DNA of 64,000 bases from an uncultured Pseudodesulfovibrio sp. (GTDB lineage: Bacteria > Desulfobacterota > Desulfovibrionia > Desulfovibrionales > Desulfovibrionaceae), in the NCBI RefSeq assembly GCF_963675635.1, contig NZ_OY776488.1, positions 1,277,501 through 1,341,500 of the forward strand, in the 5' to 3' direction. The notes beneath the pieces are model-generated. The model worked only from the letters and a program-made list of their open reading frames with translations, was not told where the DNA came from and made no database searches. Position 1 is the first letter of the stretch; every line of letters starts with the position of its first letter. Position numbers and translations under genes: made by a program. Shown here piece by piece: positions 1-64,000 of this stretch.

Positions 1-2621
1 GCGTATTTCATGGAATTTCCTGTCTTTGCCCCACGCTTAGCAGCACCTTCTACGTTAAATGATATACCAGGGTACTTCTGTAACAGCTTCGGTATGAACT
101 GCGCGCGGACCTGACTGACAATTGCGTTGGCATTCCCGACATCGGTATCCACATCTCCTTTCACCGTGACAGTTCGCCATCCATTCACACGGTTGATCTT
201 GGCCCACCCTCGCCCTTCATTAATATCTGCAACTTCACTGAGCGGAACTTGGGAACCATCTTGAGATGTCAGATGAAAGTAATCCAAATCAGCAATAGAA
301 TCACTGTCCTCAGCGGCAATACGAACATTCACCTCATAAGACTCGCCCTGATATTGTATCTCAGCAGCCTCACGCCCAAAAAACGCCGCCCTTAATTGAG
401 ACGCAATCTGTTGGGCATTAAATCCGAAGACAGTAGCTCCGGGCTTGAGTGTCGCCTGAAACTCAGGTTTACCCGGACGGAGATTATCCAGAAGATAAAG
501 CGTTCCGTCATATTGAGATATATTGTTGCGCAGCTCCACAGCCGCAGCCTTGAGTTCATTCAAATCCTTCCCAGAAAGCCGAAACTCAATGGCATTTCCT
601 GCAGGACCAATACTTGGCTGAGTAAATGTCAACGCTACGACATCCGGGAGTTCCCCAACGGCCGCAGCCCAGGCCAATTCCAACTCTCGAATGGAGACCG
701 TCCGTTCTTCTGCGCTCAGCAAATCAGCATAGACCGTCGCGACATGCGCACCAGGTTCATCCGCATATGAGTTCGAATTGAATGCAACCGTAGCAAACCG
801 CACAAGACGCTTCCCTTCTGGCTGCGACGGAGTCAGTTCATCATTCACTCTTTGGAGTCCAGCCAAAACGACACGTGTAACCTCTTCTGTCTTTTTCAAG
901 GGAGTTCCCTGTGGCAATAGGATACTCGCCTGCAACACATCTCCATCTATAGACGGGAAAGCTTCAAACCCTATCCGCCCACTTGCAACCATACCAACAG
1001 AGATGAAGAACACACAAAATACGCCGCCTACAAAAACATATCGCCACCGAATAACCGCATCGACAGTCTTCCCGAGCATATTCTCACGAATCCACTCAAA
1101 CCGTTTTTCAAACGCAACTCTGAATCGTGTCGGAGCTTTTTTCATGTGCGACAGCGAATGGTTGAGATGATTGGGCAGGATACAAAAGGCCTCAACAATA
1201 CTCACCGACAATGTCATTATCAGAACGGCGGGCATTACCCAGAGTACTTTACCAATGCGCCCTTCGATAAGCAGAGCCACAGAACCGAATATACATAAAG
1301 TAGTAATATAAGAAGACAGGACGCCACGCGATACTTCCTTGGTTCCATCCACAGCGGCCCGAAGCGCGGACTTCCCACGCGAAAGATGCGCTGCCACGTT
1401 CTCAGCGATGACGATAGCATCATCCATGATAAGACCAAGTGCCAACAATAAGCCGACCATAGTCAACATGTTAATGGACATTCCGGTCAATTGCATGACC
1501 AGAAATGCCCCCATGAAAGACACTGGCAACCCCATGGCAACCCAGAAAGACAAACGTATATTGAAAAAAAGCCACATAACCAAAAACACAAGGAACAGGC
1601 CCTGCACGCCATTTGAGATCAACATGTCCAAACGGTCACGGACAATTTTGGTAATATTGCGTGTGATTTCAAGGTGAATCCCAGATGGCATATCCGCCCT
1701 TTCCTTTTCCAGAAACGCCTGAATGGCGTCCAGAACCCTCAAGGCATCCTCACCCTTGTTCTTGCCAATGGTTAATTCTCCGGCACGCTGACCGTTAAAC
1801 CATATTTTTTGTTCATCTTTCTCGAAACGATCCGTAATAGTTGCTATATCCCCAAGACGGAGCTCAGCTCCCGTTTTCCCTGAGACGACAATCAGATCTT
1901 CATACTCGTGGACCTTTTTTCGCTCATCGGCAAATCGGATGATATAATCCGCATCTACAGTTTCCAGCATTCCAGCAGGTAAATCCAACGACTGATTTCC
2001 GATGACAGAAGTGATGTCGAAGACTGACAATCCATATTGCATGATATTCTTCATGGGAATTTCCACTCGAATTTCATGATCGGAAAAACCGCCAATGGTC
2101 ACTTCGGCCACACCCGGTAAATCGAGAAGTCTGTCTTTGAGATCTTCACAGTACAATTTGAGATGAGGCGTTGACATTGGACCTGTTACAGCCAAAGCCA
2201 AAACCATATCCGTACGATTGAGCCGCTTGATGATAGGGGCTTCAATTTCTGGCGGAAACGAGTCGATAGCTTCTACTTCAGTACGAATGTCTTCGGCGAA
2301 TTCCTTGATGTCGCCACCTTCGACCATTTCAACCACGACAGTAGCAAGTCCGTCTTGAGCCGTTGAACGCACTTCTTCAACATTGGTCACGCCATCAAGC
2401 GCATCCTCGATACGCTGACAGATTGCTTCTTCAACATCTTCTGCAGTAGCACCGGGATAGACTGCTGTTATGGAAATCTCTGACGGAGTGAAATCAGGAA
2501 AAGTTTCACGCACCATTTTGGGTAAAGCCAAAACACCCATTCCGAGAAACAACAGCATGAACAAGTTTGCCGCAGTTGGATGCTCAGCAAAAAAATCTAT
2601 GAACGACTGACGCTGGCTCAT
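1..2621 (-). CDS. RND efflux transporter permease subunit (3' part cut by window edge)
   Basis: The frame is open from the ATG at 2621 to the window edge, giving about 873 residues of a protein that is usually about 1,030. It begins MSQRQSFIDFFAEHPTAANL, followed by a hydrophobic first membrane segment, a periplasmic porter-like region, and several membrane helices containing the GLIMDDAIVIAENV stretch typical of the RND proton-relay helix (Asp-Asp). The family pumps hydrophobic compounds or drugs across the inner membrane by proton antiport, in complex with a membrane fusion protein and an outer-membrane channel. Its start overlaps the fusion-protein stop (ATGA), so the two are translationally coupled. 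The substrate cannot be told. The C-terminal part lies outside the window. Confidence 0.9.
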   Translation of the reverse strand, partial: MSQRQSFIDFFAEHPTAANLFMLLFLGMGVLALPKMVRETFPDFTPSEISITAVYPGATAEDVEEAICQRIEDALDGVTNVEEVRSTAQDGLATVVVEMVEGGDIKEFAEDIRTEVEAIDSFPPEIEAPIIKRLNRTDMVLALAVTGPMSTPHLKLYCEDLKDRLLDLPGVAEVTIGGFSDHEIRVEIPMKNIMQYGLSVFDITSVIGNQSLDLPAGMLETVDADYIIRFADERKKVHEYEDLIVVSGKTGAELRLGDIATITDRFEKDEQKIWFNGQRAGELTIGKNKGEDALRVLDAIQAFLEKERADMPSGIHLEITRNITKIVRDRLDMLISNGVQGLFLVFLVMWLFFNIRLSFWVAMGLPVSFMGAFLVMQLTGMSINMLTMVGLLLALGLIMDDAIVIAENVAAHLSRGKSALRAAVDGTKEVSRGVLSSYITTLCIFGSVALLIEGRIGKVLWVMPAVLIMTLSVSIVEAFCILPNHLNHSLSHMKKAPTRFRVAFEKRFEWIRENMLGKTVDAVIRWRYVFVGGVFCVFFISVGMVASGRIGFEAFPSIDGDVLQASILLPQGTPLKKTEEVTRVVLAGLQRVNDELTPSQPEGKRLVRFATVAFNSNSYADEPGAHVATVYADLLSAEERTVSIRELELAWAAAVGELPDVVALTFTQPSIGPAGNAIEFRLSGKDLNELKAAAVELRNNISQYDGTLYLLDNLRPGKPEFQATLKPGATVFGFNAQQIASQLRAAFFGREAAEIQYQGESYEVNVRIAAEDSDSIADLDYFHLTSQDGSQVPLSEVADINEGRGWAKINRVNGWRTVTVKGDVDTDVGNANAIVSQVRAQFIPKLLQKYPGISFNVEGAAKRGAKTGNSMKY

Positions 2622-4003
2622 TTGACAGCCACCTTTGCCAACGCTTCATTTTCCATGCGTCGCTGCAGTTCATCGTCCAACGAAGGACTGAGCTTCATAC
2701 CCTCAATTGATGGTATCAATTCCGACACAACAACGCGCTCTCCGCCCAGAACACCGCTACGCAAAACTGCAATGGAAGACTGAATGAAAGCAACTGTCAC
2801 ACGACGACGCTCCAGACGGTTATCTTTCCCCACAACATTGACATAGCCTGCTTCCACAGCCATGCGCGGCACAACCACAAAGGGTTCTGTCGGCCTACCG
2901 AGCAACTCCACCTCGGCATACATATTTTTTATGAGCGGGGTATAATATTCTTTCTGCGCTGTTTTAATGCGATTATCCACGGAAACAAAAACTCCGATAG
3001 TTCGAGTGTCAACATCCACAGCATCCGAGATTCGTGTCACATGCCCTATCCATTCCATGGTCTTTTCCTGGGCCCGCACGCGTATAATGGCATCAATGCC
3101 AAGGAATTGACGAAATTCTTCCATCTGAGGTTGAGACCCGGGAATGGCGACCTGCCCCTGCGGCAGAAGATTTTTGAACGCATGAAGTGGGACCTGCACC
3201 AAAGCCTCATTTTCTCCAAGAGAATCAAGTGTTGCTACGACCTGATTCATTCCGACCGCCTGCCCCAATTCCACATTGGTTGCGGAAATTCGACAATTGA
3301 ACGGTGTTCGTATGATGGTATTGTCTTCATCCAGACGTGCCCCCGCAGTCTTGGAACGAGCCGAGGCCAACTGCGCCATGAGAGAGGCTCTACTCGCTGG
3401 GATTCCATTGAGCGTAGACTGATAATTCTGCACCGCATTTCGCTGAGAAAGGTAACTCTGCTCCTGGGCGTCCAACTCGGACTGGGAGATGACCCCTTGA
3501 CTCACGAGCCGCTTGTTTCGGTCCAGATCCTTGGCCGCCAGTTCCAGGCGACCCTGTTCAACTTCCAATTGCCTGCGAGTATCCCGCTCGGATTGGTCCA
3601 ACTTGCGCAATTCAGCCTGCACACGCTCCACCTCAGCTTCGGACTGCTCCCTGACATACCCTGATGCTGCCGGGTCGATACGCATGAGGATTTCGCCTTT
3701 GGCAAGAACCGAGCCCCTTTCGAACTCGGGATGTACCTCAACTATCTTCCCTGGCACTTCAGCCACGGCATCCCAGACCTGTCCCGGTTGGATATATCCG
3801 TATCCGATAGCACGCGGCACAACCGGCATGGCCTCGGCTTCAATAACCCGAACCAACGTCACCCGTTCTTTCAACGCATTTTTCACAGGTTGTTGCCTGG
3901 TCTTGACCATACCGAGAAAAAACAGAATTCCCATTCCAACAACCGGAACAACCAGGAATCTTTTCCAATAAGGATACTTTCCCTTAAGGCGAGCTATCAT
4001 CAC
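2618..4003 (-). CDS. RND efflux membrane fusion protein (HlyD/AcrA family)
   Basis: This 461-residue periplasmic adaptor has an N-terminal membrane anchor (about residues 15-33), a lipoyl/barrel-sandwich half with the phrase EVPGKIVEVHPEFERGS, a long central coiled-coil hairpin (about 115-190, Gln/Glu/Arg-rich), then the second lipoyl half and beta-barrel. It bridges the RND pump and an outer-membrane channel. The first codon may be GTG at 4003 or ATG at 4000; both overlap the TetR stop, so the exact start is uncertain. It is the middle gene of the regulator, adaptor, pump operon. No outer-membrane channel gene is visible in the window. Confidence 0.92.
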   Translation of the reverse strand: MMIARLKGKYPYWKRFLVVPVVGMGILFFLGMVKTRQQPVKNALKERVTLVRVIEAEAMPVVPRAIGYGYIQPGQVWDAVAEVPGKIVEVHPEFERGSVLAKGEILMRIDPAASGYVREQSEAEVERVQAELRKLDQSERDTRRQLEVEQGRLELAAKDLDRNKRLVSQGVISQSELDAQEQSYLSQRNAVQNYQSTLNGIPASRASLMAQLASARSKTAGARLDEDNTIIRTPFNCRISATNVELGQAVGMNQVVATLDSLGENEALVQVPLHAFKNLLPQGQVAIPGSQPQMEEFRQFLGIDAIIRVRAQEKTMEWIGHVTRISDAVDVDTRTIGVFVSVDNRIKTAQKEYYTPLIKNMYAEVELLGRPTEPFVVVPRMAVEAGYVNVVGKDNRLERRRVTVAFIQSSIAVLRSGVLGGERVVVSELIPSIEGMKLSPSLDDELQRRMENEALAKVAVK

Positions 4004-4680
4004 GTCTCCAGATATTTATTGGGGTCACCAAGATTCAAACCATGACAGACTATTTCAGCAACAGCTTGTTTCATTCTCTCGATTCTTTCAGGAGTGAAGT
4101 TTTCCCAATCAAGCCGCCTGAATAATAGATTTCTGGTCAGGGCATTACCGACAACCGTACCGAACAAAGCATGGGTCTTCAGGATAACCCTTTCACTTTC
4201 GGGATTTTCGCCCTCAATGGTCCCGACCAATACACACAATAATTTATGAATTTTCCCGAGCATACCTTCATAAATGATTTCGAATCCAGCGCCAGGGGTT
4301 GAATACTCCCTCAAGATAAAACGGGAACGATCACTCAAGTCCTCAGACAATATGATATTATCCATAAATGCGAAGAAGAAACGCATCAGCATATGTTCAG
4401 CTTCAGCCTTAACAAGCTTCCCATCGCGCAGCGTGTGTTGAATCATTTCAATTTCGCTCTTCATCTGATCACTACCACGTTTGACAACATACCTGGCTAC
4501 CGCCAGATACAACCCTTCCTTGCCGCCAAAATGATATGGTATGGCCGCTTGATTAACTCCGGCCATTTGTGCAAGTTCGCGCGTTCTCGTACCTTCGAAC
4601 CCCTGCAAGCCAAACAAGTGCATGCCGGCTTTAAGAAGTTGAAGCTTCGTTTCTTCAGGTGATATTCTCTGTTTTCTCAT
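4000..4680 (-). CDS. TetR/CecR-type transcriptional regulator of the efflux operon
   Basis: This 226-residue protein has an N-terminal TetR helix-turn-helix (residues about 10-60; GTRTRELAQMAGVNQAAIPY then HFGGKEGLY) and a C-terminal ligand domain resembling the CecR/DUF1956 type. Such proteins repress neighbouring transporter genes until a ligand binds. It is first in the operon, with its stop overlapping the start of the fusion-protein gene, and a perfect 10-bp-arm palindrome lies 17 bp upstream of its start. Autorepression of the whole operon is therefore a reasonable inference. The ligand is unknown. Confidence 0.9.
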   Translation of the reverse strand: MRKQRISPEETKLQLLKAGMHLFGLQGFEGTRTRELAQMAGVNQAAIPYHFGGKEGLYLAVARYVVKRGSDQMKSEIEMIQHTLRDGKLVKAEAEHMLMRFFFAFMDNIILSEDLSDRSRFILREYSTPGAGFEIIYEGMLGKIHKLLCVLVGTIEGENPESERVILKTHALFGTVVGNALTRNLLFRRLDWENFTPERIERMKQAVAEIVCHGLNLGDPNKYLET

Positions 4681-4696
4681 AACGTTACCCTATTTA

Positions 4697-4721
4697 ATTC
4701 ATTTGAATCAATCAAATGAAT
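4697..4721. promoter_or_regulatory. Palindromic operator upstream of the TetR/RND operon
   Basis: Two perfect 10-bp arms (attcatttga and tcaaatgaat) are separated by 5 bp (atcaa). The palindrome sits just before the TetR start and between two divergent regulator genes. Its size and symmetry fit a TetR dimer site. That it binds this particular regulator is inference. Confidence 0.65.
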
Positions 4722-4846
4722 AAACCACTCCTGTCGTAGAGTCAATCGCTTTTGGCAACGAAAAGGTTACATGATATTCGTTCGCCACTGATAAAAACGG
4801 CAGAAATGGTCAAGACTCTTCTCCCCTAGCCCCGTAGTCTGCCCTC

Positions 4847-5755
4847 ATGGGAAACACGATGAAGAACACAACCAAGAACCTGTATTTCGAACGAATGCAC
4901 TCGGTATTGCTACATATTCAGGCTAATCTTGACGAAGACATGACGCTTGAATCTCTAGCCAGCATGACCTTTTTTTCTCCGACACACTTCCATCGGATTT
5001 TCAAAGGCATGTTCGGCGAAACCGTTGTCGAGCACATTCGCCGAATTCGCATGGAAAGAGCGGCAATGAGACTCGCACTGGGAACATCCTCAGTGACGGA
5101 GTCCTCTTTCGATGCGGGGTATGAAACGGTTGAGTCCTTTAGTCGGGCATTCAAAAAAATGTTTGAATGCCCACCATCAAAATACCCTGAAAAACACTGG
5201 AAGACCTTATATGCGAGGCTTTCCGGCTCCATTCACTACCTGCCAGAAACTGCGCGCAACGGGTTGGTAGTCACAAACCAGAAGGAGACAGACATGGACG
5301 TTAGAATTGAAAAAGTAGAACCAACACGGGTTGCGTTCGTCAGACACGTCGGTCCGTATATCGAATGCGACACAGCGTGGAAGACACTGTGCACCTGGGC
5401 GGAAAAAGAAGGGCTTTTCGCAACCATGCCTAAATTCATCGGCATTTGTTACGATGATCCGCAGGTCACACCTGCGGACAAAATTCGATATGATGCCTGC
5501 TTCACCGTCAGTGATGATATTGAAGCAAGTGGTGAAATCGGCATTCAAACACTGGTCGCGGGCGACTATGCTGTCACCACGCACAAAGGACCGTATACCG
5601 GTCTGGAACAGACCTATGGCAAGCTCATGGGCCAATGGCTACCAAAAAGCGGCCGGGAGTTCAGGGAAGAACCCAGCTTTGAGGTCTATTTGAACTCACC
5701 GGACCAGACGTCGCCTGAAGAATTGCTGACAGATATCTACCTTCCCCTCAAATAA
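4847..5755 (+). CDS. AraC-family regulator with C-terminal GyrI-like effector domain
   Basis: This 302-residue protein has two AraC-type helix-turn-helix motifs at the N-terminus (residues about 15-110; TLESLASMTFFSPTHFHRIF and the second motif around FDAGYETVESFSRAFKKMF) followed by a GyrI-like/SOUL-fold domain from about residue 147 (VRIEKVEPTRVAFVRHVGPY). The order HTH then GyrI-like is that of Rob- and BmrR-like multidrug-responsive regulators, which activate stress or efflux genes on binding small molecules. It lies divergently beside the RND efflux operon, which hints at a role in it, but no direct evidence is visible. A second possible start is ATG at 4859. It ends at a strong terminator. 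Confidence 0.9.
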   Translation: MGNTMKNTTKNLYFERMHSVLLHIQANLDEDMTLESLASMTFFSPTHFHRIFKGMFGETVVEHIRRIRMERAAMRLALGTSSVTESSFDAGYETVESFSRAFKKMFECPPSKYPEKHWKTLYARLSGSIHYLPETARNGLVVTNQKETDMDVRIEKVEPTRVAFVRHVGPYIECDTAWKTLCTWAEKEGLFATMPKFIGICYDDPQVTPADKIRYDACFTVSDDIEASGEIGIQTLVAGDYAVTTHKGPYTGLEQTYGKLMGQWLPKSGREFREEPSFEVYLNSPDQTSPEELLTDIYLPLK

Positions 5756-5759
5756 GAAA

Positions 5760-5787
5760 AAGGCCCGGTGCAATCGCACCGGGCCTT
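5760..5787. terminator. Intrinsic terminator between convergent genes
   Basis: A 12-bp GC-rich stem (aaggcccggtgc paired with gcaccgggcctt) with a 4-nt loop lies between the ends of the AraC-type gene and asnS. The symmetric ends mean that it can serve both strands. Confidence 0.8.
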
Positions 5788-5813
5788 CGTTTATCAATAA
5801 TATTGATGGGCAC

Positions 5814-7181
5814 CTAAAAATCAAGACTCTTGGGAGTCCTCGGGAACGGCATGACATCGCGGATATTGGACACACCCGTCACAAGCATGAGCATACGCTC
5901 AAACCCCATACCAAAACCGGCATGCGGTGCAGTGCCGTATTTACGGGAATCAAGATACCACCAGTAATCTTCCTTATCGAGCCCCATTTCGTCCATGCGG
6001 GCCAGCAACACATCCATGCGTTCCTCACGCTGACTGCCGCCAATCAGCTCACCGATACGCGGTACCAGACAATCCATGGCGGCCACTGTCTTGTTGTCAT
6101 CATTCATGCGCATGTAGAAGGGTTTGATGGTCTTGGGATAATCATAGACATAGACGGGCTTCTTGAACTGCTCCTCGCACAAATAGCGTTCATGCTCGGT
6201 TTGCAGATCCATACCCCACTCCACCGGATACTCGAACTCCTTCTTGGTCTTCTGAAGGATGTCGATGGCTTCGGTGTAAGGCAACCGCTTGAACGGTTCT
6301 TTCAAGATCGTTTCCAGCGTGGGCATAAGTCCCTTGTCGACCCACTGGGCGAACAATTCCACGTCCTCGGCACAATTATCGAGCATGTGAGTAATAAGGT
6401 ACTTGATCATCTCCTCGCCCAAATCCATATCTTCAGACAGATCGGCAAAGGCAATTTCCGGTTCGATCATCCAGAACTCGGCTACGTGACGCGGCGTGTT
6501 GGAATTCTCTGCGCGGAAGGTTGGCCCGAAAGTATATACATCACCAAGCGACAATGCGAACATCTCCGCAGACAACTGCCCTGACACGGTCAACTGGGAC
6601 GGTTTGCCGAAAAAATCCTCTTCAGGCGGCAATTGGGAACCGGCCTCCAGACTTGTCACACGGAACATCTCGCCCGCACCTTCGCAGTCCGAGCCGGTGA
6701 TGATCGGCGTGTGAACGTAAAAGAACTCCTTCTCGGAGAAGAACTTATGCACGCCCTGAGCAAGAGCGGAACGCATACGAAACATGGCGCTGTACTTGTT
6801 GGTACGGGGGCGCAGATGGGCAATGGTACGCAGAAATTCGTCGGAATGACGTTTCTTCTGCAAAGGAAATGTTTCCTGATCCGCTTCACCTATTACCTCA
6901 AGAGCCGTGCCTCGCACTTCCCACTTCTGCCCTTTGCCGGGCGATTCAACCAGCTCACCGGAAATGGCTACGGAGGCACCTGTGCCAACCCTGGTCAAAG
7001 CCTCTTCTATCTCGGGAGTGTGATCCACAATGGCCTGAATGGTCGACAGACAGGAACCGTCGTTGAGAGACAGAAAAGAGAAACCCTTGCTGTCACGCTT
7101 GGAACGTACCCACCCCTTGATGATAATTTCTTCCATCGGAGCAGCAGCGTTCAATGCGTCTTTTATCTTAGTCCGTTTCAT
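5814..7181 (-). CDS. asnS: Asparagine--tRNA ligase
   Basis: This 455-residue class II aminoacyl-tRNA synthetase charges tRNA-Asn with asparagine in the cytoplasm. It has an N-terminal OB-fold anticodon-binding domain (residues about 17-100; [21 protein letters not shown]), a class II motif 2 region ([20 protein letters not shown]) and motif 3 near the C-terminus ([10 protein letters not shown]). The length is normal for the family. Sequence style favours AsnRS over AspRS, which is longer and has a GAD insertion. It stands alone on the minus strand, divergent from ftsY. Confidence 0.95.
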
Positions 7182-7333
7182 ATAAAATATCCTCGCGGTG
7201 ATTTTTCCATGTTCCTAGCTTCTCACACGAAGAATGGCAACATCCTGAAGCAGCATATCCTCTATTGCCACCGGAAGTCAGGTAGGCTATTAACTACGCC
7301 CTAACAACATAGACACACAATCATGAGGTTCTC

Positions 7334-8725
7334 ATGGGATTTTTCAGCAAACTGAAAAAAGCCTGGTCCAGCCCGGAAGATGCGGCACAACAGGCTCTTG
7401 ACGAATATAAAAAAGAAAAAGGCATAGACATCGAGGAGCGCGTCGCTCCCGAACCGGACCCCCCTGCCCAGGAGTTGGTCGAAGAATCCACTCCCGCGCC
7501 AGAGACCGACGCTGCCCCCACACCAAGCGAAGACTGGCAGGCAGGCTTGACCCTGTCTCTCCGCCAGGCAGAACCCAAACTCTCACAATGGCTGACTATA
7601 ATTGTGGAAGGTGTGGATGAAAAAGGCCAACCCCTCTGGGATCGCCTTGCCTTTCTTTTCAAGGCTCTGGGCGCACCGGATGCCGAATCCAAGGAGTTCA
7701 TCGCCAAGTTTGACGCATGGCTCGATGAAATGGGTTATGTTCTTGTCGCAGAATTCAAATCCGAATTACAGTACAGACTGGCGCTGGCACTAGACCTTGA
7801 AGACGAAGAAGATGAACGCGACCGTCTGTTCCTCAAACTTTCCGAAGGCATCTCCAAAACCCGCGAGCAGATCACCAAACGCATCGACAACCTGCTCTCC
7901 ACCCACTCATCCCTGAATGACGAGTTCTGGGAAGAATTTGAGGAAATCCTCATCATGGCGGACGTTGGTATGGAAGCGGCCAACCAGCTCATGGACAATC
8001 TCAAGGCTCGCGCCCGCAAAGCCGGCACCGACAACCCGGACAACTTCAAGGACATCCTGCGCGACGAGTTGGAAGACATTTTCAAGGTTCCGCCCCGTAT
8101 TGAGGCAGTGAATCCCCCTGAAGTTCTCATGATGGTCGGCGTCAACGGTGTAGGAAAAACCACCACCATTGCCAAGCTGGCTTATCGCGCCCAGATGCAG
8201 GGCCGCAAAGTTCTCATTGCCGCAGGCGACACTTTTCGGGCAGCCGCCATTGAGCAGCTTGAAGTGTGGGCCAACCGCATCGGCGCGGGCTTCTTTGCGA
8301 AGACCGAAGGCTCAGACCCGGCGGCCGTTGCATTTGAAGCCATGGACAAGGCCATCAGCGAGGGATATGACCTGCTGCTGCTTGATACGGCAGGCAGGTT
8401 GCATACCAAAACCAACCTGATGGAAGAATTGACGAAAATCCAACGGGTCGTCGGCAAGAAGCATGAAGGTGCTCCTCACCGCAACGTGTTGGTCATCGAC
8501 GCCACCACCGGCCAGAACGCCCTGTCTCAGACCAAACTGTTCAACGAGGCTGTTGGCGTGGACGAAATAATCCTGACCAAGCTGGACGGCACGGCCAAAG
8601 GCGGTGTAGTAGTAGCAGTAACTCTGCAAAACAAACTGCCGATAACCTACGTCGGCCTGGGCGAAAAGATGGAAGATCTCCGCCCGTTCAACGGCAAGGA
8701 TTTTGCCAAGGCACTTCTTACATAA
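7334..8725 (+). CDS. ftsY: Signal recognition particle receptor FtsY
   Basis: This 463-residue SRP receptor GTPase docks ribosome-SRP complexes at the membrane. The first about 110 residues are acidic and Pro/Glu-rich (the membrane-targeting A domain). They are followed by the N helical bundle and the G domain, with the P-loop GVNGVGKTTT from residue 269, DTAGRLHTKTNLMEEL, and TKLDGTAKGG near the end. It lies directly upstream of the S1-repeat gene with a 24-bp gap, so the two may be cotranscribed. Confidence 0.96.
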   Translation: MGFFSKLKKAWSSPEDAAQQALDEYKKEKGIDIEERVAPEPDPPAQELVEESTPAPETDAAPTPSEDWQAGLTLSLRQAEPKLSQWLTIIVEGVDEKGQPLWDRLAFLFKALGAPDAESKEFIAKFDAWLDEMGYVLVAEFKSELQYRLALALDLEDEEDERDRLFLKLSEGISKTREQITKRIDNLLSTHSSLNDEFWEEFEEILIMADVGMEAANQLMDNLKARARKAGTDNPDNFKDILRDELEDIFKVPPRIEAVNPPEVLMMVGVNGVGKTTTIAKLAYRAQMQGRKVLIAAGDTFRAAAIEQLEVWANRIGAGFFAKTEGSDPAAVAFEAMDKAISEGYDLLLLDTAGRLHTKTNLMEELTKIQRVVGKKHEGAPHRNVLVIDATTGQNALSQTKLFNEAVGVDEIILTKLDGTAKGGVVVAVTLQNKLPITYVGLGEKMEDLRPFNGKDFAKALLT

Positions 8726-8749
8726 CCTTTTTAAAGAACGGTAATCATT

Positions 8750-10219
8750 GTGTCCGAAGAATTCAAAGAGCGTAACGGCGTGGAAGAAGGCGAAGAGAGC
8801 TTTGCCGAACTGTTCGAGCAGTACAGCGAAGGCGGCGGCGACAACCTGAACATTGGCGACAAAGTCTCTGGCACAGTCATCCAGGTCGGTGAAAGCACGA
8901 TTTTCGTGGACACCGGAACCAAGCTGGACGGCATCGTGGAAAAGGCAGAAATGCTGGACGAGGATGGCAACTGCACCGTAGCCGATGGCGACACCGTAGA
9001 GCTCTACGTGGTCGGCAAGGACTCCGGTGGCATCAAATTGTCCCGTGCGATCTCCGGCATTGGTGGTCTGGCCATGCTGGAAGAAGCCAGGAACAACAAC
9101 CTCCCCGTAGAAGGCAAAGTCGAATCCACCTGCAAAGGCGGTTTCAACGTCACTCTGATGCAGCGCCGCGCATTCTGCCCGGTCAGCCAGATTGACAGCC
9201 GATTTGTGGAGAATCCCGAAGAATACGTGGGGAAGACTCTGGAATTCCTGGTGACCAAGCTGGAACAGCATGGTCGCAACATCGTTGTATCTCGCCGTTC
9301 CCTGCTGGAACGCGACGCTGCAGAAGCTGCCGAAACCTTTGTCTCCGACACCAAAGTCGGCGATGAAGTGGAAGGCACCATCACCCGCCTGGCCGCTTTT
9401 GGCGCCTTCGTCGAGATCATGCCCGGCCTGGAAGGGCTGGTACATATCTCCCAGATTTCCTACGGGCGCATCGGTCACCCCGAAGAATCCGTCACCGTAG
9501 GTCAGAAGGTCAAAGCCAAGATTGTTGGAATCGACCATGATGACAAGGGCCGCCTCAAGATTTCCCTGTCCATGAAAGAACTGGCTCAGGACCCCTGGGA
9601 CACCCTTTCCGCCACCTTTACGGAAGGCGACAAGGTCACCGGCAAGGTTGTCCGTCTGGCTGATTTCGGCGCATTCGTCGAGATCGCTCCCGGCGTGGAC
9701 GGTTTGGTGCATGTCTCTGAAATGAGCTACACAAAACGCATCAACAAACCTGCGGACTTCGTATCCGAAGGTCAGGTAGTCTCGGTTAAGATCAAGTCAA
9801 TTGATCTGGAGAAACGGCGCATCGGCCTGTCCATGAAAGACGCTGAAGGCGACCCGTGGTTCGATGTGGCTGAAAAATATCAGCCCGGCCAAAAGGTCGA
9901 AGGCACTGTGGAAAAGCAGGAACAGTTCGGCATATTCATCCAGCTTGAACCCGGTATTACCGGCCTGTTGCCCAAGTCAGTCATCGCCCGTTCCGAAAAA
10001 CCAGCGGCCTTTGAAAAGCTGCACGCCGGAGACACTGTTGAAGTGGTCATCGGCGAAGTCAAAGTCAATGAACGCAGGATTTCCCTGACCACTGGCGATG
10101 TACAGGACGACGGCGACTGGAAGCAGTTCGCCCCCAAGAAGCAAAAGGCTTCTGAGGTGTCCGGTGGCATGGGGCTGCTTGGTGACAAGTTGCAAGCCGC
10201 TTTCAACAAAAAGAAATAA
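8750..10219 (+). CDS. Ribosomal protein S1-like protein with five S1 domains
   Basis: This 489-residue RNA-binding protein has five S1 (OB-fold) repeats at roughly residues 30-100, 115-190, 200-275, 288-362 and 372-448. The third and fourth are the most typical (FGAFVEIMPGLEGLVHIS and FGAFVEIAPGVDGLVHVS). Bacterial S1 proteins help mRNA bind the 30S subunit. The canonical form has six repeats and about 550 residues, so this may be either the rpsA gene of this organism or a shorter paralogue; the window cannot decide. The start is GTG. It ends at a strong terminator. Confidence 0.88.
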   Translation: MSEEFKERNGVEEGEESFAELFEQYSEGGGDNLNIGDKVSGTVIQVGESTIFVDTGTKLDGIVEKAEMLDEDGNCTVADGDTVELYVVGKDSGGIKLSRAISGIGGLAMLEEARNNNLPVEGKVESTCKGGFNVTLMQRRAFCPVSQIDSRFVENPEEYVGKTLEFLVTKLEQHGRNIVVSRRSLLERDAAEAAETFVSDTKVGDEVEGTITRLAAFGAFVEIMPGLEGLVHISQISYGRIGHPEESVTVGQKVKAKIVGIDHDDKGRLKISLSMKELAQDPWDTLSATFTEGDKVTGKVVRLADFGAFVEIAPGVDGLVHVSEMSYTKRINKPADFVSEGQVVSVKIKSIDLEKRRIGLSMKDAEGDPWFDVAEKYQPGQKVEGTVEKQEQFGIFIQLEPGITGLLPKSVIARSEKPAAFEKLHAGDTVEVVIGEVKVNERRISLTTGDVQDDGDWKQFAPKKQKASEVSGGMGLLGDKLQAAFNKKK

Positions 10220-10231
10220 ATCACACTCAAA

Positions 10232-10267
10232 AAAAGCCCCGGCAACCTTCTGGTTGCCGGGGCTTTT
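10232..10267. terminator. Intrinsic terminator after the S1-like gene
   Basis: A GC-rich stem (gccccggcaacc paired with ggttgccggggc, 4-nt loop) flanked by A-run and T-run lies between convergent genes and can act in both directions. Its right end just touches the stop codon of the minus-strand hypothetical gene. Confidence 0.88.
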
Positions 10268-11422
10268 TCATGATCGACGCCAAGCTTCAATCAAATCCGG
10301 GCCGAATGGTTCATTGTCACTATCAAGACCCGAAGCATCAACCTTGTTTGACGAGGCTTCCGAAGGTGCAACGGATTGCAACATGATGTCTATCAGTACA
10401 GGTGCAGACAACTGTTCAAGATCCGGGAGCATCGTCTCCACTTCAAATTCGAACTCGTCTAACGGCTCAGTGGATACTTCATCCGCCTTCACCTTCTCCA
10501 AAACGACTATTTCTTCATTCCCAAGGGTTTCCTTGAGTGTATTCAAAAAGTCATCGCCCATCGCGTTATATCGATCAGTAAACTGACTGGTGGATTCCAT
10601 TTCCTTCAATTCATTCTGCTCGTCCAGAATGCGAGTATGGTAGGCTTTGACATTTGAACTCAAGGCAAAAGGTGCAGACGGATCGTACCGGTCCATAAGG
10701 TCATCACCTGTAATCTTATCCCTCATGTACGTAGTGGCAGCGCCCAGCACGCTTTCTCCATTTTCCGAATAGTTATTCCGTCCGGCATTCTTCAACTTAC
10801 CCTTGGCATGATCTACGGCTTGATCAAAAAGCGTATCCACCGTGATGTTGAACTCTTCCGAGTCCTCCATGGGAGGATTGTCTTTTTCCACGGACCTTCT
10901 GACAAGGCCGAGCACATCTCCAAGGGTACGCTCGAATTCCTTTCCTGAGATGATATTCTCAGCCTCACCCTTGAGTTTCATCTTATAGTTGAATTGCTCA
11001 TCAAGAGAATGCCAGAAAGCTCCATCCGCAGTTTTCATGACCATGGCCAATTCATCACGAATCTTTTCACTCCCGGCACCGAAGAATTGCTTTACGGTTT
11101 TCTGCGCTGTTTTATAATCCTGATTCTCAATAGCCTCATCAAGTTGTTTGAGAAAACCATCAACCTTCTCATCACTGAAACCGGCCACCGACTTCAAATC
11201 CTTTGAATCAAGCATGGCAGCCACACCGTCGAAAAGGTTCTGCAACGCAGTTTTTTCGGCCTCGTTTACAAAACTAACGATGGTATCCCAAGACAATGCA
11301 TGCATTACCCATATTTCTTCGTCAGTTTTCTTTGAAGCAATATATTCACCCCTGGAAACATCAGATGTCTGGTAGACGGGTCCAGAGGGAACAGCTGAGT
11401 AATCACTTGAAATAGCAGACAT
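10268..11422 (-). CDS. Hypothetical protein, soluble, helical
   Basis: I do not recognise this 384-residue protein. It has no signal peptide or membrane segment, is rich in charged residues (Glu, Asp, Lys), and appears largely alpha-helical with heptad-like stretches in the middle. It begins MSAISSDYSAVPSGPVYQTS, a Ser/Thr-rich disordered-looking head reminiscent of structural or secreted flagellar-associated proteins, but no specific motif supports that. A good ribosome site (aggaag) lies about 8 bases before the ATG. It stands alone between a pseudouridine synthase and the S1-like gene. Confidence 0.75.
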   Translation of the reverse strand: MSAISSDYSAVPSGPVYQTSDVSRGEYIASKKTDEEIWVMHALSWDTIVSFVNEAEKTALQNLFDGVAAMLDSKDLKSVAGFSDEKVDGFLKQLDEAIENQDYKTAQKTVKQFFGAGSEKIRDELAMVMKTADGAFWHSLDEQFNYKMKLKGEAENIISGKEFERTLGDVLGLVRRSVEKDNPPMEDSEEFNITVDTLFDQAVDHAKGKLKNAGRNNYSENGESVLGAATTYMRDKITGDDLMDRYDPSAPFALSSNVKAYHTRILDEQNELKEMESTSQFTDRYNAMGDDFLNTLKETLGNEEIVVLEKVKADEVSTEPLDEFEFEVETMLPDLEQLSAPVLIDIMLQSVAPSEASSNKVDASGLDSDNEPFGPDLIEAWRRS

Positions 11423-11501
11423 GGCGTACTTCCTATTTCAAGAGTATATCGGATTACAAATCAGAATCTTTAGAATGCATGAACGAATGTTCATGTTTTA
11501 T

Positions 11502-12344
11502 TTACAGGTCGCCACTCCCCCATGGACACGATACCTGCACAAAGAATCCAGGCAATTCAAGCTTTTCATGATGAAGATGCAAAAAGTTTTCACCATCACC
11601 ACTTACATATAGGGGATCGCCGATAATAGGATGGTCAACGCTTGCCAGATGCGCCCGAATCTGATGCCGCGCACCCTTCATGATCAGACAACGCACCATT
11701 GTCGTGTCCTTTTCATGATCATGGGAAAGAGCCGTGACATCGGTCCAGCGGAAAGGATCATCAGACTCCTCATCCAGAACACGCGTCGTTTTTCGATCAT
11801 CCGTGTCCAAGGCGCTACGTACAGAAACGACCCCGTCCAACCGTCCATGGACCTCGGCACAATAGTATTTCCTGATGTACCCGTTGTCTTCCAGTTCATG
11901 ATATTCGTTGACGGCTTCCTTGGTCAAAGCGACCAGCAAAAGCCCGGAGGTCAGATAATCAAGCCTGTTCAGCAAGATGGGATCATTATCGGGAAAAAGT
12001 TCAGGCAAGACACCCTCAACGCACGGAGTATCGCGCCCCGCAATGGCTGCGGAATGCACACCGCCAGGTTTGAAAACAGCAGCAAAAGAATCATTCCGAT
12101 CAACCACGTACACTCCCAATTCCGCTCCAGGCATGGTTTCACTCCCTGCAATAATTTCTATTTGCTGCCCTGTATGAACCTTATACCCGGGCTTCCTCGC
12201 TTTTCCGTCCACGAGCACACGTCCATCGTCGCACAACCGTCGCCGCAGACGAAGGCTTTTCCCGTCCACGAAAGACTCAAGGACTTTATCCAGCCGCGCC
12301 CCGTCCGAGGTATCACTGACAATATGTTCTTTCTGACTATCCAT
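11502..12344 (-). CDS. RluA-family RNA pseudouridine synthase
   Basis: This protein has an N-terminal S4 RNA-binding domain (RLDKVLESFVDGKSLRLRRR, then LVDGKARKPGYKVHTGQQI) followed by the RluA catalytic domain with the active-site motif NRLDYLTSGLL, in which the Asp is the catalytic residue. The C-terminal part has the family phrases GARHQIRAHLASVDHPIIGD and DPLY. It isomerises uridine to pseudouridine in rRNA or tRNA; the target is unknown. I chose the ATG at 12344 because the upstream part of the frame (to 12410) does not look like the family. Confidence 0.88.
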   Translation of the reverse strand: MDSQKEHIVSDTSDGARLDKVLESFVDGKSLRLRRRLCDDGRVLVDGKARKPGYKVHTGQQIEIIAGSETMPGAELGVYVVDRNDSFAAVFKPGGVHSAAIAGRDTPCVEGVLPELFPDNDPILLNRLDYLTSGLLLVALTKEAVNEYHELEDNGYIRKYYCAEVHGRLDGVVSVRSALDTDDRKTTRVLDEESDDPFRWTDVTALSHDHEKDTTMVRCLIMKGARHQIRAHLASVDHPIIGDPLYVSGDGENFLHLHHEKLELPGFFVQVSCPWGSGDL

Positions 12345-12464
12345 TCTGTCAGCATACCCTTGAACATAGGCAACTCGCAAGGATTTCCAATGCGTTGACG
12401 CAGAATACAATTAATCCTAAAACAATCCATCAATTGAGATACACGCAAAAAGCGAGGAACGCGC

Positions 12465-13451
12465 ATGCCTTCAGAAGTGCTTTGGATATCGGCTAGGGAA
12501 ATCGACCAGCTCGGCATTACCATGCTGGACGTCATGAACGCGGTTGAGATCGGTTTCGCTGCCATTGGCCGCGGCGAAGGAGAGATGCCCGCAAAGATCG
12601 GTATCCATTCACGCGAAGACTGTTTCATTCATGCCATGCCCTGCTACCTCGGCGGCGACATCGACCGCGCCGGGGTTAAATGCGTCTCCGGTTATCCGCC
12701 AAACCCTGCCAAGGGCCTCCCGTATATAACCGGCATAATGTTGTTGAATGATCCCGACACGGGTATTCCCGTGGCGGTCATGGACGCGGCATGGGTGACA
12801 GCGTGGCGCACAGGTGCCGCTTCCGGGGTATACGCAAGGCACTTCGGTCATCCCGACACACGTTCAGTGACCATCGTCGGCACCGGCGTACAGGGTCGCG
12901 TGAACCTGTTGGCCATGAAAGAAGTCTTTCCCAAATTAACGGAAGTCCGCTGCTTCGATATTTTTGAATCCTCCATTGAGAAGTTCATTACCGATATGCA
13001 GCCCAAACTGCCCGAGGCCGGCTTCATCACCTGTACGGACCTTGAAACGGCGGTGAAAGACACTGACGTGCTCATCACCTGCACACCGATTGTCGAAGCC
13101 CCGGAACGGTCCATACCGCAATCATGGGTCAAGGAAGACTGCCTCGTCATTTCCGTAGATTATGATTCCGCAATTCACGAAGATGTATTCAAAGATGCCA
13201 ACTTCACCTGTGACAACCAGAATCAGTATGTCTGGACTCAGGAACAAGGCACATATTTCCAGAACGGCTACCCGCTTCCGACTGACATCACTGCCGACAT
13301 GGGCGAAATCTGTGCAGGTCTGAAACAAGGCGTACGGGAAGGCAAACGCGGCGCCGTACTCATGGGTATCGCCAGTCATGACATCATGACCGCATCCCTC
13401 ATTTACGACAGAGCGACAGCCGCCGGACTCGGCACCAAGGTCGAGCTATAG
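12465..13451 (+). CDS. Ornithine cyclodeaminase / mu-crystallin family protein
   Basis: This 328-residue NAD(P)-binding protein has a Rossmann segment around residues 125-165 (VTIVGTGVQGRVNLLAMKEV) and the family phrases AAWVTAWRTGAASGVYARHF and LITCTPIVEAPERSI. Relatives include ornithine cyclodeaminase, alanine dehydrogenase (archaeal type) and ketimine reductases; the exact substrate cannot be told. A good ribosome site (gaggaa) precedes the ATG. The EamA permease gene follows after a single base, suggesting that the two genes act on one amino-acid-like compound. Confidence 0.88.
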   Translation: MPSEVLWISAREIDQLGITMLDVMNAVEIGFAAIGRGEGEMPAKIGIHSREDCFIHAMPCYLGGDIDRAGVKCVSGYPPNPAKGLPYITGIMLLNDPDTGIPVAVMDAAWVTAWRTGAASGVYARHFGHPDTRSVTIVGTGVQGRVNLLAMKEVFPKLTEVRCFDIFESSIEKFITDMQPKLPEAGFITCTDLETAVKDTDVLITCTPIVEAPERSIPQSWVKEDCLVISVDYDSAIHEDVFKDANFTCDNQNQYVWTQEQGTYFQNGYPLPTDITADMGEICAGLKQGVREGKRGAVLMGIASHDIMTASLIYDRATAAGLGTKVEL

Positions 13452-13452
13452 A

Positions 13453-14337
13453 ATGGCCGGATTCATCTATGTTCTGGCCGCAGCCTTCATGTGGGGACTG
13501 ATCGGTGTCTTTACTCAATATATTCTTGCCGAGGGTGTCAGCGCACTAGAAATAGCATTCTGGCGTGCGTCCATTGCCTGGGTCATGTTCCTGACACATG
13601 CGGTCGTGACTCAACAAACCAGAGTCCATCGAACGGACCTGCCCGCCCTGTTTGGTTTCGGATTCATCTGCGTCACGTTGTTTTACGGATCATACCAGAT
13701 CGCAATCCGTGATGTAGGAATCGGCCTCGCGGCAGTCCTGCTTTACACGGCTCCGGCCTGGGTCGCCTTCCTTTCATGGCTGGTGCTCAAGGAAGCCATG
13801 ACCAAGACAAAAATGGCGTGCGTAGTCATGACCATACTCGGCGTGTCCTGCATCAGCCTCGGTCCACAACTGGTCAGCGGGACCTCGTTCAATCTCAATT
13901 TGTTCGGCCTGATTGCCGGTCTGGTTTCCGGTTTCACCTATGCGCTGTATTATATCTTCGGGAAAAAATTCCTCTACAGATACGCCACGCCAACGATCTT
14001 CGTTTACGCCCTCCCCTTCGGCGCGGCGCTCCTCCTACCCTTCGTGGACTTTACAGAGAAAAGCCCCCAGGTGTGGATGCTTCTCATCGGCCTTGCCCTG
14101 GTCACATCCTACGGCGCATTCTCATTTTATTACGCAGGATTAAAACGACTGGACGCCACTCATGCATCGGTTATCGCCACCTTCGAGCCAGTGGTTGCCG
14201 CACTCTTCGCCTATCTCTTGTTCGGTGAACACTTCTCCATTTTCGGCTACATGGGCAGCTCCCTCATCCTGGTCGCTGTCTTTCTGGTAGTTCTGTCCGG
14301 TTCACGGGCCAGCCGCGCAGCCGGAGACGAGGTATAA
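13453..14337 (+). CDS. EamA/DMT-family transporter
   Basis: This 294-residue inner-membrane protein has about ten hydrophobic helices arranged as two EamA repeats (residues about 3-137 and 150-285). The first begins with AAAFMWGLIGVFTQYILAEG, and the second carries the usual LKRLDATHASVIATFEPVVA phrase. Members export amino acids or metabolites. It is coupled to the ornithine-cyclodeaminase-like gene upstream and followed after 3 bases by the AddA-like gene, so all of them may be one transcript. Confidence 0.9.
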   Translation: MAGFIYVLAAAFMWGLIGVFTQYILAEGVSALEIAFWRASIAWVMFLTHAVVTQQTRVHRTDLPALFGFGFICVTLFYGSYQIAIRDVGIGLAAVLLYTAPAWVAFLSWLVLKEAMTKTKMACVVMTILGVSCISLGPQLVSGTSFNLNLFGLIAGLVSGFTYALYYIFGKKFLYRYATPTIFVYALPFGAALLLPFVDFTEKSPQVWMLLIGLALVTSYGAFSFYYAGLKRLDATHASVIATFEPVVAALFAYLLFGEHFSIFGYMGSSLILVAVFLVVLSGSRASRAAGDEV

Positions 14338-14340
14338 ATC

Positions 14341-17300
14341 ATGTCGCTTCTCAAACAGGTCAAAGCGTCTGCCGGTTCCGGTAAGACGTATCAACTCACC
14401 CGCCGCTTTCTGACGCTGCTCGACGCATCCAGCGACACAGCACAACCATTTGTCTGCACCGGCAAGACAACACACGGCTTTACATGGCCCGAGATCATGG
14501 CCGTAACCTTCACCAACAAGGCCGCCGCAGAAATGAAAGAGCGGGTGGTCAAAGGATTAAAAGAGAGCGCACTCAATCTCGGAGATGATAAACATGCCTG
14601 TTCTCCGGGAACAGCTCGTACGACCCTGAACGCCATTCTGCGCCGCTATCACAGGCTGAACATCCGCACCATCGACTCCCTGCTCGCCCTGCTTCTCAGA
14701 CTCTTTGCCCTTGAATTCGGTATCAGACCGGATTTCGAGATAGTATTTGACGAGCAGGAACTGTTCGACGCCATCTATGATCATTTTGTAGACATCTGCC
14801 AGATAGACGGCCCGGAATACGAACTGTTGTCCGAGGCCATGAACACACTTATCCGCACCGAAGGACGCAGCGGATTCTGGGTACAGGATGCCATCAGAAG
14901 CCGTATCAAGGAATTGACTGACCACCTGCGTTCAATTCCCGAACCGCTGCTCACCGACCAGGCAACCATCAAGGATCTGCTGGCTGCCGAATTCGCGGCT
15001 TTCAAACAGTCCGTCAGTGACATGATCGTGTATTTGAACGACACAGGACTGCCGGCCAATAAAAATTTCCTGAACTTCCTCGCTAAGTGCGACAGTCTCG
15101 ATCTTTTCGACCCGCCGCAGGATTCAAAACTCATTCACAAAGACAGCTTCACGGAATGTATATTGGCAAAAGGCAAAGCCATGGTCGATGACCAAGCTGA
15201 AGCGCACTACGCCTATCTGCAACGTATCTGGACACAGTACCGCGCCAATCATGCCACCTTATCCGGCGCGTACTTTCTGGCCCCGGCAATAGAAATAGCG
15301 GAGCGACTGACGAACGGCCTCAATGAACTGCAAAAACAGCGCGGCATGATTCTCGGCTCCAGCCTGGCCGGTCACGTCAACCGGCTCCTCTCGGGTGAGG
15401 CAGGTGTTTCCGAAGCATATTGCCGCCTCGGTTGTCGACTGCACCACCTGCTCGTGGACGAATTTCAGGACACCAGCCGTGACCAGTGGCAGGCTATCAC
15501 CCCACTCACTCAGGAATGCCTCGCCAAAGGCGGAAGCCTCTATTTCGTCGGTGATGTCAAACAGGCCATCTATGGCTGGCGCGGCGGAGATTCGACCCTG
15601 TTCGACGAGGTCATGAACCAACCCGACATCGCTTCCATTGCCAGTGAGACCACGGCAGACGCCCTGCCCGACAACTGGCGCAGCTTCAGAAATGTGGTGG
15701 AGTTCAACAACCTGTTCTTCCACAATCTGGAAGCCATGGACCAGACCGGCGAATTGGCGGACATCCTCTTTCAGGACATAGACGAATCGTTCAAGGTACA
15801 GTTTTCCATGGACCTGACCCGCAGTTTCACGGACTGCGCCCAATCCCTGCCCGACAAGAATGCAGACACGCAGGGGTATGTGCGCATGACGCAACTTCCG
15901 GGCAACAGCAACGGTGATATCGAAGACAACAGTCTTGAAGCTCTCGATGCGCTCATGGACGACCTTATCGCACGCCGCAACTTCAAGGACATCGGGATAC
16001 TGGTCCGCTCACATGGACACGCCGCCCTTGTCTGCGACTTGCTGGTGCAAAAGAATATCCCGGTCATCACCGAAAACTCCCTGCAGCTCGACCGGCATCC
16101 GGTAGTACGTCAGTTAGCCGGACTGCTCGGCTTTCTTGATTATCCACGAGATGATCTCGCCTTTCTGACGTTCATAACCGGAAGCGAGCTCTTCCAGGCC
16201 GAAGCCGAACTGGACAGTGACGGGCTGCTCAACTGGCTCATCATCCCGAAGAAGAAACCACTCGGCGTCAAGTTCCGTGAAGACTACCCTGAACTATGGC
16301 GCCGATTCATCGAACCGTTCTACAATCAGTCCGGCCTGATGACGCCCTATGACCTGACTCGCGAAGCCATCCGCATTTTCCGTGTTCTGGAGCGACACCC
16401 TGAATCCGAACTCTACGTGCGCCGCTTCCTTGAGGTCGTGCATTTGGCTGAAGAAAGCGGCTATGGATCGCTGACCGCATTCCTTGAATACTGGAACGAC
16501 AAATCCGATGAAGAAAAAGTCCCTCTTCCTGAGAACATCGATGCTGTGCGCATCATGACAATCCACAAGTCAAAGGGATTGGAATTCCCGGTTGTCATCG
16601 TTCCTTTTCATCATTGGTCAGCCAAACAGGATCAGGACTTCTCCGTCCAACAGTTCAACGACTACAAGTTGCTCGTGCCCATGAAAAAAGGGCTTGGTCA
16701 GCCATACAATGAAAGTCTGGGGCGCTCGGTCAGGGAACAGCTTAATCTGTTGTACGTGGCCTGGACCAGATCTCGCGAAGAACTCTATGGATTCTTTGCG
16801 GAAAAGCCTGCGACATCACCAGCCTTGGCCGCCATGAACCTCTTCCTTGATTTGGATGACAACGGGGTCTTCGAGTACGGTGTCACACCGACAGAAACGG
16901 TTCCATCCGTCCCCCAAGCGCCAATTCTCCCCTGCGATCTTCCCCGATCAGAAACTGAAAGCCGACTCATGGAATGGCTTCCCCGATTGCGTGTCTACCG
17001 CCACAATCTGGAAGACTATTTTTTCAACGAACGCATGCGCGGCGAAGTCGCTCATCGGATCATGGAACACTTGACCATCACAGGCGACGACATGGCAGAC
17101 ACAGAACGAGCCATCCGTCTTGCGATCGAAGATTTCCCGGAACTCGGCGCACTCCCTGAAACGGAACAGACACAGCTGACTGGCGACCTCCGCGAAATGA
17201 CCCTATGGGCATTGTCTGAGACACAACTCAAAGGCTGGCTCAAATATAGCCTGCGAGAACCGGAGATCATGGACGCCAACGGTCAATTCAAACGACTTGA

Positions 17301-17487
17301 CCTGCTCTGCATCGGCGACGAAACAGTCATCGTGGATTTCAAGACAGGTCAGCCCACACCGAAAAATCATGAGCAGGTTCGAGAATATATGGACATCCTC
17401 TCTTCAATGCCAGACATACCCGAGCCTCGAGGATTCCTCGTCTATCTCGACCTCAGAGAACTTGTTGAAGTCGGGATGGAGGCATAA
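14341..17487 (+). CDS. UvrD-family helicase-nuclease (AddA/RecB-like subunit)
   Basis: This 1,048-residue protein is an ATP-dependent DNA end-processing subunit. The Walker A ASAGSGKT is at residues 9-16, Walker B DEFQDTSRDQW follows at about 375, then VGDVKQAIYGWRGGD and the late helicase motif MTIHKSKGLEFPVV. A C-terminal RecB-type nuclease domain carries the motif VDFKTGQPTP. With the next gene it forms a RecBCD-equivalent complex (AddAB/RexAB type) for double-strand break repair and degradation of linear DNA. The stop shares its last base with the start of the partner gene, so expression is tightly coupled. Confidence 0.92.
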   Translation: MSLLKQVKASAGSGKTYQLTRRFLTLLDASSDTAQPFVCTGKTTHGFTWPEIMAVTFTNKAAAEMKERVVKGLKESALNLGDDKHACSPGTARTTLNAILRRYHRLNIRTIDSLLALLLRLFALEFGIRPDFEIVFDEQELFDAIYDHFVDICQIDGPEYELLSEAMNTLIRTEGRSGFWVQDAIRSRIKELTDHLRSIPEPLLTDQATIKDLLAAEFAAFKQSVSDMIVYLNDTGLPANKNFLNFLAKCDSLDLFDPPQDSKLIHKDSFTECILAKGKAMVDDQAEAHYAYLQRIWTQYRANHATLSGAYFLAPAIEIAERLTNGLNELQKQRGMILGSSLAGHVNRLLSGEAGVSEAYCRLGCRLHHLLVDEFQDTSRDQWQAITPLTQECLAKGGSLYFVGDVKQAIYGWRGGDSTLFDEVMNQPDIASIASETTADALPDNWRSFRNVVEFNNLFFHNLEAMDQTGELADILFQDIDESFKVQFSMDLTRSFTDCAQSLPDKNADTQGYVRMTQLPGNSNGDIEDNSLEALDALMDDLIARRNFKDIGILVRSHGHAALVCDLLVQKNIPVITENSLQLDRHPVVRQLAGLLGFLDYPRDDLAFLTFITGSELFQAEAELDSDGLLNWLIIPKKKPLGVKFREDYPELWRRFIEPFYNQSGLMTPYDLTREAIRIFRVLERHPESELYVRRFLEVVHLAEESGYGSLTAFLEYWNDKSDEEKVPLPENIDAVRIMTIHKSKGLEFPVVIVPFHHWSAKQDQDFSVQQFNDYKLLVPMKKGLGQPYNESLGRSVREQLNLLYVAWTRSREELYGFFAEKPATSPALAAMNLFLDLDDNGVFEYGVTPTETVPSVPQAPILPCDLPRSETESRLMEWLPRLRVYRHNLEDYFFNERMRGEVAHRIMEHLTITGDDMADTERAIRLAIEDFPELGALPETEQTQLTGDLREMTLWALSETQLKGWLKYSLREPEIMDANGQFKRLDLLCIGDETVIVDFKTGQPTPKNHEQVREYMDILSSMPDIPEPRGFLVYLDLRELVEVGMEA

Positions 17488-20375
17488 TGCGACACATTAC
17501 CCTGATACCGTGGCACACCGATTTCATGCCCGCCGTCACCGAGATGCTGATTGAGCGTGGCGACCTACGCAACACCATCGTACTGTTTCCGCACAACAGG
17601 CCACGCCGACACGTCAAGGCATTGCTTATTGACCATCCGGCCCTGTCTCGCCCCATGTTCATGCCGCACATGACCTCTATCGCGGACTTCGTTACAGGTC
17701 TGCATCGTACACTGGCACCGACACCACCCGTTCGCGCCAACCAGCTCGATCTAGTGGAAACCCTGCGCGCAGTGGTCAATGATCTTCGGACCACCAGCGG
17801 TTCTCTCCTCTCACAACTGCCCAAACTGGATCATGAACAGTTCCTGCCGTGGGGCATGCGTCTGGTCAAACTCATGGACGACCTCATGCGCCAGGAGATC
17901 GAACCGGATGATCTCGGCTACATGGAAGGCGAAGTTTCGGCCTATGCCGCAGGCCTGTTGGAACAACTCAGCGCCATACACGCCGAGTACACCGCCCGAC
18001 TGATGGCAAAAGGCTGGACCACCTCCGGCCTGGACGCGCGCTTCATCACCGATAATCCGGACGCGATTCTCGACGCACTCCATGGAAAGCAGATCATTGC
18101 CGCCGGCTTTTATGCCTTGAGCGGTGCCGAAGACACATTCTTCAAACGACTGTGGGAAGCAGACATCCTGCATCCGGTCATCCACGGTGATCCGGCTCTG
18201 GCTCTAAGGGAGACACCCCACTGGACCGCCGCCGAACACTCGGCATGGCTGACACGATGGCACACAACGGCTGTTATTCCTCCAAAATTCGACACACCGC
18301 CCACCACACCGAATATCCGTTTCTGCGAAGGCTATGACCGCCATTCACAACTGGCCGGGCTGACCACAGACATGAATGCAGCAACCACGCTGGATGAAAC
18401 CGCCGTGGTCCTGCCGGACGAGGGAGCCCTGCTCCCTGTTCTGCACGGTCTGCCGGACGTTGAACCCAACATTTCCATGGGATATCCGCTGGAACGAACC
18501 TCACTGGCCCGACTGATGGAAACCCTGCTGAGCTTGCAGGAAAACAGGCGTGAGGATGGCCGATACTACTGGAAAGACCTGATCGCGCTCATTCGGCATC
18601 CTTATCTGCGTCTCCTCGGTCCCGAAGAAAAGCCGCTGCGAAGGATATTCCATCTATGGGAATCAACCATGCGTCAGGGCGAGAAGTACCTCGACCCCAT
18701 GGAATGGGAACCACCCTATGGGGATGAATCGCTCACGGATGTGGACCGAAACGTAGCCGAACCGTTACGCGTGGAGATTCTCAACCGCTGCCTGACTGAT
18801 TTTGAGCCTGTAGAGAGTCTGGCCGATCTCGGCGATGCTCTGGCCGGACTTGCCGAGCTCCTGCATTCCCACGGCGAACGGCTCTGGCACACGTATCTCA
18901 TGGACGCCGAATGTCTGTTCCGGCTGACCAACTCGGTTGTTCCTCAACTCAAAAGCGCAGAGGCAAGCACCATCCCGTTCAGCCGGACCACGCGCCACGC
19001 TTTTCTACGGCGTATGCTATCCCTTGAACGCGTCTCTTTTGAACCGGACCCCCTTGCCGGATTACAAGTCCTCGGCGTCCTGGAAACACGCCTGCTGCAT
19101 TTCAAGCGACTGTTTATTCTCGATGCAGTGGAAGAACGCCTTCCCGGCACCAATCCTTATGATCCTCTTCTACCGGACCCGCTCAGAAAACTGCTCGGCC
19201 TGCCCGACTCACGGGAGCGGGACAATGTTTCCGGTTACAACTTTTATCGTCTCCTGATGGGAGCGGACGAAGCCGTCATCTACTATCAAAGCGGTATCCA
19301 GCCAGGACTGCTCGACTCCAAATCCGTACGCAGTCGATTTGTGGAACAACTCCTCTGGGAACAGGAAAAACAGGACAGGCAGCTTGTGGAAACTGGCGGA
19401 CCTTTGATCAAAGCCGTGACATTCCCCACGAGTTCAATCCCCGGCGCTCCGGCTGCCATCCCGGCAACTGACGCCATTCACGCAGCCCTGATAGAGAAGC
19501 TATCCAGTAAAGGTCTTTCGCCTTCACGGCTGGATCAGTACATGAACTGTCCAAAGCGATTCTTTTACAGTTACCTCAGCAATATGCGCCCTCTTGATAC
19601 TGTCAACGAAGATGGTGACCGAAGCGAATTCGGTTCCATGATTCACGAAGTGCTCAAGGATTTTCTGACGCCATATACAAATGTTCTCACGGAGCTGTCC
19701 AAACTCGACCCGACGCCACTTATTGCACAATTCGACGAGGTTTTCCGGTCACATGACATCTTTTCCCGCCTACCGTTGGACACCCGGATGGCCTTGAAAA
19801 AAACAGGCCGATACCGGCTGACGGAATTCCTGGCATCCCAGCAAACAGCCACGTTGCTCGGATTGGAAAAATCGCTCACGACAACCGTTGATATTGATGG
19901 GTTGACCATCCCATTAGCAGGACAAATCGACCGCATCGAACAACGCGAAGAAGATATCGTCATCCTCGACTACAAGACCGGACAAGGCCATCTGCCCAAG
20001 AAGAAACTCTGGGAGGACATAGAACTCTGGGACCGCATATATACTTTCGGCCCGGATGTGGTGGACATGACACTCCTGCCGGACATGGCAACAGCCGTCC
20101 GCAGCATCCAGATGCCTGCCTACCTCCACCTGTATGCCCAATGCGAACGGCAGACCCCGCACGATGCAGGGCTGATCATGCTTGCTTCAGACGGTAAGGA
20201 ACACCTTCTCTTCGGCCCAAAAGTCACAGAAGAAGAACGCGAAGAAAGTATCAGCGAGCAGACTCCTGCATTGATTCATGCTGTTATCAGACATATGCTT
20301 CTGGCAACTCACTTCGCCCCTAATCCTGGCCCGGCATGCACATGGTGCGATTTCAAGGGACCGTGCGGAAAATAG
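17487..20375 (+). CDS. PD-(D/E)XK nuclease, AddB/RexB-like subunit with Fe-S cluster
   Basis: This 962-residue protein is the partner of the AddA-like helicase. The N-terminal two thirds is a degenerate helicase-like region without a clear Walker A. The C-terminal nuclease domain has the metal-binding motif ILDYKTGQG and the split Fe-S ligand set characteristic of AddB: Cys688 (YMNCPKRFFY) plus Cys951, Cys954 and Cys960 at the extreme C-terminus (CTWCDFKGPC). The family resects double-strand ends to allow RecA loading. The order AddA-like then AddB-like is the reverse of Bacillus addBA. Confidence 0.88.
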   Translation: MRHITLIPWHTDFMPAVTEMLIERGDLRNTIVLFPHNRPRRHVKALLIDHPALSRPMFMPHMTSIADFVTGLHRTLAPTPPVRANQLDLVETLRAVVNDLRTTSGSLLSQLPKLDHEQFLPWGMRLVKLMDDLMRQEIEPDDLGYMEGEVSAYAAGLLEQLSAIHAEYTARLMAKGWTTSGLDARFITDNPDAILDALHGKQIIAAGFYALSGAEDTFFKRLWEADILHPVIHGDPALALRETPHWTAAEHSAWLTRWHTTAVIPPKFDTPPTTPNIRFCEGYDRHSQLAGLTTDMNAATTLDETAVVLPDEGALLPVLHGLPDVEPNISMGYPLERTSLARLMETLLSLQENRREDGRYYWKDLIALIRHPYLRLLGPEEKPLRRIFHLWESTMRQGEKYLDPMEWEPPYGDESLTDVDRNVAEPLRVEILNRCLTDFEPVESLADLGDALAGLAELLHSHGERLWHTYLMDAECLFRLTNSVVPQLKSAEASTIPFSRTTRHAFLRRMLSLERVSFEPDPLAGLQVLGVLETRLLHFKRLFILDAVEERLPGTNPYDPLLPDPLRKLLGLPDSRERDNVSGYNFYRLLMGADEAVIYYQSGIQPGLLDSKSVRSRFVEQLLWEQEKQDRQLVETGGPLIKAVTFPTSSIPGAPAAIPATDAIHAALIEKLSSKGLSPSRLDQYMNCPKRFFYSYLSNMRPLDTVNEDGDRSEFGSMIHEVLKDFLTPYTNVLTELSKLDPTPLIAQFDEVFRSHDIFSRLPLDTRMALKKTGRYRLTEFLASQQTATLLGLEKSLTTTVDIDGLTIPLAGQIDRIEQREEDIVILDYKTGQGHLPKKKLWEDIELWDRIYTFGPDVVDMTLLPDMATAVRSIQMPAYLHLYAQCERQTPHDAGLIMLASDGKEHLLFGPKVTEEEREESISEQTPALIHAVIRHMLLATHFAPNPGPACTWCDFKGPCGK

Positions 20376-20396
20376 GACAAACAAAGGACATACGGA

Positions 20397-20840
20397 ATGC
20401 AATACAGTGAAGGAACCATCGGTCGGGTATTCACCCTCCGTCTGGAAGAAGGCGAACGTGTCCCGGACTGCATCGAACACTTTGCCAAAGAACACGATAT
20501 CAAAACAGCGATGTGTACCATGATAGGCGGCATTGACAACGGCAACATCGTGGTCGGTCCCAAAGACGGTAAAGAGCCCATTATCGACCCTATATTGTAT
20601 CCCATCAACGGTGCACACGAGGTAGCCGCCCTCGGGACACTTTTCCCCAATGAGGAGGGCAAGCCAATCCTGCACATGCATGCGGCTCTGGGACGGGATG
20701 GCAAAACTCGCACAGGTTGCATCCGCCCCGGCCTCGACGTCTGGCTCGTTGGAGAAGTCATCATCATGGAAATCCTGAACACTGACATGCTCCGCAAAAA
20801 AGAACCCAAAAGCGGACTGGCCTTGCTCTCCAAGAAATAA
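20397..20840 (+). CDS. PPC/DUF296 domain protein
   Basis: This 147-residue single-domain protein begins with RVFTLRLEEGERVPDCIEHF, continues with the typical TMIGGIDNGNIVVGPK, and has the His-containing strand ILHMHAALGRDGKTRTGCIRPG. In plants this fold accompanies AT-hook DNA-binding proteins; the bacterial members have no firm function, though conserved histidines suggest metal binding. An aaagga ribosome site precedes the ATG. It is 2 bp from lhgO and 21 bp after the nuclease gene, so it is likely in the same transcript. Confidence 0.85.
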   Translation: MQYSEGTIGRVFTLRLEEGERVPDCIEHFAKEHDIKTAMCTMIGGIDNGNIVVGPKDGKEPIIDPILYPINGAHEVAALGTLFPNEEGKPILHMHAALGRDGKTRTGCIRPGLDVWLVGEVIIMEILNTDMLRKKEPKSGLALLSKK

Positions 20841-20842
20841 CC

Positions 20843-22039
20843 ATGTTTTCAGCACACACTGTCATCTGCGGAGCCGGCATACTCGGTCTGACTATAGCCC
20901 GCGAACTGATCAAATCCGGTTGCGACGACATTATAGTTTTTGACAAGGAATCTGCGCCCGGCATGCATGCTTCGGGTAGAAACAGCGGCGTTCTTCATGC
21001 CGGCATCTATTATGATCCCGGCACGTTGAAGGCGAAGATGTGTCTGGAAGGCAACCGACGCATGCAGGTTTATTGCGAAGAAAAAGGCCTGCCGCTCTTC
21101 AAATCCGGCAAAGTTATCGTGGCTCGGACAGAAGAGGAGTTGGATACACTGGATGAACTTGAAAGACGCGCTACAGCCAACGGCGGCACTGTCGAGATGA
21201 TCGACGAAGCGCAACTGGCTGAACTGGAGCCCAATGCCAAAACAGTCCAGCGCGCGCTGTACTCACCCAACACTGCCGTTGTTAACCCCAAAAGAGTTGT
21301 CAACGCCATACACCATGAGCTTGAGACAAGCGGAAAAGTGCGTTTTTTCTTTGATACACGTTTCACCGGCGCAGGAAGAAATCGCGTACGCACCACTCAG
21401 GGGGATATCGGATATTCACTCTTCATCAACGCAGCTGGAGCATACAGCGACAAAATCGCCCACGCCTTCGGTATTGGTGAAGAATATTGCCTGCTCCCCT
21501 TCAAAGGCATCTACCACAAACTGAAAAAACCAGCGGCCGATTCGATAAACGGGTCCATTTATCCGGTACCAAACATCAAAAACCCATTTCTTGGCGTCCA
21601 CTTCACCCGCAGTGTTCATGGTGATGTCTATATCGGTCCTACGGCCATACCGGCCTTTGGGCGCGAAAATTACGGAATTCTCAAAGGATTGGACTCAGAA
21701 TTTCTATCCATACTGTTCCACGATCTGACCATGTTTCTCGGGAACGAAAAGTTTCGTCAGGTAGCCCTTGAGGAGCCACGAAAATATTTTTTCAAGTACT
21801 TCTTCAATGACGCTGCGAAACTGGTTAAAACGATCTCACCCGATGATTTTATTTCCACGTCAAAAGCAGGAATACGCCCACAGTTGGTGAATACGAAGAC
21901 CAAAGAACTGGTCATGGATTTTGTCGTCAAACGCCACAATAATTCAGTGCACATTCTCAACTCGATTTCACCCGCTTTTACAAGCTCCATGTATTTCGCT
22001 GAGTTGACAATCAAAGAATTTATTAACAATATTTATTAA
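20843..22039 (+). CDS. lhgO: L-2-hydroxyglutarate oxidase-like FAD enzyme
   Basis: This 398-residue FAD-dependent oxidoreductase has an N-terminal dinucleotide-binding fold (GAGILGLTIARELI, residues about 10-23), the flavin-contact phrase HASGRNSGVLHAGIYY, and a late TSKAGIRPQLV segment. All of these match the LhgO/YgaF family, which oxidises L-2-hydroxyglutarate to 2-oxoglutarate and passes electrons to the quinone pool. Glycerol-3-phosphate dehydrogenase-like relatives share the fold, so the substrate is likely rather than certain. It lies directly behind the PPC-domain gene. Confidence 0.85.
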   Translation: MFSAHTVICGAGILGLTIARELIKSGCDDIIVFDKESAPGMHASGRNSGVLHAGIYYDPGTLKAKMCLEGNRRMQVYCEEKGLPLFKSGKVIVARTEEELDTLDELERRATANGGTVEMIDEAQLAELEPNAKTVQRALYSPNTAVVNPKRVVNAIHHELETSGKVRFFFDTRFTGAGRNRVRTTQGDIGYSLFINAAGAYSDKIAHAFGIGEEYCLLPFKGIYHKLKKPAADSINGSIYPVPNIKNPFLGVHFTRSVHGDVYIGPTAIPAFGRENYGILKGLDSEFLSILFHDLTMFLGNEKFRQVALEEPRKYFFKYFFNDAAKLVKTISPDDFISTSKAGIRPQLVNTKTKELVMDFVVKRHNNSVHILNSISPAFTSSMYFAELTIKEFINNIY

Positions 22040-22122
22040 CTATTCAAACAGCTGTTTATCTTGACTTGATTTGCATTATCAAGCACACGAGCGTATCTTC
22101 AGAAAAATATGAGGTAACCCCA

Positions 22123-23268
22123 ATGAAACTTCCGAATCTTACTTTCGGTGACCTGACAGCCAAACTTCCCATCATTCAGGGAGGCATGGGCGTCGGGATA
22201 TCACTCTCAGGCCTGGCAAGCGCCGTTGCCAATGAAGGCGGCGTAGGCGTTATCGCCACATCCATGATCGGCATGCGAGATCCCAAGCGTGCCACAGACC
22301 CCGAAGCGGCTGATCATCAAGGACTTATTGATGAAATCCGCAAGGCCCGCGCCAAAATGACCGATGGTCTGCTCGGCGTGAACATCATGTGCGCCCTGAC
22401 CAATTACGGTGACATGGTACGCACCTCCATCCGTGAAAAAGTGGATGTCATCATTTCCGGCGCAGGACTGCCCTTGGATCTTCCAAGCTACCTTCGCGAA
22501 ATGTCCGTTGAAATGAAAGACGACATGCGTACCAAGCTCGTCCCTATCGTTTCCTCCGGTCGTGCGGCATCCATTCTGTGCCGCAAATGGCTGAGCAGAT
22601 TTGACTACCTGCCTGATGGCTTCGTGGTTGAAGGCCCCAAAGCTGGCGGTCACCTCGGTTTCAAGGCCGAACAGATCGACGACCCGAAATTCCAGCTTGA
22701 AAACATCGTTTCCGATGTCGTGAATGTCGTGAATCCCTACAAGGAATCTCATCACAAGAACATTCCCGTTATCGCAGCAGGCGGTGTGTATACCGGCGAA
22801 GATATCGCAAAATTCCTTGAGATGGGAGCGTCGGGAGTTCAGATGGGCACCCGCTTTGTGGCAACAGAGGAATGCGACGCGGATGAAGCCTTCAAGCAGG
22901 CATACATCAACGCCAGAAAAGAAGATGTGACCATCATTAAAAGTCCTGTGGGCATGCCTGGTCGAGCACTAAAAAACAGCTTCCTCGATGCCGTGTCCAG
23001 CGGTTTGAAAAAGCCCAAGAAGTGCGTCCACAAGTGCCTGCACTCCTGCGCCGAAGAAAAATCCCCCTATTGCATTGCCCAGGCTCTAGTAAACGCATAC
23101 AGGGGCAAGCTCAAACACGGCTTCGCCTTTGCTGGTGCCAATGCCTACCTGGTGGACAAGATCGTTACCGTGAAAGAACTCATGAACGGACTCAGGGAAG
23201 AAGCAGAAAAAAAATATGAAGAAGCGGAAAAGCTGCTTCAGCAAGCAGAAAAGAAATTACGCTCATAG
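22123..23268 (+). CDS. Nitronate monooxygenase-family FMN enzyme
   Basis: This TIM-barrel FMN protein of about 381 residues has the family start LPIIQGGMGVGISLSGLASA, the phosphate-binding segment IPVIAAGGVYTGEDIAKF and GASGVQMGTRFVATEECDAD. The family includes nitronate monooxygenases and enoyl-ACP reductase-like FabK proteins. A Cys-rich stretch (CVHKCLHSCAEEKSPYC) in the C-terminal third is common in the anaerobe-type subgroup. I chose the ATG at 22123 because gaggtaa lies 5 bases upstream, whereas the longer frame (from 22066) has no such site. A charged coiled-coil tail ends the protein. Confidence 0.85.
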   Translation: MKLPNLTFGDLTAKLPIIQGGMGVGISLSGLASAVANEGGVGVIATSMIGMRDPKRATDPEAADHQGLIDEIRKARAKMTDGLLGVNIMCALTNYGDMVRTSIREKVDVIISGAGLPLDLPSYLREMSVEMKDDMRTKLVPIVSSGRAASILCRKWLSRFDYLPDGFVVEGPKAGGHLGFKAEQIDDPKFQLENIVSDVVNVVNPYKESHHKNIPVIAAGGVYTGEDIAKFLEMGASGVQMGTRFVATEECDADEAFKQAYINARKEDVTIIKSPVGMPGRALKNSFLDAVSSGLKKPKKCVHKCLHSCAEEKSPYCIAQALVNAYRGKLKHGFAFAGANAYLVDKIVTVKELMNGLREEAEKKYEEAEKLLQQAEKKLRS

Positions 23269-23280
23269 CGAAAATTCACA

Positions 23281-23328
23281 ATACACAAAAAAAGGCGGGA
23301 CCAAACGGTCCCGCCTTTTTTTGTGTAT
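23281..23328. terminator. Bidirectional intrinsic terminator
   Basis: A perfect 22-bp inverted repeat with a 4-nt loop (aaac) lies between two convergent genes. It has A-runs on one side and T-runs on the other, so it forms a terminator in both directions. Confidence 0.92.
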
Positions 23329-23340
23329 TACAGGGCTGCC

Positions 23341-23847
23341 CTATTCGAAACGACGGGCTGATATTATGGAAATAGGATCGACCGGGACATCATCGTATCC
23401 CTGCCATTCTCTCGTCTTGACCTTGCTGATCTTGATGGCCACGTCCATGCCATCAATAACTTCGCCAAACACGCAGTAGCCGAAATTCTCATCATCCTCG
23501 CCGGTATGGTCGAGGTCCGCATTGTCCGACACATTGATATAAAACTGACTGGCCGCACTGTGCGGCTCAGGCAGACGCCCCATGGCAACTGAACCGGCCA
23601 CGTTCTTCAGCCCGTTTGTCGCTTCATTTTCAATAGGTTCCCGAGTCTCCTTTTCATCCATTGAAAAGGTTAACCCGCCTGTCTGAATCATGAATCCTTT
23701 GATGACACGATGAAACAGTGTTCCGTCATAGAATTCGTCGTCCACGTATTGTAAAAAATTCTCAACGGTCTTGGGGGCCTTGTCCGGGAAAAGCTCAATG
23801 AGAATCTCGCCTTCCGGGGTTTCCAGAAGAACCATGGGATTATCCAT
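23341..23847 (-). CDS. Peptidyl-prolyl cis-trans isomerase (cyclophilin type)
   Basis: This 168-residue single-domain cyclophilin has FHRVIKGFMIQTGG at residues about 40-55 and a SQFYINVSDNADLDH stretch. It has no signal peptide, so it acts in the cytoplasm and speeds proline isomerisation during folding. It lies 3 bp after xerC, in the same direction. Confidence 0.94.
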   Translation of the reverse strand: MDNPMVLLETPEGEILIELFPDKAPKTVENFLQYVDDEFYDGTLFHRVIKGFMIQTGGLTFSMDEKETREPIENEATNGLKNVAGSVAMGRLPEPHSAASQFYINVSDNADLDHTGEDDENFGYCVFGEVIDGMDVAIKISKVKTREWQGYDDVPVDPISIISARRFE

Positions 23848-23850
23848 TAT

Positions 23851-24810
23851 CTACTCCGTATCAGTGTTTTTCGTCTGAGTTTCACTCGCACCCGCTCTCG
23901 GATGCGCAGAATCGTATACCTGCATGATGCGCTGCATGTCCAGATGCGTGTATCGTTGGGTCGTGGTCAAATTTTCGTGTCCTAAAAGTTCCTGAACACT
24001 CCGCAGATCAGCTCCGGCTTCAAGCATGTGCGTAGCAAAACTGTGTCTGAGCATGTGCGGATGCACATCCTTGGGCAGCCCGGCCAGCTTGCCGAGCTTG
24101 GCAATGATACGATTGGCCTGTCGTCGATCAAGCCGCTTTCCAGCGCGCACACTGAGAAACAGAGCCTGCTCGGAATAATCATCCTTGATGAAGGCATGGC
24201 GCTGTTCCATGTATCGCCGGATACGCTTGATCGCAGCGTCTGACAAAGGGACGATGCGTTCCTTACTGCCCTTACCCACTACACGAATCACATCCGAATC
24301 CACATCATTCATATCCAGTCCGATAGCTTCGCTGATGCGCAGACCGGAACCATAGAGAATTTCAGCCAGGGCAATATCCCGCAAGCCCTCCGGGTCCGGG
24401 TCAACCGCGGCTTCCATCATGGATACGGCCTGATCGACGTTGAGCAACTGCGGATGACGTTTTTCCTGTTTGGGGTTACGGATACCTGCCATGGGGTCTT
24501 TGGATATCTGTTTATGCCGCAAAAGATATTTGAAATAGGCACGCAGGCTGGAGAGCTTACGCCCCATGGATGCCTTGGAAAGCTGCCGCCGATGCAGTTC
24601 AGCCAGAAAGCCCCGCACATGGTCGCGCCCCACACGTCCTGGATGCTCCAAAGTACGTTTTTTTGGTTTGAGGTAGTCCTGAAACTGTTCAAGATCAGTC
24701 CCATACGACCTGATCGTAGCGGTGGAATACCCTTTTTCCACGGCAAGAAAGGCGAGAAACCCCTGAACGAGTTCCCCCTGTTGATTACGCTTTGCGCTGG
24801 TCGATGACAT
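23851..24810 (-). CDS. xerC: Tyrosine recombinase XerC/XerD
   Basis: This 319-residue site-specific recombinase has an N-terminal SAM-like core-binding domain (residues 10-105) and a C-terminal catalytic domain carrying the Arg in YGSGLRISEAIGL, the HMLRHSFATHML box, LLGHENLTTTQRYTHL and the nucleophilic Tyr of RYTHL. Length and style fit the housekeeping Xer proteins that resolve chromosome dimers. XerC versus XerD cannot be told without comparison. Its start overlaps the GGDEF gene end by 26 bp. Confidence 0.9.
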   Translation of the reverse strand: MSSTSAKRNQQGELVQGFLAFLAVEKGYSTATIRSYGTDLEQFQDYLKPKKRTLEHPGRVGRDHVRGFLAELHRRQLSKASMGRKLSSLRAYFKYLLRHKQISKDPMAGIRNPKQEKRHPQLLNVDQAVSMMEAAVDPDPEGLRDIALAEILYGSGLRISEAIGLDMNDVDSDVIRVVGKGSKERIVPLSDAAIKRIRRYMEQRHAFIKDDYSEQALFLSVRAGKRLDRRQANRIIAKLGKLAGLPKDVHPHMLRHSFATHMLEAGADLRSVQELLGHENLTTTQRYTHLDMQRIMQVYDSAHPRAGASETQTKNTDTE

Positions 24811-25747
24811 AACTGCTCTTTGGATCTTCCTTGGCTTTCTTCTTCAACTCCATGGCAATGGACGACACCTCGCCGTAATGCTGAATCTGTCCCCCCGTAT
24901 TGACAACCACGGCTAGAGAAATGGCCATCAAAGGGAAAATTTTTGTCTTTCCTTCACGATCCACGGAGGTGATATTTCCCCTTTGCCGATCTTCTGGATC
25001 ATAAAAATGCGGTACGATATCATCAAAAGCCTTAATGATGCGTTTACAGGCATCCTCCACCAAATCAGGAGGCAGAATAAATACGAAGTCATCACCGCCG
25101 ACATGCCCTACGAAACTCTGCACTCCCTGATAACTTCGGATGGTATTGACGATAATCCGGGCAGACATCATCAGCACCTCGTCACCCCTGGAAAATCCAT
25201 ACTTGTCATTGTATGACTTGAAATAATCAAGGTCACAGTAGGCTAGGGCAAAATCTTCACCACTGTCGATCAACTGCTGAATCCGTTGAATAATTGATGT
25301 ATTACCAGGCAGTTTTGACAACGGATTTGCGTCGAGGGCACGCATGGCCCGACATAAGGCTAGGTTAATGCGGTCACGAACCTCGGCCGGGTTAAACGGC
25401 CTGACAAGGAAATCATCCACCTCAATCGTGTTCCAATTCCACGGCGTTTCAACATCGACGGGATCGACACACATGACCACCGGCAACTGACGATACACAT
25501 TCTCGCTTTTGACCAGATTGGCAATCTCACGCCCTGAAATATCTGAAAGGCGATTATCAACCACCAGCAGATCCGGCGGTTCATTGAACAAATGTTCGAT
25601 AGCCTTGGCTCCCTGGTCAAAAACAGTGAACTCAAGCACGTCCGGAGACCACAACTTCTGCAACATTTCAACAAGAGACGCGTCAGGCGTAAGCAAAAAA
25701 CCAGTTTGTTTACGCTGAAAAAGAGATGCTTCGAGAGTTTGGCTCAT
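24785..25747 (-). CDS. Receiver-like + degenerate GGDEF domain protein
   Basis: This 320-residue protein has an N-terminal receiver-like domain (residues about 15-125; PDLLVVDNRLSDISGREIA) and a C-terminal GGDEF domain (about 145-310; YCDLDYFKSYNDKYGFSRGD). The active-site signature reads GGDDF rather than GGDEF, and no RxxD inhibitory site is visible before it. It may be a weak or altered diguanylate cyclase or a nucleotide-sensing protein. It overlaps xerC and lies 28 bp after an HDOD gene. Confidence 0.85.
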   Translation of the reverse strand: MSQTLEASLFQRKQTGFLLTPDASLVEMLQKLWSPDVLEFTVFDQGAKAIEHLFNEPPDLLVVDNRLSDISGREIANLVKSENVYRQLPVVMCVDPVDVETPWNWNTIEVDDFLVRPFNPAEVRDRINLALCRAMRALDANPLSKLPGNTSIIQRIQQLIDSGEDFALAYCDLDYFKSYNDKYGFSRGDEVLMMSARIIVNTIRSYQGVQSFVGHVGGDDFVFILPPDLVEDACKRIIKAFDDIVPHFYDPEDRQRGNITSVDREGKTKIFPLMAISLAVVVNTGGQIQHYGEVSSIAMELKKKAKEDPKSSYVIDQRKA

Positions 25748-25775
25748 GTGAAGAGCCTAGCAGAGCTTAACGGAA

Positions 25776-26612
25776 TTATAAAGTGAGATCAGAAACTTCA
25801 AGGAGTTGGTCAGACATCTCATCCATGACCTTATCAAGATCTGACATCTTGAACTTGAGCTCTATAAGAGCCTCGGGCCGCAGGTAGGCAGTCTGGTCGT
25901 CACCGGAATTGCCGAACTCAAACAACCTGACCAGAAAATCAGCCAGATGCACCACGCACGACATAGGCTTGTAGAACTCGGCCAATTGTGGTGCGTGATG
26001 ACGGCTCATGGCTTCGCGGATGTTCGGCGGCAACCCCCAATGACGGGCAAGCCATGCATTAATACGATCATGCCCGAATCCCAGCACGTCCTTTTCGGCT
26101 TGAAAATAGGTCAGTTCTTTGGTTTGAACCGTTTCAAGAATAGTTGCGTGCAGATCAGGAAGCTGCACTGCAGTCACCACCTTTCCAAGGTCGTGCAGCA
26201 GACCTGCCACAGCGTACTCTTCGGGATCTTCAAACCCGGCACGGCGGGCTATGATGTTACAGGCTGTTGCACATCCAAGACTGTGTTCCCACAAGCCGTT
26301 CATGGACTGAACCATCATATCGAAAACCGACGTGGAAATAATGATACCGCGAACAACGTTGAATCCAAGCAAGACCAACGCGTGTTGAATGGAACTGATA
26401 CGACCGGGAAATCCATAAATAGGAGAATTGACCATCTTCAATACTTTGACAGACAAAACCTGATCCGTGGAAATAACCTTGGCAATGGCCTCACTTGAAG
26501 CATCTGGATCTTCCACCAACTTGGTGACCTTATTCAGGACGTGCGGCAGGGTCGGAAGATCCTTAACCTGGAGAATCTCACCGCGAATACTGGTTTTCAG
26601 ATCGTCATCCAT
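25776..26612 (-). CDS. HDOD domain protein
   Basis: This 278-residue protein has a single HDOD domain (residues about 14-215; LPTLPHVLNKVTKLVEDPD near the start and the HD-like GLLHDLGKVV). HDOD proteins are non-catalytic or weakly catalytic relatives of HD phosphohydrolases and are found in bacterial signalling. The gene follows the small unknown gene with a 3-bp gap and precedes the GGDEF gene, so it is likely part of one signalling transcript. Confidence 0.9.
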   Translation of the reverse strand: MDDDLKTSIRGEILQVKDLPTLPHVLNKVTKLVEDPDASSEAIAKVISTDQVLSVKVLKMVNSPIYGFPGRISSIQHALVLLGFNVVRGIIISTSVFDMMVQSMNGLWEHSLGCATACNIIARRAGFEDPEEYAVAGLLHDLGKVVTAVQLPDLHATILETVQTKELTYFQAEKDVLGFGHDRINAWLARHWGLPPNIREAMSRHHAPQLAEFYKPMSCVVHLADFLVRLFEFGNSGDDQTAYLRPEALIELKFKMSDLDKVMDEMSDQLLEVSDLTL

Positions 26613-26615
26613 GCC

Positions 26616-27011
26616 CTACACCTCACCCTCTCCATTCTCGATCGGATCTTCATCAGAGGATTCGATTTTTTTCATGGCCTGCATTTTCGCTTCCTGAGCC
26701 GCTGCCTTGATCTGGAAATACTGTCCAATACGAACCTTGACCCGATGCATCCATTTGTCCTCTGCATGCCGCCTGAACAGAACGTCAAGACGTTCAAGAC
26801 GCTCGGCCCATTTGGTGCCGGCACCGGCCCCGCCCATGTCAACGGGATGTCCCTGCACCGTGATGCGCTCAATCTTCATGTTTTCCAACCGGGAAATCAG
26901 GCTTTCCGTCAATTCCATCCCTTCAGCCATAATGGTCATGCCACCTTCCTTGAGGACGGGCTTGGCCAGCTTCATGCCGGGGGCAGCAAGATTAATCGGT
27001 ATTTTCTGCAT
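26616..27011 (-). CDS. Hypothetical protein, possible regulatory-domain protein
   Basis: This is a 131-residue soluble protein. The N-terminal 55 residues (APGMKLAKPVLKEGGMTIM, then LTESLISRLENMKIERITVQ) resemble the short sensory segment often found ahead of HD-GYP and HDOD domains. The rest is charged and helical, with an acidic tail. A ribosome site (ggaag) lies at a good distance. It is immediately upstream of the HDOD gene, so it may be a split-off accessory domain; this is inference. Confidence 0.7.
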   Translation of the reverse strand: MQKIPINLAAPGMKLAKPVLKEGGMTIMAEGMELTESLISRLENMKIERITVQGHPVDMGGAGAGTKWAERLERLDVLFRRHAEDKWMHRVKVRIGQYFQIKAAAQEAKMQAMKKIESSDEDPIENGEGEV

Positions 27012-27082
27012 ATTTCTTCCGGTTCAGAACACTGAGTTGCATGAAGGAATCAGATCAAACAATGGCATTCAAGCCTGATATC

Positions 27083-27355
27083 TCATATTTTGTCAAAGAA
27101 AATCAGGCATCCCATGACCACAAAGGACACGGCGGCAACCTTCTTGATACTCTGCGGCGAAATGTATTGGCATACAAACTGAGCGAACATGACACCCAGA
27201 AAACTGACGAGTACCAAAGCAAGGGAAGAACCGAGAAACACAGTCCATGGTTTCTGCGTTTTGGCGGTCATGAGCATGCAGGCGAGCTGCGTCTTGTCTC
27301 CAAGTTCAGCAATAAACAAGGTGCCAAATGTCGTGGCAAGCAGTTTCCAGTCCAT
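27083..27355 (-). CDS. TMEM165/GDT1-family (UPF0016) membrane protein
   Basis: This 90-residue protein has three hydrophobic helices and the family signature AELGDKTQLA at residues 16-25. Half-length members like this one carry a single motif and probably pair with a second copy. Family members export manganese or calcium ions. The gene lies 14 bp after dprA. Confidence 0.85.
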   Translation of the reverse strand: MDWKLLATTFGTLFIAELGDKTQLACMLMTAKTQKPWTVFLGSSLALVLVSFLGVMFAQFVCQYISPQSIKKVAAVSFVVMGCLIFFDKI

Positions 27356-27369
27356 ACGTTCTCCGCGCG

Positions 27370-28608
27370 TTATGATTCACGCACGACATACCACATTCCC
27401 GGCAGTTGTTGAACCGCTCCTCGCATCTCCAGAATAAGCAAAACCTTGCTGATAGTAGCCGAATCAAAACAGAGTTTTCGACCAAGGACGTCAATATGGA
27501 CTTTATCAGTTGCGTCCAGAAGAGCCAGTACCTTCTTCTCATCATCTGTCAGCTCCATGGCCTCCCGGTCTGCCTGTAACGGGCGTTTGCGCGACGAGGG
27601 AGGAGAAATGGCATTCCCGTTATTTGGCGCTTTCGGGGTAATCATTTTCCTGACCTTGGCCGGCCCAGCGCTCATGTCCTCCTCACTCACAACCGGCGGA
27701 ATGTCAGGAACCATTTCCAGTTCACGGGCAAAATCATAGCGTAAAATTTCAACAATATCGGATGCGGACTCCACCAGTGCGGCTCCCTGCTTGATCAGTC
27801 GATGGCATCCAGTAAAGGTCGGCTGACCAATGGGACCGGGTACAGCAAAAACATCCTTGCCCTGTTCTCCGGCCAGACGGGCCGTAATGAGGCTTCCACT
27901 GTTATGAGCAGCCTCGGCCACAAGCACACCAAGAGACAAACCACTGATAATTCTGTTGCGAACCGGGAAATGGCCGCCTCGCGGCCCGACGCCGGGTCCG
28001 AATTCCGTCACCACCAACCCGCACCTGTCAATTTCGCGTCTGACATCGACGTTATCCAAGGGATAATCGATGTCCAACCCACACCCGAGCACAGCTATGG
28101 TGCTACCGACTCCCTTGAGCCCCCCCAGATGAGCCTGTCGGTCGATGCCAAGCGCAAGACCGGAGACCACGGTAATACCAATTTTCGATAACTGTGCACT
28201 GATGCGTCCGGCTGTTTCCAAACCAAGTCGCGTGCATTCTCTGGCACCGACCACCGCAACGCCGGGATTGTTGAAAAGGGATATGTCACCAGAGACATAG
28301 AGCATGGCTGGAGGGTCTGGGATATGTTTCAATCTCTCGGGAAAGCGAGGGTCAAACCATGTCACGACATCCATATCCGCCTGAATGGTAGCCCGATATT
28401 CATTTTCGGCCTTCTCCCGCCAGACTTCGGTCACGCACTTCTGTGCAACCCCTTTATTTGCCAAAGAATACAAAGGCCATGCTGCGGCATCCTGAACCGC
28501 GTCATAAGCACACTCATAATGGGCAAACAACTCACGCCACACCTTGGGACCAAGGCGGGGCGTGTGCTTTAATGCCAAACAGGCGAAATGTTCCTTACGC
28601 AGGTCCAT
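27370..28608 (-). CDS. dprA: DNA-processing protein DprA
   Basis: This 412-residue protein has an N-terminal helical extension, the Rossmann-type DprA core (residues about 80-290; VAVVGARECTRLGLETAGRI, VSGLALGIDRQAHLGGL, ISGLSLGVLVAEA, SGSLITARLAGEQGKDVFAV), and a C-terminal winged-helix domain (about 340-410). It binds incoming single-stranded DNA and loads RecA during natural transformation, though it is also widespread in non-competent bacteria. Confidence 0.95.
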   Translation of the reverse strand: MDLRKEHFACLALKHTPRLGPKVWRELFAHYECAYDAVQDAAAWPLYSLANKGVAQKCVTEVWREKAENEYRATIQADMDVVTWFDPRFPERLKHIPDPPAMLYVSGDISLFNNPGVAVVGARECTRLGLETAGRISAQLSKIGITVVSGLALGIDRQAHLGGLKGVGSTIAVLGCGLDIDYPLDNVDVRREIDRCGLVVTEFGPGVGPRGGHFPVRNRIISGLSLGVLVAEAAHNSGSLITARLAGEQGKDVFAVPGPIGQPTFTGCHRLIKQGAALVESASDIVEILRYDFARELEMVPDIPPVVSEEDMSAGPAKVRKMITPKAPNNGNAISPPSSRKRPLQADREAMELTDDEKKVLALLDATDKVHIDVLGRKLCFDSATISKVLLILEMRGAVQQLPGMWYVVRES

Positions 28609-28676
28609 GGAGGCAGGTCCCTTTGTACGACGGCAAAATCCGATTCAATCAGCCAACAACCACGCAAAGCAGTGTG

Positions 28677-29546
28677 TTAACCGCCCAAACGGGCAAGTTC
28701 CTTGCGCCCAAGCCTGGCCGCATCGGATTTCGGGAAGTCCTCCACCAATGCGCGGAGATAGAAAATCGAGTTATCCGCGTCACCGACCTTGTCATACGAC
28801 ATACCGATTTTCAACAAAGCCGAAGCGGACTTGTGATGCTTGGGAAAACGGCCCGTCACTTCCTTAAACGTCAGGATGGCCTGTGCGAAATTCTTCTGGG
28901 AGTAATACGTCTCGCCCTTCCAATACAAGGCGTTGGCAGCCAACCCGTCGTTCGGATATTTCTGAAGGAATTGATCGAATGTTGCGCGAGAGGCATCAAA
29001 CTGCTCGGCATTATACTGAGACAACCCCGTTTCATACAGCCCCTTGGAACCGGACAGACTTTCCACAGGCTTGGGTCCGACAACGGTTTTAGACGAGGAT
29101 CGTTGAACAACTTTGGGTTCAGGAATGACAGTCGGAGGCTTAGGGACTTCGGCCCATGGCTTCTCTTCACTGCTCTGTGCCTTGGGTTCAACCGAAGATT
29201 TCTGACCGTCCACCCAGCCTTCGTCTTCTGGTTTCAAATCAGTTACCCAGCCATCGTTTGCAGAAGGCTCTGGTGTACTTTCCGCAGGAGACTCCACGCC
29301 TCCTACTTTCAAGGCTGTAATTTCGGTTTCAAGTGAAGCCAGTCGTTGATCCATTCTGTCCTGCGCCAAAGCACTCTCGTCGGCCATACGACGTTGCTGT
29401 TCGCGGAGATTCAGAAAACTTTCTTCAAGACTCTTGATCCGCCATTCCGTACTCGCCGAGACAGTGGCCGCATCTTTTTGGGTAGTGACGCAACCGACAA
29501 GAGACAGGCCAAGCATAACGAACAAAATGAGCTTCAGTGTTTTCAT
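28677..29546 (-). CDS. YbgF/CpoB-like TPR lipoprotein
   Basis: I chose the ATG at 29546 because it gives an N-terminus MKTLKLILFVMLGLSLVGC with a lipobox (LVGC), preceded by a ggag site; the longer frame has no sensible start. The protein (about 289 residues) has an N-terminal coiled coil (about 30-75), a Pro/Glu-rich linker and C-terminal TPR-like repeats (about 170-285; LYETGLSQYNAEQFDASRAT, then KNFAQAILTFKEVTGRFPKH). This is the layout of CpoB/YbgF proteins that link the Tol-Pal system to peptidoglycan synthesis. No tol or pal genes are in the window. Confidence 0.85.
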   Translation of the reverse strand: MKTLKLILFVMLGLSLVGCVTTQKDAATVSASTEWRIKSLEESFLNLREQQRRMADESALAQDRMDQRLASLETEITALKVGGVESPAESTPEPSANDGWVTDLKPEDEGWVDGQKSSVEPKAQSSEEKPWAEVPKPPTVIPEPKVVQRSSSKTVVGPKPVESLSGSKGLYETGLSQYNAEQFDASRATFDQFLQKYPNDGLAANALYWKGETYYSQKNFAQAILTFKEVTGRFPKHHKSASALLKIGMSYDKVGDADNSIFYLRALVEDFPKSDAARLGRKELARLGG

Positions 29547-29741
29547 CAATGGTTTCTCCGCATTCTCACGATTGAACATTCCATAGGAAATAGGCGATAC
29601 AAGGACTTTTTGCAAGGAATCGATAAAAAGAGATAAGAGTCTCCATACAATGCAGCCCTTGCATGCCGGACGATTTTCAGGCAGAAAAAGCGCGCACACA
29701 TCTGGTGGGCAATGCACAGAAAATCGGAGTTCCAATCAATC

Positions 29742-30668
29742 ATGAGTACACAAGAAACCCTGACCATGATCGCATTTCTGCTGGTACCGGCTCTTTTCAG
29801 CCTGCTCGGCATGGGAGCCATCGGCAGTCCGGCTATCGCTGTTCTCGGCGAGATGTCCGCAAAAACAAAGAAACGTGTCTTTTTTGACAAATACGCCCAG
29901 CAGATCGGATCTATGGGGCTTATCCTCCTCATTCTTCTGCTGATTGTCCAAGGCGCCGCATACGGCGTGGCGCTGACCAAATTCCCTCAATACATACACG
30001 CACTGTTTACTTTGGAGTCACCACTCCTGAACACGTTCGCGGCATTCGGTGTTTTTGCCATCTTCAGTATTATCTATTTCACGACCTGGACTAAAATGCG
30101 CAACACCAAAGTGCTGCACATATCTCTTGGCATGATAGCCGCACTGGCAGCACTGACCTGCGTAGCTTTGGCCATACCAGCCAAAATAGCCTGGATGCTC
30201 TCGCACAGCACCCCAACGGATGAGACACTGTCCGCAGCCACGGCAATGATTCTCCCCATGTCCATCATGTACGCCCTTTTGACCATGGCCGCAGCCGCCG
30301 CTTTAAGCGCGACCTATCTGGTTCTTCGACGCAACAAAGATGATTTCGGTCGTGACTATTACTCCTTTTCCCTGAGATTGGCCGCCCGCTGGGCCACTCT
30401 GCCAATGCTCGGTTTCCTGGGGTGCCAAGTATGGCTATACGCCACTCTGCCAGCATCGTTCAAAAGCATCGTCACGGGAACACCGCTGGCCTTTGTCTGG
30501 AGTGGCGTAGTTGCCTTGGGAGCCATCTGCGCCCTTATCTGGATCCTTATCGCCCGTAACGAATCTCCACTCAGGCTCAAAGGACTGACTTTCCTGACCC
30601 TAACACTGTTCTGGTTCATGCATACCCTGAACATTATGGTCGCAGTGAACCTCTTGACCCTGCTCTAA
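29742..30668 (+). CDS. Hypothetical polytopic membrane protein
   Basis: This protein of about 308 residues has about eight hydrophobic helices spread over its whole length and short charged loops. The ATG at 29742 (MSTQETLTMIAFLLVPALFS) is preferred over an upstream one at 29712 because membrane helix 1 starts there and a cggag site precedes it. I do not recognise the family. It could be an electron-transport membrane subunit, but there is no heme-ligand pattern clear enough to claim it. A strong terminator follows. Confidence 0.75.
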   Translation: MSTQETLTMIAFLLVPALFSLLGMGAIGSPAIAVLGEMSAKTKKRVFFDKYAQQIGSMGLILLILLLIVQGAAYGVALTKFPQYIHALFTLESPLLNTFAAFGVFAIFSIIYFTTWTKMRNTKVLHISLGMIAALAALTCVALAIPAKIAWMLSHSTPTDETLSAATAMILPMSIMYALLTMAAAAALSATYLVLRRNKDDFGRDYYSFSLRLAARWATLPMLGFLGCQVWLYATLPASFKSIVTGTPLAFVWSGVVALGAICALIWILIARNESPLRLKGLTFLTLTLFWFMHTLNIMVAVNLLTLL

Positions 30669-30692
30669 TTTCAGCATTCCATTCAACGCCAA

Positions 30693-30726
30693 AAAAGGCC
30701 GGAAAGCATGCGCTTTCCGGCCTTTT
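30693..30726. terminator. Intrinsic terminator after the membrane protein gene
   Basis: A 15-bp stem (aaaaggccggaaagc paired with its complement) with loop atgc lies between two convergent genes. It serves the membrane protein gene and the cheA end. Confidence 0.85.
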
Positions 30727-30746
30727 CATTCGTTTTTACAGAAACA

Positions 30747-33667
30747 CTATTTGCTACAGGACAATGCACCGGTCACGGTCAACGGTTCCGGCTTGCGCCC
30801 GAGCTGTGTGGACAAGCTGTAAATCTCATGCGGGTCCAAAATCAGCACCACGGAACCATCACCCATGATAGTCGCACCGGACAATCCTTTCAAATTGAAA
30901 TTGTTGAGATACTGCCCCAGTGGCTTGATAACTATCTCCTGCCGTTCGAGAAGTCGGTCCACGACCAACCCAAGACGTCGATCATTGTCCTGAATGACGA
31001 CCATGGGAAGAACATCCCTGTCATCCATGGACTGCGGCAGATCAAGCAATTCAGCCAACTCCACCACCCCAGGACTTCTCCACGCAAGGTAACTGCCTTC
31101 CTGTTGTTGACATCGGACAGCTTTTCCACCTCGATCTTGGTGGTTTCAGAAACAGCATCAAGTGGAATAGCGAATGTATCGCCTGCTACCTGCACCATGA
31201 GTGCGTCGATAATGGCCAGAGTCAAAGGAAGAGTCAGGGTTAATTTTGTGCCCTTGCCCACTTCGGACTGAGTGTGCACACTGCCCTTGAGATTCTTGAT
31301 ATTGGTTTTGACCACGTCCATGCCCACACCTCGTCCGGAAATATCCGTAACCTTCTCGGCAGAAGAGAAACCAGGGGCAAAGATCAGATCCAAAGCCTCA
31401 CGATCATCCATGACATTGGCTTCTTCTGGAGTGATGACGCCCTTGCGGATGGCAACGGCCTTCAGCTTTTCAGGGTCCATACCTCGTCCGTCATCCTCGA
31501 CTTCAATGGCAACGGAATTTCCCTTGTGGTATGCACGCAACCAGACATGCCCTTTGGGCTTCTTGCCCAAACGAACACGCTCTTCTTCATCCTCCAAGCC
31601 ATGATCGACCGCATTCCGAACGAGGTGAACCAACGGATCACCGATCTCTTCTACAACGGACTTGTCAAATTCAGTCTCTTCGCCTTCCATAATCAACTCG
31701 ACCTGTTTGCCGGACTTACGGCTCAGATCCCGAACAAGACGAGGGAAACGGGAAAAAACAGTCTGCACAGGTACCATGCGGACCTTCATGATTGTGTCCT
31801 GGAGATCATCTGAAATACGGGCCATCGCATAGGTCGTCTCAGTCAACTGCTGCGCGACCACATGCACCTCTTCCTGTCCCTCCTCAAGAGCACGGGCAAG
31901 CATGGCGTACCTGTTTCTGTTGATGATCAACTCACCAATGACATTCATCAAATGATCAAGTTTGTGGTGATCCACACGAATGGTACTCGACGCCTTGGGA
32001 CGTACAGGAGGCGGATTGACCGCGCCGCTCTTTCTGCCAGCAGGAGCCGAGGCCGGAGCTGATGCAGTCTTGGCAACAGGGGCCGGAGCCGGAGTAGCCT
32101 TCTGCACTGGCGGTTCAGAAACCGGCACAGGGGCCGGGGAGGGCTCTGGAACAGGTTCAGGAGCGACCTGTGGAGCAGGTTTCGCTGTCTTGACCGTATC
32201 AGATTTGCCCATATTCAACGTGGGATCTTCGACCGGAGCTCCGGTAAGCATTTCCAAGGCTTTCAGAATCATGTCCTTGAGAATGGCAAATTCCTGATCC
32301 AAAATATCCAGCATCAGAGTGAAGTCCATATCGGTCTTGCGTCCCTGATCAATCAAGCCGACGGTGCGAGAAGAATACTCCTTGATCTCATCAAGCCCCA
32401 TATAGCCGGTGGAATTCTGAATGGTTTGGAATGTTCTAAACAATCCATCCACGATATCAGTCTGACCTGCATCCTTACGCAGCAGTCCAAGAGCAACCAC
32501 CGCCGCTTCCAACTGCTGGTTAATGGTCTGAACAAACAGAGCCACATCCTCGGGATCATAATCACCTGCGGAAACAGAAGCCTCTTCTTCAGGCGAAGCA
32601 GTCTCAGCGACTGCCGGAGCCGTTGCCTTTTCTGTCCCGGAAGCGGAAGGCTCCTCGACAGAGGATGCCTTGGAATCGGGAAAAAGCCCCTGCACGGCAA
32701 ATACATCACCGTCTTCAGTCACTTTTTGCAGTACCTGCGCCATCACGCTGGTATCCAGAGGCTCGACCCTGTTGGTCTCAACGTCCACTTTGCCGACCAG
32801 AGCCTCAATAAGGTCAACGCTCGCCAACAAGAGATCTATCAATCCCTGGCTGGAAGCAATCTCACCTTTGCGAACCTTGTTCAACAGGGTTTCGGCCTCA
32901 TGGGTCAAGGAATTCAACTCCTTGAACCCGATAATGCCACTATTCCCTTTCAGGTTATGGAAATATCTGAAGGTATCGTTAATCAGTTCTTCACTGCCGT
33001 CAGGATCCCCTTCCAAAGAGAGCAGACACCGATTGAGATTTTCAACAATTTCATGAGCTTCTTCAAGGAAATCGGCCAGGTGCCCTTCGCCAACAGTCGT
33101 CAAACCGTATGGCGTGGTATCAAAATCGGGGTCCGGCTGGGGATCGAACATTTCTTTTGCGACCATTTGAACAGGTTCCTCCGCCACGGATTCAGGTTCA
33201 ATAACAATTTCGGCTTCGATAACAGGGGCAAATTCCGGCTCTGGTTCCGACGGGACAGACGTCTCTTCCAAATCTCCGACCAACGCAGCTTCAATCTGGG
33301 CAATGATAGGAGCGGTATCAACATCCCCCTCCACGCCACTGGTTTCCAGATTATCCACCATGGTTCTCAGGGCATCCGTTGCTGAAAGAATCAAGTCCAT
33401 GATCCCACTGGTGACTTTCATGGACCCCTGACGGAGTTCATCAAGTATGTTTTCCGCTTTGTGCGCCAATCCATTAATCTTGTTCAAACCAAGAAAACCC
33501 GATGCACCCTTGAGAGAGTGCATGGGCCTAAATATTTCATTCAGCAAACCAAGATTGTCAGGGCTTTTTTCAAGCTCCAGCAGATTTGGTTCAATGGTTT
33601 CCAAGTGCTCTTTCGCTTCAACGAAAAAGTCGGTCAAGATTTCCGGATCAAGAAAGTCCTGGCTCAT
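30747..33667 (-). CDS. cheA: Chemotaxis histidine kinase CheA, frameshifted in its CheW-like domain
   Basis: The reading frame starts at ATG 33667 (aggt ribosome site) and encodes two canonical Hpt domains (His50 in RPMHSLKGASG; second at RYFHNLKGNSG), a third, His-less Hpt-like domain (RTFQTIQNSTG), a Pro/Ala linker, the dimerisation/HATPase domain (HLVRNAVDHGLEDEEERVRL, GRGMDPEKLKA, ISGRGVGMDVVK) and a C-terminal CheW-like domain. At 31067-31070 a run of four G (minus strand) should be five: frame 1 runs to a stop at 30932 with 46 wrong residues, while a GTG-started frame at 30747-31067 carries the rest of the domain. With one base restored the protein is 973 residues. It phosphorylates CheY and CheB. 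It is the last gene of the che operon. Confidence 0.85.
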
Positions 33668-33766
33668 CGAAGTACCTCTAGCAGCATCGTCCCGCCTCAC
33701 AGGGAATGGCAAAACCGTTTATGCCGCCTTGGTTGTATTTGTATCACTTAGCCATTGCAATATGCC

Positions 33767-34135
33767 CTAGCCCAACAGCATCTTGACGTTTCTTACAAGC
33801 TTTTCAGGCTGCGCCGGTTTAACCATGTAGAGATTTGCCCCCACGGTCAAGCCGGTTTGGACATCTCTGTCCTGCCCTTCCGTGGAAAGAACAACAATAG
33901 GAATATCGCGGTAAGCCGCCTGCTCCCTGACGGTTTTGATAAATGTCAATCCGTCCATACGCGGCATATTGACATCTGAAACGATGAGATCAACTTCAGT
34001 CAGACTATAGAGCTTCTCCAAACCGTCCAACCCATCTTCCGCCGTGGTTACCTTGAAGCCTTCCTTCTTCATGATAAACGCCACAAGATTTCTCACGGTC
34101 TTCGAATCGTCCACTATTAGAATATGTTTAGCCAT
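33767..34135 (-). CDS. CheY-like response regulator
   Basis: This 122-residue single receiver domain has the acidic pair and phosphoacceptor region (LIVDDSKTVRNLVAFIM; DLIVSDVNMPRMDGLTFI), the conserved Thr/Ser strand (VVLSTEG) and the Lys near the end (VKPAQPEKL). CheA would phosphorylate it and the protein would carry the signal to the flagellar motor or to other targets. It has a strong ribosome site (aaggggg) and lies between cheR and cheA. Confidence 0.92.
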   Translation of the reverse strand: MAKHILIVDDSKTVRNLVAFIMKKEGFKVTTAEDGLDGLEKLYSLTEVDLIVSDVNMPRMDGLTFIKTVREQAAYRDIPIVVLSTEGQDRDVQTGLTVGANLYMVKPAQPEKLVRNVKMLLG

Positions 34136-34198
34136 TACTCCCCCTTGATATCACGGGCGCACCCAAATTATCAATTTCATATACAGACTGATTCATTT

Positions 34199-35074
34199 TC
34201 ATTCTTCCTTCTTATAAATGATCGCCCCTGGATAATGAATCGGTTTAAAAGCACGTGTAATATTGTGCAGCGACTCAGAATGCCCGATAATCAAATACCC
34301 GCCTGGAAGAAGGTTGTCATAAAATGCGTTGATAACGTGCTTTTTCATCGCATCATCAAAATAGATTATGACGTTTCTGCAAAAAATAATCTGTGACCGT
34401 TCCACCCGTTTGAGCTGCATGCGGTCTTTGAGATTTATCTGTCCAAAACTGACCAGACGTTTCACCTCGGATTTGATTTTGTTCTGTCCTTCTTCCGAAT
34501 CAAAATACCGAGATGCTATTTCCGGAGGGGTACTCCTGAGTGTGTAATCATTATACACTCCCCTGCGAGCTGAATCCAAAACACGCTCCGAAAGATCATT
34601 GGCTGTAATCCTGATATCCCACGCAGCAATCTCCGTCCTGAGAAGTTCGTGAACGATCATGGATATGGTATACGGCTCTTCCCCTGTAGAACACCCCGCC
34701 GACCAGATGCGAAGCCTTCTTCCATTCCGACGACATCCGGCAAGCACTTCACTCAAGATTTCCTGTTGAAACACCTGAAGCTGCGGCGGATTACGATAAA
34801 AACTTGTTTCGTTGGTCGTAATAACTTCAAACAATCTTTTGATCTCTGCCGAACGACTCACATCAAACCGGAGCAGATTGTAATACTCGTCAAAATTCTT
34901 GAGATTGAGTTTCTTGAGTCTGTTTCCCAACCTGTTTTCAATCAGGTATTTGCGATTGTCAGCCACATAGATACCACACTCGGCATAGATAAAATCACGC
35001 AGGTTTGTAAACTCCTGGTCCGTGATCTTGAGATCTTTGCCGAGGGATATGGTTTTGGAAAACAACGACGACAT
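34199..35074 (-). CDS. cheR: Chemotaxis protein methyltransferase CheR
   Basis: This 291-residue SAM-dependent methyltransferase methylates glutamates of chemoreceptors. It has an N-terminal helical CheR domain (residues about 20-75) and a Rossmann domain with the SAM motif RIWSAGCSTGEEPYTISM and the late FCRNVIIYFDDAMKKHV. An aggag ribosome site precedes the start. It lies between the HEAT-repeat protein and the CheY-like gene. Confidence 0.95.
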   Translation of the reverse strand: MSSLFSKTISLGKDLKITDQEFTNLRDFIYAECGIYVADNRKYLIENRLGNRLKKLNLKNFDEYYNLLRFDVSRSAEIKRLFEVITTNETSFYRNPPQLQVFQQEILSEVLAGCRRNGRRLRIWSAGCSTGEEPYTISMIVHELLRTEIAAWDIRITANDLSERVLDSARRGVYNDYTLRSTPPEIASRYFDSEEGQNKIKSEVKRLVSFGQINLKDRMQLKRVERSQIIFCRNVIIYFDDAMKKHVINAFYDNLLPGGYLIIGHSESLHNITRAFKPIHYPGAIIYKKEE

Positions 35075-35081
35075 GAAGCCC

Positions 35082-37019
35082 CTACTCCTGCGCTTCCTGA
35101 ATTCGGGCTATTGCCTCCTCAGCGGCACTCACAAGCTCATACTCATCACTGTTGGTCACTTGCAACAAGGCAGAAAATGCCTTGGACCCGCCGATATTAC
35201 CCAAGGCTTCTATCGCCTTCATAACAACAAACCGATTGGAATCCTCCAGCATATCCACTATCAGCGGAACAGCCTCCTGCGATGAATGTTGACCCAGAGC
35301 ATCCATGGCGCGAATTATGACCCAATCATCTTCATCGTTCAAAGCATCAATAAGATGCGGAATGGTGTCTTCGCCATAATGCTGCCCAAGAATTTCAACA
35401 ACTGTCAGACGAACATCCTTGCTTTCATCATTAAGGCGCTGCAAGACCAACGGCAACCAAGCTCCCTTGTCGTCCGGAAATGCAGCAAGAGACTCAACCG
35501 CCACCCGCCGTATATCCGACTCCTCGTCTTCCACGGCATGCTGTAGAATAGCAAGATTGTCCGCAGAGCAAAATCTGCCCAAAGCATATACGGCCATGAG
35601 ACGATTTACCGGGTTCTCACTGGTGAACATCTCCCTGAAGCGATCCTGCACATCGGCAGTGCCGATGGCTATGCACGCTTCCAGGGCAGCCTCCTTCACA
35701 TCATCATATTGATGATCAAGCAATGGGAAAATATCATCCGCAACTTCGGCTAGTTGGAGCTTTTCACCAAGCAGGTACACGGCACTCTTCAAAACCGTAC
35801 CATCAGTATGCTCGTTCAACACCTTGATGAAAAAGTCTTTGGTCTGCGGTCGTCCTCTGTTAGCAACAACACTGACAATCTGCCGCTGCAAGGGGAGGCT
35901 GACTTGCCAAAACGCATCCATAAGCACCTGACAGATGTCATTCTGCTCAACACATTCTGTGGGTGCAATCTGTGACAGCACCTGAACCGCGACCTTTGCC
36001 ACCCCCTGGTCTTCACCAAGCAGGCCGACCTTGAGAGCCTCAGTCAGACCGATTTCAGCCAGGAAAGAAATAATGAGTTGCAACCGATCCTGATCCACAT
36101 CCTGATCCAAGGCCCCGGCAATCTGCAAAATACCTCTGGACGCTTCTTCTCCGCCGACATAGGCCAACCCCTGAATAGCAGCATCCTGGATTTCCACATC
36201 TTCATCCCGAAGCGCCACCAACAGGTACTGACGAAACCGCTCACGTTCATCGTCACTCAATAGAGTAAGCGATTTACCGCCGAGAATTTTAACCACGGCT
36301 TTCACGATTTTATTCCGCAACGCTGTAGGAGAATCACTCATACGTTTAAGCAGCATGGTCACGGCTTTGACGTTGCCCAATTCACCAAGCGCATCGATAA
36401 TCATAGAGGCAACAAGGTCCGAAGCGGAATCAAGCGCCTTGACCAGCGCATCCACCGAGCTGGCGTGTCCAATTTTCGTCAACGCCTCAATCACGGAATA
36501 TTGCACCCACTCTTCGTCGCCGATAGCCTGATTGAGACTGGGGATAGCCTCAGTCATACCCAACTCGCCAAGGCTGACTGCCGCCTGATACCGGACGTTA
36601 ACCTCGGGATCTTTAAGCAGGGCATTACACAATGGAGCAACGGCCAGAAGACTTTTGGTAGAACCAAGAATATCCGAAATGAAAATTCTGATATCCGCAT
36701 CCTCATCATGGATCAATTCCACCAGTGAAGAAAGGTCTTGGTTGCCCACTTCACGGAGAATATCCATGGCAAGATTACGGACGGGAGCATCGTCGGAACG
36801 CAGAAGAGGGATCACGGCCTGCACAACTTCCTTGCCGCCGATCTTACGCAGGGAACTATCCACGGCTTCCTGGATGCCAAGATGATTGGTCTGTAGCAAT
36901 TCGGCCAATTTGGGAACGGCTTCCACACAGTTGTTTTCACCTGCTTTGAAAGCACTCTCCCGGACAACCTCTTTATTTTCGCTCCCTAAAAGCACTATAT
37001 ATTCAGAGCATTCCACCAT
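35082..37019 (-). CDS. HEAT-repeat protein in the che operon
   Basis: This protein of about 645 residues is built almost wholly of HEAT-type repeats, each of about 31 residues with the pattern A..aLg.ig...av..Li..L.d.d..vR..a (for example AVSLGELGMTEAIPSLNQAI, then VEILGQHYGEDTIPHLIDAL). No enzymatic motif is visible. Such alpha-solenoids act as scaffolds. Its place between cheB and cheR suggests that it binds chemotaxis proteins or receptors. I chose ATG 37019 over 37046 because gggga lies about 8 bases before it; either is possible. Confidence 0.85.
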   Translation of the reverse strand: MVECSEYIVLLGSENKEVVRESAFKAGENNCVEAVPKLAELLQTNHLGIQEAVDSSLRKIGGKEVVQAVIPLLRSDDAPVRNLAMDILREVGNQDLSSLVELIHDEDADIRIFISDILGSTKSLLAVAPLCNALLKDPEVNVRYQAAVSLGELGMTEAIPSLNQAIGDEEWVQYSVIEALTKIGHASSVDALVKALDSASDLVASMIIDALGELGNVKAVTMLLKRMSDSPTALRNKIVKAVVKILGGKSLTLLSDDERERFRQYLLVALRDEDVEIQDAAIQGLAYVGGEEASRGILQIAGALDQDVDQDRLQLIISFLAEIGLTEALKVGLLGEDQGVAKVAVQVLSQIAPTECVEQNDICQVLMDAFWQVSLPLQRQIVSVVANRGRPQTKDFFIKVLNEHTDGTVLKSAVYLLGEKLQLAEVADDIFPLLDHQYDDVKEAALEACIAIGTADVQDRFREMFTSENPVNRLMAVYALGRFCSADNLAILQHAVEDEESDIRRVAVESLAAFPDDKGAWLPLVLQRLNDESKDVRLTVVEILGQHYGEDTIPHLIDALNDEDDWVIIRAMDALGQHSSQEAVPLIVDMLEDSNRFVVMKAIEALGNIGGSKAFSALLQVTNSDEYELVSAAEEAIARIQEAQE

Positions 37020-37063
37020 AATCTCAGTCCCCCATACAGGTTTCAAGACTCACTCATCAAAAC

Positions 37064-38107
37064 CTATTTATACAAATTAGCCATGATGGATTCTGCCATG
37101 TCGTCCAGATCAACAATCTCATCCGCCAGACTTTCATCGACAATGGCTTTAGGCATACCGTACACAACACACGTGGAGTCGCTCTGAGCCAAAGCGCGCC
37201 CTCCCCTTGCCTTGAGATCACGAATACCCTCGCATCCATCATTCCCCATACCTGTCAAAATAACGCCAAGTCCCCGTTTCCCAACAGCCGCTGCCACGGA
37301 ACTGATGAGAACGTTGGCTGATGGCTTATACAAAGCGTCACTGGGCTGGTCCGTAACAACCACATCAATGCGGCTGACCTTCTGGTCCAATACGATATGT
37401 CTACCACCAGGAGCCACATACGCATGCCCCGGTCGAAAGATGTCACCTGTTTCAGCTTCCTTAACAGTAATCTCACTGACGCCGTTAAGGCGCTCGGCAA
37501 AAGGACCGGTAAAAGCCGCAGGCATATGTTGCGCAATAACTATCCCAGCAGGAAAATCTGCCGGAAGCGAGGACAGAATTTTCTGAACGACAGGAGGACC
37601 GCCCGTGGAAACACCAATGGCTACGACATCTCGAACGGGACGCCCGTCTGCACGAGGTCGCACCCTGGGCGCAGGCTTTTTTCGAGCGGTCGGACGTGCC
37701 ACATGACGCATTTTACGCATGGCCACGGTTTTAACCCGCTCGATAAGATCCTTTTCAATCTTGATAATATCCAGAGAAACCTTGGAAAGCTGTTTGGGGA
37801 TAAAATCTACCGCACCAAGTTCCATGGCTTTCAAAGTGGCCTCTGCACCTTCAGTCGTCAGCGAGCTGACCATAAGCACAGGGCGGGGCGATTCCATCAT
37901 GATATGACGAAGGGCGGTCAGGCCGTCCATTTTCGGCATCTCGATATCCATGGTGACCACATCGGGATTCAGCTCACGCACCATATCCAGGCCTTCCTGA
38001 CCATTGCGCGCCACGCCGACCACGGTGATACCCGGGTCCTTGTCGAGCATCGTGCTGATGGCTTTTCTCATGAAAGCGGAATCATCCACGACGAGAACTT
38101 TAATCAC
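37064..38107 (-). CDS. cheB: Chemotaxis protein-glutamate methylesterase CheB
   Basis: This protein of about 347 residues has an N-terminal receiver domain (VLVVDDSAFMRKAI; VVTMDIEMPKMDGLTAL), a linker, and a C-terminal methylesterase domain with VAIGVSTGGPPVVQKIL, the His of VIAQHMPAAFTGPFAERL, and VILTGMGNDGCEGI. It removes receptor methyl groups and deamidates glutamines when phosphorylated by CheA. The GTG at 38107 is chosen because aaggag lies exactly 8 bases upstream, whereas the longer frame (38116) would overlap that site. It is the first gene of the che operon. Confidence 0.94.
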   Translation of the reverse strand: MIKVLVVDDSAFMRKAISTMLDKDPGITVVGVARNGQEGLDMVRELNPDVVTMDIEMPKMDGLTALRHIMMESPRPVLMVSSLTTEGAEATLKAMELGAVDFIPKQLSKVSLDIIKIEKDLIERVKTVAMRKMRHVARPTARKKPAPRVRPRADGRPVRDVVAIGVSTGGPPVVQKILSSLPADFPAGIVIAQHMPAAFTGPFAERLNGVSEITVKEAETGDIFRPGHAYVAPGGRHIVLDQKVSRIDVVVTDQPSDALYKPSANVLISSVAAAVGKRGLGVILTGMGNDGCEGIRDLKARGGRALAQSDSTCVVYGMPKAIVDESLADEIVDLDDMAESIMANLYK

Positions 38108-38311
38108 GTATACCACTCCTTAGCGTCTGCCCTGCCGACATCCGTTCGGCAGCAATTCCTGTCACCCGCCAACTCCCGACGCACGAGAATCATTTTGTCA
38201 TTCAATCTCCAATCTTAGGCAGCTTTATGCCCTTTGTCTACAACCTTGAAGAAACATGCAATTTTTACCTTGCCTTTTTGTCAGCGAAGAGCTAAATCCC
38301 TCTCTCGACAG

Positions 38312-38388
38312 CGGGATGTGGCTCAGTCTGGTAGAGCGCTGCGTTCGGGACGCAGAGATCGGAGGTTCAAATCCTCTCATCCCGACCA
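38312..38388 (+). tRNA. tRNA-Pro (anticodon CGG)
   Basis: A 77-nt cloverleaf: acceptor stem cgggatg / catcccg, anticodon stem ctgcg / cgcag with loop TTCGGGA and anticodon CGG at 38346-38348, T-arm ggaggttcaaatcctc, encoded CCA end. The 3' half is the attachment site of the integrated element: the same bases recur at 49842-49895 and, decayed, at about 52633. Confidence 0.97.
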
Positions 38389-38390
38389 GA
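38337..38390 (+). repeat. att direct repeat, left copy (tRNA-Pro 3' half)
   Basis: A 54-bp block identical to 49842-49895; one mismatch then 12 further matching bases follow on each side. It spans the tRNA anticodon arm to the CCA end. This is the classic site for tyrosine-recombinase integration, and the intact tRNA is preserved here. Confidence 0.93.
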
Positions 38391-38396
38391 AAAATC

Positions 38397-38431
38397 AAGG
38401 GTTTATGACAAATCGTCATAAACCCTTTTTT
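38397..38431 (+). terminator. Intrinsic terminator of tRNA-Pro
   Basis: A 13-bp stem (aagggtttatgac / gtcataaaccctt), loop aaatc, then a T-run right behind the tRNA. It lies inside the element. Confidence 0.85.
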
Positions 38432-38432
38432 G

Positions 38433-38455
38433 TTTTTGCTAACCTATTGCTAACA
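38433..38455 (+). repeat. 23-bp element-end repeat, left copy (possible integrase arm sites)
   Basis: An exact copy of 49686-49708. Each copy contains two direct TTGCTAAC-like octamers 4 bases apart. Pairs of short direct repeats inside both ends of an integrated element are typical of integrase arm-type or excisionase sites. The role is inferred. Confidence 0.6.
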
Positions 38456-38482
38456 ACAAGCTTGTTTTAAGCCTCTCCACAA

Positions 38483-39478
38483 TCAGTATGCTGACAGTGT
38501 AGCTTCGAGCTCTTTCTTCACTTCAGCCCGCAGTTCGGCTGGCCCGATCACTTCAGCATGAGAGCCTAAAGAAAGTATCCATTTGATTACTTCGTAGCGA
38601 CCAGACGTTTTCAACTCTACGATGACAGCACCATCAGGCTCTTCAGATGCGATCCGTTCATTGAAGTATGGACGCTCTTTGATATATTTAGCTTGATCTG
38701 CTGACACACGGACTATTGCTTCGATGGGATCACCGGCAATAAGGCCGAATGCTTCGTTAAGCCTTGCATCTGCATCAAAGTCTTTTGGTTCCTCAAACGT
38801 GTCGTCGGTCAGAGTTATCTCTTGAACTCTCTCAAGCGCGAGGATGAGGGCTTCGTCAAATGAGGGCATCCTGACAAAGAGATATATGCCGCCTGAGTAT
38901 TCAAAAAAGGACAACGGATCTATTTTTAATCTCGTTTCTTTGTCCTGGTTGAATGAGTAATAATTAACAAGGCAGGTCTTACGCTTGAGCATGGCTTCTA
39001 CCAATGAGTCGAGTATGGCCTCTTTCCCAGAGTAGTCTTTTGCGAATTTATCGGAAGAGCCGAACAAAGGCTCCAGCTTGCTCAATGAAGCGAACAACCC
39101 TTCCGGTACAAATGCATCAAGCCGTGAAAACAGACGATCGAGAGTCCTCTCAATTTCCGTTCCTTTAAAGAGTGTGGCCTGAGATCGCAAAAGCTGGAGT
39201 GCTACGATATCAGGAAGCGATATGGTGAAGTCCGGTAGATTTAATCCAGCTAGTTTTTGCCGAGAGGCCTCATCAATTTTCCACCTCTTGGAACGCTCAC
39301 CATAAACCTTGTCTTCATAGACCAACACACCAATCGCTTGAATGGTATCAAGCATACGGTAGGCAGCTTTTCGGTCCTTCCTTCCGAGCACTTCCATAAG
39401 TTCGTTGATTGTAGTGCCATTCACTTTGCTCAGGGCTTGAATACCCTTGAAAAGCTGGATTATCTGTGTTCCGCGCAT
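38483..39478 (-). CDS. WYL-domain transcriptional regulator
   Basis: This 331-residue protein has an N-terminal winged-helix region (about 5-70; TTINELMEVLGRKDRKAAYR), a WYL-type ligand-sensing domain (about 145-225; LVEAMLKRKTCLVNYYSF then RLKIDPLSFFEYSGGIYLFV) and a C-terminal extension. WYL regulators bind nucleic acid or nucleotide ligands and often control defence operons on mobile elements. It is the last gene of the five-gene operon (38483-42809), 15 bp after the beta-CASP-type gene. I infer that it regulates that operon, but no operator was identified. Confidence 0.85.
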   Translation of the reverse strand: MRGTQIIQLFKGIQALSKVNGTTINELMEVLGRKDRKAAYRMLDTIQAIGVLVYEDKVYGERSKRWKIDEASRQKLAGLNLPDFTISLPDIVALQLLRSQATLFKGTEIERTLDRLFSRLDAFVPEGLFASLSKLEPLFGSSDKFAKDYSGKEAILDSLVEAMLKRKTCLVNYYSFNQDKETRLKIDPLSFFEYSGGIYLFVRMPSFDEALILALERVQEITLTDDTFEEPKDFDADARLNEAFGLIAGDPIEAIVRVSADQAKYIKERPYFNERIASEEPDGAVIVELKTSGRYEVIKWILSLGSHAEVIGPAELRAEVKKELEATLSAY

Positions 39479-39493
39479 CTTTCCACCGTCTGG

Positions 39494-40747
39494 CTATAGT
39501 TCGAACGCTTCCCCATCATCCAGCACCTGGACATTGGAGAAGTGTTCTTCATAGTCATTTTTGTGCTCGGTATGGAGCGGGATAACCGTTTGAGGCTCGA
39601 CAGAATCAACAAAGCGTATCAAGTCTTCGCGCACAGCATGCCCACTGGTGTGGATCAGCTTGAATTTTGAGTTCTCACGTTTTTTCAAACTGGCCGCTTT
39701 TCCGTTGTAATGAGGAGTACCCTCTTCAAGATATCCGGCCCACTGAGAATAGATGATCGTTGAGGATGTCTCCGGGAGCTTGCCGAGAATGTCAGACAAC
39801 CAATGATCGCTCAACTTAATGAGATAGTTCGAAGGAGAATCAAGGATATCTTGCACCCAAAGCTCGTTCTCGGGTTTATACAAATCTCTGATGAAACTAC
39901 CAAAGAACTCAGCATGCTCTTTCACATTTCGATAGTAACCAGATGCAGGCCTATTGTGAGAGAGCACCTGTACACCTTCCCAGTTAATGTCAGGGATGCT
40001 GGTTGAAACCTGCTGAGCCAGCCTCAATATCCATGCTGTGTAAATGTCTACAACAAATGTTCTTCCAGACCTCTTGGCAGCTCGAAATGCAGAAACCATT
40101 CGATCGATATTCTGGGCTGAACAATTAAGACAGACTATCCCACTTTCCGTCTTGATAGCTTGGACAACCCCTTCTTCAACTTCGCTCTCACTGGAGAATT
40201 GGGAATTTCCTCGATGCATCATCGTACCTTCGAGAAGAAGAGCGTCCATTTTCTTCGGTAACTTGGTGCATAGATAATCAAAGGTCTTTGCCTTCCTGCC
40301 ATGAGCACGAAAATCACCCGTGTAATATATGGTCTTTCCTCCAGCTTCCAGCAAGAATCCAAAGGCATCAGGGGACGAGTGGTCAACCAAATATGGAGTG
40401 ACGGAAATATCTCCAACCTGGAAGGTCTTACCAGCCACCAGCGATGTTGGTTTATGCGCCAACAAGTCACCTTCCTTTGTGAAGAGCCTCAGACTTTGCA
40501 CGAACTGCCAAGCCACTTTCCCCATGTAAAGAGGAACACTCTCTGGCAACGTTTCGATCAGTCCATAGTGGTCCTGATGGCTATGCGAGATCAGCACGCC
40601 ATCATAAGATTCAATGTCAGCAGGAAGTGCAGCTAGGGAGTCATCAAGCGGCGTTCCGGCATCAAGTAGGAGGCGAGTGCCTTTGTGTTCAACTTCGACG
40701 CAACTGCCACCAATTTCGTTGGTGCCGCGGTGGATGGTTATTTGCAT
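39494..40747 (-). CDS. MBL-fold metallo-hydrolase, beta-CASP type (predicted nuclease)
   Basis: This 417-residue protein has an N-terminal metallo-beta-lactamase fold with the zinc motif HSHQDH (His55-His60), further metal ligands at VDHSSP and YYTGDFRAHG, and the beta-CASP-like motif phrases LLLEGTM, IHTSGHA and VIPLHTEH. This is the RNase J/CPSF-73 superfamily, which cuts RNA or DNA. It is about 135 residues shorter than RNase J and lacks the usual C-terminal domain. Its start overlaps the stop of the PD-(D/E)XK gene by 10 bp, so translation is coupled. Confidence 0.85.
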   Translation of the reverse strand: MQITIHRGTNEIGGSCVEVEHKGTRLLLDAGTPLDDSLAALPADIESYDGVLISHSHQDHYGLIETLPESVPLYMGKVAWQFVQSLRLFTKEGDLLAHKPTSLVAGKTFQVGDISVTPYLVDHSSPDAFGFLLEAGGKTIYYTGDFRAHGRKAKTFDYLCTKLPKKMDALLLEGTMMHRGNSQFSSESEVEEGVVQAIKTESGIVCLNCSAQNIDRMVSAFRAAKRSGRTFVVDIYTAWILRLAQQVSTSIPDINWEGVQVLSHNRPASGYYRNVKEHAEFFGSFIRDLYKPENELWVQDILDSPSNYLIKLSDHWLSDILGKLPETSSTIIYSQWAGYLEEGTPHYNGKAASLKKRENSKFKLIHTSGHAVREDLIRFVDSVEPQTVIPLHTEHKNDYEEHFSNVQVLDDGEAFEL

Positions 40748-41454
40748 ACTTTTCCCTCTTCATTGTCGATCATTTTTACCGCCTCAGTTAGCAGCCAAGC
40801 CAAATCATCCATCCCATTTTGGTAGTTCAAAAAGGCGTCTCTGCCGTCAATTAAATATACATTTTCCGCAGCCTCGCTCTCGCCTACCGGGCAGGCGCTT
40901 TGTTTGATCCAGACCCCATTACCTTTATCGAGACAAGGTTCCAACCATACATCATTTGTACGCACAGCTATATTCATGACGCTTGAGTCATCACTATCTC
41001 CGACAATGAGGATCGGCACCTCTGGAACAATATCTATAGGCTTATCGAAAGATATACCGAAAATTTCACCCATGGTGTCAGCCACATCACCATAGGCAGT
41101 AAGGATTTGGTCCTTTCTTTCCTCTAACTGCTGTCTATACCTGCCCACCTGACAAACAACCTTTGGCCCCTTGCTGTCTTTTGTGCAACGGATCCTATTG
41201 TCCTTTCTACGTTTGCCTTCAACAAAGAGAAGCCGTCTTTCTTTAGGAAGGAGGAAAACGAGGTCTATCTTGTCAGCTGCGCGTTCAGTCCCGTTTTTAT
41301 CCAAAGATGCAAAACGTGCTTCGATGTCGACAAGAAGCAAATCCGTTCGCTCCGCTGCTGCATATGAAAATGGCTTGAATACTTTGGAAAGCTGATAGCC
41401 TTCACGACTGTGAGACATTCCACGGTCCTGGCAATCATCCAGTAGGGAATCCAT
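40738..41454 (-). CDS. PD-(D/E)XK nuclease-like protein
   Basis: This 238-residue protein, counted from ATG 41454, has Asp64 (KIDLVFLL), Glu79-Gly-Lys81 (RLLFVEGKRRKDN) and a following Gln-containing helix (VCQVGRYRQQL). Together these form the core of a PD-(D/E)XK nuclease fold. No further domain is recognised. The start at 41454 is preferred because an aggtcaggga site lies before it and because it then begins 17 bp after the upstream gene; the longer frame (41544) would overlap that gene. Confidence 0.7.
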   Translation of the reverse strand: MDSLLDDCQDRGMSHSREGYQLSKVFKPFSYAAAERTDLLLVDIEARFASLDKNGTERAADKIDLVFLLPKERRLLFVEGKRRKDNRIRCTKDSKGPKVVCQVGRYRQQLEERKDQILTAYGDVADTMGEIFGISFDKPIDIVPEVPILIVGDSDDSSVMNIAVRTNDVWLEPCLDKGNGVWIKQSACPVGESEAAENVYLIDGRDAFLNYQNGMDDLAWLLTEAVKMIDNEEGKVCK

Positions 41455-41471
41455 AGATATTCCCTGACCTG

Positions 41472-41753
41472 TCAGTCTACTAGCATGAGGGAATCCGTTG
41501 AAAGACGCTTCCTTCCCTTTCGCTTTTTTTGCTCGTTCGTCCAAAAAATAGTCGTTGCTTTTAAAATATCACGGGTTCGTTTAAAAGCTCGCTGACCTCC
41601 AAAATAAAAGTCCATATTATTTTCTCGAATTGCAGGAAAGATTTCTCCTGCTAGAACTTTTCTGCGGATTTCATCAAAATTTGGATGGGCAGTGAACTGT
41701 TTAGCGTAAGGGAAAATACGTTTGAATTTTCGATAAATGCCTGTGTTAGCCAT
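41472..41753 (-). CDS. Small hypothetical protein in the candidate defence operon
   Basis: This 93-residue protein is basic and Phe/Arg/Lys-rich (YRKFKRIFPYAKQF; RAFKRTRDILKAT). It has no known motif. The ATG at 41753 has aaggaag 10 bases upstream. It sits between two nuclease-like genes. It could be a nucleic-acid-binding partner, or the N-terminal piece of a once longer PD-(D/E)XK protein, because the neighbouring frame continues just after its stop. Confidence 0.5.
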   Translation of the reverse strand: MANTGIYRKFKRIFPYAKQFTAHPNFDEIRRKVLAGEIFPAIRENNMDFYFGGQRAFKRTRDILKATTIFWTNEQKKRKGRKRLSTDSLMLVD

Positions 41754-41831
41754 GTGTATCCGACTTCCTTTATACATTTATTCCGATCGTTTTGTTTATG
41801 TCGCGTTGGATGGGTATTAACAGTACCCTCC

Positions 41832-42809
41832 TCATGTTAAGGATGTCTCGGTAATTTCGATCCCACCATTCTTTTCTTTGTAGAGCATATGGTGGAGATG
41901 GATTTCATCTTGTTCAATTGGAATGATGCGGTCATCGAATTTTGGAGTCTTTGCCCCATCGCCCATAAGAACGATACAGTTGAGCTTCAACTTCGCAGGC
42001 AATTCACCAGTATAGCCGAAAACTCTATACCATTCGGCTCCAGACTTACTTCTAAGCAACTCTCGAAGAAAGATTGTGTATGCGAGACCTTGCTCAATTG
42101 GTGCCTGTGGATTTGAAATATTAGGCTCTTTAAGTTCAAAAACTGAAAGAGTTGGACGCCCTGTTCCTACACGCGCAAGTATATCGATACCTCCTCCCGA
42201 TGTACTATATGCTAAGGAATCCTTTTCGCTCGCCTTTAATGGGGTTTTCATTTGAAATCTTGCGACATTGGCAATCTTTACGGGCTGCACCCCTGAAAAC
42301 GTACCTTGAAATTTTGATTCTTTATCCTTCTTCCCCATTTCCGAGAGAATCATGCACTCATATTTGTGCTCCAACTGCCTTGGCCTGCTGTCAGCACCCA
42401 GCATCGAGAAATGTTTTCTGAAGCCTGCCGCTTCCGCCCCACTCCAATTGACGTTCTTATGGGCACAGTCATAGTTGAACCATTCCATATTGCTATTAGT
42501 ATAATCGTTCGAGCCATGGGAAGTGCTGAGCAATACAGAATCCTTATTCACTTTAATCCCGGCAACATTTTGTCCCATATATCTTAATTGAAACGAGTTG
42601 GCAGATCCTTTTGCATCACCAGCAGTCGAGTATAGATAAAGTGGAGCCCACTCGTTAAAGGTAGACTTCTTAGCCTTGATCTTCTCAATATTGTTTTCGA
42701 TAGAAGAAGAATAACCAGCGTAGACATCTTCCCACTCGTTTTTTGCTTCTTTCAAAAGGGCAAGCGCCTGCTCTCTTACTTGATTGATCTTATCCATTTC
42801 AATGTTCAT
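41832..42809 (-). CDS. Predicted restriction endonuclease-like protein (PD-(D/E)XK)
   Basis: This 325-residue protein has a C-terminal nuclease-like core with Asp209 (GGGIDILARVGTG), Glu225-Leu-Lys227 (LSVFELKEPN) and a following helix (APIEQGLAYTIFLRELL), the arrangement of type II restriction enzymes. The N-terminal 200 residues are unrecognised. It has a strong aggag site and is the first gene of the operon, divergent from the DnaB-like gene across a 377-bp gap. No methylase gene is nearby, so a classical restriction-modification pair is not supported. Confidence 0.7.
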   Translation of the reverse strand: MNIEMDKINQVREQALALLKEAKNEWEDVYAGYSSSIENNIEKIKAKKSTFNEWAPLYLYSTAGDAKGSANSFQLRYMGQNVAGIKVNKDSVLLSTSHGSNDYTNSNMEWFNYDCAHKNVNWSGAEAAGFRKHFSMLGADSRPRQLEHKYECMILSEMGKKDKESKFQGTFSGVQPVKIANVARFQMKTPLKASEKDSLAYSTSGGGIDILARVGTGRPTLSVFELKEPNISNPQAPIEQGLAYTIFLRELLRSKSGAEWYRVFGYTGELPAKLKLNCIVLMGDGAKTPKFDDRIIPIEQDEIHLHHMLYKEKNGGIEITETSLT

Positions 42810-43186
42810 ACCATTCTCCTAAAAAACTCTTTCCAATGTTCATTACTGACTCCATCGGAAGTCAGCAGCAAACAGCATTCTTCTATAGCAAAACCGATTG
42901 GTATCAGAATTTAACTTAAAAGAACACTTTACAAATGAGGCTGCAATCGCATGAGGCAACCTTTTCAAAAGGATCTTTTCCGCGTCCTAAGGATGAAGCT
43001 ATTAATTCTTCATTGGCAATATCCATACATATTATACACACCAAGCGTGGCGTTTTTGGCCCCACATAAAAAACTATTTTGATGGGGCCAGAAACGCCCC
43101 ACTTGATTGCTAGCCTGTCGTTCAAAGGCTCAAGAAAATGTTCCCAAAACGAGCCATTCGCCTAAATCAGACAGGAGATACAAGCT
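42810..43186. promoter_or_regulatory. Divergent intergenic region of the island with inverted repeat
   Basis: AT-rich region between the nuclease operon and the DnaB-like gene. It must hold both promoters. An imperfect inverted repeat lies at 43047-43065 and 43083-43102 (gtgg-cgtttttggcccca against its mirror, 17-nt loop). A 69-codon frame at 42916-43125 is not convincing as a gene. Confidence 0.5.
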
Positions 43187-44548
43187 ATGCAGGATGACTT
43201 TGATGCCTTGGCCAATGAAAAGATTCCACCATTCGATTTGATTGCTGAACATGCAGTGCTTCAAGGAGTGCTGCTGCGCAATTCAGTCTTCCATGAAGTT
43301 GCTGATTTTTTAAATCAACAATCCTTTTACAGCCGCGACAATGGAAACATATTTACAGCAATGGAGACATGTTACGACAACTATGAACCGATCAACTCAC
43401 ACACTGTCCAGAATGCTCTAGAGGAGAGCAATCTAAACATCTGCCTCAGTAATTTTCTAGATCCACTCATCCCAGATGAAAGGGCATTGCCGCCTCACGA
43501 CATAGTAGAATACGCAAAAAAAGTCCGAGACAAAGCAACTCTCCGTGGACTTATTCTATTGGGCAACAAGATAGTAAACATAGCGTGTAACTCTCATGCT
43601 CCTCTGGTCGCGTTAGATGAAGCTGAAAAAGAAATATTTCTGATTAAGCAAAAATCAAAACAATTCAAAACCTCACCTGCAACGAAAGTCATAAACTCTG
43701 TTTTCGAAACTATTACGAATAAATACGAACAGAGAGATGAATTGTCTGGGCTCAAGACAGAATTCGAAGATTTGGACTCCCTGCTGACAGGTATACAAAA
43801 TGGAAACCTGATAGTTATCGCGGGGCGGCCTGGCAACTGCAAGCGAGCCCTAGCGCTGAATATACTTTTGAAAGTGGTACTGTCAGACATCCCTGCTGTT
43901 TGCTTTTCACTTGATACGCATCATGATCAAATAATGGAAAAACTGCTCGCGATAAATGCAGGGGTCTCGCTTATGAAGATCCGAACAGGGCAACTTGATG
44001 ATGAAGATTGGGAAGCCCTATACGATTCGGCCAACAGGATATCCAACAGCAGCTTGTTTTTTGACAGCACAACAGCCTTATCTCCATTGGAGATAGCCTC
44101 TCGCATAAAGCACATAAAAAAGGAACATGGCATCAGCCTTGTTGTGATCGACCGTATGCAGTTGATGAAGGTGAAAGAGAAACCGATAGATAACCCAGAA
44201 CTGGAAGCTGCCGAAATCTCTCATGCACTCAAACAATTGGCATCTGAATTGGACATTCCCATCATTGTCCTTTCGGAACTCGATCCGGAGGTAGATAAAC
44301 GAAAATACAACCAGCCAGAGTTATCAGACCTCCTTTACTACGGGGCCTATGAGCAGGCTGCGGATGCGATCATACTTACATACCGAGATGCCAAGTACTA
44401 CGAAGGCGATGAATCTAAGACGGATGGCGTAGATATTTACGTTGCAAAAAATCGTAATGGCCCTTGCGGCAAAGCTGAGTTGCTTTTCCATCGCAGCTCT
44501 CTGCGAATTCAAAACTTGGGTACTTTAGACCCTCTTTTCGATGGCTAA
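43187..44548 (+). CDS. DnaB-like protein with altered ATPase motifs
   Basis: This 453-residue protein has the replicative helicase layout: an N-terminal helical domain (about 15-115), a linker, and a RecA-like domain (about 190-450). The catalytic motifs differ from DnaB: Walker A reads GRPGNCKR (residues 213-220, Lys219 kept, the Gly before it and the following Thr lost), the catalytic-Glu motif reads SLD rather than SLE, and the SQLNR-like motif reads SELDPE. Walker B (VVIDRMQLM, Asp322) is kept. It may be a non-catalytic or dominant-negative partner of the replisome, or a loader for element replication. The function is inferred. Confidence 0.75.
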   Translation: MQDDFDALANEKIPPFDLIAEHAVLQGVLLRNSVFHEVADFLNQQSFYSRDNGNIFTAMETCYDNYEPINSHTVQNALEESNLNICLSNFLDPLIPDERALPPHDIVEYAKKVRDKATLRGLILLGNKIVNIACNSHAPLVALDEAEKEIFLIKQKSKQFKTSPATKVINSVFETITNKYEQRDELSGLKTEFEDLDSLLTGIQNGNLIVIAGRPGNCKRALALNILLKVVLSDIPAVCFSLDTHHDQIMEKLLAINAGVSLMKIRTGQLDDEDWEALYDSANRISNSSLFFDSTTALSPLEIASRIKHIKKEHGISLVVIDRMQLMKVKEKPIDNPELEAAEISHALKQLASELDIPIIVLSELDPEVDKRKYNQPELSDLLYYGAYEQAADAIILTYRDAKYYEGDESKTDGVDIYVAKNRNGPCGKAELLFHRSSLRIQNLGTLDPLFDG

Positions 44549-44606
44549 ATAATCATCCAGTGTATGGATTATTATACAAACCTTAAACAACATAAATGGA
44601 GAGATT

Positions 44607-45071
44607 ATGCGTAGACTGATGCTTACAATGATTCTGATCCTGTCGCTTTCAACAATCTGCTCTGCACAATCTTTTGTAGAGGACTTCAGAGGAGTTCCCT
44701 GGAATGTTACTTTCGAAGATTTCTCAGCTCAATTCCCAGTGGACATTAGCGCAACAGGTAACCCATACGCCGATACGACATGGTTCTACCTTAAAGGAGA
44801 AAACCATACCCTAGGAACTCTGCCGTTACGTAGGGTCGCATATGTTTTCAAAAGATTAGACCAGTATAAACGATTCAACGTAGGCCAATTAATTATAGAT
44901 TTTGAACACGAAGAGTCGATGATTCAAACCCTGAATAACATTCTTGAAGTGGACCATTTCGTCCACAAAACTGGTGAGTTAATTTGGAAAAACGAAGCAA
45001 CTAGAACTGCTGCAGTAGTTTCAAGGAGAAGCGAATACTACGTCGTTGATGTGTTTAAAATTAATAATTAA
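44607..45071 (+). CDS. Predicted periplasmic hypothetical protein
   Basis: This 154-residue protein begins with a clear Sec signal peptide (MRRLMLTMILILSLSTICSA, cleavage after about residue 20). The mature part is 134 residues with no known motif. It stands on its own 58 bp after the DnaB-like gene. Confidence 0.65.
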   Translation: MRRLMLTMILILSLSTICSAQSFVEDFRGVPWNVTFEDFSAQFPVDISATGNPYADTTWFYLKGENHTLGTLPLRRVAYVFKRLDQYKRFNVGQLIIDFEHEESMIQTLNNILEVDHFVHKTGELIWKNEATRTAAVVSRRSEYYVVDVFKINN

Positions 45072-45089
45072 GCATGTGGAGCTCCCCTT

Positions 45090-45986
45090 TTAGCGCCAGA
45101 ACTCTGGAAAGAGTTCTCGCATGCACTGTGCAACTTGATAAGAGGGGAGCCCCCAAAACTTTTCATCAGAATCGCCCCCGTTCTGCAAAAGGATGCTTAT
45201 CTCTTCTGGACTTCGCCCATCAAATCTCAAATATTGCTGAATCCTATCCGGAGTAGCCAGCATCTGCCCGTTGTTGTGAGCCGACATCGTATTTCTAGAC
45301 ACACTTCCACCGACTGCATGAGCACATTCTAGCTCTTTCAAGCCGGAAGTATCCAGCGCCCCAACAGCCGCTAGCTGAACCAGCCCTGCTTTATAGGCGG
45401 CTACGGATGAACGAATCCGCCCTCTCTGCTGTTCAAGCTTTGTTTTTAGTTCAATGTATCTTTGCTTTTCTTCAGACAAATCAGAGAAAGAAACACGACA
45501 ACCGCCGCTCTGCGTTGTAGTTTTCTCTTTATAATTCTCTTCTTTTGTCTCTTTGGGTGCATCATTCTGCGCGGGTGTTGAGCATGTCTTTGCATCTCTC
45601 GGCGCATCATCCTGCATGGTTACAGGGCATGATTCTGCATCCCCAGACGCACCATTTTGCACCCCTTCCTCAACCAAGGCTGGATGGAGGAGGAAGTAGT
45701 AGGCATTAGCTTTTGGCCCCAACTCGGATTCTATAAATCCTTCGGCCTTCAATTCTGCTAATAGATTCTGAGTTTGACGTTTTTTCAGCCCGACCTCTTG
45801 GGCAAGCGTGCCGACTGCCGGATATGCTCGACCATCTGCCCCAGCATATTGGGCCAGCCTTGCCCATACGAGCTTTGCACCGTGCGAGAGGCCGATATAG
45901 CGCATTAGGGTGTTCGGTATAACAGACACCCGCCTAAACTGCTTGTAGGGGCTGAAACGCTTTCCTATGCCATCTTGAGACTGCAT
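45090..45986 (-). CDS. Winged-helix replication-initiator-like protein
   Basis: The protein is about 298 residues from ATG 45986. The first 120 residues form a winged helix-turn-helix (IPNTLMRYIGLSHGAKLVWA; GTLAQEVGLKKRQTQNLLAE), common in plasmid and island replication proteins. This is followed by a low-complexity Asp/Pro/Ser/Thr linker with a coiled-coil and a short C-terminal helical domain. It lies after the excisionase-like gene. A role in element replication or transcription is inferred. Confidence 0.65.
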   Translation of the reverse strand: MQSQDGIGKRFSPYKQFRRVSVIPNTLMRYIGLSHGAKLVWARLAQYAGADGRAYPAVGTLAQEVGLKKRQTQNLLAELKAEGFIESELGPKANAYYFLLHPALVEEGVQNGASGDAESCPVTMQDDAPRDAKTCSTPAQNDAPKETKEENYKEKTTTQSGGCRVSFSDLSEEKQRYIELKTKLEQQRGRIRSSVAAYKAGLVQLAAVGALDTSGLKELECAHAVGGSVSRNTMSAHNNGQMLATPDRIQQYLRFDGRSPEEISILLQNGGDSDEKFWGLPSYQVAQCMRELFPEFWR

Positions 45987-45993
45987 GGCTGGC

Positions 45994-46197
45994 CTAGGAG
46001 TTGATTTCCATGGAATCGACGGTCTCGACGGTGTAGGCATTGGCGAATGCCTCAAGGTCTTTAATGTCATAGAAGACCCTGCGGCCGATCTTCTTATAGC
46101 GGGGGCCACGGCCATGGCAACGCCACACTTCGAGAGTTCCGGCACTCAAACCCAATATCTTTGCCGCGTCCTTAGTATCTACTCTGCTTATCGTCAT
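45994..46197 (-). CDS. AlpA-like excisionase / HTH protein
   Basis: This 67-residue protein is a MerR-type helix-turn-helix with the typical phrases TKDAAKILGLSAGTLEVWRC and RRVFYDIKDLEAFANAY. The ATG at 46197 is chosen for the aaagga site before it. Such proteins act as excisionases or element regulators. It sits 7 bp before the winged-helix gene on the same strand. Confidence 0.8.
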   Translation of the reverse strand: MTISRVDTKDAAKILGLSAGTLEVWRCHGRGPRYKKIGRRVFYDIKDLEAFANAYTVETVDSMEINS

Positions 46198-46321
46198 GAA
46201 AAAAATCCTTTGTTCAAGTGTATTAAAGCTGAACAAAGGATTTAAAGAGCAATCCGGCTGATTGTTAGAACGCTAAATTTCGTTAAACTCAATCGGATGC
46301 AAATTGGTAAAAAATTGCATC

Positions 46322-47245
46322 CTATCTCATATGCAGGACCTCGGCGGCATCGATGCATTTCACCGTATTTCGATACCACTTCCGAAACACGCTCTCCTCA
46401 GTTGCGGCATATCCCAGCTTGGCAACATCGTAATGTTCTTTCAAACTGTTGATAGCCTCAATCTGAGTTGCCCCAAAATTCGGACTCTCATCACTATGGA
46501 TGTAATCCCACAACCAAAGCCCAATGGCGCGTGGATTATCGGTTCCAATTTGAGTTGGAATTTTGGAATTCTTCTGAATCCCAATTTTCTCAATTTCCAG
46601 CATGTTGAATTCCAAATCCAAACCGTTTTCGTCTTTTCGAATTTCTTTATACATTTCAAGCTCTTTTTTTGTATTTCTAATTTGAGCTTGGATCTCAGAA
46701 ATCGGGCGATCAAAGTCAATTGCGACCAACGCATCGTATCCGAATATCGGAAAGCCCTCATAGTCGAGCGATTTAATCCCGTTTTCAACCTCACATTCGG
46801 CAACAAAGCGGATCACCTCCGACCTCTCGCGCGGCTCATTTGGACGGGATAAAGGTTCATCGTTTTCAATTGCGCTCAACATCTCACTCGCAGAGTATGT
46901 GCGGTTGGATCGTGGACCGGAGATTTTAAAACCAAATCTATGTCGCGCCGTAAGATATGATGAATACAAGATGTTAAACCGCTCATATTCCAAAGCGACC
47001 TTTTTCTTGGATTTTATGGTCACTTGCTCGGAAAACAATTCATGATCCACAAAAGCATCACCATCCGTCATGAACGGAGGAAAGCCCAATTCTCTAAAAT
47101 GGGTCTGAGTTCCTAAGAACAGCTTCTGCATCTCAAAGAATTCAGGATTTCTTCGAGTATATTCCCATGACCAGAAGCGATAAAAGCCCACATAGTTTAA
47201 GGTCTCAATTTCATCTGGGCTTAGTTCTCGGTTGAACTCATTCAC
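46322..47245 (-). CDS. Hypothetical island protein
   Basis: This 307-residue soluble protein has an N-terminal stretch WSWEYTRRNPEFFEMQKLFL that resembles the start of small regulatory-type island proteins. The remainder is charged and helical. I do not recognise a function. It is on the same strand as the integrase genes. Confidence 0.6.
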   Translation of the reverse strand: MNEFNRELSPDEIETLNYVGFYRFWSWEYTRRNPEFFEMQKLFLGTQTHFRELGFPPFMTDGDAFVDHELFSEQVTIKSKKKVALEYERFNILYSSYLTARHRFGFKISGPRSNRTYSASEMLSAIENDEPLSRPNEPRERSEVIRFVAECEVENGIKSLDYEGFPIFGYDALVAIDFDRPISEIQAQIRNTKKELEMYKEIRKDENGLDLEFNMLEIEKIGIQKNSKIPTQIGTDNPRAIGLWLWDYIHSDESPNFGATQIEAINSLKEHYDVAKLGYAATEESVFRKWYRNTVKCIDAAEVLHMR

Positions 47246-47277
47246 GGTTTATCCCCTGACGTCTTCCGACGCTTTTC

Positions 47278-47985
47278 TTAGTCTTTTTTCAATTCACCCA
47301 GTTCAAGCTGAGTGTCACGAACTGTTCGGAGAATTATATCCAAAATCCTAGTTAACTGAGTTGCTGCTTTTAACCATGCCACTTCTGCTGCTTTGTCTCC
47401 TGAAGCATACCCCCAAACGTTTGATTCCTGATGTTCGGCCACTATGGGCAAAATAAATGAAATCGGCTGTGAGCCTCTAAGGTCCTGTACTTCAAGATCT
47501 ACCCATGCAGCCCCATTCCACCACCCTTCAGTTTGGATAGATGCCGCCATAACAGATTGTTGCGATGACGCAGTAATCGCAACATCACTCCAAGGACCTA
47601 CGGCATGAGCTTGCGCTTCAGTCGTTGCTGTTAAGAATGCTGTGGAAGATACAATTCGGCTACCAAATGATGCGCCAAGATTAATAATCCTTAAGCGTAT
47701 TGTGACACGATTTGGAGTGACAGGGGAAAAGTAGTCCGACCATTGAATTGAAGAACCATATATTTTCTGAAGATCAGCTTTGATCTGAAAGGCTGTATTT
47801 GTTTGATCATTGGAAACCCTACCGTCAAAAACTGACAATAAGACTGGTGGGACTACTATCAGGTCAACTCGTTGGGTGCTGGATATTGTGGGATTGATAG
47901 ACCGACTTGTTGCGCAGCCACTGATGAGACAAACAGAGAACATCAATACGAAAACGATAAAACAACTTATCACAGACACCTCCAT
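47278..47985 (-). CDS. Predicted lipoprotein
   Basis: This 235-residue protein has an N-terminal signal segment ending in the lipobox LISGC (Cys24), so it is probably membrane-anchored in the periplasm or outer membrane. The mature part is beta-rich in appearance with no known motif. It lies in the element between an inverted repeat upstream (48013-48038) and the unknown gene downstream. Confidence 0.65.
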   Translation of the reverse strand: MEVSVISCFIVFVLMFSVCLISGCATSRSINPTISSTQRVDLIVVPPVLLSVFDGRVSNDQTNTAFQIKADLQKIYGSSIQWSDYFSPVTPNRVTIRLRIINLGASFGSRIVSSTAFLTATTEAQAHAVGPWSDVAITASSQQSVMAASIQTEGWWNGAAWVDLEVQDLRGSQPISFILPIVAEHQESNVWGYASGDKAAEVAWLKAATQLTRILDIILRTVRDTQLELGELKKD

Positions 47986-48012
47986 TGTATATCAAAACGC
48001 ATATACCTCAAC

Positions 48013-48038
48013 ATGTAGCACGTCAATTTATGCTACAT
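48013..48038. repeat. Inverted repeat upstream of the lipoprotein gene
   Basis: An 8-bp perfect inverted repeat (atgtagca / tgctacat) with a 10-nt spacer lies between the integrase stop and the lipoprotein start. It could be an operator or a weak terminator. Confidence 0.45.
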
Positions 48039-48053
48039 TCGGCTCTATTCAAT

Positions 48054-49202
48054 TTACTTTCCCATCAGCAACTCAGCAGCCCGATCACTGGCTTGTTTTT
48101 TGGTATCTGGCAGAAACTGCCCGTACCGCTTCGTCATGGATGAATCCTTGTGAGTCAGCAACTCCCCGATCATATCCAGTGAGAACTCGCCGGAGTTGGC
48201 AAGGGTCACGGCGAAATGGTGACGGAGGCCATGGAAGATTCTGAACTCCTTTGGGAGCTTCGCCTTTGTCTTAATTCGCTTCACTGCCGTGCATCCAGTT
48301 CGGAGCACCCCACCCTTTCCAGGGAAGATATACGGTGAATCTGGAAAATGCTCATTGCGCCATTGAATCTGAGTTGCAAGAACCTCTTTGGCCTTCCCGT
48401 TCATGGGTATTGAAACGGTCTTGCCACCTTTGGGAGAACGCAAGGTGATGAGGGATTGCTGAAAATCAACATCTCGATTCTCAAGTTTGAATATCTCTCC
48501 CCGACGCATTCCTGTGAACATGGCAAGTTCCAGCATCCGGCTCACGTCCTGGGCAGGCCATTCCTCAAGCACCTTCAAAAATCGCTTGAGTTGAGCAGGA
48601 GTGAGGTATTCGACCACTTCATTATCCCGCTTGGGCATCTGAATTGTAAATCCCAGAGGTTCACAGAGGCCATTCTTGACCCCAAAGTTGATAATCCTTC
48701 GGGTTATCTCCAAACCGCCCCAGATAGAGGCGGCAGACATTCCATCCATCTTCTTTTTGATCCGCTCCATGTCCAAAGGACTAAGCTTCTTCACGGGCCG
48801 AGAGCCAAGCACTGGGGCAACATGATTGTCATACCGCCCCTTGTCGATCTTCGCCCCCTTGGAAGCTTCGCCACGAATCTTAAAATATTCAGTGGCAATC
48901 TCACTCAAAAGGACATTGGCCTTACGATTCTCCTCACGAAGCTCTTTATGGGTTTTGACCTCCTCTCCATGCCGAGCCTTCTTGAGACGGTCAGAGCGAA
49001 GGTCTGCGGCAATCTGAGGGGTATATTTCTCAGACTTCCACCCTACCTTCTCCCATTTGAGCTTTCCGTCTAGGCGATAGGCAATGTGGTAGCAAACGTC
49101 GGGCTTGCCACGATACCGCTTGGCTTGGCTTTCATAATAGTAAACTCCTGGCCAACGCTTTTTGTTGACTAGCTGTTTTTGCCCTGTATTTCTTTTAACC
49201 AT
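48054..49202 (-). CDS. Tyrosine-type integrase of the tRNA-Pro element
   Basis: This 382-residue phage-type integrase has an N-terminal DUF4102-like region (about 10-75), a core-binding domain (about 100-200), and a catalytic domain with FTGMRRGEIFKLE, HGLRHHFAVTLANSGE, LLTHKDSSMTKRYGQF and the nucleophilic Tyr. It integrates into the tRNA-Pro gene, matching the 54-bp duplications at 38337 and 49842. It lies at the right end, about 640 bp from attR. Confidence 0.94.
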   Translation of the reverse strand: MVKRNTGQKQLVNKKRWPGVYYYESQAKRYRGKPDVCYHIAYRLDGKLKWEKVGWKSEKYTPQIAADLRSDRLKKARHGEEVKTHKELREENRKANVLLSEIATEYFKIRGEASKGAKIDKGRYDNHVAPVLGSRPVKKLSPLDMERIKKKMDGMSAASIWGGLEITRRIINFGVKNGLCEPLGFTIQMPKRDNEVVEYLTPAQLKRFLKVLEEWPAQDVSRMLELAMFTGMRRGEIFKLENRDVDFQQSLITLRSPKGGKTVSIPMNGKAKEVLATQIQWRNEHFPDSPYIFPGKGGVLRTGCTAVKRIKTKAKLPKEFRIFHGLRHHFAVTLANSGEFSLDMIGELLTHKDSSMTKRYGQFLPDTKKQASDRAAELLMGK

Positions 49203-49219
49203 CGAACTACCATCCGGTA

Positions 49220-49654
49220 TTAATCAACTTCTTTCCGAATAAAGGCACGCGGAGCATCCTCAATCGAATCACAATCTTCACAAAGACTGTCATAAAATTC
49301 TTTCTGACGTTGAAGATCTGCTTCAGTTGCGGGATTTCCAAGACAAGCGTCCTCAGGAAAATCTGACGGAATTCTGCCCTCTTTTTTCAATTCATGGACA
49401 CAAACATGAACCGTATTACGCATAATTCTAACTTGTTCTTCTCTTGAACATCTCCAACCACCTGCTATCGGACTACGATCATGATGTCTTTTCAGAATAA
49501 TTTGACAAACCTCTTCATATTCCTCTGGCCCCATACTAGAATTATTCTTCAAATATCCTTCTTTCAATTCTAACAAATGCGGATTTTGGACATACCAATC
49601 AGCCGCATGCCATGCGTCAATTTTAGCATCTAGCTCTTTCCAATTCTCAGGCAT
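49220..49654 (-). CDS. Hypothetical island protein
   Basis: This protein of about 144 residues, starting MPENWKELDAKIDAWHAADW, has several His and Cys residues (CEDCDSIEDA and RCSREEQ) but no recognised fold. The ATG at 49654 is preferred because ggagag lies 7 bases upstream. It is next to the integrase and on the same strand. Confidence 0.55.
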   Translation of the reverse strand: MPENWKELDAKIDAWHAADWYVQNPHLLELKEGYLKNNSSMGPEEYEEVCQIILKRHHDRSPIAGGWRCSREEQVRIMRNTVHVCVHELKKEGRIPSDFPEDACLGNPATEADLQRQKEFYDSLCEDCDSIEDAPRAFIRKEVD

Positions 49655-49685
49655 GATTAATCTCTCCAGCAATTATACGTACTCA

Positions 49686-49708
49686 TTTTTGCTAACCTAT
49701 TGCTAACA
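49686..49708 (+). repeat. 23-bp element-end repeat, right copy
   Basis: An exact copy of 38433-38455. It sits about 135 bp inside the right att repeat. The 23-bp length makes chance unlikely. Confidence 0.6.
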
Positions 49709-49841
49709 CCTAGATCAATTTTAGGCAAATTACCCAAAACAGGAATAAACTCAAAAGCCAAAATAATTTTAGAATTATACAATTATTACAAAGTGCACAA
49801 AGGCTAATTAAACAAGGATAGATTTTGTTAAAGACATATCA

Positions 49842-49895
49842 CGCTGCGTTCGGGACGCAGAGATCGGAGGTTCAAATCCTCTCATCCCGACCAGA
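49842..49895 (+). repeat. att direct repeat, right copy
   Basis: A 54-bp perfect copy of 38337-38390, containing the tRNA-Pro anticodon arm to CCA without the 5' half, so it is not a functional tRNA. It marks the right end of the element. A terminator-like hairpin (49902-49936) follows, as in the intact tRNA. Confidence 0.93.
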
Positions 49896-49939
49896 TAAAT
49901 CAAGGGTTACAGGCATAAGCCTGTAACCCCTTTTTCTGT

Positions 49940-49960
49940 GGTAATACTGAGCGGTAATAC
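49940..49960 (+). repeat. GGTAATAC direct repeats, possible arm sites of a second element
   Basis: Two GGTAATAC octamers separated by 5 bases lie just beyond attR, with a third weaker copy (ggtggtat) after. A near-identical pair occurs at 52732-52751, after the third tRNA-Pro fragment. The spacing is like the 23-bp repeat but the sequence differs, which suggests a different integrase. Confidence 0.45.
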
Positions 49961-49984
49961 CGGTGGTATCTTTTTAATACTGTC

Positions 49985-50394
49985 ATTGACCATCTTTTTA
50001 TCTTTAATTTGTGGCTGTACGCCTCATAAACTCTACCCTGTCCCACCGACTGGTTGGGTTTTATACTGCCAAAAAAAATAATTTCACAGACCCAGGGTGT
50101 GACGACTACACCTACCTTGCCAACCTCAACGAGATGGTAAACGGTAATATCGAATACGAACCGGAGCCAATCGGACAAGAAGAATGGGGTTCTCTCCCTG
50201 ATGGCGGATATGGCGATTGTGACGACTATGCCACGACCAAACGGGCTGCGCTCATAAAGGCAGGTTGGTCGCTTGATCGAATACACCTTGCTACGTGCAT
50301 CATGGAAAACGGATATTCAAACGTCGTGCTGATCGCAGCAGTCCTCATAGGGCCTTATCCACGGAATGCCCGTGCAGCCGTCAGGCCGGGATGA
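49985..50394 (+). pseudogene. Broken transglutaminase-like cysteine peptidase lipoprotein
   Basis: Two frames together encode the remains of a BTLCP-type protein. One frame (upstream of 50011) reads a lipobox-like N-terminus LSLICGCTPHKLYPVPPTGW and shifts to the GTG-started frame at an A8 run near 50075. The second frame has the catalytic-Cys motif GGYGDCDDYATTKRAALIKA, but the expected His is replaced (YSNVVLIAA) and the sequence then diverges. It is likely non-functional scrap left by recombination. Confidence 0.6.
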
Positions 50395-50653
50395 CATAGT
50401 TCACCTCTATGGCTTCGACTTCCGCGATCGTTGTGGCGGCGTCCAGGGTGTCCTGGTAGGCCAAACGCTGGCCCTCGATGGAGCCGGACAGGGCCACCCA
50501 GGCCGCGCGGTTGGTGATGATGCGGTTGGTCAAGGTTGCGACGGTCATGCCGCGACCTGTGGCAATGGCACTAAGGAGTGGCACGGCTGTCTGATTGTCT
50601 GTGCTGTATGCCACAGCCTCTTGATACTGCTGATCCCAGGTTGCTATCTCCAT
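50381..50653 (-). pseudogene. Phage-like gene fragment (3' part)
   Basis: The 90-codon frame reads IATWDQQYQEAVAYSTDNQT followed by an Ala/Thr-rich region with RAAWVALSGSIEGQRLAYQD. The frame stays open upstream to about 50727 without a start codon. It resembles the C-terminus of small tail-associated phage proteins but is not certain. It abuts the transposase scrap. Confidence 0.45.
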
Positions 50654-50666
50654 GGCCCCATATTCT

Positions 50667-50960
50667 TCAGCTTGCGATTGGAGAATGGCGGCAGCCTGAA
50701 ATATACCATCTGACTTGCCCCCAGCCTAGTTCCCCTAGGGGAAGCCGCATGACCAACGCAGGCGGCTTGTATCCCGATGAACTGTGAAGCCTGATAGTAT
50801 TGTGTATGACTGCCACCAGTTCTCAATCATTACCTGAACTTCTTCCAACAAATAAAGAACTCTCCGTTCAGCAGCTCATCCCGCAACTTTCCGATGAAGC
50901 CTTCGCTGTAGCCGTTCTCCCATGGCTTACATGGTTCGATGAGAGACGTATTCACTCTGA
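50667..50960 (-). pseudogene. IS3-family transposase fragment (C-terminal, frameshifted)
   Basis: The minus strand reads VNTSLIEPCKPWENGYSEGF then IGKLRDELLNGEFF. After frameshifts, LEEVQVMIENW and a HSSSGYKPPALVMRLP-like tail follow. This is the C-terminal part of an IS3-group OrfB. The N-terminal part is absent, and at least two frameshifts break it. Confidence 0.65.
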
Positions 50961-51054
50961 AATCGTAAAGAGAACTCCTTTCAATTTGGGGGGAAATTTG
51001 GCATAGAGATCCCCTGTGTAAAGCATGATTTTAATTAATTCAAAGGGATTTAAT

Positions 51055-52236
51055 ATGACAATATTAGGAACAGCCAAAACTGCATCAGCAAAGAAAATGA
51101 TGCTTCTTGGTGGTGGCGAACTTGGTAAGGAAGTTGTGATTGAAGCGCAGCGTCTTGGCATTGAGGTTATTGTAGTTGATCGCTATGAAGATACCCCTGC
51201 TATGCAGGTGGCACACTGCTCTTACACCATGTCCATGTTGGATGGCGATGCACTTCGTCGAGTTATTACAGAAGAAAAGCCAGACTATATTGTGCCTGAG
51301 ATTGAGGCTATTGCTACGTCTACTTTGGTCGAGCTTGAAAAAGAAGGATTCAATGTTGTCCCTACTGCCAATGCGACGAAGCTGACAATGGATCGTGAAG
51401 GCATTCGGCGTCTTGCTGCTGAGGAGGTTGGCCTGACCACATCACCTTACCGCTTCGCCGATACAGAAGAAGAATACCGGGCGGCACTCGCTGAAATCGG
51501 TATCCCCTGTGTGATCAAGCCTGTCATGAGTTCTTCTGGAAAAGGGCAATCCACTGTGAAAAGTGAGGCCGATATCCAAAAGGCTTGGGATTATTCTCAG
51601 TCTGGCGGTCGTACTGGTGAAGGGCGTATCATTATCGAAAAATTCGTCCCTTTTGATTATGAGATTACGCTTTTAACCGTGCGCCACATTGATGGAACAA
51701 CGTTTTGTGAGCCGATTGGACACCGACAAGAAGATGGGGATTATCGTGAGTCTTGGCAGCCACAACCCATGAGTGAGGCGGCCCTTGCGAAAGCTCAAGA
51801 ATATGCACGCAAGATCACAGACGCCTTAGGTGGGCGTGGCCTTTTTGGAGTTGAACTTTTTGTTAAAGATGATGATGTTATCTTTAGTGAAGTTTCCCCT
51901 CGCCCTCACGATACAGGATTGGTGACTGTCATCTCTCAGGATTTAAGCGAATTTGCCCTGCATGTAAGAGCTGTTTTGGGCTTGCCGATTCCGGGTATTC
52001 GTCAATACGGAGCCGCCGCTTCGAGTGTTATTTTATCTAATGGCACATCAGACAAGCCCGCCTTTGGTGGCGTTGATATTGCGCTTCGTGAGGCAGATAC
52101 AAAGGTTTTAATTTTCGGGAAAGGCGAATGTGCCGGTGTCCGTCGCCTTGGCGTTGCTTTGGCCCTTGCTGACGACGTTGAGGGTGCTGTAGAGAAAGCA
52201 AAAAGAGTTTCTTCTGCTGTAAATATTTCGTATTAA
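51055..52236 (+). CDS. purT: Phosphoribosylglycinamide formyltransferase 2 (PurT)
   Basis: This 393-residue ATP-grasp enzyme uses formate and ATP to make formylglycinamide ribonucleotide in purine synthesis. It has the N-terminal preATP fold ([20 protein letters not shown]), the ATP-grasp core ([40 protein letters not shown]) and metal ligands near [20 protein letters not shown] then PHDTG. The start with aaaggga is at 51055. Its codons are T-rich compared with flanking host genes, a sign of transfer. It is the only intact gene of the scrap zone. Confidence 0.92.
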
Positions 52237-52632
52237 TAGCCCTTTGAACCGATTTTATGACTAGGTAAGAATCTGTAGAGCGGGAAATTGGCGCTCGCTT
52301 CTTTTCCCTTAAATTTGACCAGTTCGTTGGAACAAAGCCGAGCGCGTATGAACGCACTGACCTGCCCCCCCGAAAGATGGCCCACATCGAATGTTAGTAG
52401 TATGGATCATCTTTCGGGGGGGCAGGTCTCATTGATCTTTTACCCCCGCACTATCACGACTTTTTCTTGTCAAATAGAAATTGAATCCACTTTGTTGGAC
52501 CACTGAACGGCACGTAAAAGGTGATCCCTTCACTTTTGGTCACATGCCAGGGCACATCTCAGGCACCTTTTAGCTCCCTTTTACATGTGCAAAATAAAAT
52601 AAATATCCACAATTACAGGCATGCAAACCTAA
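52237..52632. other. Non-coding scrap region with short inverted-repeat element
   Basis: No convincing gene is seen here. The stretch contains the mini-element at 52358-52428, short runs such as gtaaaagg ... ccttttac that resemble insertion-sequence ends, and otherwise nothing that I can assign. Confidence 0.5.
52358..52428. mobile_element. About 71-bp inverted-repeat mini-element (MITE-like)
   Basis: Two perfect 21-bp inverted arms (52359-52379 and 52408-52428) enclose 28 bp. The outer bases (tgacctgccccc...) have the look of IS3-family terminal repeats. There is no gene inside. It is probably an internally deleted insertion sequence or a MITE; whether it is related to the IS3 transposase fragment at 50667 is unknown. 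Confidence 0.6.
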
Positions 52633-52783
52633 TCGCATCCTTCAGGACGCAGAAACAGGAAGTTCAAATTCTCTCATCCCGACCAGATGAATCAAGGGGT
52701 TTCAAGCATATGCATGTTGCCCCTTTTCTATGGTAATATTGAGCGGTAATACTCGTGAAATCTTTTTGATACTATTATTGTAG
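52633..52783 (+). repeat. Decayed third copy of the tRNA-Pro end and flanking repeat
   Basis: Positions about 52633-52698 match the att repeat with about ten mismatches, still containing ttcaaat and catcccgacca. The match to the sequence after attR (49896-49988) continues for another about 85 bp, including the GGTAATAC pair. It is an old att site left by an earlier integration. Confidence 0.7.
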
Positions 52784-52799
52784 AGGGGCGGCTCCTTGA

Positions 52800-52840
52800 A
52801 AAACAAAGGCTTACAGAATAAATCTGTAAGCCTTTGTTTT
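52800..52840. terminator. Intrinsic terminator downstream of the soluble hydrogenase genes
   Basis: A perfect 18-bp stem with a 5-nt loop and flanking A/T tracts. It lies 100 bp beyond the stop of the minus-strand hydrogenase gene. It can act on both strands. A 16-bp palindrome (ccgggcaattgcccgg, 52907-52922) lies between. Confidence 0.85.
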
Positions 52841-52941
52841 CTGGAAGTCCCTGGTTTCTAAGACCAGAGCACCATGCAATTTTCAGTTTAATCGGGCTCA
52901 ACTACGCCGGGCAATTGCCCGGAAATTCCTGAGACCGTCCT

Positions 52942-54792
52942 TTAAAAACCAGGCTTGCAGGAGGCCGACTTGTTCATGTTGTCGAATTCGCTATGAACAA
53001 GGGTCGACATGGTGATATCTTTCCATATGTCACGAATTGTCTGCTTCTGTTTCTGTTGCCGCGCAATATAATGAGTATGGAGCAGGTCGTGAGATTTTTG
53101 CGAAAGGGGACGCTCCAGGAAATCCTTATAAAGATTCTGCACCATAGGGTTATTATGGGATTGGCGATACTCCGACTTCTTGTCGATTTCATAGAGAGTA
53201 TCCCGGCGCTTGAGAGCAAATGGGAGGTATGCCTTTTTCGAACGAAGATGCCCGCCACCATCAACGCATCCGCCTGGGCAGGCCATGACTTCGATGAAAT
53301 CGAAATCTGAACGCCCGGCAAGTACATCCTCAACCACTGTCCGAACACCTTTGAGACCATGACACATGGCGAGTTTGACTTCACCGATGTCTCCCCCAAG
53401 ATCCACCACAGCCGACCGTATTCCTTCAAAACCTCGCAAGGCCGTCACTTCGATAGTATCCAGTTCCTTCCCGTTGACAGCGTGATACATGGACCGCACA
53501 GCAGCCTCCATGACACCACCAGTCGTGGCGAAAATGGCTCCTGCCCCGGAGTATCCTCCCATATACGGATTGTCGAAAGTGGACGGTTTCAGGGACTTGA
53601 GATCAATTCCCTCGCGTCTGAGCAGGCGGGCAAACTCTCGTATGGTAAGTACGACGTCCACGTCACGTGAACCGTCTTTTTTGAACATACTCCGCCCTGC
53701 TTCGTCCTTTTTGGCAATGCACGGCATGATGGAAACAACGCGCACCTTTGACGGATCAAAACCCATTTTTTCAGGTAGATATGTCTTCGCAATAGAACCA
53801 AAACATTGCTGCGGCGAGCGCGTGGAAGAAAGATGTGGAAGAATCTCTGGATAATGCTTCTCGGCAAAATTCACCCAAGCCGGACAACACGAAGTGAAGA
53901 GCTGACGCTTCCCTTCTCCGTACTTTTTGAGCAACTCGGTACCCTCTTCCATAATGACTATGTCAGCGGCAAAATTGGTATCAAGGACGATATCCGCACC
54001 GATGGCCCGAATAGCGGAAATGACCTGTCCTTCCACGTTCGTTCCAGCCGGAAGACCAAATTCCTCACCAAAACCTACGCGGATGGCTGGAGCGAACTGA
54101 AACACTGTAATGATTTCTGGATCATATAAATAGTCTACGACAGTTTCCGTTTCATCTTTTTCTCCGAGAGCACCCGTGGGGCAGACAAGGACACACTGCC
54201 CACAACTCACACATTCGCTTGAGCCTTGGGTCAGCCCTTGGCGCACGCCAACCCCGGCATTCATCCCCCGGCCAGCCATGACCAACGCATCCACTCCCTG
54301 GCCATCCCGACAGATTTTTACGCAACGATAGCACCGGATACATTTACCCATATCGCGGACAAAACCGGGAGCCGTGGCATCGACTTCACGTTGAGCATTT
54401 TGCGAATTAAAATAACGGGAATTCTGCAAACCGACAAACTGTGCCACGTCCTGTACTTCACAACTACCGTGTCGAATGCACGTGGCACATTCCTGATCAT
54501 GATCAGCCAAAAGCAGCTCGACCTGAAGGCGCTGCATCTCACGCACTTGCCGAGTGCGGGTGAACACTTCCATCCCATTGAGCATTGGCGTGTTGCAGGC
54601 TGTAACGATACGCGTTTCATCCTTACCGTCGCAGCGAATTTCGACAAGGCACACACGACAAGTACCAGGCGTGTGGTCTATGTCCGCCAGCTCACACAAT
54701 GTCGGAATATAATGACCGTTCCGGCGGGCTGCTTCCAAGATGGTTTCATTCGCTTCCAAAGATATCTCTTTACCATTTATATATGCATGCAT
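52942..54792 (-). CDS. Soluble multi-cluster [FeFe] hydrogenase catalytic subunit
   Basis: This 616-residue protein has an N-terminal [2Fe-2S] domain (Cys33, 45, 48, 66), a His98-Cys102-Cys105-Cys111 cluster site, two [4Fe-4S] sites (Cys151-161 and 194-204), and the H-cluster domain with TSCCPAW (Cys302, 303), MPCIAKK (Cys358) and MACPGGC (Cys505, 509). A C-terminal extension (SHNNPMVQNLYKDFLE; SHDLLHTHY) resembles the periplasmic small subunit fused on. It has no signal peptide, so it is cytoplasmic. This is the subunit layout of NAD(P)-linked hydrogenases. Its upstream neighbour, 21 bp away, is the flavoprotein partner. Confidence 0.93.
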   Translation of the reverse strand: MHAYINGKEISLEANETILEAARRNGHYIPTLCELADIDHTPGTCRVCLVEIRCDGKDETRIVTACNTPMLNGMEVFTRTRQVREMQRLQVELLLADHDQECATCIRHGSCEVQDVAQFVGLQNSRYFNSQNAQREVDATAPGFVRDMGKCIRCYRCVKICRDGQGVDALVMAGRGMNAGVGVRQGLTQGSSECVSCGQCVLVCPTGALGEKDETETVVDYLYDPEIITVFQFAPAIRVGFGEEFGLPAGTNVEGQVISAIRAIGADIVLDTNFAADIVIMEEGTELLKKYGEGKRQLFTSCCPAWVNFAEKHYPEILPHLSSTRSPQQCFGSIAKTYLPEKMGFDPSKVRVVSIMPCIAKKDEAGRSMFKKDGSRDVDVVLTIREFARLLRREGIDLKSLKPSTFDNPYMGGYSGAGAIFATTGGVMEAAVRSMYHAVNGKELDTIEVTALRGFEGIRSAVVDLGGDIGEVKLAMCHGLKGVRTVVEDVLAGRSDFDFIEVMACPGGCVDGGGHLRSKKAYLPFALKRRDTLYEIDKKSEYRQSHNNPMVQNLYKDFLERPLSQKSHDLLHTHYIARQQKQKQTIRDIWKDITMSTLVHSEFDNMNKSASCKPGF

Positions 54793-54813
54793 GATCGACT
54801 CGCTTTGCTGGCG

Positions 54814-56817
54814 TTAAGCGCAGCCTTCGGGAATGGGATATTCAGTGACTAGGGCGTAGAGGCGATAGCAACGCAAACAGCGACCTGCTTCATGGTATGC
54901 TTCCTCGGCAGAGATAGTCTGCTCCACTTCATTGAATTTACTTTTGCGCGTCTCGGGATCCATCTCATGAATGGGAACCCGATAGAGATGTTTCACGGGT
55001 GTATCCAACCATTCATCGGTCATGGTTTTATATTTATTGATAATCTCGCGCATTCGGCTTCTGGGGAAAAAACGGATTCTGCCGAGTTGCAAATAATCGT
55101 CAATGGACCTGGCCCCTTTCAGCCCATGCGCCATGGCATGAATCAACGTTGAAGGTCCAAGCCTACAATCTCCACCAGCAAAAACGCCGGGGCGTGAAGT
55201 GGCGAGACTGGAGCTGTCGGCATCAACACATCCCCATTTGTCCATGGATATGCCATCCTCCGCCTTGAGACAGTCCCCAGCGACCCGCTGGCCAATAGCC
55301 GGAATCACTGTGGTTGCAGCCAGGCAATACTCCGAACCGGGAATGACTTCGACACCGCGCCGTCCCTGTCCATTCGCTTCTGTCTGACGCATTTCTATAA
55401 GTTCCACGCCTGCGACTGTTGCATCTTCGGACAGAATTTGTGCCGGGTTGGTCAGAAAATGAAAAACAACCCCCTCTTTCTCAGCCGCCTCAATTTCCTC
55501 ATGGTCGGCCGGCATGTCCTCCTTTGTCCTACGATACACCAGATGAACAGAGTCAGCCCCCATGCGTAAAGCGGAACGGGCACAATCCATGGCCACATTC
55601 CCGCCGCCGACGACAACAACATCGCCAGCCAGATCCATGGGTTTGCCGCCTTCGACATGGTCATGCACACGCAGAAGAAACTCGATGCCGGACTCATATC
55701 CAGCAAGAGAAGTATCTTCACCTTTCACATTCAACAATCTCCCTTCAGCGCAACCCAACCCCAAGAAGACCGATTTATAACCGCGCTCGAAGAGGCCATC
55801 GACATTAAACTCCCTTCCAAGTTTCTGACCATAAAGAAAACGCCCGCCAAGTCGCTCGATGATATCCGTCTCGGATCGAAGCACATCCTTGGGTAGCCGA
55901 TAGCTGGGAATACCGATGGAGGCCATTCCTCCGGCTTGTTCCTGCGCCTCAAAGACGTCGACAGTATATCCCTTGAGTAAGAGATGATAGGCGCAACAAA
56001 TGCCCGCTGGCCCTGCACCCACCACAGCCACTTTGAGGTCTTCAGGATGACGCTCAGAGATCAGTTCTTTGGAAAAAAGTTCGCTATGCAGTCCTTGCTC
56101 GTGATCCGCGACGTAGCGCTTGAGGGTTTTGATACCCACAGGTTCGTCCACCTTGGAACGCTGACAGGCCATTTCACAGAAACGGACGCAGACACGGCCA
56201 CACGTGGCGGCCATGGGATATTTCTGAAGAATAACGCCCAGTGAATGGGAAGGTTTGCCATCTTTGATGTAATCAATGTAGCGCGGCACGTCGATTTTTG
56301 CAGGGCATGCCTCTGTGCAGGGTGAAGTCACATAGGTCATGGTATGCTTGGCCGGAAGCATATGCTTGTTTCGCTCCAATTGATCGCGAAAATGAGCCAG
56401 GGCTGCCAGCAAAGCGCGAGTACATGTCTGCCCAAGACCGCAAAGAGACGTCTTGTGCACATGATTTGCGAGCAGCTCAATTTCATCGAACACATCACTA
56501 CTCTCACCGAATTCATCACTTTCCTCACGCAAGGCGGCCAACCTGTCGCGGATGAGTCCGGTTCCCATTCGACACGGGGTACACTTGCCGCAGGATTCCT
56601 CGGCAGCTTTGTCCATGTATAGCCACAAGGCATCGAGCAAACTCGCATCAGGCGAAAAAACGAAAAAACCGTGATCACCGACAAAAGTGGTAATAGGATT
56701 GCCTTGATTAAAAGCATCGAATTCTGCGAATTCCGGGCTTTCCTCAATTTCAAAGAGGTTCTTGCCCCGATTATCGGTAATTACTCCGCCCCATACGCCG
56801 TAAATGACTCGTGCCAT
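54814..56817 (-). CDS. NuoF-type Fe-S segment fused to GltD-type flavoprotein (hydrogenase partner)
   Basis: The protein is 667 residues from ATG 56817 (gaggagagg site). Residues 60-150 carry a NuoF-type [4Fe-4S] site (Cys76, 79, 82, 126 in SCGKCTPC and SLCGLGQ), but the NuoF FMN/NADH domain is absent. From residue 165 on it is a GltD-type flavoprotein: Cys-rich Fe-S region (PCTEACPAKIDVPRYI), FAD fold (VAVVGAGPAGICCAYHL) and NAD(P) fold (VVVVGGGNVAMDCARSALRM). It probably passes electrons between NAD(P)H and the adjacent hydrogenase. I do not find a NuoE-like partner. Confidence 0.88.
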   Translation of the reverse strand: MARVIYGVWGGVITDNRGKNLFEIEESPEFAEFDAFNQGNPITTFVGDHGFFVFSPDASLLDALWLYMDKAAEESCGKCTPCRMGTGLIRDRLAALREESDEFGESSDVFDEIELLANHVHKTSLCGLGQTCTRALLAALAHFRDQLERNKHMLPAKHTMTYVTSPCTEACPAKIDVPRYIDYIKDGKPSHSLGVILQKYPMAATCGRVCVRFCEMACQRSKVDEPVGIKTLKRYVADHEQGLHSELFSKELISERHPEDLKVAVVGAGPAGICCAYHLLLKGYTVDVFEAQEQAGGMASIGIPSYRLPKDVLRSETDIIERLGGRFLYGQKLGREFNVDGLFERGYKSVFLGLGCAEGRLLNVKGEDTSLAGYESGIEFLLRVHDHVEGGKPMDLAGDVVVVGGGNVAMDCARSALRMGADSVHLVYRRTKEDMPADHEEIEAAEKEGVVFHFLTNPAQILSEDATVAGVELIEMRQTEANGQGRRGVEVIPGSEYCLAATTVIPAIGQRVAGDCLKAEDGISMDKWGCVDADSSSLATSRPGVFAGGDCRLGPSTLIHAMAHGLKGARSIDDYLQLGRIRFFPRSRMREIINKYKTMTDEWLDTPVKHLYRVPIHEMDPETRKSKFNEVEQTISAEEAYHEAGRCLRCYRLYALVTEYPIPEGCA

Positions 56818-57453
56818 TGATATCCTCTCCTCAATCTTTATGGTCGGGAGGGAATACAACACAATACCAAAGAATGGAAGGAGCCTCCCTTTGTTTCCAT
56901 TGGGCGCACGGACCAATTAAGGATGTCAACCTTTCAATAAGGACTGTTTTTTTAAAAACAATTATAAATAAAATAGATGGTTAAACCATATTAAACGCAC
57001 CTTTAAAAAAACGAACCCGATACAACAAGACCTTTTCTTTTCAGTGTCCAAAATCTACCAAAATTTATCGACAATACGCCCATGATATACTAAAGGCAAT
57101 CCATTAACTCATTCGCAGAGAATGGAATAAAACGCTCCGGCGATTCACTCACTATGTTTTATTGAGTGAGAATACAGACTCCATCACCCCATTGTCCTAC
57201 CAGCAATGGGATTTTTTATAATTCTACCGCATGAGACTTTGAACAACCAGACGATCCACTGAAACATGCATGATCACTGTCGCTGTTTCCGATAAAGGAA
57301 ACAATGACATTGCAACAGCTTACCTTCACAGCCGGTATCTTCGATTCCCCCTGTGAAGACTTGAGTCGTATCCAATAATCGGATGCGAAAGGTTATCGCC
57401 TCGGCAGCAAGGCTGACGGCGAGTTTTCAATCCACCCAAACAAGGAGGGAACA
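56818..57453. other. Divergent hydrogenase promoter region
   Basis: A 636-bp gap between the two divergent hydrogenase operons. It contains an inverted repeat tcactca ... tgagtga near 57147-57172, a terminator-like hairpin at 57188-57217 and AT-rich stretches. No gene is seen. It must carry promoters for both hydrogenases. Confidence 0.6.
57188..57217 (+). terminator. Terminator-like hairpin inside the hydrogenase intergenic region
   Basis: A 7-bp stem (cccattg / caatggg, 9-nt loop) followed by aTTTTTT on the plus strand. No gene lies just upstream on that strand, so it may end a short leader or small RNA. Confidence 0.5.
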
Positions 57454-58710
57454 ATGCAATTGATGGAAGGCATCAATTACCAAAGCAACGCACCCAAAGG
57501 GGTTGATCCAGACGGAATTTTCTTCGTCCAGGTTGACGCCGAAAAGTGCGAAGGCTGCGGTGAATGTAACAGTGCATGCCCCACAGGCATCATTCAGCCC
57601 ATCAACGACGACGACATCCACGGTGTCGTTGACCCGACTGCCTGCGTGAACTGCGGTCAGTGTCTGGTGAGCTGCCCAGTCGGCGCAATCTACGAAGGCG
57701 TATCCTACGTTGATGAAATCATGGCCAAGCTCAAGGACCCGGATACCATCGTGGTTTCCATGCCAGCTCCCGCTGTCCGCTACGGATTGGGCGAGTGCTT
57801 CGGCGCTCCCACCGGCACCTATGTCGGCGGCAAGATGCATGCAGCTCTGCGCAAGCTCGGCTTCAACTACATCTGGGACACCGAATTCGCTGCTGACGTC
57901 ACCATCATGGAAGAAGGCACCGAACTGATCCAGCGCGTCAAGGACGGTGGCAAGGGCGACCATCCGCTGCCGCAGTTCACTTCCTGCTGTCCAGGTTGGA
58001 TCAAATTCGCTGAGACCTTCTACCCCGATCTCGCCCCGAACTTGTCCACCTGCAAGTCCCCCATCGCCATGTTGGGTGCCCTGGCCAAAACGTACGGCGC
58101 AAAAGAGACCAAGACCGACGCAAAGAAGATCTACACCGTCTCCATCATGCCGTGCATCGCCAAGAAGTATGAAGGTCTGCGCCCCGAACTGAACCAGAGC
58201 GGCCATCGCGACATCGATGCAACCATCAACACTCGCGAGTTGGCATACCTGATCAAAGAAGCCGGCATTGAGTTCAACAGCCTGCCTGACGAAGATCCTG
58301 ATCCGATCCTGGGTGAATCCACCGGTGCTGCCACCATCTTCGGCAACAGTGGCGGAGTCATGGAAGCAGCTCTGCGCCTTGGTTACGAGGTTCTGTCCGG
58401 CACCAAGCTGAACGACCCCACGATCAAAGTAGTCCGCGCCCACGAAGGCATCAAGACCGCTGATATCGAAGTGCCCAACTTCGGCATCGTCAAGGTCGCT
58501 GTTGCCTCCGGCCTGCAGAACGCAGCCAAGTTGTGTGACGAGGTTCGCGCTGGCAAATCCCCCTACCACTTCATTGAAGTCATGACCTGCCCTGGCGGTT
58601 GTGTGAATGGTGGTGGTCAACCTCTCGATCCCGAGATTCAGGCATCCCTGTTCCGGAGCACCGTTGCCAAAGTCAACAAGCGCTTCAGAACCCGCAAGCC
58701 CACTGCATAA
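57454..58710 (+). CDS. hydA: Periplasmic [FeFe] hydrogenase large subunit
   Basis: This 418-residue protein has two ferredoxin [4Fe-4S] sites (Cys32, 35, 38, 42 and Cys64, 67, 70, 74) and the H-cluster motifs TSCCPGW (Cys178, 179), MPCIAKK (Cys234) and MTCPGGC (Cys379, 383). Length and order match the Desulfovibrio periplasmic hydrogenase, where the large subunit is carried out with the TAT-tagged small subunit. It takes up or evolves H2 with periplasmic cytochromes. The motif has Thr378 where Ala is usual. The aaggagg site is strong. hydB follows 12 bp later. Confidence 0.96.
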   Translation: MQLMEGINYQSNAPKGVDPDGIFFVQVDAEKCEGCGECNSACPTGIIQPINDDDIHGVVDPTACVNCGQCLVSCPVGAIYEGVSYVDEIMAKLKDPDTIVVSMPAPAVRYGLGECFGAPTGTYVGGKMHAALRKLGFNYIWDTEFAADVTIMEEGTELIQRVKDGGKGDHPLPQFTSCCPGWIKFAETFYPDLAPNLSTCKSPIAMLGALAKTYGAKETKTDAKKIYTVSIMPCIAKKYEGLRPELNQSGHRDIDATINTRELAYLIKEAGIEFNSLPDEDPDPILGESTGAATIFGNSGGVMEAALRLGYEVLSGTKLNDPTIKVVRAHEGIKTADIEVPNFGIVKVAVASGLQNAAKLCDEVRAGKSPYHFIEVMTCPGGCVNGGGQPLDPEIQASLFRSTVAKVNKRFRTRKPTA

Positions 58711-58722
58711 GGAGACTGAGAC

Positions 58723-59061
58723 ATGAAAATGAATCGACGCAGCTTTATGAAAGCATGTGGCTTCATGGCCGGATACGCCGTTCTTGGCCTGAACGTGACC
58801 AAAGAAGCCGTGGCTGCAGCCATGGAATTCGTTGCCCAACGTCAAAAGGCCGTTTACGACGCCGACGCCAACCCTGCCATCTACAAGTTCAGAAAGTCTC
58901 AGGACAACCCCATGGTCAAGAAAATCTATGACCCCAAAGACGGTTTCCTGAACGACGGTCCCTGCGGCCACGAGTCCCACCACCTGCTGCACACACATTA
59001 TGTGAATCGCGGTAAGAAGCTGGAAGCACTCAAAGCCAAGGGTATCGAACTGGCTCTGTAA
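58723..59061 (+). CDS. hydB: Periplasmic [FeFe] hydrogenase small subunit
   Basis: This 112-residue protein begins with a twin-arginine signal (NRRSFMKACGF) and a hydrophobic core ending near residue 33. The mature part carries the family phrases DNPMVKKIYDPKDGFLNDGP and ESHHLLHTHYVNRG. It wraps the large subunit and carries it through the TAT system. It is the second gene of the hydAB operon, followed by a 416-bp gap to the maturation operon. Confidence 0.95.
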   Translation: MKMNRRSFMKACGFMAGYAVLGLNVTKEAVAAAMEFVAQRQKAVYDADANPAIYKFRKSQDNPMVKKIYDPKDGFLNDGPCGHESHHLLHTHYVNRGKKLEALKAKGIELAL

Positions 59062-59293
59062 ACAACATAAACGCTTTCGACCTGCGGCTAGGACTCATTC
59101 TGACCCTAGGGCCGAACGCTTCCCCCTCCCCCGTTCCCTGCTACCAAAAGCAGCCCTTGCATCGTTATCCAATACGCACAGATACATTTTGTATTACCAA
59201 TTGATAATTCGTATACAATTCGTGTTATTTTTCTTGATTAATCGGTCATTTCTCTTTAAAAGCTTTCTTCAGAACACCTCCGTAATCGGAGAC

Positions 59294-59407
59294 CATCTAC
59301 CTGCGGGAAGGGTCGACCTAACCCCAGGGTGGAAGCCCGCCAGAGGACAACCTGATTCATCAGGTGACAACTTTGTCCGAGGACTTTTGCCTGTCCTACA
59401 TGTAGAT
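59294..59407 (+). ncRNA. Structured leader RNA upstream of the maturation operon (riboswitch-like)
   Basis: A P1 helix (atctac 59295-59300 with gtagat 59402-59407) encloses three hairpins: gcggg/cccgc (59303-59307 with 59336-59340), ggacaa/ttgtcc (59345-59350 with 59373-59378, carrying cctga/tcagg inside), and aggac/gtcct (59380-59384 with 59393-59397). The result is a four-way junction directly followed by an intrinsic terminator. It does not match any riboswitch consensus I know. A regulatory role over the maturation genes is inferred; pairings are by eye only. Confidence 0.6.
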
Positions 59408-59437
59408 AGCCCGGGGAGTGCTAACCCCGGGCTTTTT
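59408..59437 (+). terminator. Intrinsic terminator behind the leader RNA
   Basis: A 9-bp stem (agcccgggg / ccccgggct) with an 8-nt loop followed by T5. It lies 40 bp before the TM1266-like start, so read-through is needed for the maturation operon unless another promoter lies between. Confidence 0.85.
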
Positions 59438-59477
59438 CTTATTCTCACGACAGCGCACACAATCTAGGAATAGACAT

Positions 59478-59720
59478 ATGGAAAAACGACTCGGCATTAT
59501 CGGCATCTTCATTCAGGACAGAAGTAAATCTGCTCCAGCGGTCAACAAAGTCCTCGGCGAATACTCAAGCATCGTTGTAGGGCGCATGGGCATCCCCTTC
59601 CGCGAAAAGGGTGTCAACTGCATAAGCCTGATCATCGACGCCACCACCGACGAACTGGGCGCACTGACAGGGAAACTCGGCATGCTCAACGGTGTACGCT
59701 GCAAGTCACTTTTGGCATAA
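59478..59720 (+). CDS. TM1266-like iron-only hydrogenase system regulator
   Basis: This 80-residue ACT-like single-domain protein reads RLGIIGIFIQDRSKSAPAVN then REKGVNCISLIIDATTDELG and LTGKLGMLNGVRCKSLL. It belongs to the small TM1266 family that is strictly linked to [FeFe] hydrogenase maturase genes and believed to sense or regulate. The ATG at 59478 is preferred over the upstream one because the leader terminator lies before it. It is followed after 13 bp by hydG. Confidence 0.9.
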   Translation: MEKRLGIIGIFIQDRSKSAPAVNKVLGEYSSIVVGRMGIPFREKGVNCISLIIDATTDELGALTGKLGMLNGVRCKSLLA

Positions 59721-59733
59721 CAGGGGAGACTCC

Positions 59734-61158
59734 ATGAAACAGGATAACACCATCAAGCACGAGCTGACGAATTTCATCGACGACTCCCTCATCATGAAGG
59801 AGATTGCCAAAGCCGAAAACCCTGCCCCCTCACTTGTTCGTGAAGTGCTCAATAAAGGAATGGAACGAAACGGGCTTACTCCGTTTGAAGCCGCAGTGCT
59901 TCTCAAAAACACGGACAAGGACTTGGACGAGGCCATCTTCGAAACCGCCATGTCCATTAAAGAAGCCATCTATGGCAACCGCTTGGTACTCTTCGCCCCA
60001 CTCTACATTACTAACAAGTGCGGCAATCAGTGCGAATACTGTGGCTTTGCTGTCAAGAATCGCGAACTGAAACGACGCACCCTGACCAGCGAGGAAATTC
60101 ATAAAGAGGTCGCAGTCCTTGAAGATCAAGGGCACAAACGTCTTTTGCTCGTTTACGGAGAACATCCCAAGCATAATGCAGACTGGATCGCTCAGACCGT
60201 GCGCGACGTTTATTCCGTTACTTCGGGCAAGAGTGGAGAAATCCGCCGAGTAAACATCAACTGCGCCCCTCTGGACGTGGAAGGCTTCAAGAAGATTCAT
60301 GAGGTGGGCATCGGCACATACCAATGCTTTCAGGAAACATACCACCGCCCCACCTATGAAAAACTGCATACAGGCGGCAAAAAAACCGACTTCCTCTGGC
60401 GTCTTCACGCCATGCACCGGGCTATGGAAGCAGGCATCGACGACGTGGGTATTGGCGCACTCTTCGGTTTGTATGACAGCACGTTCGAAGTCCTGGCCCT
60501 GCTACACCACTCTCGCCAGTTGGAACGTGACCACGGCGTTGGCCCCCACACCATTTCCTTCCCAAGACTCGAACCGGCCCTCGGCTCGGACATTGCCTTC
60601 AACCCGCCCCATCCGACCTCAGGTCACGAATTCAAAAAGATCGTGGCCATCCTGCGCATTGCAGTACCATATACAGGCCTGATCCTGACCACGCGCGAAA
60701 ACGCCGCTTTTCGCCGTGAACTCATCGAGGTGGGTGTGTCCCAGCTTTCCGCAGGTTCCCGCACATACCCCGGCGCGTATAGCGACCCGGAATACGACCG
60801 CCCGGATGTGCAACAATTCTGCATCGGCGACAGCCGCAGCCTGGACGAAATAATCCTCTCCATTGCCGGTGACCACGGCTATGTGCCTTCCTGGTGTACC
60901 GCCTGTTACCGCATGGGGCGCACTGGTGAACATTTCATGGAATTGGCAAAAAACGGATTCATTCAGGAGTTCTGTCTGCCAAACGGCCTGCTGACCTTCA
61001 AGGAATACCTTGAGGACTATGCTTCCGACGAGACCAAGGTAGCTGGCAACGCGCTCATCCAGCGTGAAGTCGAAGCGTATGATGACCCCAAGCGCAAGAA
61101 GATTCTTCTGGACCGTCTGAAGCGCATGGAAGCCGGAGAGCGGGATCTGTACATATAG
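59734..61158 (+). CDS. hydG: [FeFe] hydrogenase maturase HydG (radical SAM)
   Basis: This 474-residue radical SAM enzyme has the cluster motif CGNQCEYCGF (Cys96, 100, 103) at the front of a TIM-barrel and a C-terminal auxiliary-cluster region CTACYRMGRTG (Cys388, 391). It cleaves tyrosine to p-cresol, CO and cyanide and builds the Fe(CO)2(CN) units of the H-cluster. The ATG at 59734 is chosen for the aggggag site. ThiH-type relatives lack the second cluster region seen here. It is coupled with aspA after 9 bp. Confidence 0.95.
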   Translation: MKQDNTIKHELTNFIDDSLIMKEIAKAENPAPSLVREVLNKGMERNGLTPFEAAVLLKNTDKDLDEAIFETAMSIKEAIYGNRLVLFAPLYITNKCGNQCEYCGFAVKNRELKRRTLTSEEIHKEVAVLEDQGHKRLLLVYGEHPKHNADWIAQTVRDVYSVTSGKSGEIRRVNINCAPLDVEGFKKIHEVGIGTYQCFQETYHRPTYEKLHTGGKKTDFLWRLHAMHRAMEAGIDDVGIGALFGLYDSTFEVLALLHHSRQLERDHGVGPHTISFPRLEPALGSDIAFNPPHPTSGHEFKKIVAILRIAVPYTGLILTTRENAAFRRELIEVGVSQLSAGSRTYPGAYSDPEYDRPDVQQFCIGDSRSLDEIILSIAGDHGYVPSWCTACYRMGRTGEHFMELAKNGFIQEFCLPNGLLTFKEYLEDYASDETKVAGNALIQREVEAYDDPKRKKILLDRLKRMEAGERDLYI

Positions 61159-61167
61159 GAGCCAATC

Positions 61168-62601
61168 GTGACCAGCAATTCAGTCATGCGACGAGAGCGG
61201 GATGCTCTAGGAGAACTGGAAATCCCGGACAACGTCTACTATGGAATCCACACCATGCGGGCTGTGCTCAACTTCCCGTTTTCCAAAACCACTCTACCTT
61301 CACCTTTCATCAAGGCGCTGGGACAGGTAAAACGGGCGTGCGCCGAAACCAATACTGTCCTTGGTCATCTCAATCAGGAATTGAGTAGCGCCATCATTAC
61401 GGCATGTAAGGAACTTGAAGACGGGAAATTGTCCGACCATATTGTGGTCGACGCTTTTCAAGGCGGTGCCGGGACCTCGACAAACATGAATGTCAACGAA
61501 GTCATTGCCAACCGTGCCGAAGAATTGCTCGGAGGCAAACTGGGCGAATATACCCAAGTGCACCCCCTTCACCATGTCAATATGCATCAATCCACCAACG
61601 ATGTGTATCCAACCGCTCTCAAAGTCGCTGCCCTTGGCCTGTTAGTAGAACTGGAAGAGCATGTAGCCAGACTTCAAGAGTCTTTACAAGCCAAGGAAGC
61701 AGAACTTCGCGATGTGGTGAAAGTGGCCCGGACCGAGCTCATGGACGGCGTCCCCATGACGCTGGGCATGACATTCAGCGCATTTTCCGACGCGGTCGCC
61801 CGTGATCGCTGGCGCATTTTCAAGAGCCGTGAACGAATCAAGAAGGTCAATCTCGGTGGAACTGCCATCGGCACCGGCCTTGGAGCACCCCGCGACTACG
61901 TGCTCAAGGTAACGGAAACCTTACGCCATATCTGCGGCCTGCCAGTTTCCCGCGCCGAAAACCTTGTGGATGCCACACAAAACATGGATTCGCTCGTTGA
62001 GGTTTCAGGCATGCTCAAGACCTATGCGGCCAACCTGATGAAACTGGCGTCCGACCTCAGGCTGCTCTCCAGCGGTCCAGATACCGGCATCGGTGAAATA
62101 TCCCTGCCGCCTCTCCAGACCGGATCTTCGATCATGGCGGGAAAAATCAACCCGGTCATGCCCGAAGCTGTGACACAAATAGCCCTCAAGGTAATGGGGA
62201 ACGACCAGACCATAGGTCTCGCCGCAGGCATGGGACAACTCGAACTTAATCACCTCATGCCGCTGATTGCCCATACCCTTTTAGAATCACTGATGCTTCT
62301 TATTAACGCAACACACAGCCTCACTCAACACTGTATTCCAGGCATCAAAGCCAATGTGGACCGATGCCTCTCCCATGTGGAACAGAGCAATGCCCTGGCA
62401 ACCGTTCTGGTTCCGGTGCTGGGCTATGACAGAGTTGAAAAGCTGGTTGCAAGCGCCAAGGAATCCGGCAGGACCATACGCGAAGAAATCTCCCATCAAG
62501 GAATTGCATCATCCGTAATAATAGATGAGCTCCTTTCACCAAAAAGACTCTGCAAACTCGGCTTCACTCCTGATGAATTCAACACAATAAAAAAACAATG
62601 A
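61168..62601 (+). CDS. Aspartate ammonia-lyase family protein in the maturation operon
   Basis: This 477-residue fumarase/aspartase superfamily protein has HQSTNDVYPTALKVA and the flexible-loop signature GSSIMAGKINPV, which carries Ala where most aspartases have Pro. It would deaminate aspartate to fumarate plus ammonia in the cytoplasm. The start is GTG with ataggag ahead. The gene is placed in maturase operons of several anaerobes; ammonia supply for the H-cluster dithiolate amine is a hypothesis, not a demonstrated role. The next gene overlaps by 4 bp. Confidence 0.88.
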   Translation: MTSNSVMRRERDALGELEIPDNVYYGIHTMRAVLNFPFSKTTLPSPFIKALGQVKRACAETNTVLGHLNQELSSAIITACKELEDGKLSDHIVVDAFQGGAGTSTNMNVNEVIANRAEELLGGKLGEYTQVHPLHHVNMHQSTNDVYPTALKVAALGLLVELEEHVARLQESLQAKEAELRDVVKVARTELMDGVPMTLGMTFSAFSDAVARDRWRIFKSRERIKKVNLGGTAIGTGLGAPRDYVLKVTETLRHICGLPVSRAENLVDATQNMDSLVEVSGMLKTYAANLMKLASDLRLLSSGPDTGIGEISLPPLQTGSSIMAGKINPVMPEAVTQIALKVMGNDQTIGLAAGMGQLELNHLMPLIAHTLLESLMLLINATHSLTQHCIPGIKANVDRCLSHVEQSNALATVLVPVLGYDRVEKLVASAKESGRTIREEISHQGIASSVIIDELLSPKRLCKLGFTPDEFNTIKKQ

Positions 62602-63179
62602 AGTTGACAGCAAACATTGAATCCCTCGGAATACCCGAGCTTTTCGGCAATGCCACCAAACGTATCCTCCTGCACGCTGCAGTATATGGTCCCTTTGCCC
62701 AGTCCCGACCTCACAAGAGTGGCCTGACCAAAGCATTAGCCAGAAAATCCTTTGAGCGGTTAAACATCATCGCCCTGACCGCAGGGCATCCGCAATCATA
62801 CCGGAATCATTTCCTAGAAATTCTGCGCACCGGTGCATCAAAAAAAACACAAATGGATACAGTGCATGCTTCCGATGCTTTCTTAGAAAAGCTCAAAGCC
62901 GCTAACCCTGCAAAAGTATTCATCCACCCGCAGACAACGCCCCCCTGTCAGCCGATCATCATCGTGGACAACACCATCATCTTCGGCCAGTACGCCCATT
63001 GCACCACATATGCGGCTCATGGATTCTGGGGTATTATCCATACCGATGTGGACAAACTGCTCCTCTGGTCTGAAGGCAACATCCCAGCCGAAGCCACCGA
63101 TGAGGAAATTGCCGCCTACCGACTTGTTTGCGAATGCCGTCACGCCATGCAATGTAGAGATTCATCATGCATCAACTAA
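62598..63179 (+). CDS. Unknown Cys-tailed protein between aspA and hydE
   Basis: This 193-residue soluble protein has a C-terminal Cys cluster (Cys178, 180, 186, 191; VCECRHAMQCRDSSC) and further Cys117 and Cys135. The middle contains a strand-like IIIVDNTIIFGQYAHCTTYA. I do not recognise a family. Its position within the tightly coupled maturation operon suggests a role in H-cluster assembly, redox or metal handling. The start overlaps the aspA stop by 4 bp and its end overlaps the hydE start by 13 bp. Confidence 0.7.
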   Translation: MKLTANIESLGIPELFGNATKRILLHAAVYGPFAQSRPHKSGLTKALARKSFERLNIIALTAGHPQSYRNHFLEILRTGASKKTQMDTVHASDAFLEKLKAANPAKVFIHPQTTPPCQPIIIVDNTIIFGQYAHCTTYAAHGFWGIIHTDVDKLLLWSEGNIPAEATDEEIAAYRLVCECRHAMQCRDSSCIN

Positions 63180-64000
63180 GCAAAAACACTCTTCGCGATT
63201 ACCTTGAGGGGCTAAACGATAAGGAACTCTTCTCCCTTGCCGCCGATGAAAAGGAGCGCATCTTCGGGAAAGAGGTATTCCTTCGCGCGGTTATCGAATT
63301 TTCAAACCACTGCAACAAGCGGTGCCAATACTGTGGGTTGCGCTCCCCCAACAAAGCAATCGCCCGATACCGCATGCCCCGGGAGACCATACTGGATGCT
63401 GTTGATTCTGCCGCTGAAAATGGAGTTGGCACCATCGTTCTCCAGTCTGGAGACGACTTCTGGTATTCCACTGAATTCATCGGTGACCTGGTCAAGGAAA
63501 TTCGTTCACGACACGACATCGCCATCACCCTGTCCGTCGGTGACCGAGGAATTGACGAATACGCATACTGGAAAGAATGCGGCGCGGATCGATGTCTGGT
63601 GAAGCTCGAAACGACAAACCCGGAGCTTTATTCGAAACTGCGAATGGGAGAATCATTTGCCCAACGCCTGGAGCGCGTCGACGCTTTGCGACGCCAAGGG
63701 TACGAAGTTGGTTCCGGCATCATCACGGGCCTCCCCGGAATGGACATTGAAACAACGCTCAACGACATCCTTTATCTGTCCGGTCTCGCTCTCGACATGA
63801 TAGCAGCAGGGCCTTTCGTGCCCAACCCGCAAACGCCCCTGGCCAACGCACCCTCCGGGAGCATTGCCCTTTCTCACCGCGTGACAGCGTTGCTTCGCCT
63901 TCTCAACCCCGGCTCCAACATTCCGGCCACCTCGGCTTTGACGGCATTGAACCCTATCAGCCAGGGAGAAGCACTTCTTCGAGGTTGTAACGTACTCATG
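63167..64000 (+). CDS. hydE: [FeFe] hydrogenase maturase HydE (radical SAM), cut by window end
   Basis: The first 278 residues are in the window; the family is about 350. The radical SAM motif CNKRCQYCG lies at residues about 48-56, followed by the barrel strands (NGVGTIVLQSGDDFWY; RCLVKLETTNPELYSKLRMG; GSGIITGLPGMDIETT). HydE modifies the iron-containing intermediate made by HydG on the way to the H-cluster. The ATG at 63167 overlaps the upstream gene end. The rest of the gene, and probably hydF, lies beyond the window. Confidence 0.93.
   Translation, partial: MHQLSKNTLRDYLEGLNDKELFSLAADEKERIFGKEVFLRAVIEFSNHCNKRCQYCGLRSPNKAIARYRMPRETILDAVDSAAENGVGTIVLQSGDDFWYSTEFIGDLVKEIRSRHDIAITLSVGDRGIDEYAYWKECGADRCLVKLETTNPELYSKLRMGESFAQRLERVDALRRQGYEVGSGIITGLPGMDIETTLNDILYLSGLALDMIAAGPFVPNPQTPLANAPSGSIALSHRVTALLRLLNPGSNIPATSALTALNPISQGEALLRGCNVLM

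What the first reader, a model, noticed from the sequence alone, without database searches (positions are those of the whole stretch)
38483..42809. Candidate undescribed defence operon: two PD-(D/E)XK nuclease-like proteins, a beta-CASP-like MBL hydrolase, a small basic protein and a WYL regulator
Five genes on one strand of a mobile element, tightly packed (two joints within 17 bp, one overlap of 10 bp, a 15-bp joint; the first joint is 78 bp). Asp209/Glu225/Lys227 in the first gene and Asp64/Glu79/Lys81 in the third fit two different PD-(D/E)XK cores. The fourth has HSHQDH plus beta-CASP-like motifs. WYL regulators commonly guard defence loci. Nuclease plus RNase J-like protein without a methylase is not a combination I know. 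Defence is inference.
Basis: partly seen in the sequence, partly recalled or inferred. Interest (0 to 1): 0.8.

Follow-up and report, generated by a model that had tools for sequence, protein, structure and literature searches.

The report
Two-nuclease gene pair, swappable partner
A small mobile element in a bacterium carries a widespread and apparently undescribed pair of genes, one for an RNase J-like enzyme and one for an interchangeable DNA-cutter-like enzyme, that may help the cell resist foreign genetic elements, although no function has been tested.

Summary
The five-gene reading is partly right. The recurring unit is a gene pair: a ~415-aa beta-CASP metallo-beta-lactamase (RNase J-like, 39494-40747) and a PD-(D/E)XK-type protein. 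A partner lies beside the MBL gene in 79 of 101 loci (70 without the three weakest partner families) and in 14 of 19 loci of a second search. Searching by nuclease, 3 of 3 P1 and 5 of 5 strong P3 hits, own locus included, lie beside an MBL gene or fragment. Catalytic MBL residues: kept in 97 of 97. Partner families change 28 times on a quick MBL tree; one probable fusion exists. The "small basic protein" is the N-terminal part of the third protein, split by a frame change here. Of 101 loci only this one carries both P1 and P3. All lies in an 11.5-kb tRNA-Pro element. P1, P2, P3 and MBL match no PADLOC family; P1-P3 no Pfam or NCBIfam model credibly. Nine paper searches found no description. 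Defence is inference: defence-gene neighbours exceed a small control; WYL enrichment is only suggestive.

The parts
41832..42809 (-). P1, 325 aa, PD-(D/E)XK-type protein (D209, E225, K227, Q240, Y244)
   Evidence: relatives lie beside the MBL gene
41472..41777 (-). P2, 101 aa: N-terminal part of the P3-family protein, in another frame
40738..41544 (-). P3, ORF of 268 aa with the PD-(D/E)XK core (E48, D94, E109, K111)
   Evidence: model of the relative L094
41472..41544 (-). overlap of the P2 and P3 frames (P3 lies -1 to P2), with an A7G run that reads A_AAA_AAG in the P2 frame
39494..40747 (-). MBL, 417 aa beta-CASP metallo-beta-lactamase (H55 H57 D59 H60, H123, D145, E173, H370, H392); overlaps P3 by 10 bp
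38483..39478 (-). WYL + WCX transcription regulator, 331 aa
38397..38427 (-). terminator-like hairpin (14 pairs, found on both strands) after the WYL gene; pattern match only (4 found, 3.7 expected)
38312..38388 (+). tRNA-Pro(CGG), attachment gene
38337..38403 (+). left att copy (67 nt)
49842..49908 (+). right att copy, 99% identical
48054..49202 (-). tyrosine integrase of the element
45994..46236 (-). excisionase-like small protein
   Evidence: phrog_66, 1.9e-7
45090..46145 (-). replication-initiation-like HTH protein
43187..44548 (+). DnaB-like helicase, divergent from P1

Best explanation
This is one copy of a widespread, patchily distributed two-protein module. A constant beta-CASP metallo-hydrolase, of the type that usually acts on RNA, is encoded next to one of several interchangeable PD-(D/E)XK proteins. 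My mechanism: the two form a complex. The PD-(D/E)XK subunit sets the target and cuts foreign DNA. The beta-CASP subunit degrades the transcripts or freed 5' ends of the same invader. The WYL protein, where present, sets expression. The module protects the cell, or the element that carries it, from phages or other elements. Shown by sequence: the gene pair, its catalytic residues, the partner changes, a probable fusion, the mobile setting of this copy. Inferred: complex formation, substrates, defence. In this window the P3-type partner is split by a frame change and a P1-type partner lies upstream, so P1 may be the working partner. My odds that the pair is a functional unit are about 0.9; that it is defence about 0.55 (lowered from 0.6 on checking, because the WYL enrichment rests on a biased probe and a small control); the figure below is for the whole statement.
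For: Adjacency: 79 of 101 loci, window included; 63 of 73 directly neighbouring partners overlap the MBL gene or lie within 20 bp; 81 of 83 labelled partners are on its strand. 14 of 19 loci of a second profile search, 12 without the weak family c6. From the nuclease side: P1 3 of 3 and strong P3 5 of 5 beside an MBL gene or fragment, own locus included; three further P3-profile hits in two genomes (two in one, one in another) also lie beside or within 0.4 kb of an MBL gene. Probable fusion L086. Catalytic residues 97 of 97. Motif C is His, as in RNA-acting beta-CASP enzymes (passage of PMC3095777). Six partner families change 28 times and gene order 9 times on the MBL tree. Phylum labels change 28 times for 17 phyla (least 16); Bacteroidota 7 rows, 7 changes. 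Element ends. PADLOC at 1e-20: 42 families among 140 neighbours against 6 among 140 control ORFs. WYL: 11 of 100 loci against 0 of 18 control stretches with the window's WYL protein as probe.
Against: No function was tested. 22 of 101 loci have no recognised partner, some of them cut by contig ends. Partner families c6, c12 and s6 match the core by profile with probability under 10% only; without them the count is 70 of 101. Partner families are single-linkage clusters. The tree is a quick one (42 of 94 inner branches starred), and 28 partner changes compare with a shuffled mean of 33.5, so part of the count may be tree error; starred branches alone force 12 changes for P3 and 6 for P1. Foldseek rows are mostly PD-(D/E)XK enzymes by my recall of the names, but none is significant (best E 0.16 and 0.049). 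The Val-to-His change at motif C of SNM1A did not alter substrate choice (PMC7458816 passage). The control for defence neighbours is small and chromosomal while the test set includes plasmids; the wider WYL count (20 hits, 19 of 100 loci) used a profile built from these very loci, and by length only about 2.5 hits would be expected in the control for the fair probe. No close relative in the phage collection. The window's P3 frame is broken.
Confidence: 0.47

Rival explanations
1. The pair is a nucleic-acid repair or RNA-turnover accessory with no defence role: the PD-(D/E)XK protein nicks damaged DNA or RNA:DNA hybrids and the beta-CASP enzyme trims 5' ends.
For: Closest solved relatives of the MBL are EF2904 and RNase J; P1 of L077 is fused to a DEDDh exonuclease; two loci have a metallophosphoesterase gene next to the MBL gene.
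Against: Very patchy: P1 in 1 of 98 near relatives, the MBL family in 18 of 297 genomes of the class. Partner changes and defence-gene neighbours are unusual for housekeeping.
Confidence: 0.25
2. Toxin-antitoxin-like abortive infection: the PD-(D/E)XK protein is the harmful part and the MBL protein restrains it, or degrades a signal or RNA that activates it.
For: Tight coupling of the genes and a mobile setting; one constant and one variable partner.
Against: The MBL protein keeps every catalytic residue (97 of 97); order is not fixed (37 down, 35 up); both proteins are enzyme-sized.
Confidence: 0.15
3. In this window the copy is decaying: the third gene is a frame-broken pseudogene and the locus is a relic. 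(Not exclusive of the other readings.)
For: P2 and P3 are two frames of one family; the 28 relatives aligned with P3 are single ORFs (chosen as ORFs), though another relative, the one at L063, has an in-frame stop; A7 run in the overlap.
Against: P1 and MBL keep their catalytic residues and P1, MBL and WYL are full-length; the frame change could be a sequence error or programmed.
Confidence: 0.3
4. The P2/P3 overlap is a programmed -1 frameshift that makes the full-length nuclease in small amounts.
For: A_AAA_AAG in the P2 frame, and the P3 frame lies -1.
Against: Predicted downstream hairpin is weak (z -1.45; 21 of 200 shuffles as stable) and starts inside the run. None of the aligned relatives has such an overlap. 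Indels in A runs leave such heptamers anyway.
Confidence: 0.12

Closest known systems
RNase J / EF2904-type beta-CASP hydrolases
   Same: beta-CASP fold and all motifs; best solved matches 2az4 (EF2904) 8.2e-37, then RNase J
   Different: 417 aa against about 555 for RNase J chains; scores 74 bits against the TIGR00649 cut-off of 400; coupled to a PD-(D/E)XK gene. A second relative in the same genome, a 555-aa open frame, matches at 24% and is probably the host's RNase J (inference)
Type VII CRISPR-Cas (Cas14, beta-CASP)
   Same: a beta-CASP nuclease in a system against mobile elements (PMC10910872, passages)
   Different: Cas14 model 25.9 bits against 800; no Cas5/Cas7 among the proteins scanned; no array-like family among the 20 of 35 repeat families shown for 36000-53000
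MBL nuclease + trypsin-like protease pairs of AVAST, Hachiman, Lamassu, DRT (HamM and kin)
   Same: an MBL-fold nuclease gene next to a second enzyme, acquired repeatedly (PMC12799240, passages)
   Different: those MBL proteins are described as resembling DNA-uptake nucleases and are paired with a protease; here a beta-CASP enzyme is paired with PD-(D/E)XK
Shedu (SduA)
   Same: PD-(D/E)XK nuclease domain; 2 of 29 P3-family members match SduA_C weakly (best 2.2e-4); 8ti9 among the non-significant Foldseek rows
   Different: no PADLOC or Pfam Shedu match for the window's P1 or P3; two-gene unit with MBL

Membership tests
beta-CASP metallo-beta-lactamase superfamily | motifs 1-4 plus A (E), B (H), C (H/V) | tested here: met
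   97 of 97 sequences keep D29, H55, H57, D59, H60, H123, D145, E173, H370, H392. Motif letters follow PMC7458816 and PMC3095777 passages; the mapping to this protein is mine. Most loci were fetched by motif 2 or motif 4 patterns, so those two motifs are partly fixed by the search.
RNase J family | TIGR00649 curated score and full length | tested here: not met
   74 bits against 400; 417 aa
PD-(D/E)XK superfamily (P1) | D ... E-x-K on the core strands, flanked by helices | tested here: met
   D209, E225, K227 invariant in 10 of 10; model pLDDT 87.8, strands 200-207, 210-214, 220-227, helix 235-252. The motif and fold rule is recalled.
PD-(D/E)XK superfamily (P3 family) | D ... E-x-K on the core strands, flanked by helices | tested here: met
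   invariant E117, D158, E173, K175 in 29 of 29 rows; model of L094, not of the window's P3, pLDDT 91.7, strands 136-145, 155-163, 168-176, helices 116-127 and 189-203
PD-(D/E)XK superfamily | significant match to a solved member | tested here: inconclusive
   Foldseek rows are mostly such enzymes by my recall (McrC, Can2, MUS81, HamA, Shedu, HincII, Exo5), with unrelated rows among them; best E 0.16 and 0.049; no sequence match in the PDB
Shedu | SduA_C domain | tested here: not met
   no match for window P1 or P3
Type VII CRISPR-Cas | Cas14 score; Cas5/Cas7; array | tested here: not met
   25.9 bits against 800; none of the 10 proteins scanned is Cas5/Cas7; no dedicated array search was run
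MBL-protease pair (HamM type) | trypsin-like protease encoded next to the MBL gene | tested here: not met
   no protease domain in the neighbouring window proteins scanned
Restriction-modification | methyltransferase in the unit | tested here: not met
   none among the 10 window proteins scanned; three small element ORFs were scanned against PHROGs only
Anti-phage defence system | protects against phage | not testable with these tools
   no experiment

The most novel reading that the evidence does not exclude
An undescribed dual-nuclease immune system found in at least 17 phyla: one constant beta-CASP RNA-acting enzyme onto which unrelated PD-(D/E)XK DNA nucleases are swapped again and again, so that one machine destroys both the genome and the transcripts of an invader while its target range changes by cassette exchange. 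The window would be a snapshot of such an exchange, with a P1-type partner beside a broken P3-type one.
Probability: 0.25. Interest if true: 0.85.

Novelty: new variant of a known kind. Interest (0 to 1): 0.65.

Why it matters
Two enzyme families with no library name turn out to share one constant neighbour across many bacterial phyla and one archaeal bin. If the pair is immune, it would add an RNA-type beta-CASP nuclease as a core part of a defence system outside CRISPR and give a clean case of effector-nuclease swapping. It also gives a precise, cheap test: two genes, known catalytic residues, many natural variants.

Tried and rejected
Five-gene conserved system: rejected, only nuclease + MBL recurs. 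P2 as a separate small basic protein: rejected. P1 in near relatives: 1 of 98 genomes, own only. Single-sequence scans for P1 in genome contigs and for P3 in viral contigs found no relative; plasmid tblastn with P1 and P3 found nothing. A direct P1-P3 profile comparison gave only probability 29%, E 6e-4, over the core, so common descent of P1 and P3 beyond the fold is not claimed. Three weak P3 hits (N-terminal part only; L127-L129) had no MBL neighbour within about 1.5 kb. One P1 neighbour (G482) has only a 67-aa MBL fragment, and G321's second locus a 196-aa MBL ORF. A P3-profile hit in the genome of L057 first looked like one away from MBL; fetching it showed a second MBL gene about 0.4 kb off. 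Programmed frameshifting: weak support. WYL enrichment: with an unbiased probe 11 hits in 1331 kb against 0 in 306 kb, which the small control cannot settle. Phage collection: 14 records, all distant. Rows dropped: 5 MBL ORFs of odd length and duplicate loci before the 97-row counts; for the neighbour scans 140 of 148 test and 140 of 143 control ORFs were used. Papers: ten searches as listings, nine of them on this question and one on motif C; passages only of PMC12799240, PMC13092281, PMC7458816, PMC3095777, PMC10910872; word look-ups without a hit in PMC4012209 and PMC9523054.
Full report
What is there. On the minus strand of 38483-42809 lie P1 (41832-42809, 325 aa), two overlapping ORFs P2 (41472-41777) and P3 (40738-41544), the MBL gene (39494-40747) and a WYL gene (38483-39478). 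P1, P2 and P3 have no credible match in Pfam, NCBIfam or PADLOC (best Pfam E 0.27, 0.037 and 0.11). The MBL protein matches Lactamase_B_2 (1.4e-15) and RMMBL (7.4e-7) and is closest to EF2904 and RNase J among solved structures. The regulator matches WCX and WYL above the cut-offs.

Where it sits. tRNA-Pro(CGG) is at 38312-38388. A 67-nt stretch that begins in it recurs at 49842-49908 with one mismatch. Between the two copies lie an integrase, an excisionase-like protein, a replication-initiation-like protein and a DnaB-like helicase, so this is an integrative element of about 11.5 kb; the candidate genes lie at its tRNA end. All 36 same-genus genomes searched match this att region, as expected for part of a tRNA gene; several, such as G025, G033, G034 and G035, have three copies within about 30 to 85 kb.

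The conserved unit is a pair. Iterated profiles found 12 P1-like and 37 P3-like ORFs among all ORFs of these loci, window included and a few loci redundant. After clustering the neighbours and comparing clusters by hhalign, 79 of 101 non-redundant loci, window included, have an ORF within 700 bp that belongs to a PD-(D/E)XK-like family: P3 38, P1 13, c3 12, c6 6, c8 3, c10 3, c12 2, s6 1, s8 1. 63 of 73 directly neighbouring partners overlap the MBL gene or lie within 20 bp. 76 of the 83 labelled partners carry a D...[ED]xK pattern (P1 10 of 15), against 43 of 194 other neighbours of like size and a mean of 18.5 of 83 for shuffled partners. Families c6, c12 and s6 match the core by profile with probability under 10% only; without them the count is 70 of 101. 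22 loci have no recognised partner.

Tests from other directions. A search of 395 phylum genomes with the P1 profile gave 3 genomes, own included: two with the MBL gene alongside and one with a 67-aa fragment of it. The P3 profile gave 8, own included; the 5 strong ones are beside an MBL gene (one a 196-aa ORF), the 3 weak ones, which match the N-terminal part only, are not. Among 20 genomes chosen for having an MBL locus, three P3-profile hits lay elsewhere: two in a Bradyrhizobium genome, directly beside further MBL genes, and one about 0.4 kb from a second MBL gene in the genome of L057. A profile search of 297 class genomes with the MBL alignment (up to six candidates scored per genome), not drawn by the motif patterns, gave 18 genomes; of 19 loci other than the window's, 14 have a recognised partner alongside, 12 without c6. 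Two of the 14 are close copies (L150, L151), and two of the five misses are cut by contig ends.

The nucleases. P1: D209, E225, K227, Q240, Y244 invariant in 10 of 10. P3 family: E117, D158, E173, K175, Y197 (L094 numbering) invariant in 29 of 29. AlphaFold2 models are confident (P1 87.8; the relative L094 91.7) and place these residues on or beside the expected strands and helices. The Foldseek rows are mostly PD-(D/E)XK enzymes by my recall of the names, with unrelated ones among them, and no row is significant; sequence profiles find no solved relative. P1 and P3 profiles align only over the core. P1 of L077 is fused to a DEDDh exonuclease; L106 has MBL fused to an AAA ATPase; L086 has MBL followed in the same ORF by a domain with VDIVTLNRRGNLSVIELK and a downstream Q/Y, aligned to the P1 core (probability 32%).

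The MBL protein. 97 of 97 full-length relatives keep every beta-CASP catalytic residue, including His at motif C. A paper passage takes this His as the mark of RNA-acting members (PMC3095777); another reports that exchanging the corresponding residue in SNM1A did not change substrate choice (PMC7458816), so the substrate is open.

Partner changes and spread. On a quick maximum-likelihood tree of the 97 MBL proteins (short search, 42 of 94 inner branches starred), six partner families on 72 rows (window left out) need 28 changes (5 would be least possible; shuffled mean 33.5, as low in 0 of 200); starred branches alone force 12 for P3 and 6 for P1. The up/down order needs 9, of which 5 are forced. 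74 rows carry a phylum name, 17 phyla in all; they need 28 changes (least 16; shuffled mean 46.7). Bins may hold foreign contigs. The window's MBL has its highest identity (43%) to a P1-type locus (L031), and its nearest rows by path are mixed P1, P3 and c8; no starred clade holds it.

The split third gene. P2 aligns to model positions 31-63 and P3 to 144-276 of the P3-family profile built without the window (14.8 and 65.1 bits; best of 1000 P2 shuffles 6.3). The 28 relatives aligned with P3 are single ORFs (they were chosen as ORFs); one further relative, at L063, has an in-frame stop. The P3 frame lies -1 to P2, and the overlap holds A_AAA_AAG in phase, but the RNA structure after it is unremarkable (z -1.45). 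A broken gene, a sequence error and programmed frameshifting all remain possible.

Defence context. With PADLOC at 1e-20, 140 neighbour ORFs matched 42 families (25 shown, 23 of them by one protein each, several models often hitting what may be one protein; some, such as DEDDh and Cas12f, are broad) and 140 control ORFs 6 families (between 3 and 7 proteins). WYL genes: with the window's WYL protein as probe, 11 hits in 1331 kb (11 of 100 loci) against 0 in 306 kb of 18 control stretches, where about 2.5 would be expected. With a profile 20 hits against 0, but that profile was built from these loci. The controls are chromosomal stretches of some of the same genomes, so a mobile-element bias is not excluded. 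This is suggestive, no more.

Verdict. That they work together I hold at about 0.9; that they defend, at about 0.55. The mechanism (DNA cut by a swappable nuclease, RNA or end degradation by a constant beta-CASP enzyme) is inference. That it is not in print rests on nine searches of one open library only.

Noticed in passing
window 38337-38403, 49842-49908, 52634-52700; other same-genus genomes: tRNA-Pro looks like an insertion hotspot: the att half-site recurs at kb to tens-of-kb spacing in several same-genus genomes, and a third, 82% copy plus a second repeat (49928-49988 / 52720-52780) lies beyond the right end.
   Followed up: partly
L086:7980-10259, L106:4656-7649, L077:9298-10866: Natural fusions: MBL with a probable PD-(D/E)XK domain, MBL with an AAA ATPase, P1-type nuclease with a DEDDh exonuclease.
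   Followed up: partly
L016:9215-9859 and L020:9455-10024: A metallophosphoesterase gene overlaps the end of the MBL gene in a Cereibacter and a Prevotella plasmid.
   Followed up: no
L067, L130, L131 (one Bradyrhizobium genome): Three separate MBL loci in one genome, two with P3-type partners and one with a c6-type partner.
   Followed up: partly
L057 and L169 (one genome): A second MBL gene, with a P3-profile hit about 0.4 kb away, lies some 6 kb from the MBL gene of L057.
   Followed up: partly
L024:9205-11163: MBL with a C-terminal extension like that of L086 that stops just before the nuclease motif; the next ORF carries the D...ExK pattern, so this fusion may be frame-broken.
   Followed up: no
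L127-L129: The N-terminal part of the P3 family occurs without an MBL neighbour within about 1.5 kb in three genomes.
   Followed up: no
window 46322-47245 and 47278-47985: Two element genes with no credible family match (the second was scanned against PHROGs only).
   Followed up: no
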